The notes below the pieces were generated by a model. The model was not told where the DNA came from. It worked only from the letters and a program-made list of their open reading frames with translations, and made no database searches. From the NCBI RefSeq assembly GCF_000210295.1, contig NC_026740.1:1805691-1869690 (forward strand): 64,000 nucleotides of DNA, in the 5' to 3' direction. Below, piece by piece: positions 1-64,000 of this stretch. Source of the stretch: Trypanosoma brucei gambiense DAL972. Taxonomy: Eukaryota > Euglenozoa > Kinetoplastea > Trypanosomatida > Trypanosomatidae. How positions within the stretch are numbered: position 1 is the stretch's first letter; every line of letters begins with the position of its first letter. The translations under genes and the position numbers were made by a program.

Positions 1-230
1 TGCCAACACCGACCTGACGCTAAAAGGATGGGTAAAGCGATGAGAAAGCACTGTTGGTCCTTTCGCTCAGTGTCTCCCCTTTTGTTGGGAAAAAAAACTT
101 GGTGCGCTGCCGTGTTGACGCATGGCTGGGTCGTCTGTCATGAATTCTACTTGCCCCGAGGTAGTACGCCTTCCTGTTTTTCAACCTTTTCGGTGCCTCT
201 ATTTTAAACGTGTAAACCCGGTTAGAAAAA

Positions 231-2513
231 ATGAATCAAAGCCCGTTTGATCACCCACGTAGTTGTCACGGAAAAGAAGTCGGGTCGGCCTCTGATACAG
301 CGGCCCGCTCGGCATGCACTCGGTGCCGGGGGGCCGCTACCCATGGGCTTGCCGTTGGCGAAACCGTCTATGCTCCTAAACGAAGTGAAGGCAAACCTTT
401 ACGCTATGCATTGGCTGAGGTCACAGGGATTCAAGCAACCGCCAGAACAGTAACAGTTAGCTTCCTGGGCACCGAACCTGGGGTCGACGACGAAGCGGTT
501 CCGTTTTACACAGTGGTGCCGTCCCCGGGTGAGGTGATTCCAACAGTTGACAACACAAACGGCGGCGCGTATTTTTCCCCTTTTAGAAGGGTTGGGAAAA
601 GTGGTGCAGGTGCGGGATCTACGTTAAACCCGCCTCGGGGTAAAGGTGGTAAAACGCGAGTGGACCCTGCGAAAAATAGCAACGACAATGAACTTAGCGG
701 CGTAGAGGTATGCAGGCGCAACGCTGAGGCGCCGGAAAGAGGAATACCCACACTCTGCCAACTCGCCGAAGCGTTCCCCAGTGACGTGCAACAAAGGAAC
801 GGCTGGCGTGTGCTTTGTGTTCCTCACCACCACGACGAGAGCTTCAACGCATTCTCCGCACGTTCATTTGGTGCCGCCTGCCTTACAATGAATGGGTGCT
901 TGAAGAGCGCTCCCCGCACCACGGGAGGGTGGGTAGTGCTTTCTGTGTTCACGACGTACGACAGCCTGCATCACTTCGATGTTTATATGACTCTTCGTGG
1001 ATACCGAGTGTGCCTCGCTGATGGAACCGTACACCCCACAGGTTTCCGCGGTGGGCCAGCGGTTAGCAGCATACAATATGATGAACGGGAAACGTTGTGG
1101 CTTTGTATTCTCGCCGACGACATAGCAAATGAAGGGTCTGCCTCAGCCTTGGTTGGGGAGTGGCTCCCGTGTGGGGTGCAGCGGCAACATCCTAACGCAG
1201 GCAAATGTGGTGACAATTTAATAAAGGTCGGTGTTGTCCAGTTCGTCGAGGAGTGGAAAAAGGAAAAGGTTGAAAGTGAGCCTTGGATGGAATCGGATGA
1301 CGTTGAACGCGCCATAAGGAAGCTTCTTGCTGCTGTAGGCGCTGACGCTCACACCCTCATAAAGTGTCATCTGCCCGACCACGTGGGTGAAGACGAGCTT
1401 GTGATAAGTTCTCTTATGTCTGATGGTTCGACCGTAATCGGTTCAAAGTGGTGGAAACAAAGTAGGAGCTCATCAACGGTCCGGCAGCGCACGAGACCGA
1501 GATTCGAGCTCTGTCTGCCGGCAACGTCGTGGCAGATTGACCTACTCAGAGCGCTTGAACCCAGAGGTGGTTTGATAAAACAGGAAGACACTGATTTTCC
1601 ACCGCCCTCCGCGTCAAATGCCGCGGACAACGAATATGCGCGTGGTCGCGTCTCTTCACCCACGCCTCTGCAAGCAATAGCTAACGGGGACGTTTTCAAC
1701 ACAGCGTTGTCCAGGGCGGTTGCGTGTGGCGAAGGTGCTGGGCTGCTAAGAGACCTACAGCGGCGGGTCGTGTGCAATGCAGGGTTCCTAGGTGAGGAGG
1801 TCTCGCCTCTATTTTGCGCGATACATGCTGTTCTCCAGGATGTGTTACCGCAGCCGGAAAGCGGTACAGCAGCGCAGTGGAAACGAGTTGTGATTTGCCT
1901 CCCAGGTGTCAGCAACCGAGCAAGCCCGTCCGTTGCTTACCGACATGCCATACAACGATTCCTCTACCCATGGAGGCTGCACTTCCTAGCGACAGACGAG
2001 TGGCAGCGTACAAGTGACTCGGCGACGATGGAGAGCCTCTCGTGGCTACAAATGGGTGGCGTAATGCTTCTCAGTATGGAAGAGCCGCTCTGTCAGCTCA
2101 GCTCCCTCAAAGAAGAAGCTGACGTCGTGATTGAGTGTGGAAAGTGCTCGGCCACACCCCGGACCCCCAGGGACGGAGTGACACACATCGTGCTCTTTTC
2201 GGAAGTTGAGATTCCCGGAGGTCCCACACCTTTACTTTCCTCATGGCGGCCGGCCAACAAGGCAATAGACCGAGCTCTTGAACAAGCTGTTGTGCGGCGA
2301 ACAATGTCCCACACACAGCCCTCAGTGGGCACACACATCTTTATGAAAGCGGCGGCACTGATTGAAGAGCTTGATGGAAAGGAGAATCATCAAACAGAAA
2401 GGCGAATGCTTTCGCGTAAACGACAAACTGTGGAGGATGAGGCTTGGGTACATTTGAGGAAGTTTGCTGTGCATTTGTTGGTTTGTTCCTGTCACTTCCA
2501 GGAAACAAGGTAG
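231..2513 (+). CDS. Conserved-looking hypothetical protein, 760 aa, C-terminus probably cut short by a frameshift
   Basis: I do not recognise a family. The ATG at 231 lies 17 bases after an in-frame-free A-rich leader and opens 760 codons. Residues ~37-95 contain a Cys-x-x-Cys pair followed by an alternating hydrophobic stretch (VGETVYAP, VTVSFLG, EAVPFYTVV) that could be a small Tudor/SH3-like beta barrel; this is a guess from pattern only. The middle is low complexity (GKGGKTR, basic/Gly). The last ~250 residues (RVVICLPG, GVMLLS, DVVIECGKC, THIVLFSEVE) alternate strands and helices like a globular domain. The frame ends abruptly inside what still looks like coding sequence, because the next 500 bases are open in the other two frames. 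It is the only non-family gene left of the VSG block, so it probably marks an old core-gene boundary. Function unknown. Confidence 0.55.
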   Translation: MNQSPFDHPRSCHGKEVGSASDTAARSACTRCRGAATHGLAVGETVYAPKRSEGKPLRYALAEVTGIQATARTVTVSFLGTEPGVDDEAVPFYTVVPSPGEVIPTVDNTNGGAYFSPFRRVGKSGAGAGSTLNPPRGKGGKTRVDPAKNSNDNELSGVEVCRRNAEAPERGIPTLCQLAEAFPSDVQQRNGWRVLCVPHHHDESFNAFSARSFGAACLTMNGCLKSAPRTTGGWVVLSVFTTYDSLHHFDVYMTLRGYRVCLADGTVHPTGFRGGPAVSSIQYDERETLWLCILADDIANEGSASALVGEWLPCGVQRQHPNAGKCGDNLIKVGVVQFVEEWKKEKVESEPWMESDDVERAIRKLLAAVGADAHTLIKCHLPDHVGEDELVISSLMSDGSTVIGSKWWKQSRSSSTVRQRTRPRFELCLPATSWQIDLLRALEPRGGLIKQEDTDFPPPSASNAADNEYARGRVSSPTPLQAIANGDVFNTALSRAVACGEGAGLLRDLQRRVVCNAGFLGEEVSPLFCAIHAVLQDVLPQPESGTAAQWKRVVICLPGVSNRASPSVAYRHAIQRFLYPWRLHFLATDEWQRTSDSATMESLSWLQMGGVMLLSMEEPLCQLSSLKEEADVVIECGKCSATPRTPRDGVTHIVLFSEVEIPGGPTPLLSSWRPANKAIDRALEQAVVRRTMSHTQPSVGTHIFMKAAALIEELDGKENHQTERRMLSRKRQTVEDEAWVHLRKFAVHLLVCSCHFQETR

Positions 2514-3060
2514 CACAGGGGTCCGCAATCCACTGTTGTATCATCACCCTTCCACTTACTGTACCAGACAGTGTCATAGTGGAAGTACTTACGGACGCAG
2601 TGCGGAGGATCAGGGAAATTGTGCACCAGTTAATAACCCTAAGTGGGTGGCATCTTTGAATATCATCATACAAAAAGGCGACCTCCGTGCAACGTCCATG
2701 CTGATCATGCTGTCGCTGATCAAGAAGGGTATTGCTGGCACCTAAGCCCTATGATTGCACCACTTTCGCAGTGACGATTACACGCGTTCTTTTGGCCGTA
2801 CAGCGCAGCAGTTGGTAAAGGAATTGACTGCCACACGTGCAAGCGGACAGGTGGTGGCACTCTTCGCCGCGCCATCCGTGGTGTTAGCACCATGCCGAGA
2901 GGTAACCAAGTTGCTGCGCCCCACCGAAGGCACTCTGTCTCGGGGACGCGTGTACGCGTGGGAAGTTGTGTTGGTTTTGAGTTTTTGCCGCCGTATAAAC
3001 GCAGGTGGCACATTGCGAGCCGGCACGGTGATCGCAAAACTCCGTGAGATCGCGCCCTGA
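2444..3060 (+). pseudogene. Out-of-frame 3' continuation of the 231-2513 gene
   Basis: After the stop at 2513, protein-like sequence continues in frame 2 (2444-2659, containing LPLTVPDSVIVEVLTDAVRR) and then in frame 1 (about 2755-3060, containing VKELTATRASGQVVALFAAP and ending LREIAP). Codon use and residue mix resemble the upstream gene and not random reading. The simplest explanation is two or more indels in an originally longer gene of ~900+ residues, making the locus a pseudogene or a gene with recently altered C-terminus. Sequencing error cannot be excluded from one sequence. Confidence 0.45.
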
Positions 3061-3313
3061 AGTACTTTCGTCTATGCACAGCCTGCAGCGCCGTGAAGAT
3101 GCGATAAAGTTGGTCTCGTGCCCCCAACTAATGATGACCCGTGGGCGCCCGGTGGAGGAAAATCCATTGAGCCGTGGCATTCACATACACGGAAAACAGA
3201 GCCCTACTTATGGGCCCGGTTGTTTTACCACGTAGTGTCTACCCGCACTCTCCTGTACAGTACGGTGTTCTCCAAAATTTTTCTGCTCTCTACCTTGCTC
3301 AATCGTGGCGTTG

Positions 3314-3354
3314 ATTTTCTTTTTTTTTTCTTCTTTTTCTCATATGGTCTTCAG
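3314..3354 (+). promoter_or_regulatory. Spliced-leader (trans-splice) acceptor signal
   Basis: A long T/C tract at about 3316-3340 is followed by the first downstream AG at 3353-3354. The ATG of the next gene is at 3376, leaving a 5' UTR of ~21 nt. This is the usual trypanosome arrangement and supports choosing 3376 over the longer upstream frame, which would begin before the acceptor. Confidence 0.6.
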
Positions 3355-3375
3355 AACTGGAAGTCGTTAAAAACA

Positions 3376-4170
3376 ATGAGCTCCACGAGGGCTGCTCTAT
3401 TATGCATTGGCATCGCCATAATGTACAGTACGGGAGGTGACTGCTTCAGGCTCTATAGGATAACCAGGCAACATAAATGCAACGAACTATCAAGCACATT
3501 CAATGAATACAGTCATGCCTTCACGAACTCATGGAGAAGTTTCCAATTCTCCCTGAATACCGCCAGATCCGCCAAAAAGAGGTGCGAAAGCGTCATGAAC
3601 ATAAGCCAGGACAAGGAGGTGTCGGAGAGCATTAATGAGGACAGAAAGAAGAAGGTGGATAAATATTATGATGCTATCCTATACATTGAAACACAAATAG
3701 GAAACTACGAAAAGGAACTACATGAAACGCTTGCTGAAGTGCACGAAAAATGTAGCTTTTGGTTTTTGTATTTGCCAATGTCAACTGAGTTCCTAGAAAG
3801 CACGGACAGCAGGCTAGCGGAGGCGAAAAAGATTTTGGAAAAGATGATCGGTCTTACTCACGAGGCAAATGGGTACGCAACAACCGCGAAGAACATGGAA
3901 TGTTCCTTTGAATTGGTTGGACAGAAGGTTACGGAGAAAGAAAGGGAGTCTGATTCCAGCGACGCCAACGCAGCGCCCACCACCCCTGACTCGACATCTC
4001 AGACCCACTCACCCAAGCAGCCAGTTCCACCCGAGGACGGTGATAAACACAAAACACACGGTGATGATAAAAAACACGACCACAAGAAGCATGGCGACGA
4101 AGACGGTGAAGATGAGGATCATGAAGACGAAGAAGAGGGAGAAGAGGAAGAAGCCGGCGACGACGAATAA
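3376..4170 (+). CDS. Predicted secreted helical protein of the 4-Cys/C-F-W family, with acidic His/Asp/Glu tail
   Basis: 264 aa. Residues 1-22 form a signal peptide (hydrophobic LLCIGIAIMY). The mature body (~23-180) is charged and predicted helical. It carries the family pattern: Cys35, Cys70, the D-x-Y-Y-D-A-I-L-Y-I-E-T-Q-I segment near 95-108, Cys126 in K-C-S-F-W (C-G-F-W in most paralogues) and Cys176. The C-terminus from ~184 is low complexity and ends in ~40 residues rich in His, Lys, Asp and Glu. No hydrophobic tail follows, so neither a GPI signal nor a transmembrane anchor is visible. It is the only plus-strand member outside the gap-bounded contig. Its 3' flank (4312-5205) matches, inverted, the flank of the last minus-strand member (49,471-50,277). 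Layout recalls trypanosome insect-stage surface families, but I cannot name it. An upstream in-frame extension to 3118 is rejected because it precedes the splice acceptor. Confidence 0.75.
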   Translation: MSSTRAALLCIGIAIMYSTGGDCFRLYRITRQHKCNELSSTFNEYSHAFTNSWRSFQFSLNTARSAKKRCESVMNISQDKEVSESINEDRKKKVDKYYDAILYIETQIGNYEKELHETLAEVHEKCSFWFLYLPMSTEFLESTDSRLAEAKKILEKMIGLTHEANGYATTAKNMECSFELVGQKVTEKERESDSSDANAAPTTPDSTSQTHSPKQPVPPEDGDKHKTHGDDKKHDHKKHGDEDGEDEDHEDEEEGEEEEAGDDE

Positions 4171-4311
4171 TATGGGAGTGAAAGGAAGAATAACATAGGC
4201 GGCCGTGCGGAAAATGACAAAAGATCGCGAAAATTCCGAAAAGGAACAATATTGAAGCAGAAGCAGATTAAACTATGATACAGGTTGAATGTAAGAAGAA
4301 GTCAACGGATT

Positions 4312-5205
4312 TTATTTGATTGGGAACACGACGATGGAAGATGATGCTTCGTCTTACTCAAGGCTACGTAGGTTGAGATGCTGCTTCGATGATAACAAGT
4401 TATTCAGCTGCGTGCTGTGGTTTTCCTTTATTGCTTTATAACATTAATATGCTTTACTTTTTGTTCTTTTTATTGAAGATATGAACATATCGGCGACGTG
4501 CTCCGGCTTCCGGATAAGCATGGGGCATTTGGGTAGTGGAATGATGTATAGAAACCGCTTTAAATAGCGGTATGTGCGTGTGTGTGTGGACGGACGGATG
4601 GTTGATGTTAGCATGTTCCAACGTACCAACGTGTGACGGAGGGCATGCAACAATATGAATATCTACGTAATCGCATGCTAAGTAATGCTTTGCTTGAAGT
4701 GACTTTTTGTCCCTTTTACAGTGTTGTGAGTGCTTTTAAATAACCAACGTGATTTTGAGACTGTAGTGTGGCGTGTGTGTATTGTTTGAGGGAAGGAGGA
4801 AACTGTCTCTCTCCTGCATATGGATGTACATGTGCTTCAATTCCTGGCTCATTCTTTCACCAGTAGCGTAGGAATGCACGTGGTTGACATGATGCGAACT
4901 GCGTGGCGCTGATGCCTGAATGCGCAAAGCGGTTGGACTGAGCATCGTGCCAATACGTGGAAACGGGATTATGCCGGGTAGACATTTCGTGTAGAAGACT
5001 GGGGCTCGATTTGCGGTGACTTGTAACATCCCGTCACTGACGTTATTCCTGACACGGAGAGTAAGGGAATTGCAGTGGCTGGGGAAGCACAGAAAAACAT
5101 CTGCAACAGAGTTGTATAAGCCTAAAGCACCGCACGTTTCCACTTACTCAAGAAGGGGACGAATTATATGAGCTGCGGGAGTGTTGCGGGGATTTGCCCG
5201 CGGTG
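4312..5205 (-). repeat. Family intergenic repeat, copy A (inverted relative to the other main copies)
   Basis: Read on the minus strand, this segment is nearly identical to 48,915-49,431 (including the 3'-UTR-like part at 4312-4540) and, from 4525 to 5205, to 31,765-32,447. It carries landmarks repeated between all family genes: an 'accgctatttaaagcggt' near-palindrome, a run of ACACAC, the stretch 'gagagacagtttcctcc', and 'ttacttagcatgcgatta'. No supported gene lies within it. It is the left arm of an inverted repeat that encloses the VSG archive and both ingi elements. Confidence 0.8.
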
Positions 5206-6619
5206 GTATGTACCTTTTCCACCCTTTCATTTCCAGCGTGGCAACCTCTTGATTCACTGGCGCAGCAACCCCGGTGGTGAGGGAGTTTGAATTCAACCGC
5301 GCAAACTTTGGCGACGAGGCGTGACAATATGCTCTCAGGCTTGGGGAAGGGATCCCGACACGATCAGCATGCCCTTTGTGAATTGAAGCCCATCGTCACT
5401 CCACCAGCGGGCAAGGCGCAGCACCGGTCGGTGATTCACGTCTGGACACCATCCTCACGCTTTCACCCACCGCTGTCGTTTCGTGCCCTGCTTTAATGCT
5501 AGCCCGTGCATGCAGATGCATCTTTTGGACGACGGTTATGTGTCGTGGTTCCTTCCAGAGCTACTGCGTCGTAGCGATGCCGCGGCCATACCATCGAAGC
5601 CTCTCCAGCCTTCATCGTAATCGCCCTGCTCTATAAGCCCATTCGCCGCAAAATGTAGTACCAGAAACGTGTCTGCGCCTCGTTCCTTCCCTGGCCAAAT
5701 ATCCGCAGCTGGGTTGCGCATTCGAGTTTCCCATGCCACCCTCTTCGTTTCCCCTCTTAATCACCATTGTTGAGGCATTAATGGCGCAACTTGTGCTTCC
5801 CGTTCCTTAGCGTTCCCACCATAGGGGCTAACGTGTAGGGTAAATTTTTTGCTTTCAACGCGTTTTTCTTGGTTTAACCCCAACCTCTAAAGCGCGGGAC
5901 CACCGACACTTTAACCCCGCAGGTCCCTCGTTTGATTGTCTTTTGGTGCTGATACCGTGGGTTCCATAGCGACCGCACGCCGTTTTTTTTTTATCTTCCG
6001 CACCTTCCACGCGGCAACAACATGTTACTGCGCATAACCTCGCCCGGTATTCTCGGCACTCACCCCAATGGTATTCGTCCGCAGGCGTCATATTCTTCCC
6101 CTTGGGCACAGGGCGAGCGCATCCGATAAGTTCGCTGCGGCATATGCCGGGCCCTTCCCCCACACCAAAGTTGACATTCTACGTTTAACTCCTGCCGCAA
6201 CACTCTTGCCACAGCATTGGCGGGCCAGCGTGGAGTAAGCCCGGAGCAGGCCGCTGCCCTCGCCGGCAAGCTTTTGATCCGCTTCTCCTCGGAGTCCCGA
6301 TGTTAAGGCAGAATGTATTGATGTAAGCGTGTCTGCGCCGATGGGTTTTGACATTACCTTCCTACCCGGGGTGGTGGCTATCCCGTGCGTGTTGGAATTA
6401 TTTTTGGGACGAAAGAGAGCCTCAAGGTCCAAACACCCCCAGCCCAACTCTGATTTTTGATCTGCAGCTTTTCATTTTCAGCAGCCTTTTTAGCTCAACC
6501 GCCATCGCGACACCATCGGCGATTCGACGGCGCCTCCCTCAACAATGCTCTGCCATCTCCACCTCGAAGGCAAGCCAGCGTCCACCTGGCGATGTGCAAC
6601 AGCAATCTCAACTTTCGCA
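5206..6619. other. No recognised gene
   Basis: Short open stretches occur on the minus strand (5536-5739 and 6088-6447), but neither resembles a family I know and neither has a convincing start. GC content is higher than in the VSG spacers that follow. It may be degenerate coding sequence between the family repeat and the ingi fragment; I see no repeats or RNA genes here. Confidence 0.3.
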
Positions 6620-7831
6620 TTCCCTCACAATTTTGTCGTGGTCCACTGTATCGAATGCCTTCTCGTAGTCGACGAATACAGCACCCGTGCGAAATTGGTG
6701 CGTGGGGCGGCAGAGGGCAGCCGGCGAGCGTAGGTGTCCAATGCGGATGGCGGAGCTCAATTTCTGTTCCAGGGCGTTGATATTATTATCTCTACCAATT
6801 TTCCTGCAGAGCTCGTCAACCTTGAGACGGAAATTCCTCCAGTCAGCTTTTAGCCATGGGTACATGGGCTTTCGAAGCCGCGGGCAACTCAGTGCATCTG
6901 TGCCGTCTCCAACGATAGCGTCGAAAAATATTTGATGGTGATCGGTATCGGGAGAATACAGCGATGTCCACGTGTACACTGTGCAATTCCTTGACAGTGT
7001 CACATCAGGGCTGGACTCCCCGTGGTGGCGCGCGAACCCGGTGCACTCACCAGTGTTACAGACCAGAAACTGGTTGTCAATTTACCACTGTGTGTGAGGG
7101 TTTCACCCTTGGTATTTGGTGGGCTCGCGCGATCCCATGCCAACTCGCGTGTGCATTAGCGTCTGCACCGATGAGAGCTGGGCACCGTCAGTCGTCAGAA
7201 GCGTATCTAGGTCAGTTGCCGTGAAGGTGTGTTTTGGTGGGATGTATGCCGACGTGACAGTCAGCGCCGTTCCACATGTAAGGTGAATTGTTGCATGCAC
7301 TTGTTCAATGCGACCAACAACGGCCATACCGGTCTCGACTGGCTGGTCCTCCCTCACTAGTATTGATACACCACCTCCTTTGCAGTTACGAGCTATTCCG
7401 TGATGTTGGTAGCCAGCAACGCTAAAGCAAGCCGCCTCTCCAGGCGTCATCCTTGTCTCGCTCAACAGACAAAAGGCGATCCGCTCATCAACAAGGGTTT
7501 TGTGGAGTGCTAATCTCTTTCCTTGAGATAGCCCGGCGCAGTTCCACTGCATCCCGCGCAACGACGGGCCGGGATTCTCTTCCACATCACCGGACAGCAG
7601 CATCTTAGTGCGGATGATATACTGCTGATGGCACGCTGGCACGTGCCCAGGGACCGACAAATGAAAAACGGTGTCCCAGCAAGACGCTGCTGATCCCTGT
7701 GCTGTATGATGCCGTAGCCGGAGCACAGCAGTGTTCCCCATGAGAGGAACGCTGCTGGCTCTTGGCTTCCCCCGATGAGACGGGATACTGGACCCTGGCA
7801 CCACGTTGAGGTGGCCGGAATCGCCAGGGAA
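6620..7831 (-). mobile_element. 3'-truncated ingi non-LTR retrotransposon (5' ~1.2 kb only)
   Basis: The minus strand encodes the 2A-like peptide ending SGDVEENPGP (about 7567-7600), the endonuclease N-terminal region (SETRMTPGEAACFSVAGYQ, ILVREDQPVE, SAYIPPKH) and the start of the reverse transcriptase (FVDYEKAFDTVDHDKIVRE). It is nearly identical to 28,610-29,720 of the longer ingi, then stops sharply near 6620. The 5' end at ~7829-7831 carries the trypanosomatid retroposon signature. Three 2-bp tandem insertions relative to the longer copy (near 7090, 7174 and 7618) break the frame, so it cannot encode a working protein. Loss of the 3' side is not the usual 5' truncation of non-LTR elements and suggests later recombination or deletion. 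Confidence 0.9.
7750..7831 (-). promoter_or_regulatory. Ingi 5' signature: internal-promoter and HDV-like ribozyme element
   Basis: On the minus strand the element begins CCCTGGCGATTCCGGCCACC, then TCAACGTGGTGCCAGGG. The CCCTGGC...GCCAGGG pairing and CACCTCAACGTGGTG core match what is known of the ~79-bp hallmark at the 5' end of trypanosomatid ingi/L1Tc/SIDER elements. In T. cruzi L1Tc that hallmark acts as an internal promoter and its RNA as a hepatitis-delta-like self-cleaving ribozyme. Function in this copy is inferred by homology. The other ingi here lacks this signature. Confidence 0.75.
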
Positions 7832-8224
7832 TATAATGCATCAAAACTCACAGCGAATGCAGTCTTTGTAGCACAACCTCAAACTACATGTACAGAAACA
7901 ACAACAGGTAAAGTAAGGGTAAACTGGAGAAAGATTGTAAGGATTGGTGCAAATGGAAATTAAGCCTGCAAGGATTTCACTAATATTGTCAATAAAAAAT
8001 ATTTACTGATTGTTTCTGCCTTTATGAGCATTGTGTTTTAAGATAATCGTGCTTTTTTAACATTTTTCTAAATTAATTGAAAATTTTTAGCAACTGTAAT
8101 TTAGATAAGTAAAATAATTAAAGTTCAGAAAAATATGCATGATGATGGTTAATGGGTAAAGCGTAGTAAAGTGGGAGAGTATGAAAACTGAGTTATATCC
8201 TAATTTTGTGATATTTTTTATTTT

Positions 8225-8392
8225 GTAGGTATTGGTTAGTGTTATGGTAGTAATAGCAATTATTGTAATAATAGCAGTAATGGTAATAATAATGATAATA
8301 ATAATAGGAGTGTGTTGTGTAAGTGTGTATATACGAATATTATAATAAGAGCAGTAATGATAGTAATAATAATGATAATAATTGACTGACAA
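8225..8392 (+). repeat. 70-bp-type repeats (VSG cassette upstream end)
   Basis: A TAA/TGA-rich stretch is followed by 'gagtgtgttgtgtaagtgtgtatatacgaat' type sequence and 'attataataagagcagtaatgat', then another TAA run. This is the form of T. brucei 70-bp repeats, which mark the 5' limit of duplicative VSG transposition. About two units. The ~390 bp between the ingi end and this repeat hold nothing recognised. Confidence 0.8.
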
Positions 8393-9920
8393 AATGGAAG
8401 CACTCAAAACAATGGCCGGGTACAACAGATGACAATGGATGAGTGACTATGAGTAAAGGAGTAAGTATAAGTGATAGAGGGACAGAGAGCAAAATGAATA
8501 TTATTAAGGGAAGACAGTGGTAGAAAAGGATATGTAATATTCACATTCACCGTCACAAACATGACTACTGGAACCAGCATACACAAGGAAATAATAGTAG
8601 GGAGCATGAGGAAGAAACAAAGTTCATTGTAGAGGATAAATGAAGATGCTACGTTATCCGCCCAAATAGTGATAGAAAACCCTACTAAGCAAAACAAAAT
8701 ACGGTGTGAAATGATAGAATTCTGATACCGAACAGTGCGTGTACTTGAAAGAATAAGCATTAACAACTGATGGTGCCAGTTTTTAACCCGAAAATGAATA
8801 GATTGAACTGCAGAGATAGCAGCAATTGTAATGTTTAATGTGATGGCAAATAGTAACGTATTGAAGTGCAAGCAAGAAGTGAAGATTGGGTAAGCGTGAC
8901 TTAATGTCGAACTTTCCTTTTCATCAAATATAAAAATAATAGCCAACATCTGTTGGAAACAGTATTACACTGTTTGGCAGAGAATTTTAAAACTGTGACT
9001 ACTAACGGCTGACCTTGTAAAAACTAAAGAATAACCCCGTGGGAACTGCTTCAAATAGCACATGAATCAAACAATGGAGGATCTTTATGAAGTAGAAAGG
9101 TTCTTTTATGGTAAAACACAAATTCCATATTGGTGTGCAGCTGAATAATTGAAAGCATTTAGAGAATGAAAAAATTATATATTGATGATAACCGACCTAC
9201 ATTTACTATACCGCATAAACTCTTGCTGAGACAAACCTCAGACTGCAGTTTACGACAAAATTAAAAAGTCTTTGGCATGAACAGCCAAAAATGGTCCCGA
9301 CTGCACACCGCAAGCAACTGAGTAAACGGGGCCGTGAAAAGCAGCAATGCTACCTGATTACTTTGTCCAGCATGTAATAGAAAATTTCCGACAAATAAAA
9401 GAAATGACAAAACATAGTCTTTGAATTATAAAGATTATTGAGATTGACGGTAATTTTAAAAATTTTGAAGTATTGGAGTTGTGGAGGAAGAGAATGGACG
9501 CAACAGATATAAATGTTGAAAGGTATAGATTGGTGTTGCAACTGTTAACTGCTGGAAGATCAATATTTGGTGGAGGCGGCCGTATAGTTTTATGATTTAA
9601 CACATTTTTTAATGGAGGCTGTCGTGATGTGAAAAGAAGAAAATCGCCGTTAGTCTTTAAACATTAAATATCTGCGGAAAAGATAAGACCAAAGATATTT
9701 GTAACAGGGCCTCCATGTGGCGAGCAGAAGTGGTAGCAGTACAAAGCGATAATTCGAAACCTGCCGAAGCAAATAGAGCGCAGGACTTGTGCCTGCAACA
9801 AAGAAAACTTGTGGCTTATCATTTCTTCTCAAATCCACTGAAAAACTGCACCACCAACATTATGTCTTTTCAACCACAACTCAAGGTGCACAAGCAGAAT
9901 CAAAAAGAAAGCGCTACGAA
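8393..9920 (+). other. VSG cassette 1 spacer (co-transposed region)
   Basis: AT-rich, about 1.5 kb between the 70-bp-type repeat and the VSG start, the normal position of the co-transposed region. Short minus-strand frames here (e.g. 8404-8949) recur only as fragments in other cassette spacers and look like shadows. No gene supported. Confidence 0.5.
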
Positions 9921-11394
9921 ATGCTAATCCGAGCCTTCATAACTCTGGCATTTCTTTTCGCACAGAAAGTCGCAGAGACGAGCGCAGACGCCAACAAGCC
10001 GTGCTCCACTGCATGCGGCTGCAAGAAGAGGTTGCACGCTCGCCTAGGACTTTACACGACGAAACTCAAAGAAGCCAAGCAAACAAATCACCAAAATCTA
10101 AAAGAATACAACAGTTTGCTACTTGCTGCAGCCGTAGGCTCCCCACTCGACACGACGATAATCTTACCAATACTAGCAGGAAGCGGCGAACTAATTCAGC
10201 AATGCAACGAACAAATATCTGCGGCAGACAAAGCAGTTGCGGCGGCGACAATTAAGGTCGGGGAAGCAAGCGGCGTCTACAACGTCATACACAAACTAAA
10301 GGACGGCATGGGCAAACCTATGATCAACTTCGGAGGCGGTGACCTCCAATTGCCGGCAAGCAAGTTTACTACAAATAACCTAGGGAAGCTATACACAGAC
10401 GACTGCGCCAGCACAGCCGACGGCGAGACGGACGTCAAAACAGACTTAGAACACGAGCCCAAGGAACCGGAACCGACCAAACTAATAACACACGCTTACC
10501 TCGAAGCAAAATGCGACAGCAACCCAGGGGCGCCAGCAACCTGCCACAACGCAGCGGTGGACCAGGACACGCAGATAACCATAGGCCTCGGCTTTGGGTC
10601 CGGGGCCAAGGATGAGAAATCAGCATGGGGAGCCGGGAGCCACACAAAGATGCACAAAACAGCTAGCACGGCGGTCGACTTTTTCAGCAGCAATGAAACA
10701 GCAGCCCACCAAGCGCTAAAGGCGCTCGCAACAGACAAAACAGGACTCCCCGCATGCCATTCCTTACAAGACTTCGGCGCCATGGCGGAGACAAGAGCGT
10801 TCCAGCTTATGCTGCTGAAGCTTGCAGCCGGCAAACCAGAAGCAGAAAAAGTAGGACCAGATGATAGACAAGATATCGACTCAGCGATAACGAGCAGCTA
10901 CGGTAAAAGTGGGGCAAACTACAAAGACAAGATATGGGACCAAATACAAAAAACAGAAGTGCCACAAGGAAAGCAAACAGGAGAAAAAACAGCAGCACTA
11001 GAAAAAGGGGCAGACATAAAGCTCCAAACGGAAGCATTGACCAGGTTATTTGCAAAAGAAATAAAGGAAAAAAAAGCAAGCAAAAACCACACAAAAAGTT
11101 AGTAAAACAACAGATCGCAACAAGCAAACAGAAAAAACTGCAGAGGAATGCAAAAATCTTGGCTGCGATCATGATGCAGAAAATAAAAAATGCAAACCTA
11201 AAGCAGGAACAGAAAGCACAGCGCCTGGAGCAGGAGCTACAGCTGGATGCACAAAGCATGGCACTGATAAGCCAAAGTGTGAAGGTGACAAAAGCTGTAA
11301 AGGGAATGGAAAAGAATGCAAAGATTCCAGTTTTATTGTCAATAAGAAATTAGCTTCAATGAATGCTGCTTTTGTAAGTTTTATAGCATTTTAG
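9921..11394 (+). pseudogene. VSG: VSG pseudogene 1 (frameshift before the C-terminal domain)
   Basis: The ATG at 9921 starts a signal peptide (LIRAFITLAFLFAQKVAETSA) and a ~390-residue alanine/lysine-rich N-terminal domain with paired cysteines. The frame stops at 11,102 after KASKNHTKS. In the +1 frame the C-terminal domain continues (EECKNLGCDHDAENKKCKPK, then CEGDKSCKGNGKECK) to a GPI signal starting at DSS (FIVNKKLASMNAAFVSFIAF) and a stop at 11,392-11,394. The switch falls in an A-rich run near 11,065-11,090, so a single-base slip explains it. VSGs coat the bloodstream parasite. This copy could only contribute by segmental gene conversion. The 44 codons upstream of 9921 in the same frame precede the signal peptide and are excluded. 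Confidence 0.9.
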
Positions 11395-11624
11395 TATTTT
11401 AGAATCCTAAGGATATTTGCTGAATTTTATGATATTTTGAAATTGAGACAAATTGTTAGTATTTTCTATATTTAAACACTTTTAAAGGAAGGTATGCAAA
11501 TTAGTGAAACTCTCTAATGCGTTTAATAGTAGCTTATTGGTGTAAAGAAATAGTGTTAGATGGTGTGAAAATGAGTATTATTCTAATTTGTTCATTCTTT
11601 TTGTTTTGTGGATAATATTTTATA

Positions 11625-11720
11625 TTGTAATGGTAAGTATAACAGTGACAGCACTGATAATGATAAGAGTGTGTTCTGGGTGTGCACAAAATAATATTAT
11701 AATGAGATTGGTGGCTACAA
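11625..11720 (+). repeat. Degenerate 70-bp-type repeat
   Basis: 'gataatgataagagtgtgtt' followed by 'gtgtgcacaaaataatatta' matches the repeat core but is interrupted and short. It separates VSG pseudogenes 1 and 2. Confidence 0.5.
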
Positions 11721-12579
11721 CTAAATTAACGACCAAAATAAAAGACGTTAAGTAGAGGAAAGGATGCAATTGGAGTGAGTAAGTAGGCAAATGAAATTGG
11801 AGACACGAGGAATATTAAAGGAAAGACAAAAGGAAAGAGTAAGATAAAAGAACAAAGATAGAATATGAGCAGTTAAAATCACAAACATGATGATTAGCAT
11901 GGTCGTAAATAAGGAGATGATAGAAAGAGAATGTAGTATGTAGCTCAAAATGGTGTCAGTATTTTATTTCCAGAGACACCAGCAGAAAAAGAAGAGAAAA
12001 GAACTGAAATACATAACGAAGTACCAGAAGGAGCGCAAGGATGCCTCATACAAGAGGGAAAAGTTTATCAGGAAAATAAGAGAATTCACCGTATTTTTTT
12101 TCTAAAAAAACATATGTGTTTAGAGATGATGGTGGCGACTGGAGGTGTTTATTTGAAACCAGAGAGATATGTTAAGAAATAAATTTATGGCAGCACCGTT
12201 GATACGGCTAGTATGGGTTTATTCTGCATTTCTGGAGATAGCATCCATTAAGACGTGTGGCAATTGCGCAAATTTTCGATAGTTACAGGGTGTATTGTAG
12301 ACACTGTTTAAAGAGCAACCCACGCATCCAAGGAGTCACATGCACCACCACCGGCACCGGCACTAACACGACCATTTGCGCGGGACCGCGTTGTAAAGAC
12401 GCACAAGCAGCGGACGAGGGAGCTGCATCCACTCTATAGCAGCCGAAAACAAAACGACAGTGGAAGATCAGCCGTCAAAGTTTCGAAGACTCAATTTAGT
12501 CAGTCAAAATCCTCCAAGAAAACAGTGTACAAACCGCCCTTTTTTATAGCTTTACAATATATCAGAAGAAGGTTCCCAA
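11721..12579 (+). other. VSG cassette 2 spacer
   Basis: AT-rich co-transposed-type spacer. A stretch at 12,257-12,439 is open on the plus strand but shows no domain; it may be a relic of sequence related to a VSG start. No gene supported. Confidence 0.4.
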
Positions 12580-14153
12580 ATGAATGGCCAAGCTAATGCA
12601 TTAGTTGTCACACTTTTCTTAGCAACAAACCAGGTGTCACCAGAAATCACAGCTGACGATAACGCGCTGGAGTTCAGAGCGCTATCCCAATTTGTAAACA
12701 TGGCAACCGTGGGTATCAAAACCGCATTGGCTCCACAAATTGACAAGGCAGCAGCGGCTTACATAGGTGCGCTCAACCTTACACTTGCAGACAACACCAT
12801 CGCAGCGGCGGTTGACGAGGCAAAACCATGGGAACAATTAGGAAAGCCACAGCAACAAGCACTAAACGGGAGCAGTGACTACTATGAATATTGGCAACCA
12901 AGTAAGAAACAGATCACCGAGCACAAAAGCACAATCGAGAGCTGGATTCCCAAAACGATCACGCCACAGTTAAGAGCCAAAGTTGAAGAGTTAGCTTCCA
13001 AAGCAAAAGCAATCTACGAGCAGAGGGCCCCATCTTACACAATCACGGAACCCGTGGACCAGCTCATTAACGGAGTTTTGTACGGCAAAGCGCAACCTAT
13101 AACGACATGAAAGATCCACACAGCCTCTAGCCGCGAAGCAGTGTGCTCTAGCCAGGCAAGTACTCAACAATCGGAAGCCGGTAGCGCGCTGCTGCTAGAC
13201 CTGTTGTGCCTCTGCAGCTTCGACGGCAGCAACATCGCAACAAAAAAGCTTGTGGCGGACACTTGGACGCTGCCGTAACGAACACAGGGTAGAACCCCAG
13301 CACTGGCGGTTCAGCAGAGGCAGAAAAACTTAAGACCGAATGCGCAAACTACGGCGCAGCAACACCCCTCACTCACGAATCTTTGGCGGCGGCCTGGGCC
13401 GGTCTGCGGACCTTAATCAAACCGGACAAAGTAACAACCACCAAAACAGCCAAACACATCCTGGGAAAAGTTGGAAGCACAGGCGGTTCTTACGCTGGCT
13501 GCAGCGGACGGGTCAATATCAACGGAGGGCAGTGTGTTCAATACAAGGACGAGCATTTCAAAAACAGCAAAATAACCATTCCCTGGAATGTAAACCTAGA
13601 AAACGCCGTCAAGCGAAACGCGGAAGAGGTCAAGCACGGTCTACTAATAACACAAGAAAACGCAGAACTGAAGCAAATGAACGAAACAATAACAGCCCAG
13701 CTGGCGGGGTTCATAAAACCCCGCAAGCTGCAAAACCATCGGCAGAAAAAAAGTGACGCCTGCGCAGAGCACAAAACTAATTCGATATGCACAAAAAATA
13801 ACTGCAAATGGAATGGAACTACTGAGGACAGGGGAGAATACAAAGTAGACGAAACTAAAGTTAAAGAGCAGACAAACGCAGGAATAGGAGATGGAGAGCA
13901 AACCTCAAAATGTACTGGACAAGACACCAAAGAGAAATGCGAAGCCGTGCAAGGGACAGCTCCCCCTGGCAAAAAATCTGTTTGTGTTTGGATAAAAGGA
14001 AAGTGCCAGGATTCCAGCTTTCTCCTAAACAAACAATTCGCCATTATGGTTTCTGCTGCATTTGTGGCCTTTCTATATAAAGAACTTTTTATTAGTTCTG
14101 TGAAATTTATGAAAATGTTTTTAGATATTTTTAAAAAATTTACTAAAACTTGA
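12580..14153 (+). pseudogene. VSG: VSG pseudogene 2 (several frameshifts, stop codon moved downstream)
   Basis: A B-type-looking N-terminal domain begins near 12,580 (VVTLFLATNQVSPEITADDN) and runs in frame to 13,110. After ~230 bases with disrupted frames it resumes at ~13,330-13,383 (STGGSYAGCSGRVNINGGQC). The C-terminal domain has the usual Cys pattern (NSICTKNNCKWNGTTED, KCTGQDTKEKCEAV) and a GPI signal (KCQDSSFLLNKQFAIMVSAA). The normal stop just after the hydrophobic tail is missing, so the frame reads on for ~25 residues (KELFISSVKF...) to the TGA at 14,151. Its last ~360 bp are almost the same as those of VSG pseudogene 3. Confidence 0.88.
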
Positions 14154-14164
14154 TATTTTAACAC
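14151..14164 (+). promoter_or_regulatory. VSG 3'-UTR conserved motif, shortened (TGATATTTTAACAC)
   Basis: VSG 3' UTRs carry a conserved 16-mer known to be TGATATATTTTAACAC, needed for mRNA stability in bloodstream forms and binding of the m6A-bearing poly(A) machinery. Here two bases (AT) are missing, and the motif's own TGA serves as the displaced stop codon. Confidence 0.65.
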
Positions 14165-14319
14165 TTTTGTAAAACCTTTGAAAAATTTTTAAAATTTGAA
14201 AAAACTAAGAAACTTAGTAAAGTATGTACGATTGTATCCTATAAAAGAAATGTAGTAAGGTAATGGGATATAAAAAGTGACTATCATCATCATTTTGTAA
14301 ATTTATGGATATTTGTTAG

Positions 14320-14321
<2 letters not shown>

Positions 14322-14370
<49 letters not shown>
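14322..14370 (+). repeat. (TAA)n run from the start of a 70-bp-type repeat
   Basis: About 15 uninterrupted TAA units followed by 'gtggtgttgaaacgactgg'. The TAA run is intact but the GTGTTGTGAGTGTG part is nearly lost. It separates cassettes 2 and 3. Confidence 0.7.
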
Positions 14371-15870
14371 GTGGTGTTGAAACGACTGGAGATCGAAAGT
14401 TTAATCCCTTAAAACGGCATCATGGTGTAGTGTAAGTATGTATGTGAGTTGCTGAGTAGGGAGTTAGAGAGCAAGGAATTTACAAAAGAAAACGAAGAAA
14501 TGAAATGAGAGAAAGACGGGAGATGGATTATATGAAGTTTCAAACACTAACATGACGGTGGTTATTATCACCTTACAGAAGAAGATAATGTGGGACAATA
14601 AGTAGAGAAAAAGTATAGTGTACAAGCTAAGCGGAGCTACGGTATTCGCACAAGTGCTGACAGAAAGTGGAAATGAAGGAAACAATGCACGTAATGAAAC
14701 AGAAGTATTTGCATCACAGCGTATGAAGTGAAAAAGTATGTGCAAGGGATGGTTCCCAGTATTTTACTTTAAAATGGATAGATGCTACATTTGAGAGGAA
14801 GTTGAAATCTGTTGTTTTTAATCTCAATGAGAATCTTAATATTTTGATGTAGGGAAAAGAAGGAGTAGGAGGAGGGATTGCGTATTTTTATGCGTGATGT
14901 AATGTTAGAGTTCTTTTCTTATCAGGAACAGTAGTAAAGATCAGCAGACATGGGAGACACTGTAAAATTATCATGAGAGAGATTTTTTAAGAGTGTACTT
15001 GTTATGTATTACTATGACCAGGAATAAACCAAGTGAAAACACGAAAAGTGCTTTAAATAGTGCATATATAAACAATTTAATGACCTCAATAAGGTTGAGA
15101 TAATCAAAAACCGATACCCATCCGGCGGCGTATTTTTATACTGGGCTGCATTAATACATTTCAAGAAGTTAGTAATTTATAAGTGAATAAACACTGGTGC
15201 GGCATTAAGAAAGCTTATTCTTAATATTAAAAGTAAAAGAGCGCAATCAGAACTGCAATCTCCGGCAAAAAGACATAAGATCCCCATAATAAACCGGGAT
15301 AATGACTGAATATGCTAAAGGCCGCCAGCGTACCGGCGCGTAATCTTTATTTTTTCATTGCAGATGTACCCACAGAGCAGGCATCGGAATGCTGTAGACA
15401 ACGAAAATAAAAGATATATGCCTCAGGTATATATATATAAGGTTTCAATATATTTTAGAAGTCTTAGGGAATAAGATGACAAAGTAATAGATAAGAAATT
15501 TAGAGATCACCACATTGACGCACTAAATAAGGAGTTCAAATGACAGATTAGAGTTAGAATTCCAAAGGTAAGTTTCGGACGCGAAGCAACTGAATACATC
15601 AAAGAAAGGAGCTTACCACAAACTATAAATATCGGTGGAGGTGGACATAAAAATAAATCTTCGTTTACACTAAACAATAAATCCTCAGAACAAAGCGGCA
15701 TACAAAGAAATGCGAAACCAAACAACCCTAACACCCTTAGCAAAAACAACAAGCCGTGGGCACGCACAGCGACTTCTATTCTCACAATCGCTCCCAACAC
15801 CAATTGGCAAAGAACAACCAAAGCCATTGAGACAAGGAAAGGAAAACAGGCTCGTTAGTCAAAACAGAAC
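14371..15870 (+). other. VSG cassette 3 spacer
   Basis: About 1.5 kb of AT-rich co-transposed region. No gene supported on either strand. Confidence 0.5.
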
Positions 15871-17435
15871 ATGAAGGCTTTGCTGGCAATCGCGGCCGCC
15901 TTAACATGTCGTCTAACCGGTGGAGATGAAAGCGCAGACGGCGGTGGCTTATCAGCAAAGAGCCTAGCAACGTTGTGCGACTTGGGTGGCGACTTAAAAC
16001 AAGCAGCCTACATAATGTCGACCAAACTTAAAGCACACGACGCTGCTACCCAAATACACCTGAAAAAGTTGCGGATTCTGGACACCCTTGAAGCGTGCAC
16101 AAACATCGAGCACAGGATCAAGACTACCCTTGCGCGGCTGATGTTAGCGGATTATATACAGCATACAACAGCTCGCAACGCAGCGGCGGAAACTGCGGTC
16201 GGAGCTGCAGCAGAATCAGCATACTGGCCTGGCCGGCTTGACGAACTGGTAGCCATAGCAAAACAAAGCACGACAGCAAAAGCCGATGGAGTATCGGAGT
16301 CGATTTGCTTAGCAAACGTCGAGCCAGGACAAACAACGGCGCACGGAATCAAGCACGACGACGACTTGGCAACAGCAGGACTGCAAGGCTGCAAGAACAC
16401 GCAATCTACGACACAGAAAACGGCAAACGCGATAAACATCCAAGAACGCCTAAATGCGATAGGCAAAAAAAACGGCATCTACGCGACATTTCCAGCAAAC
16501 CCAGGCTGTATCTTAACCAAAAAAAGCACGGCGCACTACTATAAGACCCTCACCGGGCCAGCCACGCTAACTTTTGCAGGTGGAAGCATCCAACTGACGG
16601 CACAAAGCGGCAACGCGGCACCCACACAGCAAAGCCTCGGCGTAACCCAGACAGGCGACACATACAGCACAGCAGCAGGCACTGGAATCAAAGAAGCCAC
16701 GGACGCCGCCAGTCGAGGAATAAGTGCTAGCAATATAGACGGCCCTAAAACAGAGGCCCTTTTAGCAGACGGAGCATGGGAAACAGCGAAAAACAACAAA
16801 CTGTTGCAAGAAGCACTAAACCCCCATGAGGACGTTAGTAGCAAATACAACGAAGGCCTTCCAGAAAGCTCCAAGCCACTGTACAGCGAGATCAGCAAAC
16901 TCCACAAGAAGCTCGGGACGACGCTAGAGGCACTCGAAGCGAGTGGAGACTTTGAAACAAAGCTCAGGGCAAAATTCAGCGGCAAAAAAACATGCAAACA
17001 ACCGACCATCGAAGTATCAGCTGCAACCGGCTGCAAGCAGTACTACACAAACACAACCTGCAGAACAGACAATAACTGCAAATGGGATAGCACTACAGAG
17101 GATAAAGGAGAACATTGCAAACCTAAATATAGAGAAGAACAGACAAACACAGCAGGTGGAACAGAGGGAGCTGCAGCAACAGAAAACCATAATTGTGGCC
17201 AATATACGGATACAGAGAAATGCACCAAAGCCATAGGCAAACCGAAAGAGGGCAAAAATCTGTTTGTGTTTGGATAAAAGGAAAGTGCCAGGATTCCAGC
17301 TTTCTCCTCAATAAAAAATTTTCTCTGAGTATGGCTGCTGCTTTCGTGGCCTTTCTATATAAAGAACTTTTTATTAGTTCTGTGAAATTTATGAAAATGT
17401 TTTTAGATATTTTTAAAAAATTTACTAAAACTTGA
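15871..17435 (+). pseudogene. VSG: VSG pseudogene 3 (single-base slip in an A-run, A-type N-terminal domain)
   Basis: Start at 15,871, signal peptide MKALLAIAAALTCRLTG. The N-terminal domain is A-type in style: it has an early Cys (ATLCDL) and the SAYWPGRLDE segment corresponding to the conserved S-A-Y-x-x-G-R-x-D-E of A-type VSGs. The C-terminal domain begins about CKQPTIEVSAATGCKQYYTN. The first frame ends at 17,277 (KNLFVFG stop). In VSG pseudogene 2 the equivalent spot is GGC followed by six A; here it is five A, so loss of one A explains the break. Beyond it, frame 2 (to 17,435) encodes the same GPI-signal region and the same missing stop as pseudogene 2. Otherwise intact, it is a plausible gene-conversion donor. 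Confidence 0.9.
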
Positions 17436-17446
17436 TATTTTAACAC
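17433..17446 (+). promoter_or_regulatory. VSG 3'-UTR conserved motif, shortened
   Basis: Same two-base-short form TGATATTTTAACAC as at 14,151, with the same flanks, so the loss is shared by descent or conversion. Confidence 0.65.
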
Positions 17447-17602
17447 TTTTGTAAAACCTTTGAAAAATTTTTAAAATTTGAAAAAACTAAGAAACTTAGT
17501 AAAGTATGTACGATTGTATCCTATAAAAGAAATGTAGTAAGGTAATGGGATATAAAAAGTGACTATCATCATCATTTTGTAAATTTATGGATATTTGTTA
17601 GG

Positions 17603-17690
17603 TTTATAATAATAATAATGATAATGATAATAATGATACGACAGTGTTGTTAGTGTTTGTATACTAAAATAATAGGAGCAGCAACAATAA
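17603..17690 (+). repeat. 70-bp-type repeat, degenerate
   Basis: TAA/TGA runs then 'gtgttgttagtgtttgtata' and 'ctaaaataataggagcagca'. One diverged unit at the start of cassette 4. Confidence 0.65.
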
Positions 17691-18669
17691 TTGTGAGCAT
17701 CAATGTATAACCGCTTAAAATAATGACTATCATGTAATAAGAGTAGCTGAGTATGTAAGGGAGTGGAAACGCACGAAGAATATTTTTAAAGGAAACACAG
17801 ACAGACAAAGAGGAGAAGAGGGAGAGTGAATGGGTGATAGAATATGCACAGTTCCAGAGAAAAAATAATAACAGACAATGTTATACACAAGGAGATTAAA
17901 GATGGGACAATGAGGAAAACACAATTTCATTGTACACGGCATATGTAGTTCGGCGTTATCCGCAGAAGCACGCTGCGTAAGACGAGGACAATCAACATAA
18001 AAATGGGATAAATTTGGAAATATACGACAGCACAGCACAGAAGTAAATGATACATCACGATGAGAGGAGGATATGGTGAAGATACTGCTTATCACAGTAC
18101 GTCAGATAGGTGAATCAGCGAAGATGGTACCAAATGTGGTTTATAATCTAATGGAGCGTTCTAATGCTAAGTTGTATGTGACTAGGAGAGAGATTCATGG
18201 GATTACTGTCAAGCATTTTGTTTAGTAGTGGAATATGGAGCTAAAGTGAATCTTATAGATGAATGGTGCGGCGTGTTGAAATAATGTGACAACATATAGA
18301 TTGGTTTTTCAAGTATAATTAAAACCGCTTCGACATATAAATAAAGCGCACATTTCAATGTTTTTCGGTGATAATGGCAAAATGTGTTTGGTATAGACAA
18401 AGTAGGTGAAGCATAGGGGAGAAAGACATGGAATGTCGATAGTGGCTAAAAGCAGAGGCACTAAACAATTTAACGTGTTTATGATGCTGACTAAACCACA
18501 CTCGGTTCGGAGAAACCATCAACTAAAGTGGAATGGAAATCCATGTGGAAATTCTGAGAAAAAGTTAACAAGTTTCCAAACAAAGAGATTTCATTCCTCT
18601 GGTCGAAAGTTGATCAGGCCGACTGAGGTCCCAAGCTCAAAAAATGGTTTCAGACATTTGAAATAAAAC
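17691..18669 (+). other. VSG cassette 4 spacer
   Basis: AT-rich co-transposed region; no gene supported. Short open frames such as 18,406-18,666 have no recognisable features. Confidence 0.45.
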
Positions 18670-19170
18670 ATTAAAATTGCCAAAAAGCAGCAGAAAGTTT
18701 AGCTGTGGCAGCAAAGCAAGTCAAGTAGCTACAGTTGCACAAAATCCCAAACCGTTGCTTAGACCAGAAATTCAACCAGCAGCTAGCACCAGTATCTTCG
18801 AAGGCGGCATATGACAAACGACGGCTTGGGTGAAAGAAGCGACGCCCGCCGGCACTGACTTGTACTGGGTGGGACCAACTGCAGGGTGCAAGAGGACTGC
18901 AACGCCAGATCAACCCATACCCCGGATGCTGGAACGGCCGGACTATTAAGCGAATGGCAAAAAAGAGGGCAGAACCTTGATCGATTCAAACAGCTTCAAA
19001 CAAATACAGAAAACACAAGGTAGAAACGATCTAACATGGACGTGCAAAAGACTCTAACTGCTTTATACACACAAAGACAACCTCAAGTCGTTTGGCACGT
19101 TTAATAACGCACAATTGGTAATCGATCAGCTTAAAGTGGCGGGCTACGTCGAACACTAGATGTTAATAAC
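18670..19170 (+). pseudogene. Possible heavily decayed VSG N-terminal fragment
   Basis: The stretch becomes CA-rich and GC-richer, as VSG coding DNA here does. Short peptides such as TDLYWVGPTAGCKR and GLLSEWQKRGQNLDRFKQL look VSG-like, but stops occur in all frames. Assigned by composition and texture only. Confidence 0.3.
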
Positions 19171-19355
19171 GCCGCAACGTCCTAACCTTTGCAACCACCA
19201 TGTCAAGCTTTAAGATTGTATTCAGCGTTGCTTCTGATTTTTCAACTTACTGCGTTTTTTCTCATTCCTTAAATGCAACCCACAAAACGACAACTTCCAG
19301 GAACCACAGAACCTTTGAAGCAAGAAACACTCTGCAGAGAAGCTCCATAAGCATA

Positions 19356-20966
19356 ATGCCACTCTATGCTCTTACAGCAATATTTCTAGCGCAACTCGCG
19401 ACGCTGAAAACGCACGGCGCATTCCAAGCCGAGTGCGCCGCGGATTTTCAACTGTTGTGCATGTTTGCGGCGCTGGAGGACACCACACCAAAAGCTGCTG
19501 AGATAGAGGAAGTACCCGATGCTGAAATTCAGGACATAAGAACAATGAATATGTCGGCATCGGCCGCTGACTGGCAGAAGCTGTTTGCCGCAAACGGAAA
19601 GGAACTCAAGTGGGCGGACGTCAGTAAAGGCGCGACCGCAGAACCATACCAAACCCACTGGGCGTCAACATTTGACGGCTGGGTTGCAGATAGAAAGAGG
19701 TTGGATGAAACAAAAGGCGGACAAAAGTGGCTCGACCTCAACCCACCACCAAAAACTCAAAAGGGTCGTGAGGCAGCGACGGAAAAATTAAATAAAACAT
19801 TGGACTCAATACTAAAACTAAAAGCATCTTACGACCGAGCGAGGACAGAGGTAATGACAACATTTCCGGCCCAAGCAAAGAGCAAAGTGCTACAGGCTCT
19901 TTACGGAGAAGGTGCAACAGAAGCTAAGCTAACGGCCGGCAAAACAATCGCCCACGCAAGTACGTACGCCAGCGCATGCGGAAACAACGGCGGGCTCTCA
20001 GTTTACGGAGATATCATGTGCATATGCGGTGACACAAGCAGTGCAAATTCAGCAGTCTGCACAAACAGCAACATCAACCTGAAATGGGATAGCGCCGTCG
20101 ACGACACCAGCATTGCAGCAGCAAAAGCCAAATGCACGATAAAAACCAAAACACCATACACGGCAAAGACGCTACTGAACCTAATAGCCGCGCTCTCAAG
20201 CAGACTGCGGCATGAAGCAAAAACTAACGAGCTGCAAACATACTTAGGCAAAACAAGTGCGCAAACATGCGACGGCGGCGGGAATGCGGCCTGCGTGATC
20301 TACACCAAGTACTTCAACGCAGCAAAGGACACGGCAGGGGCAGAAACCATACCGTGGATTTCCAGAATAGCAGCAGCAGCGGCGCTACTGGAGCAGGCGG
20401 AGACAAAAGCAGCAGAAGCAAAATCCATGCGGCGCGAGATAGAAACTCTAATTCAAAATGCCAAAGCAGCATACAAGTCCAAGCGTTATGATTTCGAAGC
20501 AGCGCCGAACATCGGACCTCAAACCGAAACAAAAGACTCACGAACACTCGCAAACAAATGTGAAAAACACCATGCAAGCCCAGATAACTGCACCAAGGCT
20601 GAATGCGACTATGATACTGAAAATAAAAAATGCAAACCTAAACCAGGATCATAAAGCACAGCAGCAGGAGCACAAGATCAAGCGGGAGGAGCAGATACAG
20701 GAACTTCAACTGGGTGTGCAAGGCACGGAAATGACAAGACGGCCTGTGAAAATGACAAAGCAGGCGATAAGCAAAATTGTGCGTGGAGGAAGTGGAAAGA
20801 TAATGAGGACGAGACTGAAAAAGAAAAATGTTGAAATGGTAGTTTGCTTGTATACAAGAAAATTGCTCTCATTGCTGCTACATTTATTAGTTTGGTAGCA
20901 GTTTATTGTGTTAAAAACTTTTTTCTCAATTTTATCAAAACTTACAAAAATATGCTCTTCTTATAA
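19356..20966 (+). pseudogene. VSG: VSG pseudogene 4 (two nonsense codons, frame otherwise kept)
   Basis: ATG at 19,356 (MPLYALTAIFLAQLATLKTHG signal peptide); earlier in-frame codons are leader shadow. The B-type-looking N-terminal domain runs uninterrupted, with CICGDTSSANSAVC as a typical Cys-rich loop. The C-terminal domain (NKCEKHHASPDNCTKAECDY) meets TAA at 20,652, then continues in the same frame (CARHGNDKTACENDK, QNCAWRKWKDNED) to a second stop TGA at 20,832. It then reads NGSLLVYKKIALIAATFIS, a GPI-type tail, and stays open to 20,964. The first stop sits where pseudogene 1 has GAA (AGTES versus PGS-stop); the second is where Trp is expected. So only point nonsense mutations separate it from a coding VSG, plus loss of the normal terminal stop. 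Confidence 0.9.
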
Positions 20967-21169
20967 AAATTTTTCTATTCTAATCAATTTTTAGACATTT
21001 TAAAAGTTTATGATAAAAATGTGAAAATTAGAGAAATTTCGAAAAAGTTGATATAAAAGTAGGCTATGGGTATAAAGTAGTTGTGTGATATAATTTTTAA
21101 AAACAGTGCTATTCTAGTTTGGTCTATTTTGTTTGTTTTTCTGTACATTCATTGGGGTTATACTATTAA

Positions 21170-21335
21170 TGTTTATAATGATAATAATAATGATAGGAGA
21201 ATGTTGTGAGTGTGCATATACAAATATTATAATAAAAGCAGTACTAATAATTATAGTGATAGTAGTAATAATAATGATGATAGGAGAGTGTTGTGAGTGT
21301 GTATATACTGATATAGTAATGACAATAGTGGTTGT
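21170..21335 (+). repeat. 70-bp-type repeats, two units
   Basis: Two copies of the 'atgataggag-a-tgttgtgagtgtg' core with 'tatacaaatattataataaa' between them, about 90 bp apart. Best-preserved repeats of the archive, together with those at 8,225. Confidence 0.8.
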
Positions 21336-22213
21336 ATACTAAAGGGAAAAAACAAAAGCATTTAAAATAATGGAGAGGACGCAAAGAGTATTGTTGATGA
21401 AACGCAGGAGGGTAAAGAAAGAGGGAGAGAGGAAAATAAAATATTCGCAGTCCCAAACACAGAAATAATGATTAAAAGAATCTTACAAAAAGAGATGAAA
21501 GAGGATGCAACAATTACGGAAATACAGAACGTAGTACACATTAAAAACAGTGTCGCTTTTTTATCATCACAAAAAAAGCCAGTAGAATAATAAGTAAGAA
21601 CGCCAATACTGAATGCAAAGAAAGATGCGGGGTAAAAACGGTGTATGGATGGAAATTATACAATGGACGAAAAGTGTGATACATATTTCGCAAAAACATG
21701 CTTATTTACCCCTAAGAAGATGATGATATCTGTATTTTGTGATTTGATGGGCTATCTTAATGCGCAGAGCTGTTTACCAAGGCGGTTGGCCGACAAGGCA
21801 CCCAGGGCAGAGTTTCAATTCTGGGAAATAGGCGACAATAAAAAGGCAAGTTAGAATTTTGAGGGGTAATTTGCGGAAGTTTTATAGAGTATCACCAACT
21901 ATTTTCACAGCGCAAGCGACAAACAATGCTAATATGGAACGAATAATCTTTACTGCCAGCATAGGGGGAAGTGAACGAACGCCAGTCAAAAACAGACGTA
22001 AACAGACACTACGGGAGGCGTCAAACGACCGAAGGTAACATAAAAGCGCTGCTTGAAGCAACACACTGCGTGAAACAGACGAAGTAGCAGTGATAACCAC
22101 CTAATAATCTGTTGAGACTTTGCAACCGTGTAGAAAGTTGCGTCTAGCATTTCCAAGCCACATTTAACCTTACAACGGTTCTTCAAGGCAGAAGAAAAAA
22201 CGAAGCTAAAACA
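21336..22213 (+). other. VSG cassette 5 spacer
   Basis: AT-rich co-transposed region of about 0.9 kb, shorter than the others. No gene supported. Confidence 0.45.
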
Positions 22214-23857
22214 ATGCTCGGAGATAGAAAAACCCAAACAACCCGCCTACTAATTGCAATCCTTGTGCTACTAACGGCCTTACCACAGTGGGTGGTGCCG
22301 GCTGCTCACATGGGGCTGCTTAAAGCAACATGGCAACCACTTTGCGCGTTGACAAAAGAACTTGACGAAGTCCCAGGAGAAGCGTTACAGGAGGTAATGG
22401 CCATACTCAGCAAGGCTTCAGAACTCGAAAAGGAGGCAATGATGCTCAAAATATACTCGGCACTGACAGAATCAGAAAGCGAAGCTAAAAAGGCGACAAC
22501 GGTAGCGGCTCACATGCGGAGATTAGCACACTCCCAAAGGCAACACTTCATGACAATAGATGCACAAAAATTTCTCGCAGCCAGCAAAGCGAGCGCATAT
22601 GCAAAGGGACGACTAGACGAGTTCCTTCAAGTGGCCGGTTCGATGAAAGACAGCAGCAACCGCGGGTGTTTATTAGCGGGTAGTAACCAAAACGGCCTAA
22701 AACTTACTGACGGCGCACTCGACGGCGTCCAGTGCAAAAACAGTGCGAGCCAGGTGGCCGCTACCACCAGAGCTACAAAGACGATAACAGCAGCCGGCAT
22801 ATCGGGCCCAATCCACGGGCAGGAAAGCAGCAACAGGATCCAGCACAGCGCCAACGAATGCAGGCTATTCGGCAAAACGCACGCCAACGGTCTCGGGCAC
22901 ACGGCAGCACTAGAAAACCCAAAGCTGGTATGGGCCGGGGGCTACATCACAATCGATACAAGCAGCGGAGACGACGGCAAGGTCACACTAACACAACTAA
23001 CACCAGCAGGGACACAGACGAGACCGGAAGCCAAACCTTGGCAGGACTGCATAGAAGCAGTAGGGGCTATGCCGACAGCTGGCTCACCAGCGTACACCAA
23101 TGACACAGCTGTTCTGGCGACATCCGAAAGCGCAGCCGACCTATTCGGCCGCGTACAGAAAAATATAGAGGACGGGACACTGAGCAACACAAGGACAGAA
23201 ATAACGGCAATGTTCGGCGACCAACCAGAGGTTCAAGTAAATAAATTGCTAAGCAACGCAGCGAATTATCAACTAAAAGAAAAAATCGGTGGCAAAAATA
23301 AAGGCACTAAGCTGAATGAGATCGGCACAGCTGCTGAGCTAGAAGCGGTCCTGGCAGCCGTGGACATAAAACTTATAGAAACACGATCAAAATTGATAAA
23401 ACAACTTAACGAAGAAAAGCAGAAAAAGGAAAGTGACCGAACCGCAAAAACAAGCGAAACAGATGAAACTTGCCAAGCAAAAGGAACAGGAGATAAATGC
23501 ACTTCCCCATGCAAGGAGGTCGAAGAAGGCGGCAAAAAGAAGTGCACATTGGATAAGGAAGCTAAACAAACAGCAGAAGGAGCAGCAAAACAAGAAGGGA
23601 AAGATGGAAAAACTGTAGATTGCAGTAAACTTTACACACAAGAGAAATGTGAAAAAGCCAATGAAGGCCAAGCCACAAAAGTTTGTGGATGGAAGGGAGA
23701 AAATACTGATGGATCTGACAAATCCGGTTATAAATGCCGAAACGGTAGTTTTCTAGTAAAAAAACAATTCGCCCTCAGCGTGGTTTCTGCTGCATTTGTG
23801 GGCTTCATAGAATTTAAGAGCTCGAAGGATAATACGAATTTTCGCTTAATTTTTTGA
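22214..23857 (+). CDS. VSG: VSG with intact reading frame and abnormal C-terminal extension
   Basis: 547 aa, the only uninterrupted VSG frame here. Residues 1-~34 form the signal peptide (LLIAILVLLTALPQWVVPA). The N-terminal domain is A-type in style (ATWQPLCALTKELDEVPGEA near the start; SAYAKGRLDEFLQVAGSM near 125). Two Cys-rich C-terminal subdomains follow (CQAKGTGDKCTSPCKEV; DCSKLYTQEKCEKANEG). The GPI signal is recognisable from Asn in KCRN-GSFLVKKQFALSVVSAAFVG. A normal VSG stops about three residues later; this one adds a polar ~15-residue tail (EFKSSKDNTNFRLIF), which should weaken GPI attachment. It lacks a clear 3'-UTR 16-mer. Subtelomeric VSGs are silent; this one could be a donor for conversion. 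It is likely to be classed as atypical. Confidence 0.85.
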   Translation: MLGDRKTQTTRLLIAILVLLTALPQWVVPAAHMGLLKATWQPLCALTKELDEVPGEALQEVMAILSKASELEKEAMMLKIYSALTESESEAKKATTVAAHMRRLAHSQRQHFMTIDAQKFLAASKASAYAKGRLDEFLQVAGSMKDSSNRGCLLAGSNQNGLKLTDGALDGVQCKNSASQVAATTRATKTITAAGISGPIHGQESSNRIQHSANECRLFGKTHANGLGHTAALENPKLVWAGGYITIDTSSGDDGKVTLTQLTPAGTQTRPEAKPWQDCIEAVGAMPTAGSPAYTNDTAVLATSESAADLFGRVQKNIEDGTLSNTRTEITAMFGDQPEVQVNKLLSNAANYQLKEKIGGKNKGTKLNEIGTAAELEAVLAAVDIKLIETRSKLIKQLNEEKQKKESDRTAKTSETDETCQAKGTGDKCTSPCKEVEEGGKKKCTLDKEAKQTAEGAAKQEGKDGKTVDCSKLYTQEKCEKANEGQATKVCGWKGENTDGSDKSGYKCRNGSFLVKKQFALSVVSAAFVGFIEFKSSKDNTNFRLIF

Positions 23858-24084
23858 AATCTATGAAAAGTGCTATTTTGAGAGAATTTGCTAATTTTTT
23901 CTAAAATTTGATACAACTTACGATTTTTTGATTAAAGTGTGAAAACTCTAGTTAAATCTGCATAATTATGGCCTATGTATGTAACGTAGAACCTTGATAG
24001 GGCATGAAAAATTAGCGCTACTCTAATTTGGTGTATTTTGTTAATTTTGTTTATGTTATTAATATTAGAAGTAACTTGGGGTTA

Positions 24085-24165
24085 TAATAATAATAATAAT
24101 GATGATAATGATAATAATAGGAGAGTGCTGTGAGTGTGTATATACTAAAATAATAGGAGTGGTGT
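24085..24165 (+). repeat. 70-bp-type repeat, one unit
   Basis: TAA/TGA runs, then 'aggagagtgctgtgagtgtg' and 'tatactaaaataataggagt'. Marks the 3' edge of cassette 5 and the start of a remnant cassette. Confidence 0.75.
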
Positions 24166-24801
24166 TGTTGAAAACCAAACGGAAGGATAAAGTAAAGCTC
24201 TTAAAACAACGGTGAGTGTGCAAAGAGTATTATTGAAGAAACGCAGGAAGACAAAGAGGGGGAAATAGATGATTAAGAATTTAAAGCACAAACATGACGA
24301 GGAACACAATTATACTGAAAGAGATGCTTGAAGGATCAATGAAAAAGAGAAAGGTGGAATGCATTGCACTAGCCATATGGAGGCGCTACAGCATATGCAG
24401 GAAGAACGGCTGAAGGAATAAATAAGAAAATAAAATAAGGAAGGAAACAACGGAGAGAACATCAGCATAGGACAGCAAAAAAAAATTCATAAGGAGAAGC
24501 AAAGATTTCATGTATTGTTAAAAAAAATAGATACTGCTGCTAAAATGATGCGGCAAAAAGACTAACAGTAGTTTATAAAGCAATGGTGATTAAAGTCTCA
24601 TTGTCAAACTGTTCGGTAAGGGGAGTTATCACAAAGCAACCTAATATATTCTTAGTACAAATCAACTTAGCAGCTCAACTAGCTGCTGAAATTCCAACAG
24701 CAATGCATAGAGGAAAATGTAAATGAAAGGAGTAGCAATACACATGTAGTGTGATGTCAAAGCTATGACTGAAGCTATATTCAAAAACAAAATTAGTAGA
24801 T
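24166..24801 (+). other. Spacer of a remnant VSG cassette
   Basis: AT-rich, cassette-spacer-like sequence, no gene supported. Confidence 0.4.
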
Positions 24802-24942
24802 GCTGCACTAAAAGATACAACATATAAACAGCTGTGCGCACTGGAAGAGGAACCGGAAAAGACACCTTCTGTTGTAGCGGCAGCGTTAGAAAAACAGAAA
24901 ACGTCACCGACGACATCCACAGCCACCGGCACAAAAACTTAA
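24802..24942 (+). pseudogene. VSG N-terminal fragment
   Basis: A 46-codon open stretch reads ALKDTTYKQLCALEEEPEKT and continues with Ala/Lys-rich sequence to TAA at 24,940. The K-x-L-C-A-L pattern is the usual first cysteine of mature A-type VSGs. No start or downstream domains remain. It lies about 370 bp before the 3' end of the long ingi, so the element's insertion or a deletion probably removed the rest. Confidence 0.5.
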
Positions 24943-25765
24943 CATTAAGTAAACTTAGTTTCAGAACACGAAGGCTGACGGTAGCACCAACATTAGGCCT
25001 AATATAGGTTAAAAAAGCAAAGAACGTTCGAAAAAAAAAAAGCAGAAAACAACCCGCCGCGGGAAATAAAGGCTCTACGATAAAACAGGGGTCTTTTGGT
25101 CCCTGTGCAACAAGTGGCTGACATTCTAAGTCTCCAGCCTCATCAGTGAGTGGTGACCAAGTAGCGGACCCTCGAACATCAACGCGAAGAAAAAATGCGC
25201 ACCTAAAGGTTTGAAAGGAAATATGCACACCTTTCCAACAGCATCTCCAAATCAAGGTGTAGCATAAATTGAAGACGAGGTCTACAACAAGCAAACGAAA
25301 ACAACCGCAATTTAAAATTTTTTTTGAATTTTCTTCGTGCCTTTGTGAGAGTTCCCCCCCAATGGCGCGGCCATCAGCCATCACCGTAGAGCCCTGAGAT
25401 GCTATCGGTCTGGCAACTGTGGTAGAGTCTCCCTTTTTTATTCAGCCTAACACACCCTCTATAATTTTTTGTTGTAGCTCCGCATTTGAACGGAATACAG
25501 CAAATGGGGCGAGAAGCGACCCGCACCCTGGACTCTCCCAAAGATGTCAATTAGCAATCCTTTTGTTTTGATTTTTGTTATTCGTTTATTATTCTCTCCC
25601 CCTTTTTATGTTTTTGATGCTTGTTGACTGCATACCTCCTGTCTCTGAGGGTGTCTGGACTATTCCTGCGTCCGGTGCTTTTCCTGCTGGCTCCACACTC
25701 GGCAATAAGGGGGGAAGTTGCAGAAGGGAGAGTGGGTTGTATGACTGTTACATTAGGTGAGGACT

Positions 25766-26512
25766 TCACCTGCGGCCGGCTCCGTTCAACCGCAATGAGA
25801 AATTGCGCCAGCCTTTTAGAAAAACATACATCTTGCACACACAACCACCCTCTACCGCAAACCTGACACGTAATTCCTTCAAACCGTGACAGCTCATCAA
25901 GTGCAGCGACGTTTCTTCGCAGTCGCCGCGTTGGCTGGTAACAGCGCGCTCTACCTTCATACCGTGCATCTTCTTTTGATGTAGGGTGAGGCCAGTTTTG
26001 CTAGCACACTGCCTTCCGCATGTCGGGCACACCAACATGGATGCGTTTGTATGCGGGGAATCAGTGGCACACAATTTTGTGCTTTTGCTGCATTTAAGCT
26101 CGACTCCCTCACCTTTGTGAAAAGCCTTGCAGTGTCGGATGAGGGAGTCCCTGCAACTGAGCACTTTTTGGCACACACCACACTGCACCTCGCCTCTCCC
26201 CGGGACGTCAACATTTCCCTCACGGGCACGCTTACGAGGAAATTGCACTACCACCACCACGGTACCGTCCTCCGTCACTATGCTCTTATGTTTGAATTTC
26301 TTGTGTAGTGACAGGGAAGAGCGTGTACCGAAGCTCGCCTCGCACAGGTCACATTGAAACGGCAGCTTCCGTGTATCCTGAGAGACTGGTGCTGCTGGGA
26401 CGCTACATTCTCCTTGCACTGAGTCCTCGTTTTCTCGCCCGCTTTTCACGCGGCAACTACCGCTACCTATGCCATGTATTGTTTGAAGGTGGTGTAATAG
26501 CCGGCCTGGCAC
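25766..26512 (-). pseudogene. ingi C-terminal zinc-finger region
   Basis: Three C2H2-type fingers are visible: CDLCEASFGTRSSLSLHKKFKH, CGVCQKVLSCRDSLIRHCKAFH and CPTCGRQCASKTGLTLHQKKMH are each C-x2-C...H-x3/4-H. Such fingers close ingi/L1Tc polyproteins and bind nucleic acid during retrotransposition. This part lies in a different frame from the RNase H region, so it is disconnected from it. Confidence 0.85.
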
Positions 26513-27782
26513 TGCGAATTTGGAGGCACAGAAGGGTACAATGAAGCACCTGCGGTCTCATCGGGACTCGTGTGCTCGATGGTAGAGGAACGATCGCCAC
26601 CACTGGAGGGGGCTCCGGGGGGATGTCCACTGCAGGTGTTGCATCGCCGTATTTGATCCTCCGGATGGCATCAGCTCGCACAAAGCCGTGTTTGTTTACC
26701 ATATGCGTTACAGCACTCGACCGGCATTGGTATGTGCCATCATATTCCGTACATTTGGTCGGTTCGGAGGTTCTCTGAAGAGTGCGTGTCGCAATAGGTG
26801 GGGCCGTTTGTATTGTTGGCCCCATCGCTGCATGTTGCGGGTTGCACCATCGGCACTGTGGAGGCACACTCGGGTTGATCTTTCGCAACATCCATCCATA
26901 GTGCCTTGAAGACCCAACCCGAAAGCGTGCCAGTGCCGTTTCTTCTTCCCTCGTCAGTTCTTCTTTATGTTTTGTTGGAAAGTGGTTGCCAGTGATACCA
27001 AACCTATGAGTGTTCTCATGGACTTCTTCCGACCTAAGCACTCGCTTCGCATAAGCAATGATGTCGGGGATCCATGTGTCTCGCAACTGTGGTAAATCTG
27101 CGGCCTTTTTGGCCATGTCATCGCAAACCTCATTCCGTTTCACGCCACAATGGCCGAACACAAATTGCAGTCGGATACGCACCTTCCTTCTCTGAACTTG
27201 AAGCAGAAGCCTCCATAGTCGTCTCAGAATTGGGTCCGTTACGGCTAGGGGGCCTGTCTGCAGTGCTGTTAACATTGACAGCGAGTCAGAGAAGATGGAC
27301 AACCTGCTCGGTGTGCTTCTGTATGCCGGAAGCCATTTCAGCAGCCGTTGCAGTCCTATCTCTAATGCTACGCATTCCGCTCGGTAACTGCATGAGAGTT
27401 CCCCTGCTCCAGTTTTGGGCGCGCAAATCAGCGTGTTGTTTCTGTAGAGCAGGGCAGCTGCTCCTGACTTCTCACCGAGGGACACGGATCCATCAGTCCA
27501 CAATTCGTAGTGCTCTCGCCGCGGTGGCTCCTTCCCCCTCCGTGCAAAATGCCGTGCCATCCACTTCTCGGAAGCCTCCCTTTTGACATCGTCAGGGTCA
27601 TCAGCGCACACAGGCTTTATCTGCGTGTGAAATATCGGTCGGCAGCTGTGGCGGAGCGTCGATGTCTCTAGTGGGTGCTCGCGTGGCTCAATGTGGAAGT
27701 GATTGTAGGACCGCATGATACGGGAATGTAGGGCTCTGACTGGGTGTTTGCTGTGGTATACTTCTTCAGCACTGCGCCGCAA
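26463..27782 (-). pseudogene. ingi RNase H region and linker
   Basis: RNase H motifs in order: LWTDGSV (catalytic Asp), YRAECVALEIGL (catalytic Glu), IFSDSLSML (catalytic Asp), and FVFGHCGVKRNEVCDDMAKK (His-Cys-Gly in place of the common H-S-G, then the late Asp). All acidic positions appear kept. The frame starts after a stop near 27,798 and ends at 26,463, overlapping the zinc-finger frame. Confidence 0.85.
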
Positions 27783-27800
27783 ACATCCGCCTCGTGACTC

Positions 27801-28991
27801 TCACATCAGCATGAATTTCATACTGCGTACAAGAGTGCTCGTCTTGAGTGGCAGGAGGTTTGCTTCCAGCAGAGAGTCCTCTTTGCGCGTCCCATGCGGT
27901 ATGCCAGCTATGATTCGACTGGCTTTGTGTGGCGCTGCTGACAGGATAACACGACTTCGTTTCGAAGCGTCCCAGTACCATACCTCAATGCCATACATGG
28001 TGTGTGCCTGTACGAGTGCTAGATAAAAAGCTTTCAGCACTTGTCGTCTTGGCCCCCGTGTAGAAGCTGAGATGGCTGCTATCTGCAGTAGTCTGAAGTC
28101 CATCTTGCGTCTCGTTTCGGCCGCATGTGTTGCCATCCCTTGCAGACACTAGAATGTTACTCCTAGAAGCTTCGGTGTCCTGTCAGCTCCCATTCTTTCG
28201 CCGTCCAGTTGCAATGTAAGGGGGTGGCGCTCTGTACACCCGAAGAGTATTCACTTCGTTTTCGCTACGTTGACAGACATGAAGTACTCTTTTGACCACT
28301 GTAACACCACGTTTAGGCCGCATTGTAGTGTGTGGTTGATGACATCCCTCTCTGTGTGCCTCGCAAGTAGCGTTAGGTCGTCTGAAAAGAATCCGTGCTG
28401 CAGTAACGGCACTTCTGCAATGCGTTGGCTCAACGAGTTCATGACAATAATGAGCATGATTGGGCCAAGGACAGTTCCTTGTGGCACTCCTCGCTCAAAT
28501 GTTCTGCTTCTGGAAAGCTTCTCCTTGAATCTCACTCTGCCAGTTCGGTTACTCAGAAATGATACGCACCACTCCACAACGTGGGGTGATACCTTCATTC
28601 TGTGCATTTCCCTCACAATTTTGTCGTGGTCCACTGTATCGAATGCCTTCTCGTAGTCGACGAATACAGCACCCGTGCGAAATTGGTGCGTGGGGCGGCA
28701 GAGGGCAGCCGGCGAGCGTAGGTGTCCAATGCGGATGGCGGAGCTCAATTTCTGTTCCAGGGCGTTGATATTATTATCTCTACCAATTTTCCTGCAGAGC
28801 TCGTCAACCTTGAGACGGAAATTCCTCCAGTCAGCTTTTAGCCATGGGTACATGGGCTTTCGAAGCCGCGGGCAACTCAGTGCATCTGTGCCGTCTCCAA
28901 CGATAGCGTCGAAAAATATGTGATGGTGATTGCTATCGGGAGAATACAGCGATGTCCACGTGTACACTGTGCAATTCCTTGAAAGTGTCAC
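27801..28991 (-). pseudogene. ingi reverse transcriptase region, interrupted
   Basis: RT motifs: FVDYEKAFDTVDH (motif A, Asp), GVPQGTVLGPIML (motif B), FFSDDLTLLA (motif C, with Ser before the two Asp where ingi usually has Ala), then SVNVAKTK and a stop near 28,248. The thumb region resumes in the same frame from 28,136 (RRKMDFRLLQIAAISASTRG). Two in-frame interruptions inactivate it. Confidence 0.85.
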
Positions 28992-29830
28992 ATCAGGGCT
29001 GGACTCCCCGTGGTGGCGCGCGAACCCGGTGCACTCACCAGTGTTACAGACCAGAAACTGGTTGTCAATTTACCACTGTGTGAGGGTTTCACCCTTGGTA
29101 TTTGGCGGGCTCCCGCGATCCCATGCCAACTCGCGTGTGCGTTAGCGTCTGCACCGATGAGCTGGGCACCGTCAGTCGTCAGAAGCGTATCTAGGTCAGT
29201 TGCCGTGAAGGTGTGTTTTGGTGGGATGTATGCCGACGTGACAGTCAGCGCCGTTCCACATGTAAGGTGAATTGTTGCATGCACTTGTCCAATGCGACCA
29301 ACAACGGCCATACCGGTCTCGACTGGCTGGTCCTCCCTCACTAGTATTGATACACCACCTCCTTTGCAGTTACGAGCTATTCCGTGATGTTGGTAGCCAG
29401 CAACGCTAAAGCAAGCCGCCTCTCCAGGCGTCATCCTTGTCTCGCTCAACAGACAAAAGGCGATCCGCTCATCAACAAGGGTTTTGTAGAGTGCTAATCT
29501 CTTTCCTTGAGATAGCCCGGCGCAGTTCCACAGCATCCCGCGCAGCGATGGACCGGGATTCTCTTCCACATCACCGGACAGCAGCATCTTAGTGCGGATG
29601 ATACTGCTGATGGCACGCTGGCACGTGCCCAGGGACCGACAAATGAAGAACGGTGTCCCAGCAAGACGCTGCTGATCCCTGTACTGTATGATGCCGTAGC
29701 CGAAGCAAAGCATTGTTCCAAACGAGAGGAGCAATGACGTTCCGTCTGTGCAGAAAGCGAGTTTATGGGCCTTGGGGCCGCGGTGGTGTAGGTGATGTTT
29801 TCGCTGAATGAAAAGGCCCAGCCGGCTCAT
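28988..29830 (-). pseudogene. ingi 2A peptide plus AP-like endonuclease
   Basis: The frame carries the 2A-like sequence (RTKMLLSGDVEENPGP at about 29,551-29,600), which causes ribosome skipping between the final Gly and Pro. It is followed by the endonuclease: NCAGLSQGKR, LLSETRM (catalytic Glu), SAYIPPKH and GADANAHASWHG (catalytic Asp/Asn, His). The C-terminal endonuclease motif is lost: the frame diverges after PRVKPSHSGKL and ends at 28,988, where RT is in another frame. Confidence 0.85.
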
Positions 29831-29850
29831 TCGCGTTGCGCGGGAAGAAG

Positions 29851-31764
29851 ATCAAACCACCTCAGATGTGAATGTTTTTGCTTACTGAAATAAAACTGTG
29901 CTGGGCCAGTCTCGGCGTGTCCGGTGTTTGCGCACCTGAAACTCCCTTTTGTGGTGGAATATCTCCTTTAGGGACTGTTCGAGTATGTCGGGGTTTTCAG
30001 GGGCAGCGCGAACCTACTGCGCGCAGTGGATTGGGCTCATTTTCCAAGGCGGAGTGGTGGCGGTTCTTGGATACACGGCCGATCCGCAGCTGCGAGTTCG
30101 TCAGCGCCAGCCCTTCGGACCTCAGGGGGGGGAAGTTAGGGCCTGTTTCCCTTTCTAAATCCCCTCAACTACTGTTGGTTAAAAGAATGCAGGGAGTAGA
30201 ACCGGGGGGAGGGGGGAAACGTTGGGTCCGCCCCGCGTGAAAGCGGTTGGGGCGTACGTCAGGCTTCGCGAGCTGGGGGCGGTTGTGTTTCGCGTGGGTC
30301 CGTTATATTTACCCCTTCCGTTTGTATCCCCACTAAAGAGAAAGTGGTATCCCGATCCACGCTGTATTGCTTCGCCGTGTGCAATTGCTGTGCCGCTGGG
30401 GAGTGCCTTACGGCGTCGTGGGACCGACGTGGCTCGGGGACTTAAGGTGCGCCCTTAAACACCGTGGCTGCTGGCTGGTCATGTGTTTATGCTTTGCGAT
30501 GTGGGGCATTGTGGGGTCGGGCCTTTATGCGGACCCCCGAGGCGTTAGCATGCTTGGTTCTATCGATCATCTCTGTTTGTGCGCGTATGGTTTCCCCCTC
30601 CGTGTTTCGGTGAGGGCAGTGGATGGGGAGATGTCACTGAACAGCGTCGCTGTTGATTATTGCTGCTATGTTATTTTATTTTCCTAAGGCCACATTGTGG
30701 TGCCTAAATACCCGGGTTATCGTCACGCGCATTTATCATTTTTCTATTTAGCCTTTATAGCTGATCCTTCTTTCAAACACATTTGCTTGTTCTAGTTTCA
30801 TATATATATATATTGCAAATGGCAGCTTGGTGCACTTGTTCCGTTGTCGGGGTGATTATTTTCAGAGCGTATATACACCGCTTGTGGGTGATCGCGGTTT
30901 CAAGCCGGTTTACTTTTGTTTTTGAGGACATGTATTGGGGGTGTTACCACTTTTTTGTTAATTGATATTGTACACTTTTTTGTTTCGGTAAAAAGAAAAA
31001 AAACAATGACAGTGATATATTTTTTTTTTCGCTTACCTTCTATATATATATACTTGTCGGTGATATGTGTTTGTGTTTGGTGCTGATAATGCTTGCGCTG
31101 GGAGTTTCTTTTGTTGGTGTTTGTTTTCTCTGTAAATAAGATCGGCTTTCATTTCACTAATAGTCCTTGTAATATATCTTTTTTTTCTTTTTTTTTCTAG
31201 GGGGCCATTAGTGCATGTAAGGAGCACTCTTAAGGGAACTTTTGTCAGCAGAATAATCAATGGTAAGTGTTGTACTATGGCCATTGCGAGTGCGCTGGAC
31301 TTTGGGACCTGGTACTGATACTTCTGTCTTGACGGATTTAAAAAAAAGACAAAAAACTTCACAACTATTTCCGAAAGAAAGTAAAGTTTATCCTCTCAAA
31401 TCAAGTGCGGATCTGTCCCTTTGCACACGCGCTGGTTGACAATAGGTTGATGAGTGACATGTCTGATCACCTTGTGGTGCGGGTCTTTATTAATTGTCTT
31501 GCACTTTATTGATTCATCTGTGCTTTGGCGACTTAGGCGGAGTAGAGGATTGCCAATTCCGTCCCTTGGAATGGTTTACCGTCTTATTTTATTAACCCAG
31601 TTGTCTTATGTGTATTCCTTTGTCGGTTGGTGCGAGCTGTGGGTGGGATGCCGATCGTTTTTTCTTCTGCAACGGCAGAGAGTAGTGCTGATGGATATCG
31701 GTAAAGGGTGTTTGCTGCGTCGGTGAAGTAAGTATATCAATAGAAAAGGTACGCATATACTAAA
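29851..31764. other. No recognised gene
   Basis: GC-rich from ~29,880 to 30,600, then T-rich with TA microsatellites (30,798-30,812; 31,039-31,050). Short plus-strand frames (29,872-30,240; 30,367-30,687) lack any recognisable feature. Some of the GC-rich part could be old ingi/RIME 5' sequence, but I cannot show this. Confidence 0.3.
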
Positions 31765-32685
31765 CATATCACCGCGGGCAAATCCTCGCAACACTCCCGC
31801 AGCTCATATAATTCGTCCCCTTCTTGAGTAAGTGGAAACGTGCGGTGCTTTAGGCTTATACAACTCTGTTGCAGATGTTTTTCTGTGCTTCCCCAGCCAC
31901 TGCAATTCCCTTACTCTCCGTGTCAGGAATAACGTCAGTGACGGGATGTTACAAGTCACCGCAAATCGAACCCCAGTCTTCTACACGAAATGTCTACCCG
32001 GCATAATCCCGTTTCCACGTATTGGCACGATGCTCAGTCCAACCGCTTTGCGCATTCAGGCATCAGCGCCACGCAGTTCGCATCATGTCAACCACGTGCA
32101 TTCCTACGCTGTTGGTGAAAGAATGAGCCAGGAATTGAAGCACATGTACATCCATATGCAGGAGAGAGACAGTTTCCTCCTTCCCTCAAACAATACACAC
32201 ACGCCACACTACAGTCTCAAAATCACGTTGGTTATTTAAAAGCACTCACAACACTGTAAAAGGGACAAAAAGTCACTTCAAGCAAAGCATTACTTAGCAT
32301 GCGATTACGTACATATTCATATTGTTGCATGCCCTCCGCCACACGTTGGTACGTTGGAACATGCTAACATCTAACCATCCGTCCGTCCACGCACACACGC
32401 ACACACCGCTATTTAAAGCAGTTTCTATACATCATTCCACTACCCAGATCCCTTATGGAAAAATAGAACGACCACCATGGCACTTTTCCCACAAGCTCAT
32501 CAGGCCCAAAGGAAGAAAATAAACAATCTAAATGATATCAATAATATAATGTAAAAATAAAGCAATAAAAACAACACTAGTGAACACCGACACGACCCTT
32601 CACCACATAAACAGGACCATTACTATTAACACTGTTCTAACAAACTAACCGACCAATAATTGAGCGATAATCACACTATCTACAA
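31765..32685 (+). repeat. Family intergenic repeat, copy B
   Basis: 31,765-32,447 is the inverted partner of 4525-5205. From 32,447 the sequence follows a second 3'-side type (NCACCATGGCACTTTTCCC-like, TAAAGCAATAAAAACAACAC) shared with 36,660-36,915 and, inverted, with 43,620-43,860. It is downstream of the last minus-strand family gene. Confidence 0.8.
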
Positions 32686-32881
32686 ATAGAAAATACATCA
32701 CACGGCTCTACACACTTCCATCGGAATAGAAAATCTAACGCCCTCACCACTCAGCGCCGGGATCCTACGCAAACTGCGTAACCGTGACGAAAAATATTCT
32801 CCGCCGCGCGCACGATCAGAGACCCAACGGCTCCACGGTTACCAAAGCTACTACTGAAACTAGCCGGTATATGGGGGAGAC

Positions 32882-33493
32882 TCAAGGTCTCGGTGATGTT
32901 GCATTACCCCCTCCCACGGCGTCTGCCTCGTCGTCCTCATCTAATATTTCCCAAAAGTGTTCTGAAGTACATTTCTCCTTCTCAGCCTTCTCCGCTTCTC
33001 TCTCGGCATTCCTACTCAACGTCTCGGCTCTGACGGTATACTCATGTGCATCTAGAAAATTATCTTTCAACCCAAAAACGGCCTTCGTGGTGAGCACCGG
33101 TCTCTCGGGTGACTCCCCGCAGAACTTCACAACCTCAGTGAATAACTGACGGACACGCCTTTCACTATTCGACAGCTGCGGCTCAATGTACTTAATCGCC
33201 CTGTAGTACTGGTCCGCCAGCTTCTTTCGCTGTGCATTGACAGCGTCAACCAACTCCTTCTGTTCATTCGACTTCACAATTGCGTCACATCTCTTCTTCA
33301 CAACTTCAGCCCGCTCGGTGGCACGATCAAACCTGTGCCAAACATTAACTAAACGCATGTTTAAGCGACCATACGAAACTTTCAACCCCAGGCAATACCG
33401 CAATCGGCGCGTCGTTGATAGAGCGACGCTCCCCCCCACATTGCACAGAATGGCAATGAAAAGGCACACGATGATTTTCTTCGCTAGATTCAT
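32882..33493 (-). CDS. Secreted family member, divergent (lacks the C-G-F-W motif)
   Basis: 203 aa from the ATG at 33,493; the GTG two codons upstream is not needed. Signal peptide MNLAKKIIVCLFIAILCNVGG, the same as in two other members. The mature body has Cys pairs (YCLGL; VKKRCDAIV; VVKFCGESP) and the AIKYIEPQL segment matching the family's Y-Y-x-A-I-x-Y-I-E-x-Q. The residues after the third Cys read GESPERP and not GFW, and the tail is short (EDDEADAVGGGNATSPRP). No hydrophobic C-terminus. Most divergent member and the last of the minus-strand run. May be a decaying copy or functionally distinct. Confidence 0.75.
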   Translation of the reverse strand: MNLAKKIIVCLFIAILCNVGGSVALSTTRRLRYCLGLKVSYGRLNMRLVNVWHRFDRATERAEVVKKRCDAIVKSNEQKELVDAVNAQRKKLADQYYRAIKYIEPQLSNSERRVRQLFTEVVKFCGESPERPVLTTKAVFGLKDNFLDAHEYTVRAETLSRNAEREAEKAEKEKCTSEHFWEILDEDDEADAVGGGNATSPRP

Positions 33494-33499
33494 TGTCAC

Positions 33500-33905
33500 A
33501 CACTTGTCTCTCCTATGTACCGCATGAAATTAAAAAAGAAAAACAGAATAATATCTTTTGGGCAAGACAACACGAAAAGGGCAATGCAACATATGCAGGA
33601 GAGAGACAGTTTCCTCCTTCCCTCAAACAATAGACACACGCCACACTACAGTCTCACAATCACATTGGTTATTTAAAAGCACTCACAACACTGTAAAAGG
33701 GACAAAAAGTCACTTCAAGCAAAGCATTACTTAGCATGCGATTACGTAGATATTCATATTGTTGCATGCCCTCCGTCACACGTTGGTAGGTTGGAACATG
33801 CTAACATCAACCATCCGTCCGTCCACACACACACGCACACACCGCTATTTAAAGCGGTTTCTATACATCATTCCACTACCCAAATCCCTTATGGAAAAGT
33901 TAGTC
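33500..33905 (+). repeat. Family intergenic repeat, copy C
   Basis: Contains the shared 5'-UTR side (polypyrimidine tract on the minus strand at ~33,522-33,540), 'gagagacagtttcctcc', 'acttagcatgcgattacgt' and the 'ctatttaaagcggt' near-palindrome. It is shorter than copies B and E on its 3'-UTR side; 33,906-34,184 is unique. Confidence 0.8.
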
Positions 33906-34184
33906 CTTCCACTTGATACAACGCACGACGTCTCCTTACGACGCAGTATGTTATGTACAGAAAATAAAATCAAGTAAAGGTGTAGAAAGAGTGACGAAAA
34001 AGTGGCATGGTAAGTTGTTATGTGTCCCGCATCAGTATCATTCGAACAGTCGCTGCCAATACCGCCAAGGATGTGACCAACATGGCACTCAAAATTCCAC
34101 CAAGCACTCGCACGAACCAGTGCCACTGCCGTCCCATACGCTCGCGGTGAATTCCTATCCAGCCTACCCATTACTCGGAACCGA

Positions 34185-34868
34185 TCACTGCGAGGTTACA
34201 TTTTCACCACCAACAGGCGGGGCAGTGTCTTCGGGCGTTTCGGATGCTGCGCTTCCATCGTTGGGCTCCCCACCTTCTTTCTCTGGCTTTTTGTCTCCCT
34301 CTCCGCCCAATGCGTTCTTCGATTCAGCGGAACTGCATTGTGTCGTTCTGGCTTTCACTTCGCTTGTCTCCGCTTCCCTTGACAGCACCTCCATCTTTGA
34401 TACTAAAGATTTGGCCTTCCACAATTTGACTCTAGCTTCACGCTTGAGCTCAGAAGACACTGGCATGAAAGACGACCAGAAGCCGCAATGCTTTCTTATA
34501 CCATTAAGCAACTCGCGCACGTCTTTCTTGTACTCAATTACCTGAGTCTCAATATATCTAATGGCATTGTATTGTTCCACTACTAATTTCACTTTATCCG
34601 AGTTAGCGTTTTCCGTCCCTTCCCTAGTTTCACTTAGTCTAGCAGCCTTCTCACAGGATGTCCTCACAACCTTTGCACGATCCCGGCTACCATGAAGGGC
34701 CTGAAGCAAGGCTGTGCAGCGGTCACTTATTGAATTAATTGATCTTCTCAGTGAATCACAATATCTCTCTCGCACTACCGTATTGCTGAATGCATTACCA
34801 CCCTGCACACTACATAGCATAGAAACGACAAGGCACACGGTGGCACCCCGCGCAAGCCTCATGGCCAT
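34185..34868 (-). CDS. Secreted 4-Cys/C-G-F-W family member with its own leader
   Basis: 227 aa. The signal peptide RLARGATVCLVVSMLCSVQG differs from the shared MNLAKK leader. Family pattern: RERYCDSL, VRTSCEKA, VVEQYNAIRYIETQV, K-H-C-G-F-W-S-S-F-M-P-V, and a fourth Cys in TTQCSSAES. The tail (~185-227) is Glu/Gly/Pro-rich and ends GGENVTSQ, with no GPI or membrane signal. Start: MAMRL gives two candidate Met codons two codons apart. A polypyrimidine tract on the minus strand near 34,900-34,915 fits trans-splicing. Likely co-transcribed with the other minus-strand members. Confidence 0.8.
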   Translation of the reverse strand: MAMRLARGATVCLVVSMLCSVQGGNAFSNTVVRERYCDSLRRSINSISDRCTALLQALHGSRDRAKVVRTSCEKAARLSETREGTENANSDKVKLVVEQYNAIRYIETQVIEYKKDVRELLNGIRKHCGFWSSFMPVSSELKREARVKLWKAKSLVSKMEVLSREAETSEVKARTTQCSSAESKNALGGEGDKKPEKEGGEPNDGSAASETPEDTAPPVGGENVTSQ

Positions 34869-34889
34869 CCTTGAAGACTACTTCCACAA

Positions 34890-35400
34890 ACGAAAGTTAT
34901 AAAAAAAAAAGAAAAACAGAATAATATCTTTTGGGCAGGACAATACGGAAAGCACATGTACATATGCAGGAGAGAGACAGTTTCCTCCTTCCCTCAAACA
35001 ATACACACACGCCACACTACAGTCTCAAAATCACGTTGGTTATTTAAAAGCACTCACAACACTGTAAAAGGGACAAAAAGTCACTTCAAGCAAAGCATTA
35101 CTTAGCATGCGATTACGTAGATATTCATATTGTTGCATGCCCTCCGTCACACGTTGGTAGGTTGGAACATGCTAACATCAACCATCCGTCCGTCCACACA
35201 CACACGCACATACCGCTATTTAAAGCGGTTTCTATACATCATTCCACTACCCAAATCCCTTATGGAAAAATAGAACCCGGAGCACGTCGCCGATCTGTTC
35301 ATATCTTCAATAAAAAGAACAAAAAGTAAACCATATTAATGTTATAAAGCAATAAAGGAAAACCACAGCACGCAGCTGAATAACTTGTTATCGTCTAAGA
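34890..35400 (+). repeat. Family intergenic repeat, copy D
   Basis: Same order of landmarks as copy C, plus the 3'-UTR type seen in copies A and G ('gagcacgtcgccgatctgtt', 'ataaaaagaacaaaaagtaa', 'gcacgcagctgaataacttg'). Confidence 0.8.
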
Positions 35401-35575
35401 GACCATAATTCTGCCACCACTGCCCATCGGGCTGAAAGAACAGATGAGTGTAGCAATACTCTCGGCGGCCACATTAAGAAACAGCCTGTCGCATCCCTTT
35501 AGTATTCAGCGTGCCTTACATTCTCCTCAGCAGCGTAGTTAGCATCCACCCCCATTCCAGTTATCACTTAATGGC

Positions 35576-36283
35576 TCAATTAGCAGATTCAGTGCCCGCA
35601 TGTTCCTCACGGGTCTCGGACGAGGTAGTGGACGTGGCCCTATCGAGCTCACGAGTTCCGACAGTTGGAGTGGTGTCTTGTAGTGAGTCACCGCCACTTT
35701 GCGGCTCCGCTTCACTTCTTGTGACTTCCTCCTGCGTATCTGTAGCTGGCGCGGAGCACCACTCCCCTGAAGCGTGAGAAGCATAAGATTTCGCATTTTC
35801 ACTGAGTGATTCCACCTTCGATATCAATTCTGAAGCCACCTCAAGGTGGCGTTTTGTGATATCACGCAGAAACGAGGATACGGGAGTGAAAGACAACCAG
35901 AAGCCGCAGTGCTTTCCCAAACCGATTAATAAATCGTGAATTTTTTTTTCGTAATCGGATATCTGCCGTTCATTATACATAATAGCGTTGTAGTACTCAT
36001 TCACTAATTTCATTTTATCCGAGTTAGCAGCATCACTCACTTCCTTCTCTTCACTTAACTTAACAAACCTTTCGCAATTTTCTTTAACATTCTCCACCTT
36101 ATGAAGTGCATCCTCAAAAACATTCCAGGTGTCAGTAAACCGCTTCCCCAATTCCTCAACTGTTGCCTTCAACTTTATACAGTATTCCCCTTTTTTTTCA
36201 ACCAGAGAAAAACCACGCACGCCCCCCACATTGCACAGAATGGCAATGAAAAGGCACACGATGATTTTCTTCGCTAGATTCAT
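35576..36283 (-). CDS. Secreted 4-Cys/C-G-F-W family member with shared MNLAKK leader
   Basis: 235 aa from the ATG at 36,283. Leader MNLAKKIIVCLFIAILCNVGG, then a unique body: EYCIKLK, VKENCERF, LVNEYYNAIMYNERQISDY, K-H-C-G-F-W-L-S-F-T-P-V, GEWCSAP. The tail is Ser/Thr/Glu-rich and ends HAGTESAN. No hydrophobic end. Upstream on the minus strand (36,284-36,345) is the 5' UTR shared with two other members: a T/C tract at ~36,318-36,340, then TACATAG with the AG as likely acceptor. Confidence 0.82.
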   Translation of the reverse strand: MNLAKKIIVCLFIAILCNVGGVRGFSLVEKKGEYCIKLKATVEELGKRFTDTWNVFEDALHKVENVKENCERFVKLSEEKEVSDAANSDKMKLVNEYYNAIMYNERQISDYEKKIHDLLIGLGKHCGFWLSFTPVSSFLRDITKRHLEVASELISKVESLSENAKSYASHASGEWCSAPATDTQEEVTRSEAEPQSGGDSLQDTTPTVGTRELDRATSTTSSETREEHAGTESAN

Positions 36284-36299
36284 TGTCACACACTTGTCT

Positions 36300-36950
36300 C
36301 TCCTATGTACCGCATGAAATTAAAAAAGAAAAACAGAATAATATCTTTTGGGCAAGACAATACGAAAAGGGCAATGCAACATATGCAGGAGAGAGACAGT
36401 TTCCTCCTTCCCTCAAACAATAGACACACGCCACACTACAGTCTCAAAATCACATTGGTTATTTAAAAGCACTCACAACACTGTAAAAGGGACAAAAAGT
36501 CACTTCAAGCAAAGCATTACTTAGCATGCGATTACGTAGATATTCATATTGTTGCATGCCCTCCGCCACACGTTGGTACGTTGGAACATGCTAACTCCCT
36601 TATCTCACGGCCGCTCCTCCCCACACACACGCACATACCGCTATTTAAAGCGGTTTCTATACATCATTCAACTACCCAAATCCCTTATAGAAAAATAGAA
36701 CGACCACCATGGCACTTTTCCCACAAGCTCATCAGGCCCAAAGGAAGAAAATAAACAATCTAAATGATAGCAATAATATAATGTAAAAATAAAGCAATAA
36801 AAACAACACTAGTGAACACCGACACGACCCTTCACCACATAAACAGGACCATTACTATTAACACTGTTCTAACAAACTAACCGACCAATAATTGAGCGAT
36901 AATCACACTATCTACGATAAAACAAAAAAGGTATTCTACCCAACAGCTGT
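36300..36950 (+). repeat. Family intergenic repeat, copy E
   Basis: About 580 bp from ~36,375 matches 43,580-44,160 in inverted orientation, including the variant 'ctcccttatctcacggccgc' (36,594-36,614) that other copies lack. This shows E and F are each other's closest relatives. Confidence 0.82.
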
Positions 36951-36983
36951 TGGATCACTATAAACACATCATGCCCCAATCCA

Positions 36984-39900
36984 TTATTGCACAGACACAC
37001 CCTCGGCACCTACGGATCCAGCAGCTTCTTTAGGTCCAGCACTTTCCTCAGATCCAGCACTTTCTTTAGGTCCAGCACTTCCCTCAGATCCAGTACTTTC
37101 TTTAGGTCCAGCACTTCCCTCAGATCCAGCACTTTCTTTAGGTCCAGCACTTTCTTTAGGTCCAGCACTTTCTTTAGGTCCAGCACTTTCTTTAGGTCCA
37201 GCACTTCCCTCAGATCCAGCACTTTCTTTAGGTCCAGCACTTTCTTTAGGTCCAGCACTTTCTTTAGGTCCAGCACTTTCTTTAGATCCAGCACTTTCTT
37301 CAGGTCCAGCACTTTCTTTAGGTCCAGCACTTTCTTTAGGTCCAGCACTTTCTTTAGGTCCAGCACTTTCTTTAGGTCCAGCACTTTCTTTAGGTCCAGC
37401 ACTTTCTTTAGGTCCAGCACTTTCTTTGGGTCCAGCACTTTCTTTAGATCCAGCACTTTCTTTAGGTCCAGCACTTTCTTTAGGTCCAGCACTTCCCTCA
37501 GATCCAGCAGTTTCTTTGGGTCCAGCACTTTCCTCAGATCCAGCACTTTCTTTAGGTCCAGCACTTTCCTCAGATCCAGCACTTTCCTCAGATCCAGCAC
37601 TTTCTTTGGGTCCAGCACTTTCTTTAGGTCCAGCACTTTCTTTAGGTCCAGCACTTTCCTCAGATCCAGCACTTTCTTTAGGTCCAGCACTTTCTTTAGG
37701 TCCAGCACTTTCTTTAGGTCCAGCACTTTCTTTAGGTCCAGCACTTTCTTTGGGTCCAGCACTTTCTTTGGGTCCAGCACTTTCTTTAGGTCCAGCACTT
37801 TCTTTGGGTCCAGCACTTTCTTTGGGTCCAGCACTTTCTTTAGGTCCAGCACTTTCTTTAGGTCCAGCACTTCCCTCAGATCCAGCACTTTCTTTGGGTC
37901 CAGCACCTTCTTTAGGATCAGCAGTTTCTTTAGGTCCAGCACTTCCCTCAGATCCAGCACTTTCCTCAGATCCAGCACTTTCTTTAGGTCCAGCACTTTC
38001 TTTGGGTCCAGCACTTTCCTCAGATCCAGCAGTTTCTTTGGGTCCAGCACTTTCTTTAGGTCCAGCACTTTCTTTAGGTCCAGCACTTTCTTTAGGTCCA
38101 GCACTTTCTTTGGATCCAGCACTTTCTTTGGGTCCAGCACTTTCTTTGGGTCCAGCACTTTCTTTGGGTCCAGCACTTTCTTTAGGTCCAGCACTTTCTT
38201 TGGGTCCAGCACTTTCCTCAGATCCAGCACTTTCTTTAGGTCCAGCAGCTTCTTTAGGTCCAGCACTTCCCCCAGATCCAGCAGTTTCTTTGGGTCCAGC
38301 AGTTTCTTTGGGTCCAGCAGTTTCTTTGGGTCCAGCACTTTCCTCAGATCCAGCACTTCCCTCAGATCCAGCAGTTTCTTTGGGTCCAGCAGTTTCTTTA
38401 GGTCCAGCAGTTTCTTTGGGTCCAGCACTTTCTTTGGGTCCAGCACTTTCTTTAGGTCCAGCACTTTCTTTAGGTCCAGCGCTTTCTTTGGGTCCAGCAC
38501 TTTCTTTGGGTCCAGCACTTTCTTTAGGTCCAGCACTTTCTTTAGGTTCAACACTTTCCTCAGATCCAGCACTTCCCTCAGATCCAGCACTTTCTTTAGG
38601 TTCAGCACTTTCTTTAGGTCCAGCACTTTCTTTGGGTCCAGCACTTTCTTTGGGTCCAGCACTTTCTTTAGATCCAGCACTTTCTTTAGGTTCAGCACTT
38701 TCCTCAGATCCAGCACTTCCCTCAGATCCAGCACTTTCTTTAGATCCAGCACTTTCTTTAGGTTCAGCACTTTCTTTAGATCCAGCACTTCCCTCAGATC
38801 CAGCACTTTCTTTAGGTCCAGCACTTTCTTTGGGTCCAGCACTTTCTTTGGGTCCAGCACTTTCTTTGGATCCAGCGCTTTCTTTAGGTCCAGCACTTTC
38901 TTTGGGTCCAGCACTTTCTTTGGGTCCAGCACTTTCTTTAGGTCCAGCAGTTTCTTTGGGTCCAGCACTTCCTTCAGATCCAGCAGTTTCTTTGGGTCCA
39001 GCAGTTTCTTTGGGTCCAGCACTTTCTTTAGATCCAGCACTTTCTTTAGGTCCAGCACTTTCTTTGGGTCCAGCACTTTCTTTAGGTCCAGCAGTTTCTT
39101 TGGGTCCAGCACTTTCCTCAGGTCCAGCAGTTTCTTTGGGTCCAGCACTTTCCTCAGATCCAGCACTTTCTTTGGGTCCAGCACTTCCCTCAGATCCAGC
39201 ACTTTCTTTAGGTCCAGCACTTTCCTCAGATCCAGCACTTTCTTTAGGTCCAGCACTTTCCTTAGATCCAGCACCTTCTTTAGGTCCAGCACTTTCTTTA
39301 GGTCCAGCACTTTCTTTAGGTCCAGCAGTTTCTTTGGGTCCAGCACTTTCCTCAGATCCAGCACTTTCCTCAGATCCAGCAGTTTCTTCAGATCCAGCAG
39401 TTTCTTTAGGTCCAGCACTTTCTTTAGATCCAGCACTTTCTTTAGGTTCAGCACTTTCTTTAGGTCCAGCACTTTCTTCAGATCCAGCACTTTCTTTAGG
39501 TCCAGCACTTTCTTTAGGTCCAGCGCTTTCTTTAGGTCCAGCAGTTTCTTTAGGTCCAGCAGTTTCTTTAGATCCAGCACTTTCTTTAGGTCCAGCACTT
39601 TCTTTAGGTCCAGCAGTTTTTTTGGGTCCAGCAGTTTCTTTAGGTCCAGCAGTTTCTTTAGGTCCAGCACTTTCCTCAGATCCAGCACTTTCTTTGGGTC
39701 CAGCACTTCCCCCAGGTCCAGCACTTTCTTTGGGTCCAGCAGTTTCTTTGGGTCCAGCAGTTTCTTTAGGTCCAGCAGTTTCTTTGGGTCCAGCAGTTTC
39801 TTTAGGTCCAGCACTTTCCTCAGATCCAGCACTTTCTTTGGGTCCAGCACTTTCTTTAGGTCCAGCACTTTCTTTAGGTCCAGCAGTTTCTTTGGGTCCG

Positions 39901-40213
39901 GCACTTCCTTTAGGTCCAGCACTTTCTTTGGGTCCGGCACTTTCTTTAGGTCCAGCAGTTTCTTTGGGTCCAGCACTTCCTTTAGGTCCAGCACTTTCTT
40001 TGGGTCCGGCACTTTCCTCACATCCAGCACTTTCTTTGGGTCCAGCAGCTTCCTTGGTGGTGACCGTTTCTTTTGGCGACTGGGATGTCGCACCACTGCT
40101 TTTGGGTTCCTCTTGTTTTTTCTTTGCCTTTTCTTCCTCCTCCCCCGCCAATACATTCTCTGTCCCCACCAAGACGCATCTGTTTCTTACGGCGGTATCG
40201 CTGTGATTTTTTG
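36984..40213 (-). CDS. Secreted family member with giant hexapeptide-repeat tail (C-terminal part, split by a gap)
   Basis: Minus-strand frame open from the gap edge at 40,213 to the stop at 36,984. It begins VRNRCVLVGTENVLAGEEEE, then a Lys/Glu-rich linker, then about 168 copies of a six-residue unit (GPKESA, with GPKETA, GSEESA, GSEGSA and GSKESA variants), ending AAGSVGAEGVSVQ. The N-terminal part of the same gene is at 48,060-48,825: the 225 bases 39,989-40,213 are identical to 48,111-48,335. Joined, the gene would encode about 1,240 residues: leader, 4-Cys helical domain, then an extended hydrophilic repeat. No C-terminal anchor. The repeat has no stop in this frame over ~3 kb, which argues for selection on this frame, although two other frames are also open by arithmetic of the unit. 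Confidence 0.8.
37010..40060. repeat. 18-bp tandem repeat tract 1 (~168 units)
   Basis: Unit on the minus strand: GGACCTAAAGAAAGTGCT, with variation at the Pro/Ser codon (ACC/TCT), Lys/Glu codon (AAA/GAG), and Ser/Thr codon (AGT/ACT). Unit length stays at multiples of 3 throughout. Variants are interspersed, not blocked. Confidence 0.95.
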
Positions 40214-40313
40214 NNNNNNNNNNNNNNNNNNNNNNNNNNNNNNNNNNNNNNNNNNNNNNNNNNNNNNNNNNNNNNNNNNNNNNNNNNNNNNNNNNNNNNN
40301 NNNNNNNNNNNNN
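40214..40313. other. Assembly gap, 100 N
   Basis: Exactly 100 N, the conventional unknown-size gap. The flanks are the middle of a minus-strand gene (left) and the middle of a plus-strand gene (right), so this join cannot reflect a normal gene. Confidence 0.98.
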
Positions 40314-43300
40314 ACGAAATGTCCTCCGAAAAAGAGGTCAATAGGGACAAACAAAACAAAAAATAGCAGTCCAACTTCCTTAGAGTCGCCCAAAACGCAA
40401 GGTACCCCCGTCAGGCCTGGGGGTCTTGTCGACCCTAAAGAAAGTGCTGGATCTAAAGAAAGTGCTGAACCTAAAGAAAGTGCTGGATCTGAGGGAAGTG
40501 CTGGACCTAAAGGAAGTGCCGGACCCAAAGAAAGTGCTGGACCTAAAGAAAGTGCTGGATCTAAAGAAACTGCTGGACCCAAAGAAACTGCTGGACCCAA
40601 AGAAACTGCTGGACCCAAAGAAACTGCTGGATCTGAGGGAAGTGCTGGACCCAAAGAAACTTCTGGACCCAAAGAAGCTGCCGGACCCAAAGAAAGTGCT
40701 GGACCCAAAGAAACTGCTGGACCCAAAGAAACTGCTGGATCTAAAGAAACTGCTGGATCCAAAGAAACTGCTGGACCCAAAGAAAGTGCTGGACCCAAAG
40801 AAACTGCTGGACCTAAAGTAAGTGCTGGATCTAAAGAAACTGCTGGACCCAAAGAAACTGCTGGACCCAAAGAAACTGCTGGACCCAAAGAAACTGCTGG
40901 ACCCAAAGAAACTGCTGGATCTGAGGGAAGTGCTGGACCCAAAGAAACTTCTGGATCTGAGGGAAGTGCTGAACCTAAAGAAAGTGCTGGACCTAAAGAA
41001 GCTGCTGGACCCAAAGAAAGTGCTGGACCCAAAGAAACTGCTGGACCTAAAGAAAGTGCTGGATCTAAAGAAACTGCTGGACCCAAAGAAACTGCTGGAC
41101 CCAAAGAAACTGCTGGACCCAAAGAAACTGCTGGACCTAAAGAAAGTGCTGGACCTAAAGAAAGTGCTGGACCTAAAGAAAGTGCTGGATCTAAAGAAAC
41201 TGCTGGACCCAAAGAAAGTGCTGGACCCAAAGAAAGTGCTGGACCCAAAGAAAGTGCTGGACCTAAAGAAAGTGCTGGACCTAAAGAAAGTGCTGGACCC
41301 AAAGAAAGTGCTGGACCCAAAGAAACTGCTGGACCTAAAGAAAGTGCTGGACCCAAAGAAAGTGCTGGACCTAAAGAAAGTGCTGGACCTAAAGAAAGTG
41401 CTGGACCCAAAGAAACTGCTGGACCCAAAGAAAGTGCTGGACCCAAAGAAACTGCTGGATCTGAGGAAAGTGCTGGACCTAAAGAAACTGCTGGACCTAA
41501 AGAAAGTGCTGGATCTAAAGAAAGTGCTGGACCTAAAGAAAGTGCTGGACCTAAAGAAAGTGCTGGACCTAAAGAAAGTGCTGGACCCAAAGAAAGTGCT
41601 GGACCCAAAGAAAGTGCTGGACCTAAAGAAAGTGCTGGACCTAAAGAAAGTGCTGGACCTAAAGAAAGTGCTGGACCTAAAGAAAGTGCTGGATCTAAAG
41701 AAAGTGCTGGATCTAAAGAAAGTGCTGGACCTAAAGAAAGTGCTGGACCTAAAGAAAGTGCTGGACCTAAAGAAAGTGCTGGATCTAAAGAAAGTGCTGG
41801 ACCTAAAGAAAGTGCTGGACCTAAAGAAAGTGCTGGATCTGAAGGAAAGTGCTGGACCTAAAGAAAGTGCTGGACCTAAAGAAAGTGCTGGATCTGAGGA
41901 AAGTGCTGGACCTAAAGAAAGTGCTGGATCTGAGGAAAGTGCTGGACCTAAAGAAAGTGCTGGACCTAAAGAAAGTGCTGGACCTAAAGAAAGTGCTGAC
42001 CTAAAGAAAGTGCTGGATCTAAAGAAAGTGCTGGACCTAAAGAAAGTGCTGGATCTGAGGAAAGTGCTGGATCTAAAGAAACTGCTGGACCTAAGGAAAG
42101 TGCTGGATCTAAAGAAAGTGCTGGACCTAAAGAAAGTGCTGGATCTGAAGAAAGTGCTGGATCTAAAGAAAGTGCTGGACCTAAAGAAAGTGCTGGACCT
42201 AAGGAAAGTGCTGGACCTAAAGAAAGTGCTGGACCTAAAGAAAGTGCTGGACCTAAAGAAAGTGCTGCTGGATCTAAAGAAAGTGCTGGATCTAAAGAAA
42301 GTGCTGGACCTAAAGAAAGTGCTGGATCTAAAGAAAGTGCTGGATCTAAAGAAAGTGCTGGACCTAAAGAAAGTGCTGGACCTAAAGAAAGTGCTGGACC
42401 TAAAGAAAGTGCTGGACCCAAAGAAAGTGCTGGACCTAAAGAAAGTGCTGGACCTAAAGAAAGTGCTGGATCTAAAGAAAGTGCTGGACCTAAAGAAAGT
42501 GCTGGACCTAAAGAAAGTGCTGGACCTAAAGAAAGTGCTGGACCCAAAGAAAGTGCTGGACCCAAAGAAAGTGCTGGACCTAAAGAAAGTGCTGGACCTA
42601 AAGAAAGTGCTGGATCTAAAGAAAGTGCTGGACCTAAAGAAAGTGCTGGACCTAAAGAAAGTGCTGGACCTAAAGAAAGTGCTGGACCCAAAGAAAGTGC
42701 TGGACCTAAAGAAAGTGCTGGACCTAAAGAAAGTGCTGGACCTAAAGAAACTGCTGGACCCAAAGAAAGTGCTGGACCCAAAGAAAGTGCTGGATCTAAA
42801 GAAAGTGCTGGACCTAAAGAAACTGCTGGATCTAAAGAAAGTGCTGGACCTAAAGAAACTGCTGGATCTAAAGAAAGTGCTGGACCTAAAGAAAGTGCTG
42901 GACCTAAAGAAAGTGCTGGACCTAAAGAAACTGCTGGACCTAAAGAAAGTGCTGGATCTAAAGAAAGTGCTGGACCTAAAGAAAGTGCTGGACCTAAAGA
43001 AACTGCTGGACCTAAAGAAAGTGCTGGACCTAAAGAAAGTGCTGGATCTAAAGAAAGTGCTGGACCCAAAGAAACTGCTGGACCCAAAGAAAGTGCTGGA
43101 CCCAAAGAAACTGCTGGACCTAAAGAAAGTGCTGGACCTAAAGAAACTGCTGGACCCAAAGAAACTGCTGGACCCAAAGAAAGTGCTGGACCCAAAGAAA
43201 CTGCTGGACCTAAAGAAAGTGCTGGACCCAAAGAAACTGCTGGACCTAAAGAAAGTGCTGGATCTAAAGAAAGTGCTGAACCTAAAGAAACTGCTGGACC

Positions 43301-43448
43301 TAAGGAAAGTGCTGGACCTAAAGAAACTGCTGGACCTAAAGAAAGTGCTGGACCTAAAGAAAGTGCTGGACCTAAAGAAAGTGCTGGACCTAAAGAAAGT
43401 GCTGGATCTGAAGAAAGTGCTGGACCTAAAGAAACTGCTGGATCCTAA
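40314..43448 (+). pseudogene. Plus-strand family member, repeat tail only, N-terminus missing at the gap
   Basis: Starts at the equivalent of residue ~180 of the gene at 44,211: the first ~120 bases match 44,752-44,870, including RPGGLVDPKESAGSKE. One extra G near 40,345 (AATAGGGAC versus AATAGGAC) would put the upstream frame into a stop. Then about 167 hexapeptide units follow. An inserted base at ~41,838 (GAAGGAAAGTGCT) and a missing base at ~41,998 (GTGCTGACC) compensate each other, so the GPKESA frame is off for ~160 bp only. Stop at 43,446-43,448 (ETAGS). It is either a pseudogene or an intact gene with contig-edge and repeat-region sequencing errors. Confidence 0.65.
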
Positions 43449-43579
43449 GAAAATGCTGGAACCTAAGAAAATGCTGGGACCTAAGAAAATGCTGGACCCC
43501 AAGAAAATGCTGGAACTTAAGAAAATGCTGGATCCGTTGGTCCGGGGGGGGGTCTGGGCCTTAAGGAGTGGGGCCTGAT

Positions 43580-44160
43580 GTGCTTATAGTGATCCAACAG
43601 CTGTTGGGTAGAATACCTTTTTGTTTTTTCGTAGATAGTGTGATTATCGCTCAATTATTGGTCGGTTAGTTGTTAGGAACAGTGTTAATAGTAATGGTCC
43701 TGTTTATGTGGTGAAGGGTCGTGTCGGTGTTCACTAGTGTTGTTTTTATTGCTTTATTTTTACATTATATTATTGATATCATTTAGATTGTTTATTTTCT
43801 TCCTTTGGGCCTGATGAGCTTGTGGGAAAAGTGCCATGGTGGTCGTTCTATTTTTCTATATGGGATTTGGGTAGTGGAATGATGTATAGAAACCGCTTTA
43901 AATAGCGGTATGTGCGTGTGTGTGGGGAGGAGCGGCCGTGAGATAAGGGAGTTAGCATGTTCCAACGTACCAACGTGTGACGGAGGGCATGCAACAATAT
44001 GAATATCTACGTAACCGCATGCTAAGTAATGCTTTGCTTGAAGTGACTTTTTGTCCCTTTTACAGTGTTGTGAGTGCTTTTAAATAACCAATGTGATTTT
44101 GAGACTGTAGTGTGGCGTGTGTGTATTGTTTGAGGGAAGGAGGAAACTGTCTCTCCTGCA
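43580..44160 (-). repeat. Family intergenic repeat, copy F (inverted)
   Basis: Reverse complement of copy E (36,375-36,948) with few changes. It lies between the two plus-strand repeat-tail genes. Also contains the 'taaagcaataaaaacaacac' 3'-UTR block of copy B. Confidence 0.85.
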
Positions 44161-44210
44161 TGTGCATGTGCTATTTTTTTTTTGTTTTTGTGTTGTTGTC
44201 GTTGAAGAAA

Positions 44211-46472
44211 ATGCATGTTCTGTGGTGTATTGTGCTATTTTTTGTGGTGCATACATCATATGTTGTTGATGCCAGCAGTTTTTTTAATAGATGGGAGAGC
44301 AGAGCGAGATATTGTGCAAGAATGAAGCGTCTTTTATTTGATATTTATAATCGTTTGGAGCAGGCAAAACGTGACGTCAAGCGTTCACTTGTAAATGTTA
44401 GGGAGGAGGTTGTTAACTGTAGGATACTTGACACCAGTGGTAGGAGTACTTTTGCATGGGAGCGAATAAAGATACTTGATGGGTACAATGATGCCATCCT
44501 TCTTATAAAACGCAAGGTTGATGATCACGAAAAGAAGGTACATGAATTGGTTGGCAACATTAAAAAAGAATGTGGCTTTTGGGTGTCTTTCACGCCATTA
44601 TCTGATGAGGTACACCGGTATACAACTACCAATTTGTTACAGGTCAAATTTCTTACGGCAAAAATTGAGGCTCTTAGTTTTGATGCCAGGTATTACGGGG
44701 AAAATCTCAAAGAGGGAATATGCACTTTCCTTGATCCTGGCACAGAAACCGACGAAATGTCCACCGAAAAAGAGGTCAATAGGACAAACAAAACAAAAAA
44801 TAGCAGTCCAACTTCCTTAGAGTCGCCCAAAACGCAAGGTACCCCCGTCAGGCCTGGGGGTCTTGTCGACCCTAAAGAAAGTGCTGGATCTAAAGAAAGT
44901 GCTGAACCTAAAGAAAGTGCTGGATCTGAGGGAAGTGCTGGACCTAAAGGAAGTGCCGGACCCAAAGAAAGTGCTGGACCTAAAGAAAGTGCTGGATCTA
45001 AAGAAACTGCTGGACCCAAAGAAACTGCTGGACCCAAAGAAACTGCTGGATCTGAAGAAAGTGCTGGACCCAAAGAAACTTCTGGACCCAAAGAAACTGC
45101 CGGACCCAAAGAAAGTGCTGGACCCAAAGAAACTGCTGGACCCAAAGAAACTGCTGGATCTAAAGAAACTGCTGGATCCAAAGAAACTGCTGGACCCAAA
45201 GAAAGTGCTGGACCCAAAGAAACTGCTGGACCTAAAGAAAGTGCTGGATCTAAAGAAACTGCTGGACCTAAAGAAACTGCTGGACCCAAAGAAACTGCTG
45301 GACCTAAGGAAAGTGCTGGACCTAAAGAAAGTGCTGGACCTAAAGAAACTGCTGGATCTGAAGAAAGTGCTGAACCTAAAGAAAGTGCTGGATCTAAAGA
45401 AAGTGCTGGACCTAAAGAAAGTGCTGGACCTAAAGAAAGTGCTGGACCTAAAGAAAGTGCTGGACCCAAAGAAAGTGCTGGACCTAAAGAAACTGCTGGA
45501 CCTAAAGAAAGTGCTGGACCTAAAGAAAGTGCTGGACCTAAAGAAAGTGCTGGACCTAAAGAAACTGCCGGACCCAAAGAAACTGCTGGACCTAAAGAAA
45601 GTGCTGGACCTAAAGAAAGTGCTGGACCTAAAGAAAGTGCTGGACCTAAAGAAACTGCTGGACCCAAAGAAACTGCTGGACCCAAAGAAACTGCTGGACC
45701 CAAAGAAAGTGCTGGACCTAAAGAAACTGCTGGACCTAAAGAAACTGCTGGACCCAAAGAAACTGCTGGACCTAAAGAAACTGCTGGACCCAAAGAAACT
45801 GCTGGACCTAAAGAAAGTGCTGGACCTAAAGAAAGTGCTGGACCTAAAGAAAGTGCTGGACCTAAAGAAACTGCTGGACCTAAAGAAACTGCCGGACCCA
45901 AAGAAACTGCTGGACCTAAAGAAAGTGCTGGACCTAAAGAAAGTGCTGGACCTAAAGAAGCTGCTGGACCTAAAGAAACTGCTGGACCCAAAGAAACTGC
46001 TGGATCTAAAGAAAGTGCTGGACCCAAAGAAAGTTCTGGACCTAAAGAAAGTGCTGGATCTAAAGAAAGTGCTGAACCTAAAGAAACTGCTGGATCTAAG
46101 GAAAGTGCTGGACCTAAAGAAACTGCTGGACCTAAAGAAAGTGCTGGACCTAAAGAAAGTGCTGGACCTAAAGAAAGTGCTGGATCTGAGGAAAGTGCTG
46201 GACCTAAAGAAAGTGCTGGACCTAAAGAAAGTGCTGGACCTAAAGAAAGTGCTGGACCTAAAGAAAGTGCTGGATCTGAGGAAAGTGCTGGACCCAAAGA
46301 AAGTGCTGGACCTAAAGAAAGTGCTGGACCTAAAGAAAGTGCTGGATCTGAGGAAAGTGCTGGACCTAAAGAAAGTGCTGAACCTAAAGAAAGTGCTGGA
46401 TCTGAGGGAAGTACTGGATCTAAAGAAAGTGCTGAACCTAAAGAAACTGCTGGATCTGAGGGAAAGTGCTGA
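44211..46472 (+). CDS. Secreted 4-Cys/C-G-F-W family member with long hexapeptide-repeat tail
   Basis: 753 aa from the ATG at 44,211, chosen because the preceding T/C tract (44,172-44,200) and AG at 44,205-44,206 form a splice acceptor; the longer frame from 44,112 starts inside the tract. Leader MHVLWCIVLFFVVHTSYVVD, then RARYCARMK, VVNCRILD, ILDGYNDAILLIKRKV, K-E-C-G-F-W-V-S-F-T-P-L, EGICTFLDP. A linker (NSSPTSLESPKTQGTPVRPG) leads to ~88 hexapeptide units. The frame ends at GSEGKC-stop, caused by one extra base in a hybrid unit GAGGGAAAGTGCT. Repeat coding resumes out of frame to 46,653 and again to 46,756, ending AEPKE-stop, so the ancestral tail had ~105 units. No anchor signal. Confidence 0.8.
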   Translation: MHVLWCIVLFFVVHTSYVVDASSFFNRWESRARYCARMKRLLFDIYNRLEQAKRDVKRSLVNVREEVVNCRILDTSGRSTFAWERIKILDGYNDAILLIKRKVDDHEKKVHELVGNIKKECGFWVSFTPLSDEVHRYTTTNLLQVKFLTAKIEALSFDARYYGENLKEGICTFLDPGTETDEMSTEKEVNRTNKTKNSSPTSLESPKTQGTPVRPGGLVDPKESAGSKESAEPKESAGSEGSAGPKGSAGPKESAGPKESAGSKETAGPKETAGPKETAGSEESAGPKETSGPKETAGPKESAGPKETAGPKETAGSKETAGSKETAGPKESAGPKETAGPKESAGSKETAGPKETAGPKETAGPKESAGPKESAGPKETAGSEESAEPKESAGSKESAGPKESAGPKESAGPKESAGPKESAGPKETAGPKESAGPKESAGPKESAGPKETAGPKETAGPKESAGPKESAGPKESAGPKETAGPKETAGPKETAGPKESAGPKETAGPKETAGPKETAGPKETAGPKETAGPKESAGPKESAGPKESAGPKETAGPKETAGPKETAGPKESAGPKESAGPKEAAGPKETAGPKETAGSKESAGPKESSGPKESAGSKESAEPKETAGSKESAGPKETAGPKESAGPKESAGPKESAGSEESAGPKESAGPKESAGPKESAGPKESAGSEESAGPKESAGPKESAGPKESAGSEESAGPKESAEPKESAGSEGSTGSKESAEPKETAGSEGKC

Positions 46473-46756
46473 ACCTAAAGAAACTGCTGGATCTGAGGGA
46501 AGTGCTGGATCTAAAGAAAGTGCTGAACCTAAAGAAAGTGCTGGACCTAAAGAAAGTGCTGAACCTAAAGAAGGTGCTGGATCTGAGGAAAGTGCTGGAC
46601 CTAAAGAAAGTGCTGAACCTAAAGAAACTGCTGGATGTGAGGGAAAGTGCTGAACCTAAAGAAACTGCTGGATCTGAGGGAAGTGCTGGATCTAAAGAAA
46701 GTGCTGAACCTAAAGAAAGTGCTGGACCTAAAGAAAGTGCTGAACCTAAAGAGTAA
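46473..46756 (+). pseudogene. Out-of-frame continuation of the repeat tail
   Basis: Sixteen or so further hexapeptide units after the frameshift at ~46,460, with an identical second insertion at ~46,640. The final unit reads GAACCTAAAGAGTAATAG, i.e. a proper Glu then double stop. Confidence 0.75.
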
Positions 46757-47680
46757 TAGGGTTAGAGAGGGAGATGGAGTAACCAATGGTTTAAAAACAA
46801 GAAAGAGAAGTTTAGTGGAGAAGATATAGTAAAAGAGAAGCATATTTCCCCTATTATATTCATGACAACATCAGAGTGTTATGCTCCTCAGTTGGATTTG
46901 CTTATGAACTCAGATCACAAGGAGCATGTGCAGAGATGTTACTGGTTTTTCAATGTGGGCTACAGAAAAGAAGAGGATAAAAAATTACCCCATTTACTAA
47001 AATCACCTCCTAGTGGAAAACCCTATCTTAGTGGTGGTGATGGATTAATAGCCAGAGTATGGGCTTTCACAAAATTTGAATATGCTTTTGGAGAGTTACT
47101 AAAGGGAAGTGATGAAAAGTGGTAAGAACAGAGTATTTACAAACATTTACTAATTTGGAGTGTTACAAAGGAATGAACTGTTGGACAGAGATTTGTTTTG
47201 AAGAGATGAATGGTTGGATTGAATTATGAAGAGAGAGATTTTTTTACTATTCCGTATAGTGGTAAAGTTGGAGAGGCGCCATTCATTCATTTTCCTGGAC
47301 AGCCTATTGCTTGGGAAGAGAAAGCGAAATTGATTGTGAGAAAACTTAGTTGATATAAAGAATTGGAAAGTAAGCGATTCAGTATGGCTTTTTTGAAAAC
47401 TTCAAACTTATTTTATACGTGGAGGTCAAAGGAAGTTTGAACACTGGGAAATTTGTAGAGATACGTTTACAGAAGGTGACTTGTTTAGAGAAGAAAAGTG
47501 GTAAGTCATAGGCTTTCTTCAAACAGTTGTACCTTCAAAGCAGTTGTTAAAGTATCGGTGTAATATTAGTAAAATGAATATTAAACGACTCTGTTTCTTA
47601 AAGTTGACCTGCCTCGAATACCAATTTTATAAAAAGAAACATCTGATACCTGCAAGCAGCACTTTTCTACAAGCAAGACC
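46757..47680 (+). other. Unrecognised AT-rich block with gene-remnant texture
   Basis: An 87-codon frame at 46,862-47,125 (RCYWFFNVGYRKEEDKKLPH, ending LLKGSDEKW) and further short open pieces, e.g. around 47,240-47,350 (AWEEKAKLIVRKLS), look like a decayed gene. I do not recognise the family. It lies between a family member and a VSG start. No 70-bp-type repeat is visible here, unlike the main VSG archive. Confidence 0.35.
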
Positions 47681-47959
47681 ATGAAAATGGAAAGGCAACA
47701 CACAACGCTCGGTACTCAGCTGCTTTGCTTTTTTTACGTCGTCCTGCAAGGCGTAGTCGGAGCGAATGTTGAACAAGGGGACAACGGCGGCTACTACGCT
47801 AGTACGTGTGCAATACTGAACATGTTGCTCGGAGCAAACGAGCAATCGGATAACAGCGCCGAAGTACGAAAAATAGCAGCGGAGATTGGGGCAATAAATC
47901 TTTCTGTGGCGGATGAAGCTTTCAGAAAACTTATAAAGCACGATGTTGACTGGAATGGC
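47681..47959 (+). CDS. VSG: VSG N-terminus, truncated by the assembly gap
   Basis: ATG at 47,681; signal peptide with LLCFFYVVLQGVVGA; mature start NVEQGDNGGYYASTCAILNM. The early single Cys followed by LLGANEQ fits B-type VSG N-terminal domains. 93 residues remain open to the gap; whether the gene is intact cannot be told. It shows that the 40,314-47,959 contig runs from the secreted family into VSG DNA. Confidence 0.75.
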
Positions 47960-48059
47960 NNNNNNNNNNNNNNNNNNNNNNNNNNNNNNNNNNNNNNNNN
48001 NNNNNNNNNNNNNNNNNNNNNNNNNNNNNNNNNNNNNNNNNNNNNNNNNNNNNNNNNNN
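47960..48059. other. Assembly gap, 100 N
   Basis: Second 100-N block. Left flank is a plus-strand VSG, right flank is the interior of a minus-strand repeat-tail gene. The first ~50 bases after it show missing bases (TTTGGTCAG for TTTAGGTCCAG), typical of a contig edge. Confidence 0.98.
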
Positions 48060-48825
48060 CGGCCCTTTCTTTGGTCAGCAGTTTCTTTGGGTCCAGCACT
48101 TCCTTTGGTCCAGCACTTTCTTTGGGTCCGGCACTTTCCTCACATCCAGCACTTTCTTTGGGTCCAGCAGCTTCCTTGGTGGTGACCGTTTCTTTTGGCG
48201 ACTGGGATGTCGCACCACTGCTTTTGGGTTCCTCTTGTTTTTTCTTTGCCTTTTCTTCCTCCTCCCCCGCCAATACATTCTCTGTCCCCACCAAGACGCA
48301 TCTGTTTCTTACGGCGGTATCGCTGTGATTTTTTGCACCAAGACTGAGTTTGTCTATCATCATCGTTAGGGATCTTGCTTCTAACAGTTTTTCTTTAACA
48401 GTTCTTTTGAATGACGATGTGAGTGGCATGAAAGACAACCAGAAGCCGCAGCCGTTCCATATTTCACCAGTCAAAGTATTGATCTTCCTTTCGCAATCAC
48501 CGATGAGCAGTTCAATTTGCCTAATGGCACTGTAGCTCTCGTCTACTAACTTAAGTTTTTCTGAGTTGATGGCGCCAGAAACGTCCTTGGCTTTCTTATG
48601 CTTCAAAATACCTTCGCATTCTGCTTTTACGGCTAGCGTGTTATTGAACGCACGGTCGAATACGTTCCATGACTCTGAAAATCGGTTGTTAACTTTGTTA
48701 ATAACACTTTTTACCTTTTTACAATGAGCTGCTCTGCTTTCCCGCCTCTCGAAACCACGCACGCCTCCCACATTGCACAGAATGGCAATGAAAAGGCACA
48801 CGATGATTTTCTTCGCTAGATTCAT
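48060..48825 (-). CDS. N-terminal part of the giant repeat-tail family member
   Basis: From the ATG at 48,825: leader MNLAKKIIVCLFIAILCNVGG, then body AHCKKVK, VKAECEGIL, LVDESYSAIRQIELLI, N-G-C-G-F-W-L-S-F-M-P-L, VRNRCVLVGT, then the Lys/Glu linker and the first hexapeptide units before the gap. Bases 48,111-48,335 equal 39,989-40,213, so this is the missing start of the 36,984-40,213 gene. The last ~50 bases before the gap are frame-disturbed by apparent contig-edge errors. Same 5' UTR as the members at 33,493 and 36,283. Confidence 0.85.
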
Positions 48826-48839
48826 TGTCACACACTTGT

Positions 48840-49431
48840 CTCTCCTATGTACCGCATGAAATTAAAAAAGAAAAACAGAATAATATCTTTTGGGCAAGAC
48901 AATACGGAAAGCACATGTACATATGCAGGAGAGAGACAGTTTCCTCCTTCCCTCAAACAATACACACACGCCACACTACAGTCTCAAAATCACATTGGTT
49001 ATTTAAAAGCACTCACAACACTGTAAAAGGGACAAAAAGTCACTTCAAGCAAAGCATTACTTAGCATGCGATTACGTAGATATTCATATTGTTGCATGCC
49101 CTCCGTCACACGTTGGTAGGTTGGAACATGCTAACATCAACCATCCGTCCGTCCCCACACACACGCACATACCGCTATTTAAAGCGGTTTCTATACATCA
49201 TTCCACTACCCAAATGCCCCATGCTTATCCGGAAGCCAGAGCACGTCGCCGATCTGTTCATATCTTCAATAAAAAGAACAAAAAGTAAAGCATATTAATG
49301 TTATAAAGCAATAAAGGAAAACCACAGCACGCAGCTGAATAACTTGTTATCATCGAAGCAGCATCTCAACCTACGTAGCCTTGAGCAAGACGAAGCATCA
49401 TCTTCCATCGTCGTGTTCCCAATCAAATAAA
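48840..49431 (+). repeat. Family intergenic repeat, copy G
   Basis: Closest partner of copy A (4312-5205, inverted): both continue past 'ccactacccaaatg' into 'ccccatgcttatccggaag' and the same 3' UTR to 'cgacgaagcatcatcttccatcg'-type sequence. Lies 3' of the 49,471-50,277 gene. Confidence 0.85.
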
Positions 49432-49470
49432 AACCGTTGACTCCTTCTTACATTCAACTTGTCTCATGCT

Positions 49471-50277
49471 CTAATCCACCTCCGCCTGGGCCTCCTTCCC
49501 TACCGCAGGTTCAGCAACAACAGCAGGTTCCTCGTCGGCGGTTTTTTCCCCAAGACCTTCTTGGCTGCTATCGGTGTCACCTTCAGCGGTGTCAGTCGAC
49601 CTGTTTTCTTCTCTCTGCTCATCCATACTTCTGGGTGATTCAGGAGATGCGGGCACGGGGCCATCGGATGTTTCCTCGTTCTGTTTGCCGGAAGTGTCTT
49701 CACCAGCACCTGCCTCCTTCTCTCTGCGATTATCCTCCACCGTGGAGCACTCATCATTCGCCGCATCAGCGGCATAGCTCGCCGCATCTCCACTAAGGGT
49801 TTCAATTTTCGACACCTTGCCTGTAGCTTCAGCCGTCGTCTCCTCAATGCTCCGTTTGAATGAATTGGTTACTGGCATGAAGGACAACCAAAACCCGCAT
49901 CGGTCCTTTAGATACACCGTTAGTTTGTGTAAATCGCGCTCGTAGTTCCTAATCTCTGTTCCGACATACATGATCGCGTTGTAGTACTCATCTACAACTC
50001 TCTTCTTTCCGCTGTCTGCAACATCTGTTATCTCATCGTCGCTGACTTTCTTCACGTCCTCGTCGCACTTTCCCTTGACGACACTGGTTCGCTTGAGAGC
50101 AACTTCAAACGTGTGCCATGCGTTTGCATAGCGGTTATTAATGGCCCGAACTGATTTGGCCACTGTAGTACAGTATTCTGAGCGGCTTACCCTTCCCCAA
50201 TGAGAAGAGGACTTGCCTCCAATACTGCATAGCCCGGCCACGAGAATATATAGTGTTACGCCCCTTGCGAAAACCAT
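49471..50277 (-). CDS. Secreted 4-Cys/C-G-F-W family member, first of the minus-strand run
   Basis: 268 aa from the ATG at 50,277 (an upstream TTG is unnecessary). Leader MVFARGVTLYILVAGLCSIGG. Body: SEYCTTVAK, VKGKCDEDV, VVDEYYNAIMYVGTEIRNY, D-R-C-G-F-W-L-S-F-M-P-V, ANDECSTVED. The tail of ~95 residues is acidic and Ser/Gly/Asp-rich, ending GKEAQAEVD. No GPI or membrane signal. Its 3' flank is the inverted twin of the flank of the gene at 3376-4170, although the two proteins differ. It is the family member nearest the core genes. Confidence 0.82.
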   Translation of the reverse strand: MVFARGVTLYILVAGLCSIGGKSSSHWGRVSRSEYCTTVAKSVRAINNRYANAWHTFEVALKRTSVVKGKCDEDVKKVSDDEITDVADSGKKRVVDEYYNAIMYVGTEIRNYERDLHKLTVYLKDRCGFWLSFMPVTNSFKRSIEETTAEATGKVSKIETLSGDAASYAADAANDECSTVEDNRREKEAGAGEDTSGKQNEETSDGPVPASPESPRSMDEQREENRSTDTAEGDTDSSQEGLGEKTADEEPAVVAEPAVGKEAQAEVD

Positions 50278-50859
50278 TATTTTCAATAGCGATCCTCTTT
50301 TTTCCGCCCCTCCTTTCCAGACCTAAAAAGACGACGGTGGGATGAAGAAGGGAAGCGAGACAAATGGAGGGACGCGTCCAAGCCACTAAAAGGCAATCCA
50401 GAAATGGAAACTTTGACAACACAAGTAATCAAAATAGGGGGGGGCGTAGAAATCACCGGGTGAATAATTGATAAGGAAAAAAGAAAAACGGAAAATATAC
50501 GGGTGGCCACCAGATACAATGCAGTTTGGGCACTTCATGCGCCACGCACCCTGACTCCCCTGCCACTGCGCACTAGATTTTCATCCCCGTGCCTCTGCAC
50601 GGTGGATCACCACAGATCTGCAGCTGTCTAGATAGGGATACTCCTCAAACGGCGCCGTTTAGTGCATTAACAGACAAAAAAGGTAAAAAAGAGAAAAGAA
50701 AAGAAAAGTGCAGCCCCAGACAGAAATGACATAATCAAAACAAAAATATTTTCGTCGCTACACTCCACCGGAAGTGCCGCATGAAGAAGAAAACGGGGTG
50801 ACAAGCACCGATGCAGGGGAGTCACACCTGTCACCCTACACTCAAGACTTATCCAACAT
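50278..50859. other. Intergenic boundary between family array and core genes
   Basis: No gene recognised. A short G-run (50,437-50,446) and a purine-rich stretch at 50,680-50,710 are the only notable textures. The family repeat does not continue here. Confidence 0.4.
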
Positions 50860-53553
50860 TTACTTCACTTTTTGTCGACGATGCGCCACACGGGAGACTC
50901 TCGGAGACGAGACTATCCGCGGGGCACTCGGCCAAAGTGATGATGATGAAGTTCGTCCCACCGCATGCGAGTGGGAGTCCACCGAAGTAGCTTTGGTTAT
51001 GGGGCCCAGCCCAGTGTGTGATCTCGAGGTGGAAGGCATTCCTTTACTTGATTGCAATTCCCTTCTCATAGCACCCGGCTCGTGGATTTCGCCCGTCGAT
51101 CGCGAGAGGGTGGAGCCGCGAGGTGCTGGAGACCCGCCAGGGGAACGCAACGCTCCCACACATAAACCCGGGGGCTCCACAGCAGCAACCTCTGTCTCTG
51201 TAGGCTTTGCGTTGGGTGATTGCGCGGTGGTCCGGCGGTGCCGCCGTTTACCCGGACGCCCCCTAGCGGCTCCCTTTGTCCCTCCTACACCCAATGACGG
51301 GGCCGTTAGCTTTGGTGAAGTTTGTACTTCACGAAACGGCGAGCACCGCTGGGACGTTCCCCTGGCAACCTCACTGCTCCCAGTTCCAGTCCTTGCCGGA
51401 GCAGCGGTGGAAGGTGGAACCTGTCCTAAAGTATGCATCCGTGATGACGCCGAACTCACCGTCACCTGAGAATGATTCTCACCACTAGTGGACGATCGGC
51501 TGCGATTCCGGCTCTCCCGCTTACCTTGCACTCCAGAGCTGGTAATGTCAACAATTGCCTTTACAACTCCCAATACCTCACGACAATTACTAATACAGCC
51601 CTCGAGATCGGACTTTATAGAAGGGTTTCTCAGATCATGCGACAGTAAATCTTCCGCTTTGCCAATGTATCGTAGACACTTCGTCCGGCACTCTTGCACT
51701 TGCGCCGAAACACCAGGATCAACAAAGAAATTACGCCGTGAGGCTGCCTGAATTTCGAGGAGTTTGGGCTGTTCTTTTCGCACCAACTCCCGCACCCGCT
51801 GGCAGAGCAAGTCACAGTCAGACACAACAGAAGAAATGTCGTTCTCACCACGGGGAGAGATGGAGGCCCTTCCAGCCGACGAAAAATTCCTCCTCCGTCT
51901 CCGAGGGGTGTACAACGTATCTTCGGGTTGCTTCTTTTTCAAAACTTCCAAAAGCGCACTAACGTTCCAACGATCCGGAGCGCTTTGATATGAGAAAATA
52001 TCCTCTGCAGCTTCCAGTGGTGCTTCGCCCAATGGGTTTTTCCTTCCGTTTAACGTCGCACCACCTCGTGAGCTCTCCCGACCATCACGATGGCCTTCTT
52101 TGAATGAGAGCAAATCGATCTCAATAACAGTAAAGCGGTTCGTGAGAAGGGACTGAAACAAGCTACGCTCTGCGAGCAATGTAACTTTGGATCCCACACG
52201 CTGAGCCTCACTGTACAGGTTCCGGAGGGCTGACTGGGCTGGCGAATCCCCATTCTGCCAAGCCAACTCCGTGTCACGATCAAGCACAGCGTAGTAGCAG
52301 GCACCTTTGAGTGACGCAAGTTCCAAGTGAGCATCGTGTTGCTGATTATTGGTTATCCACCTCCCATCCATATCAGCGCACAGTGCAGCCACAGCAAAAA
52401 CAACCTCTTCCATTTGCTGTACCTTTCCGCCACATGTTACAACAGCCGCGCGGTACCGATTTTCAACAGCACTTGTCAGGAAAAAAAAGATGCGCCCCAC
52501 GAAAAGCGCACTACGTGAGCGACTCAACCTCGCCGGAGAGGAAATAGGGTACAATGGGAACGGAGATTCATCACACTCTGGCCTCAGGTATTCTGCTTCG
52601 GAAGAACAATCATCCCCATGCAGTATTGGAACGCCAGAGCACGCTGGTAATGGCGTTGCTGCCAAAGGTGATGCTGCATTGCGCGCCAAAGTAGCGAACC
52701 ACTTAGGGATGTACCCAGGTTCCACCACGGTGTAGCCACAGGCAAGTGCAGCAATACACGCGGGGTCGTCATGAGTGAGGGCAGACGTGCAGTGCAGCAG
52801 CCCAACAGGAAGCGGTACATCAAGTTCACGTGTTGGAGTGAGCCCGGGGACCACAGTTGCACCACGGCGGTAGCACGCGCACTCGAGGTCGCACGCCTGC
52901 CTGCCACTTAAGCTACTGCGTGACACCGTTACGACGAGTGGACGGAAACGGAAGCGGAGGCGCACACGATCACCAAGTGACAACTGGCCACCGTCCATAA
53001 CAAGATGCGGTTGCGTATCGGTCACTTCGGTGTCCCCCACTGCAACGCGACCACCATCAGGAAGCCTACGAACGAGCACAACGAGAGGATTTCTCTCCTT
53101 TACCACCTTTGTGTCTGTGCTTTTCTTTTCACCGTGGTCGTGGGTGAGGGCATTGTGTCCACAACATGAAGATTGTGTTTCCCTGCCCTCACAGCAGTTA
53201 TTTGTGTCGTTCAGAAAACTCCCGTCGACGACGCTGTCAAGAGATCCCATATTACACGCCTTCATGATAGCGCTGTCACCTGAGGCACCGCAATCGTCAC
53301 CATTAATAAGATCTGGAAAACTTCTTTCACATATTGATACATTTGCGTCATCCTTTGATTGTTTCTCAATCAACTTTTTGGCGTTGCTCCGCCTCATCAC
53401 AGAAAGGGATACATGTTGGGCCGCAATGTCAGGCTGATTTAGTACAATATCGCAGAGGCTCGCGCGACCAACAACATACGGTTCTCGAACGACAATCGCG
53501 TAGTAGGGTGCACTCATGGGAGGCCTCCCACTTACAAACTCAACGGAGAACAT
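50860..53553 (-). CDS. NBS1: NBS1/nibrin-like FHA-BRCT DNA-repair protein
   Basis: 897 aa from the ATG at 53,553 (a second Met at 53,517 is possible). NBS1 is the phosphopeptide-binding subunit of the MRE11-RAD50-NBS1 complex, which senses DNA double-strand breaks in the nucleus. Visible order matches NBS1: an N-terminal FHA domain (YVVGRASLCDIVLNQPDIAA, then QHVSL with the core His; strands resume ~150 at VVLVRRLPDGG and MDGGQLSLGDRVRLRF) split by a ~90-residue insertion; a first BRCT with CIAALACGYTVVEPGYIPKW; and a second BRCT starting SALFVGRIFFFLTSAVENRY, followed by AVVTCGG. The C-terminal half is low complexity; I cannot see a clear MRE11- or ATM-binding motif. The large FHA insertion is odd. 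Other FHA proteins are possible, but FHA-BRCT-BRCT in this order is typical of NBS1. Confidence 0.75.
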   Translation of the reverse strand: MFSVEFVSGRPPMSAPYYAIVVREPYVVGRASLCDIVLNQPDIAAQHVSLSVMRRSNAKKLIEKQSKDDANVSICERSFPDLINGDDCGASGDSAIMKACNMGSLDSVVDGSFLNDTNNCCEGRETQSSCCGHNALTHDHGEKKSTDTKVVKERNPLVVLVRRLPDGGRVAVGDTEVTDTQPHLVMDGGQLSLGDRVRLRFRFRPLVVTVSRSSLSGRQACDLECACYRRGATVVPGLTPTRELDVPLPVGLLHCTSALTHDDPACIAALACGYTVVEPGYIPKWFATLARNAASPLAATPLPACSGVPILHGDDCSSEAEYLRPECDESPFPLYPISSPARLSRSRSALFVGRIFFFLTSAVENRYRAAVVTCGGKVQQMEEVVFAVAALCADMDGRWITNNQQHDAHLELASLKGACYYAVLDRDTELAWQNGDSPAQSALRNLYSEAQRVGSKVTLLAERSLFQSLLTNRFTVIEIDLLSFKEGHRDGRESSRGGATLNGRKNPLGEAPLEAAEDIFSYQSAPDRWNVSALLEVLKKKQPEDTLYTPRRRRRNFSSAGRASISPRGENDISSVVSDCDLLCQRVRELVRKEQPKLLEIQAASRRNFFVDPGVSAQVQECRTKCLRYIGKAEDLLSHDLRNPSIKSDLEGCISNCREVLGVVKAIVDITSSGVQGKRESRNRSRSSTSGENHSQVTVSSASSRMHTLGQVPPSTAAPARTGTGSSEVARGTSQRCSPFREVQTSPKLTAPSLGVGGTKGAARGRPGKRRHRRTTAQSPNAKPTETEVAAVEPPGLCVGALRSPGGSPAPRGSTLSRSTGEIHEPGAMRRELQSSKGMPSTSRSHTGLGPITKATSVDSHSHAVGRTSSSSLWPSAPRIVSSPRVSRVAHRRQKVK

Positions 53554-53862
53554 TGCACAACAAAACCAAAAACAGAGCACGCACTACTCCAAAGTGGCGT
53601 GATATATGAATATATTTTTACAGTTAGTGTCCCTGTGATTGCGTCTCGGCGCCGCTGCTACTGTTATTATTATTTACTCCTGGTGTTGACGCCTGCTTCC
53701 CACACAAACTTCCCCGGTAGCACGACAGGAACGAGCAAACGGACCCTTCCAGCGCACTCAACGTTATGTAGTCAGCGCCGTTTACTGGCTCGGTCTCTCT
53801 CTTTTTTTTTTTTTGCCCTCCGCTGCTTTAATTCCTAGAAAATCTTTACCACGTTTGATATG

Positions 53863-53901
<39 letters not shown>

Positions 53902-54627
53902 GTATGTGTGCCTGTGTACAGGTGTACGTCCCGTTCGCAATTTATTTCGTCTTTTGGTCGCGGTATATTTTTTGTTTGCTACCGTCCTTGAGTCCCTTCC
54001 CTTCTCTTCCACCTTCGGCTAGTGTTGGATTCAGATACTTTTGTCACTTTCTGTGAGGCGAAAATGCGGGGTGATGGCGCCAACACGAGAAACACAAATA
54101 TAGAATAAGAAAAAAGAAAACGACGCGCAGCAATACTGAATAACTTTTAACGTAAGGGTGAGACATTAACAAAAAAGAAGGAGCGTAACGAAGGGGAAAA
54201 GAAGAGAAAAAAAAAAAACATCATGCAATTCGTTACCCGGCCTGACTCAGTACTCACCTTTGCAGACGCACCCTCGCACGCGCGAGCATATATAAATATA
54301 TATAACCTCATCATTTATTTTCTTGTTCCGCATGCACGCCAAAGCGCATACACGGAGCCCTGGAAACGGAAGGTTCTACTCGTTTTCACGCAAAAAGGCA
54401 AGTGCGGGCCGAAAGTACAGCGTCACGAGATTGCCTGAATTTGACCTCTCTCTATTAACGGTCCGCAAGGCCGCGCCACCACAGCAACGCTCCTCTTCCT
54501 TCCTTTATTTTTTTTCTTTTGTCCATATTGTGCTCAACCCTATTTAACACCTTATTTTCGTCCGTGATCTGTCAAAAATATCACCATTGGCGGCGCACTG
54601 CACTTCCCCCTGTAATGCAACCGCGCC
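53554..54627. other. Intergenic region
   Basis: Holds a (TA)n microsatellite with palindromic flanks (53,866-53,900), T- and A-runs, and another TA-rich patch at 54,288-54,304. No gene supported. Confidence 0.5.
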
Positions 54628-56103
54628 TTATTCCCCGCCCTCTCCATTCCTCTGTTGCAGTTGATAATTTTTCTTTATATCCTTTATCCATTGCAACAGC
54701 TCCTTCATACGGTTGAAAAGCGGAGACTTGTACTTCCGCGTAGCATCCGCCGCCAGTTCATTTAGTTTTTGCTTCTGTAAAGGAACGTTGGCATATGCCT
54801 CAACACATTCCTTCATGGCACCCACATACGTAACGGCCGCCTCGCCACCCACATCAGCCAATCGAGTTTCCATTGTCTCAATGTTCTCAATCATTCCGCC
54901 CATCTCCTCAAGCATACCATCGAATTGCTCTTTGCACGAAACTAATGCAGCGTCCACCTCATTCACTGCTGCTGCTGCTGATCCCGCTGCTTCTGCCGCG
55001 TTATCACCTTGTGCCTCCATCTTGGCGCGCTTCAGCTGTAGCTTCAGCATTTGATCCAAAGACTTCTGTAGCATATCAACGTGCCGTTTGAAGTTGTCAA
55101 TTACCTCCCGCAGTGCCACCACAAGAGAATATGTTTCGCCATAGTCCACTTCCTCCTCTTGACTGCAGCCACCGCCCTCAACAGCAGCCGCCGAAGGAAC
55201 GAAATGATCACCATTTGCGTACACCGCCAAACCATCGGGGATGTAACCCCATTTCATTGCGCTGATGGGAATTCCTGCAATATCGGCTTCACGACCTGTT
55301 GCCGTATCACCCTTCAGTGCACTTTCTACAGTGTTGGTGCGCAAAGTGGCGGGAAGCGGTTGCTCCCCACGTCTATCACGCTGTTGTGCCTGAGCAACAA
55401 AAGCCTTTTCCGACTCGCGCAGGTCGTTCGCCATTTGTATAGCGGCCACAATCTTCGGATCATCAGGTGGAAGCTCCTCATTCACCTGCGACAGTCGTGT
55501 GGGTCTGTAGTTGGTGAAACAAACGTACTGATAGGTAAGGTGTGCAATAGCTGGGCGGAAGGTTGCAATGAATAGTGGCCCATCCAACAGTCCCTCCAAC
55601 ATGGTATGATTTTCCATCACAGTTGTGAAGAGTAACTTTCCTCCGTTACGCAAAAGGAGCTTGGCCGTTTGAATGTACGCTGTCCATACGTCCTCTGTGA
55701 TGAAAGGCGGATCAGCTACAACGTAGTCGAAGGCACCAAAGTACTGCACGGGGACCTCCTCCGGTCGATGAAAGTCGTAGAAGACAAAACCGGCGTCGTC
55801 CTTCCACTGTTTGTCGTACTCAAAAAGACGACTGTCCCGAACTAGAGCGGACTTTGCATTACTGTCACCTTTGGAGGCCTCTTCCGTGTTACCGTCCCCA
55901 CCATTCTTGTCAGCTGCAATCATAGCAAAATACAGCGATGGAGTTGAGAGGAAAGCACATGCAGTTGCATGATGACGGACCTCACCTATGAGTGCATCAA
56001 TGGTGTGGATGGAGTACCAGTATTGGTTAAACTCAGCACGCTCTACGTTGTGGTCAAACCGCACCCCGCTCTCAGTCACGAAGCATGGAGCCGCTTCTGT
56101 CAT
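54628..56103 (-). CDS. eEF1A lysine methyltransferase-like protein (EFM5/EEF1AKMT1 family) with long coiled-coil C-terminus
   Basis: 491 aa from the ATG at 56,103; the TTG five codons upstream is not needed. Residues ~20-230 match the eEF1A-Lys methyltransferase family: FNQYWYS, ACAFLSTPSLYFAM, LFEYDKQW, FVFYDFHRPEEVP, the catalytic-type D-P-P-F at 131-134 within FDYVVADPPF, KLLFTTV and YVCFTNYRPT. Family enzymes are usually ~210-250 aa and methylate a lysine of elongation factor 1A in the cytosol using S-adenosylmethionine. Here ~250 extra residues follow: a second segment with SAMKWGYIPDGLAVYANGDHFVP, then a predicted coiled coil (LREVIDNFKRHVDMLQKSLDQM, MLEEMGGMIENIETMETRLAD). A T/C tract on the minus strand at ~56,275-56,297 could be the splice signal. 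Adenine methyltransferase activity, once proposed for this family, is less likely. Confidence 0.75.
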   Translation of the reverse strand: MTEAAPCFVTESGVRFDHNVERAEFNQYWYSIHTIDALIGEVRHHATACAFLSTPSLYFAMIAADKNGGDGNTEEASKGDSNAKSALVRDSRLFEYDKQWKDDAGFVFYDFHRPEEVPVQYFGAFDYVVADPPFITEDVWTAYIQTAKLLLRNGGKLLFTTVMENHTMLEGLLDGPLFIATFRPAIAHLTYQYVCFTNYRPTRLSQVNEELPPDDPKIVAAIQMANDLRESEKAFVAQAQQRDRRGEQPLPATLRTNTVESALKGDTATGREADIAGIPISAMKWGYIPDGLAVYANGDHFVPSAAAVEGGGCSQEEEVDYGETYSLVVALREVIDNFKRHVDMLQKSLDQMLKLQLKRAKMEAQGDNAAEAAGSAAAAVNEVDAALVSCKEQFDGMLEEMGGMIENIETMETRLADVGGEAAVTYVGAMKECVEAYANVPLQKQKLNELAADATRKYKSPLFNRMKELLQWIKDIKKNYQLQQRNGEGGE

Positions 56104-56640
56104 TTGTTCCTCACACAAATCCCCCCCCCTCTCTGTAACAGTAATTCCTCCTCCTCCCCCTCCCTTTTGAATGTTTTCCCTCCTCTACTTTGAGATGTCC
56201 ATGAAATGGATACATGAAAGTCATATTGCACAGACACGTTGTCATGGTAATTGAAAGAGTATTAAAGTAAAGACACACAAAAAGAGAGAGAAATATATAT
56301 ATTTATATTTATATATATGTCATGCAGCACAAGCAAATTAGAAAGGAAGGAATGTGCACTCTTGCGTCCTAAATACCAACCCGGGTGCAGGTACATTTTA
56401 CACATCTATGTATATATTAATCTACGTGTGGATGTGTCGGATTACAAATACAATAATATATTCAGCCATCGCACTCCCTTTCTTGGTGCCTCCAGGGACT
56501 AAAAATAACAAGAGGAGGAGGAGGAGAAAAAAAAACACCATGATGGGAGGAAGTAACGAGATGTGAAGTTAAAACAATAATAATGACGGAACGCACAACC
56601 TCTCATTCACTCCCACACACACATAAACATACACAAACAT

Positions 56641-56673
<33 letters not shown>

Positions 56674-58201
56674 GTTTCGAAAAAGGACATCTTCACGTGG
56701 CCAGCGCTGTTCATCCAATGTCCTCAGCCCCTTTTTTGTTATTCTCCTCTGATGGTAATGCTGGAGTTAAAGTTGGAATTGGGGTTGCTTCCAAAGAATT
56801 GTCATATCGTCCAGTACTCCGCACATTTTCCGTACGACGTCTCACTCGGCTAAACCTTCAGCATAACTCTCTATGCTTTGCCACTTTTCTTTCCCTTTTT
56901 TTTTTTACTCTCTTTACTTTAAGACAAAACATGAAAGGACAAAATGGAAAAAGAAACAAATATAAAAGCAGTTAGTCCAAGCACGAAACTGAGACAATGT
57001 GAAGTTGCGAAGGTTAAGAAAAACAAAGTAGGGAGTCAGAAATTTTCTCAAAGCCATCAAGGACAAGAAATGGAAGGAGGAAAAAAAAAAGAGGAGAAGT
57101 AAAGGATGGAAAAAAAAAATGAATGCGGGAAAAAAAAGGAAACAAATAATATGAAAAGTGGAACTTACAGACACAAATACGAACACAAACACTCACCTAC
57201 CACCGCATTTCCCTTCCACTTTTTTTTTTCCGATGTACTCCTTTCCGCCTACTCGATGTCTCTCGCCACCTCTTTATTTTGTTGTTTCTCTTCTTTTCTT
57301 TTTCTTTTCCTTTTTCTTTTTTTACTTATTCTCATTATGATTTCTACTACATTTCCTTCCCCATCTTACACATTACCCCTTCGTCTCTGCAGTGCACACG
57401 GCGTACGTACTCACAACAAAAAAAAAAAGTGAAAAATAAAATGTGGCTTCTACATCTATTATTCACAATGGACTTTATTACTTTGTGTTTTTTTTAATAA
57501 AAAAAAAAGCAAACAAGACACAAATATTATGATAGTAATTATAGCCGTTAAAATGATAATAATAATAATGGTAACAATAAATAAATATATATATATATGT
57601 GTGTGGGCGTGTAAGTGGGGGGAATGGTGAAGAGGCTCCAAATAAATGAATGAAAGGAGAGGGAAGAAAAAATGGGGGGAAATCACTCGTCTAGAAAAAA
57701 AAAAAACATACAAATAAATTTGCTCCCACCACCCTCTCACACACACGCACACACAGAAGCGCTATCCTGTCTCTTACTCACTCTATAATGCATCTAAAGC
57801 ATAGACGTAATAATAATAATAATAATAATAACAAAAATAATGACAAAAATACCAAAAAGAAAACCTCCTAACCGCTTACTTGGGAGCGTATCAAACACAC
57901 AAAAAGATACTCATACGTACGCGTACGTTTATAAAGATGAATAAATATGCGCGTGCAGAAGAGAAAAAGGGATTTTGCTTGCACACCGCATGACAGCTCT
58001 ACGTAAAGCACACGGTGAAGTCAGACTCTAAAATTTAAAATAAGGAAGGGGAAGACGCGAAAATATCGAAGAGGGGAGGTCAAAGAAAAGAAACCACTTG
58101 TAACAACTCCCCTCTCCGCCTACTACCGATGTTGCGGTGGATGACATGACGGTTCATCACCGATCCAGCCTACAGAATTTACCCTCGTTGCTGGCGGCGT
58201 T

Positions 58202-58241
<40 letters not shown>

Positions 58242-58530
58242 TTTCTCTTTTTTTAATTTTTACACGTCATTTTTGTAACACCACATTCTAAAGTAATTTA
58301 CCTCAATTCAACTCATCAGATGACTGATCGCGTCTATGTGTTCACGTATGTGCCACCTTTTCTTCTTTTCACTCACGCAACACTAACTGAGTGTTTGCAC
58401 GTGAATCAGGAGAGGGAGCACAAGAAGAAATAGATACAAAGAGAAAGAGAGCCACAGAGGAGAAGGAGAAGCAATTATGTGTTGTTTCTCCCATAGCCAA
58501 GCGCATCACATTGCCCCACCCCCCTCCCTT
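56104..58530. other. Long intergenic region, low complexity
   Basis: About 2.4 kb with no supported gene. It holds TA runs (56,293-56,320; 56,656-56,672; 57,584-57,598), a (TG)n run at 58,205-58,236, TAA runs (57,556-57,585; 57,808-57,832) and several poly-A/poly-T runs. Short frames here are simple-sequence artefacts. It is much longer than a normal trypanosome intergenic region, so an untranslated RNA or long 3' UTR is possible. Confidence 0.5.
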
Positions 58531-61068
58531 TCACCACAACTCAGCGAGGCTATGAGCAAAGACGCGGTAATTCACCATCACGTCAAGTGGCGGGGGATGA
58601 TAGCGATGACGCCCCTGTTGACATCCCAAACGGTTTAATTGCTGCCGCAGAAGCGGGAGACACGTGGGTGTCATGAGACGAGCCTCCGAGTCGGTTCCAT
58701 CACTGCCATCATCCGCCTCCCCAGACGCTTGCACGCCGAGGCGCTCCATAACACCGCGTTCCCCAAAGCATTCGTGGAAGCAGCGCCAGAGACCTATATA
58801 CATTTTCATGGCATCATCCTCCATGGCTGATGCCTTCCGTCGGTTCAACATCCTTTCCCACAGGCTCCTATGAGTTGCAGAAGGCGACGATACCCCCCCA
58901 CTTGATATCGTGTGGAGGGTGCCGGGGGATGCCACCGACATGGGGGACTGGCTCTTCTGGTGTTGTAGTTTTGTTACGGGTGAGGGCGACGCAATGCACA
59001 TGGAAAGATCCGCGGCCTCTTCACTGTTAGGTGCAACACTGGAAGGGGAACCAATCATAAGCACTTGCTGCACCACGCGAACCACAACAATCATTGGAAG
59101 CGTTCCCGCTTCATCCAAGTCATAGCCATGCAGCCGCCGCGAAATGGCAGCGGCGTGTGTTGCCAGCTGCCGGCGGAGAGAACTGGTATCGGATAAAATC
59201 GAGTTTATACTGTCACCTCTGCTGCCGCTATGGCTTAAAGTGCTTCGACCTTGTGCTAACTCGAGCTCGCCCAAGACGACAGAACTGCGGTTGAGACTGA
59301 GTTGAAGTGAGCGCACCACACGGCGCCCCTCAGCGGCCACCACGGCATCCTGACTGGCACTTTGAATCGCTTCGGATGGACCATTCGCATCAGCAGCGGC
59401 GCCGCCGTCCACATTGGATCCACTGTACGTGCGGCTTACTTCCTCCAACTTAGCTAAAAGGCGTTCGCTCGCACGCCGTACTTCACTCCTGGCACCTTCA
59501 ACGAATGATCGAAACTCTTCACTAAGACGCGGCGAAGACACTAACTCGGCGCAGCCCTCACCATCAGGAACCACTGTACGGTGATCGGTGCTCCGAGGCC
59601 CACGTTCCGCGTTACCCCCCACACCTGAGAAACCACCTACGGCTTTATTACCGAGGGTTTCCTTGCAATCACAACATTCCTCGGTTGTATCCGAAATGCG
59701 CAGTGCACATTCCCCCTCTCCGGTGCCGTCCCCAGCAGCCACGTTACGGGGCCACACGGAATCGTAATCACTTCCAACGAGGGAAGTTTCGTTATTTGGT
59801 GCTGTAGAAGCAGGAGCCGAAGTGTTAGCGTTGGCACTGTCGCGGGTGTCTAAAATCTCCGAGGCACAGCCAGCGCCATCTCTCACAGGCGTCCCAGTGA
59901 GTACCTGCAAGGAAGGCGTTGGTGTTGAGCCGCTAACAAGTAGCAGAGATTCACGTCCCCGTGGTTCAGTTGCAGGCGACAGCCTCACGTCCCACGATCC
60001 ACTCAGGCAGCTGTTAGATAATTGGGTCTGCTGCACATCAGTAGCCGCCGTTCTCATCAGCGCTTCATTCCGCCTCTGTGCTGCCTCGGAGTCCGGACGA
60101 AACCGCTTCCTCTCATCTTCCTCATCCGGAGCGTTCGTCACCTGAGTCCCAACCTCCGAGGCGCCACCTACAAGTGGGCTGATGCCCCCGTTGCACAACA
60201 ATAACGAAGACTGGAGGGAGCGTACCCGCTTCCCACAACCGGGTCGCAGCTGCTCTTCATGAATGGTTGGTTCACCAGGCGGTGTTAGCCCACCGGACAT
60301 CGCGCCCAATGCAGCTCCCGCTGGCAACAACATACTCCGCCGCATAGCATTGCTCCCACAGCCTTCCTCATATACCTCTTGGCTGGTTATCAGTGGCTGC
60401 CGTCCAAAAACTTCCGCTGACTCCCCTTCCGCATTGAAGCACTCCCCATGTCCCTCCAAACATGCTTGAAACTCCTGCTCCAACGCAGAACCTTGTGAAT
60501 CGGGTACGTGCTCATCATTGTCATCCTGTGAGACTTCACAGTCTGAAAGCTGCAAGTGAGGAAAGTTTCTCGGCGTGATCGTCGCTCGGGGTTCCCGTAG
60601 TAGCGAGGACGGGGACGAAGAGCGATCCTCCGTGGATTGCGTCGAGTTCAATTCACGTGAAATGGAAAACACCGCCGGTCGGCCACTCGAAAGAGCACTT
60701 GAGTCAGCGCACGCATTGTCATTAGCTTCACTGACATCCATTCCCCCTTCCACCTCGTTATCACACCCACCGCTAGCGGAACCGACAGCACCTGGTCTTG
60801 GCGGCGGTGTGAGTGACTGAGTCTCAGGTATGAAGTCGGACTGCGAAAGTGAAGGTGATGTTAGCGCTGTGCATGCAAATGATGGCCGGTGCTGGTGCCG
60901 TTGCTGCTTTAGTTGATTTTTCCTGGCGGATGCCGTGACGTTGGAGTCACATGGCGTTAGGACCATTGGTGTAGGGGGGAGGGAATCGAGTCGTAGCGCG
61001 GGACGGCCTTGAGGCTGTGAAAGACTCGCTACGGAGCTTTCATCACAATAAATGGTATCACTGTCCAT
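58531..61068 (-). CDS. Large low-complexity hypothetical protein, SQ/TQ-rich
   Basis: 845 aa from the ATG at 61,068. I do not recognise it. The first ~500 residues are Ser/Thr/Pro/Glu-rich and probably disordered, with about eleven SQ or TQ dipeptides spread over the whole protein (SLSQPQ, PETQSL, NSTQSTED, EVSQDD, PDSQGS, LITSQEV, QQTQLS, SASQDA, HQKSQS). From ~520 it becomes helical (EEFRSFVEGARSEVRRASER, LRRQLATHAAAISRRLHGYD). A C-terminal segment (MKMYIGLWRCFHECFGERGV) resembles a small globular domain, ending VFAHSLAELW. No signal peptide or membrane segment. SQ/TQ clusters are typical targets of ATM/ATR kinases; with an NBS1-like gene nearby that is suggestive only. Confidence 0.75.
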   Translation of the reverse strand: MDSDTIYCDESSVASLSQPQGRPALRLDSLPPTPMVLTPCDSNVTASARKNQLKQQRHQHRPSFACTALTSPSLSQSDFIPETQSLTPPPRPGAVGSASGGCDNEVEGGMDVSEANDNACADSSALSSGRPAVFSISRELNSTQSTEDRSSSPSSLLREPRATITPRNFPHLQLSDCEVSQDDNDEHVPDSQGSALEQEFQACLEGHGECFNAEGESAEVFGRQPLITSQEVYEEGCGSNAMRRSMLLPAGAALGAMSGGLTPPGEPTIHEEQLRPGCGKRVRSLQSSLLLCNGGISPLVGGASEVGTQVTNAPDEEDERKRFRPDSEAAQRRNEALMRTAATDVQQTQLSNSCLSGSWDVRLSPATEPRGRESLLLVSGSTPTPSLQVLTGTPVRDGAGCASEILDTRDSANANTSAPASTAPNNETSLVGSDYDSVWPRNVAAGDGTGEGECALRISDTTEECCDCKETLGNKAVGGFSGVGGNAERGPRSTDHRTVVPDGEGCAELVSSPRLSEEFRSFVEGARSEVRRASERLLAKLEEVSRTYSGSNVDGGAAADANGPSEAIQSASQDAVVAAEGRRVVRSLQLSLNRSSVVLGELELAQGRSTLSHSGSRGDSINSILSDTSSLRRQLATHAAAISRRLHGYDLDEAGTLPMIVVVRVVQQVLMIGSPSSVAPNSEEAADLSMCIASPSPVTKLQHQKSQSPMSVASPGTLHTISSGGVSSPSATHRSLWERMLNRRKASAMEDDAMKMYIGLWRCFHECFGERGVMERLGVQASGEADDGSDGTDSEARLMTPTCLPLLRQQLNRLGCQQGRHRYHPPPLDVMVNYRVFAHSLAELW

Positions 61069-61214
61069 TGTCAATGCGCTGTTGCTACCGATGCCCCTTC
61101 CCTTCGTTTCTCCTCAGTACAACACTGTTGTTGATTTTTATTGTGTGAGCACAACCGCTCGCTCAAGCGAATGAATGATGACGATGACCGCAAAATGGAA
61201 GTGAGGCGGCAACG

Positions 61215-61255
<41 letters not shown>

Positions 61256-63193
61256 ATAAACAAGTGCCTCCTTCACTTGACGATGCACAAGTAGGAGTAT
61301 AGAACCGAGGGATGTATGCGCGGGTGTGCCTTTTTTTTCTTTGTGTGTATTCGTGAGTGCACGTCTAACAAATGTAAGCGAAAATGAAACAAAGTTTCTA
61401 GTGCTCTACCTTTCTTTGTTTCGCTTCCTTCCTCTTTACTTATTGCTTTGTCCACCCGCACGTGTTTTCTAAGCCCTTCGGCACTCCTCTGTGTTTTCTC
61501 CGCAGCTCTGGCTGCGCTTCCGCACTAATATTATTCTCACCGGAGCCCTAAAAAAAAAAAAAAATCACCAATATCTTAATTTGAACTACGTGTGCTCTAT
61601 GCTCGAAAAAAAGAAGAGGAAATAACAATTATGTGTACCGTTATTCTTCACCCTTTATGTTTGTTTGTCCCTTCACTTTCCTCCTTCTCTATCCTTCGTG
61701 TCTACTTCCTTCCTACTTTATTTATTTTGTTTGCTTGTCTGTATTGCTTTTTTTTCTCTTCCTTTTCAATCTGTTCCTTCGCTGAGTTAATTCCCACTCC
61801 TTCGATCCCTAACCCAAATGTTGCTGTTTTTTTTTTCCTTTTTCTTGTTGCCTTGTCTTGCTTTTTGTTTCGTTTCGTTTTCGGGGGGGGAGAGGAAAAA
61901 AAAAAATGATTCTTCCTTGTGCCTTCGGCGAAAGAAATCTATTGAAATGCAGAAGGTTAAAAGGCAAAATAAGACAAAATAAGAGAGTCGGATGTGTCAA
62001 ACAAGAAAAGAGGAAAGGTCACAAACAGAGTGACGTTCAGTTACTGAATTCATGCACAATAATAATAACAATAATAACAAATGATAATGATGATAACGGT
62101 GATATAAAACATAATGAAAGGAAAGGAAAGGGGAGAGAAAAGTGGGAAGAAGGCACATGAAGGAGAGTGCGACAAGAGGAAAAAAGAAAAAAAAAGAAAG
62201 TTTTCCCGAACCCCTGAGGCATCATCAACACCACATTCATTTTTTTCATATATGTTTTTATATGCACACGCGCATGTCGTAACGCTGAATAACAAACGTA
62301 AATATGCTTGTTTGTTCATATTTAGTTCATATAAGAAATGGAAGGGTGAAAAGAAGAAACAAAAAAATGCTGAAGTTCAACACCGTTCCCACCAATACTT
62401 GCGCCACATTAAAACGAAACAAAGTGATTAAAAATGGTGAACAAAAAAGAGTTCACATATCAAAGCAGACCGATGATGATGAAAACAACAGCAGCAAAAA
62501 AAAAAAAAGGTGCAGCGTTACGGACTGGTGTAGCAAACAAAAGAATCTGGAAAGAAAGAAACACCGTGAAATGCGAGTAAAAGTTGCGACAATATCGTAA
62601 GAGCATGCACATGCGCACTTTCATATCTGCATTCGAGCACACACACACACACACACACAACATCGTAGAAAGACAAAGAGACCCATAAAATACAACAGTA
62701 CATAGGCATACGAGCATATACATGGATGTATATGTATACGTATACATGAATAAATATATGTATATACATAATATATATATCTACAGTCCTTTCTTTTATC
62801 TTTCTTTTTACTGGTTTACGGGCGCATTCCCATGCACCCAAACATCCCGTTTCATGATACCAATTCTCCCCTTTTTTTTTCATTACTTTCAGATGCCCAG
62901 CATTGAACACACATACATACAAGTACATCATTCATATATACATATCTTCCTGTTTCTCTTGCTTCCTCACCAACGAATATATATATATATATATATGTAT
63001 ATAACGCAGTGACTCAATCTGCTACGTTCTTTATCATTTTTTTTGTCTTTCCTCCCTTCTTTCTCACTACTCTACCAATCCATCTCCTTTCTACTCTCCT
63101 TCTTCATGTAAAATGTAACGAAAAAAAAGAGGGAAACCAGCACACAAAGTAACTAAACAAAAGTGGCATCGCTCCCATGTAGTTCTATTGGGC
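61069..63193. other. Long intergenic region, low complexity
   Basis: No gene supported. Contains (TA)n at 61,218-61,252, a TAA patch at 62,058-62,085, (AC)n at 62,639-62,660, TA tracts at 62,765-62,780 and 62,978-63,003, and many A/T runs. Frames such as 61,592-61,909 and 62,518-62,931 are simple-sequence shadows. Confidence 0.5.
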
Positions 63194-64000
63194 TTATGGA
63201 CTCATTCGAAAACTGCTGTTGGGACTTACAGATGGGGGATGACGGCCACCAAGATGACGCAACTCCAAAGGCACAAGTACCCAGTTAGAACATAACTCGG
63301 CACCTCTCCGCGCCAAAATGCATTGCTTCACGAAGAATGCCCTTCTCGGGAGACGCTTTGCGGAATGACGAAGGGTTCGTGCACGATTAGCTGAATAACG
63401 TAGAATTTGCTTCCTAATTAGTGCACCCGAGAGCCGTGGAGGGCTGAAATCCCCCGAATCGCAGCTTTGAACTTTCTGTACATACCTCTTCACAACGTTC
63501 CGGCAGAATGCGAGGTTAGAAGGGCGACGTCCCAAAGTGCTCTGACACAGCCGATTAACGTTGCGCAGTAGACTCCGCTGAACGCATTTCGCCGTTGACG
63601 AGAGCGGCCGCCACGACTGGGGTAGTCCCGATTCTTGCCATAAATTTTCATCGACGCCCACATCACCTAATGTGATGTTAACGCACGGCAAGGGCGAACA
63701 CATTTTCAGGTTGCGGCCCACGGGGCGAAGAGCACTAGTACCTCTTCTGCGGGAAATGTCGTTTGAATGGCTACCCTCAGCACCCATGTTTACGTATGGC
63801 CGAGGTCGAACGACTGGATTCGATTGGACAGACGACATTGTGCTGATAGGGTTGAAACACTTGAACATGTTCGGCTCAAGTACGGGACTTTCCGGAAGAA
63901 CGGGCCCAGTGGCTGATTTGGGGCGGTGAGCCAGGAGCATTCTGGAGAGAGACCGATAGTAGGCCTCCTCAGCTGGTCTCAGGTACGTCCGTGCGGTGGG
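63194..64000 (-). CDS. Hypothetical protein, 5' end beyond the window
   Basis: Open on the minus strand from the window edge to the stop at 63,194. The stretch upstream of the first internal Met at 63,940 (PTARTYLRPAEEAYYRSLSR) has no stop and looks coding, so the start lies outside and at least 268 residues are present. The sequence is basic and Arg/Ser-rich (LIRKQILRYSANRARTLRHS, CVQRSLLRNVNRLCQ) with scattered Cys and no domain I recognise. The abundance of Arg and helix-forming residues near the C-terminus could mean nucleic-acid or cytoskeletal binding, but this is not supported further. Confidence 0.6.
   Translation of the reverse strand, partial: PTARTYLRPAEEAYYRSLSRMLLAHRPKSATGPVLPESPVLEPNMFKCFNPISTMSSVQSNPVVRPRPYVNMGAEGSHSNDISRRRGTSALRPVGRNLKMCSPLPCVNITLGDVGVDENLWQESGLPQSWRPLSSTAKCVQRSLLRNVNRLCQSTLGRRPSNLAFCRNVVKRYVQKVQSCDSGDFSPPRLSGALIRKQILRYSANRARTLRHSAKRLPRRAFFVKQCILARRGAELCSNWVLVPLELRHLGGRHPPSVSPNSSFRMSP

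Follow-up and report, generated by a model that had tools for sequence, protein, structure and literature searches.

Some members of the Fam10 surface protein family of Trypanosoma brucei gambiense appear to carry giant hexapeptide-repeat tails

Fam10 of Trypanosoma brucei, a family that includes SGM1.7 (Tb927.7.6600) and ESP17, has been described as a cluster of six (PMC7007551) or seven (PMC4587319) genes. Its transcripts are highest in metacyclics, and SGM1.7 is found on the metacyclic surface and has been tried as a transmission-blocking antigen, with lower early parasitaemia after vaccination (PMC7007551). In bloodstream cells, ESP17 was located on the cell body surface and in a compartment tentatively read as lysosome, and five of the seven Fam10 members were detected (PMC4587319). 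What keeps these proteins on the cell has been named in print as an open question (PMC10089363). Two further T. brucei groups are built on a comparable plan: the MISP proteins (Fam50) of the metacyclic surface have a three-helix head, a disordered C-terminal tail in which a 26-residue repeat occurs one to three times, and a predicted GPI site (PMC10089363), while ISG43, ISG64, ISG65 and ISG75 have a three-helix head followed by a disordered C-terminal linker which ends in a transmembrane domain (PMC11065263). In T. cruzi, the SAPA antigen of trans-sialidase likewise consists of a folded N-terminal domain followed by a hydrophilic C-terminal tandem repeat, and is reported to be shed, immunodominant, more stable in blood, a T-independent B-cell activator, and the target of most of the antibody response (PMC12575306).

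Here we describe a 64-kb window, that is, the whole stretch of T. b. gambiense DAL972 DNA that was analyzed (contig 7, positions 1805691–1869690), in which some Fam10 members appear to carry a giant tail made of a six-residue motif repeated up to ~168 times. The Fam10 heads and the family itself are already known, and the giant tail appears to be new: tails of this kind are not mentioned in the descriptions of Fam10/SGM1/ESP17 that were consulted (the word “repeat” does not occur in the main text of PMC7007551), no description of a GPKESA-type tail was found in the open-access literature, and the only match to the string “GPKESA” there was a review of NLRP3 inhibitors.

The repeats form three arrays with a common 18-base consensus, GGACCTAAAGAAAGTGCT, which encodes GPKESA. 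Wrap-around alignment gave 168 full units for tract 1 (37017..40076, minus strand), 167 for tract 2 (40434..43532, plus strand), and 101 full units out of 105 spanned for tract 3 (44871..46752, plus strand), in agreement with the counts of the initial annotation, although all such counts should be read as estimates given how this genome was assembled (see below). Tandem Repeats Finder (TRF) likewise reported a period-18 array of 168.4 copies at 37017–40047 and, merging tracts 2 and 3, one of 346.4 copies at 40434–46752, and the length and score of these arrays rule out a chance origin. Among 430 full units pooled from the three tracts (the last six full units of tract 2 being omitted), 41 are distinct. 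When the whole genome (11 contigs, 22,148,088 bases) was searched with a 23-base repeat pattern, at least 100 exact copies were found, and all those listed lie in the window.

Two headed genes of the window lead into such repeats. The first, upstream of tract 3, encodes a head and linker at 44211..44867 (plus strand) with a signal peptide and a predicted three-helix bundle; its open reading frame is listed from 44160, the second methionine at 44211 being the likely start. The second, hereafter gene 48825 (48060..48825, minus strand), comprises a head (48289–48825), a linker and about six units of the same array start before it runs into an assembly gap. The other family members have short or acidic tails: 32882..33493 (minus strand, short tail), 34185..34868 (minus strand, short charged tail), 35576..36283 (minus strand, short tail), 49471..50277 (minus strand, short acidic tail) and 3376..4170 (plus strand, thus inverted relative to the minus-strand members, very acidic tail). 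The 35576..36283 product is identical to T. equiperdum ESP17 at 234 of 235 residues, and the head of gene 48825 is 47% identical to ESP17, in a search which also found the 32882 product of the window; the tract 3 head had no protein match at E ≤ 0.01 among proteins of 0.55–1.75 times its length. Across the placed contigs of the assembly, at least seven heads matching one another were found, all of them within this single 64-kb window of contig 7, which we infer to be chromosome 7, where the six to seven genes of the Fam10 cluster reside. By sequence, the heads thus belong to Fam10/SGM1/ESP17, a family of proteins found on the surface of metacyclic and bloodstream cells, with one member nearly identical to ESP17 and the others homologous, and they share with it a signal peptide and the lack of an obvious anchor.

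The mature heads are strongly diverged (22.3–38.3% pairwise identity over 21 pairs) but keep four cysteines. The two heads that carry repeat tails are 28.2% identical to each other; the head tree does not resolve, and a single clade for the repeat-tailed heads, as in the initial suggestion that the repeat arose in one branch, is neither supported nor rejected (p-AU 0.418). AlphaFold2 models predict three helices both for the head of gene 48825 (residues 31–79, 85–125 and 137–173, mean pLDDT 86.7) and for that of the tract 3 gene (31–75, 82–121 and 132–167), which bears out the helical head of ~180 residues initially proposed. The top structural (VIA) match of both models was MISP360, and the fold also resembles ISG65. 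The Fam10 head is predicted to be a three-helix bundle and may be of the type found in the host-facing trypanosome receptors HpHbR, GARP, MISP, FHR and ISG65. At the sequence level, a phmmer search of the PDB with the head returned CSF-1 matches that were all weak (E 0.048 or higher), and MISP360 was not listed up to E 1. The family is distinct from the variant surface glycoproteins, as no VSG Pfam domain (Trypan_glycop, VSG_B) matched any of six family members while adjacent ORFs matched strongly; a transposon origin of the family genes found no Pfam support either, and the trans-sialidase Pfam domain did not match gene 48825 or the tract 3 gene.

As a separate observation, intergenic flanks of the family genes are 92–98% identical, against 22–38% for the mature heads (compared at 3376–4170, 32138–36700, 43552–44172 and 48752–49476), and the signal-peptide start is likewise 92–98% identical in three members. 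This hints that the Fam10 flanks are homogenized or young, and the heads old or fast-evolving and diversifying.

Which heads own which tails depends on two assembly gaps of 100 N. Tract 1 (minus strand) and tract 2 (plus strand) both lose their 5′ ends at the first (40214..40313), with no head beside it for either, and gene 48825 runs into the second (47960..48059). Between the two gaps lies a 7.6-kb plus-strand piece, set within a run of minus-strand family genes, and the strand switch at 40.2 kb falls at the same place as the first gap. The contig ends of tract 1 and gene 48825 overlap by 276 bases, of which 229, counted from the tract 1 edge, are exact, the few differences being crowded at the edge of gene 48825. 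Because the start of its tail matches tract 1 exactly over these 229 bases, tract 1 is probably the tail of gene 48825, a recent duplicate being the alternative; in the simplest view, the plus-strand piece belongs elsewhere or in the opposite orientation, and tract 1 directly continues gene 48825. Ahead of the array, the 5′ ends of tracts 2 and 3 differ by a substitution and by one single-base difference; beyond that they are nearly identical, and the tract 2 head is therefore probably similar to the tract 3 head and missing from the assembly. The 3′ flank of tract 2 is shared with tract 1. The attribution of the arrays to three family genes hence stands for tract 3, whose head is assembled, and is less secure for the headless tracts 1 and 2, with a fourth headed gene as probable owner of tract 1.

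There may be fewer than three repeat genes, or the tract lengths may be wrong, a possibility which we consider real if somewhat doubtful, and which is compatible with each of the readings of the tail discussed below. An 18-base repeat that continues for kilobases is beyond the reach of the reads in eight-fold capillary sequencing, and the contigs were ordered on another strain: the DAL972 genome was assembled from ~eight-fold capillary coverage of 1.4–4 kb plasmid inserts plus BACs into 281 contigs totaling 22.1 Mb, ordered on strain 927, and its authors caution that the copy numbers of repeats in it “can be arbitrary” (PMC2854126). The gap-bounded plus-strand contig and the overlapping contig ends point the same way, as do the 3′ flanks of tracts 1 and 2, where 12 of the 33 differences in 640 columns fall within the first 70 bases, a crowding that looks like poor base calls. 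On the other hand, the order of unit variants differs between tract 1 and the other two arrays, with alignment scores no better than shuffles (62.5 vs. a shuffle mean of 72.6, and 39.6 vs. 39.3), so neither tract 2 nor tract 3 is a second reading of the tract 1 array. Tracts 2 and 3 are related in unit order (score 83.7, maximum of 60 shuffles 60.5), mostly through their first 24 units.

As assembled, tract 1 reads on in the frame of the head from the edge of the gap as far as a stop (36987–40211, 1075 residues), the chain ending in ...GSVGAEGVSVQ with the stop just beyond the array. Its 168 full units contain no length change, and the two alignment gaps lie at the non-repeat edge. Of the three, only tract 1 stays open until it meets a stop beyond its array. 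In tract 2 the length changes by a single base at two places, 152 bases from each other, and by one in-frame triplet, and its 3′ end is disordered, looks to be of low quality and contains in-frame stops. Tract 3 has two single-base length changes, after the first of which its frame stops at 46472 within the array. The view that unit length, and with it the frame, is held almost everywhere thus applies to tract 1 and fails for tracts 2 and 3, with their single-base changes and in-array stops. Moreover, the tract 1 array is free of stops in four of the six frames, so its open frame says little by itself, and the preservation of the frame mostly follows from unit-wise copying. The longest ATG-initiated ORF over tract 1 (37010–40156, minus strand) reads DLKKVL in another frame and was rejected as the intended protein; a naive ATG-based ORF caller takes this frame over the GPKESA one, and local gene models may be misframed.

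Departures from the consensus among the 430 full units are concentrated at a few positions, as initially noted for the Pro/Ser, Lys/Glu and Ser/Thr sites: 101 at position 4 (Pro/Ser), 118 at position 6 (silent), 55 and 54 at positions 7 and 9 (Lys/Glu), and 109 at position 14 (Ser/Thr), while at position 11 a Glu/Gly exchange accounts for 26 of 27. Counted as distinct changes, 13 are non-synonymous, five silent and none a stop, against 39, 12 and three possible, respectively. These counts give no sign that residues are conserved by selection, nor of an excess of change, and purifying selection on the hexapeptide was accordingly dropped as an explanation. Adjacent units are alike beyond chance, with the lag-1 likeness matched by only 2, 0 and 5 of 500 shuffles in tracts 1, 2 and 3; the lags standing above most of the 500 shuffles were 1, 4 and 8 in tract 1, many in tract 2, and 1, 5 and 6 in tract 3. 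They did not converge on any one larger unit, and the longest runs of units shared within a tract do not exceed the shuffle maximum, so a higher-order repeat was set aside. Gain and loss of units through slippage or unequal exchange would produce both the likeness of neighbors and the unit-order pattern, and length differences are therefore expected between related copies.

The main rival to a functional tail is neutral expansion, whereby the 18-base unit slipped and was exchanged freely in a recombining array beside VSG genes, and the tail, which does nothing, is tolerated by virtue of its solubility and of a unit length divisible by three. We consider this somewhat less likely than the reading we prefer, yet a strong rival that explains the sequence nearly as well. 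It accounts for the ratio of non-synonymous to silent changes, for the likeness of adjacent units, and for two of the three tracts being frame-broken as assembled, and openness needs no selection when only three of the 54 single changes to the consensus create a stop and four of six frames of tract 1 are open. Less readily explained are the 168 full units of tract 1, which show no length change and keep the frame until a stop beyond the array, and a composition that is hydrophilic throughout.

This composition is almost entirely Gly, Pro, Lys, Glu, Ser and Ala, with some Thr, and mildly acidic (net charges of −58, −21 and −26 for the three tails). The model of the tract 3 protein has no secondary structure past residue 167, with block pLDDT of 34–57, low values which are weak evidence of disorder in repeats lacking alignment depth, and denatured-chain scaling would give a coil of ~20–30 nm end to end. 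The tail thus seems, as first suggested, very long, charged and apparently extended. A protein search with the tract 1 tail (7990 candidates scored) returned a brittle-star protein (44% identity over 42%) and one short match, which we read as low-complexity resemblance. The C-terminal ends of tract 1 and of the 34185 gene may be common. In protein their match, which was the best among five comparisons, was equalled by three of 500 shuffles; in DNA it was no better than shuffles, so this is a hint at most. The repeats of tracts 1 and 3 contain no N-X-S/T sequon, which argues against the tail as an N-glycosylation scaffold.

A second proposed role, that of a stalk or spacer lifting the head above the VSG coat, as supposed for the disordered tails of MISP and ISG proteins, appears quite improbable. 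The heads do resemble MISP360 and ISG65 in predicted fold, disordered MISP/ISG tails are reported to let heads protrude (PMC11065263, PMC10089363), and Tb927.7.6600 is listed as “Predicted GPI” (PMC11732084). A stalk, however, needs an anchor at its far end, such as the C-terminal GPI signal of MISP or transmembrane segment of ISG proteins, and none of the six chains with their own C-terminus assembled in frame has a hydrophobic C-terminal stretch (by simple hydropathy over 17 residues, never above 0.94 after residue 30), in line with the description of Fam10 as having no transmembrane segment or GPI site (PMC10089363) and contrary to the GPI listing. A coil of 600–1,000 residues would probably also far exceed what the coat requires.

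The reading that we tentatively favor, with slightly less than even confidence, is the following: a soluble bulk tail and antibody decoy, working like SAPA, on an unanchored receptor-like Fam10 head. The predicted plan of the protein is a signal peptide, a four-cysteine head, and a disordered chain of ~600–1,000 residues with no terminal anchor. From the unanchored state onward, we infer the following steps. The protein would exit via the flagellar pocket and then either stay in the lumen of the pocket or remain with the coat, held there by its head or by a partner; a partner with an anchor, of the kind that ESAG6 is for the anchorless ESAG7 (PMC3605285), could explain its retention at the surface. 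The tail would bring hydrodynamic bulk that slows loss, and its single repeated motif would divert antibodies from the head, as SAPA repeats do on T. cruzi trans-sialidase. Tail length would shift by gain or loss of whole 18-base units, and the frame would therefore be kept. The comparison with SAPA is one of working principle and not of membership: its unit has 12 residues instead of six, its sequence is unrelated, its head is an enzyme, and its repeats are usually far fewer than those of Fam10, although 65 are cited for one copy (PMC12575306).

In a more specific and quite doubtful version, the tail would be a natural XTEN-like polymer whose bulk retains a receptor-like protein in the pocket lumen or coat, with unit changes tuning retention and antibody load between strains. 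XTEN-like composition is G, A, S, T, E and P, and the Fam10 tail has these plus K. Two genes numbered beside SGM1.7 in T. b. brucei 927, Tb927.7.6580 and Tb927.7.6590, which may or may not belong to Fam10, are reported to encode proteins of the flagellar pocket lumen (PMC9981465), although the former is called a CAMK group kinase in an older paper (PMC2771046).

Should some members indeed carry a tail five times as large as their head, antibodies may be directed at the tail, and the sizes at which these proteins are sought in blots and proteomics would be wrong. Such a long repeat antigen, specific to the T. brucei group, could then also be of diagnostic use, and the short- and long-tailed siblings within one array offer a natural comparison for the role of a disordered tail.

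The surroundings of the arrays include VSG and retroelement sequence. Downstream of tract 3, the flank (46756–47959, plus strand) is unlike those of tracts 1 and 2 and holds a VSG_B N-terminal piece cut by the second gap. VSG genes of the A and B types, of which some are incomplete, form an island at 9921–23857 (plus strand) that contains a (TAA)16 run at 14322–14369. Two retroelement segments, 6620–7748 and 28608–29730, are 97.6% identical over 1,129 bases, and the latter is part of an element whose ORFs are of endonuclease-like, reverse transcriptase and RNase H type.
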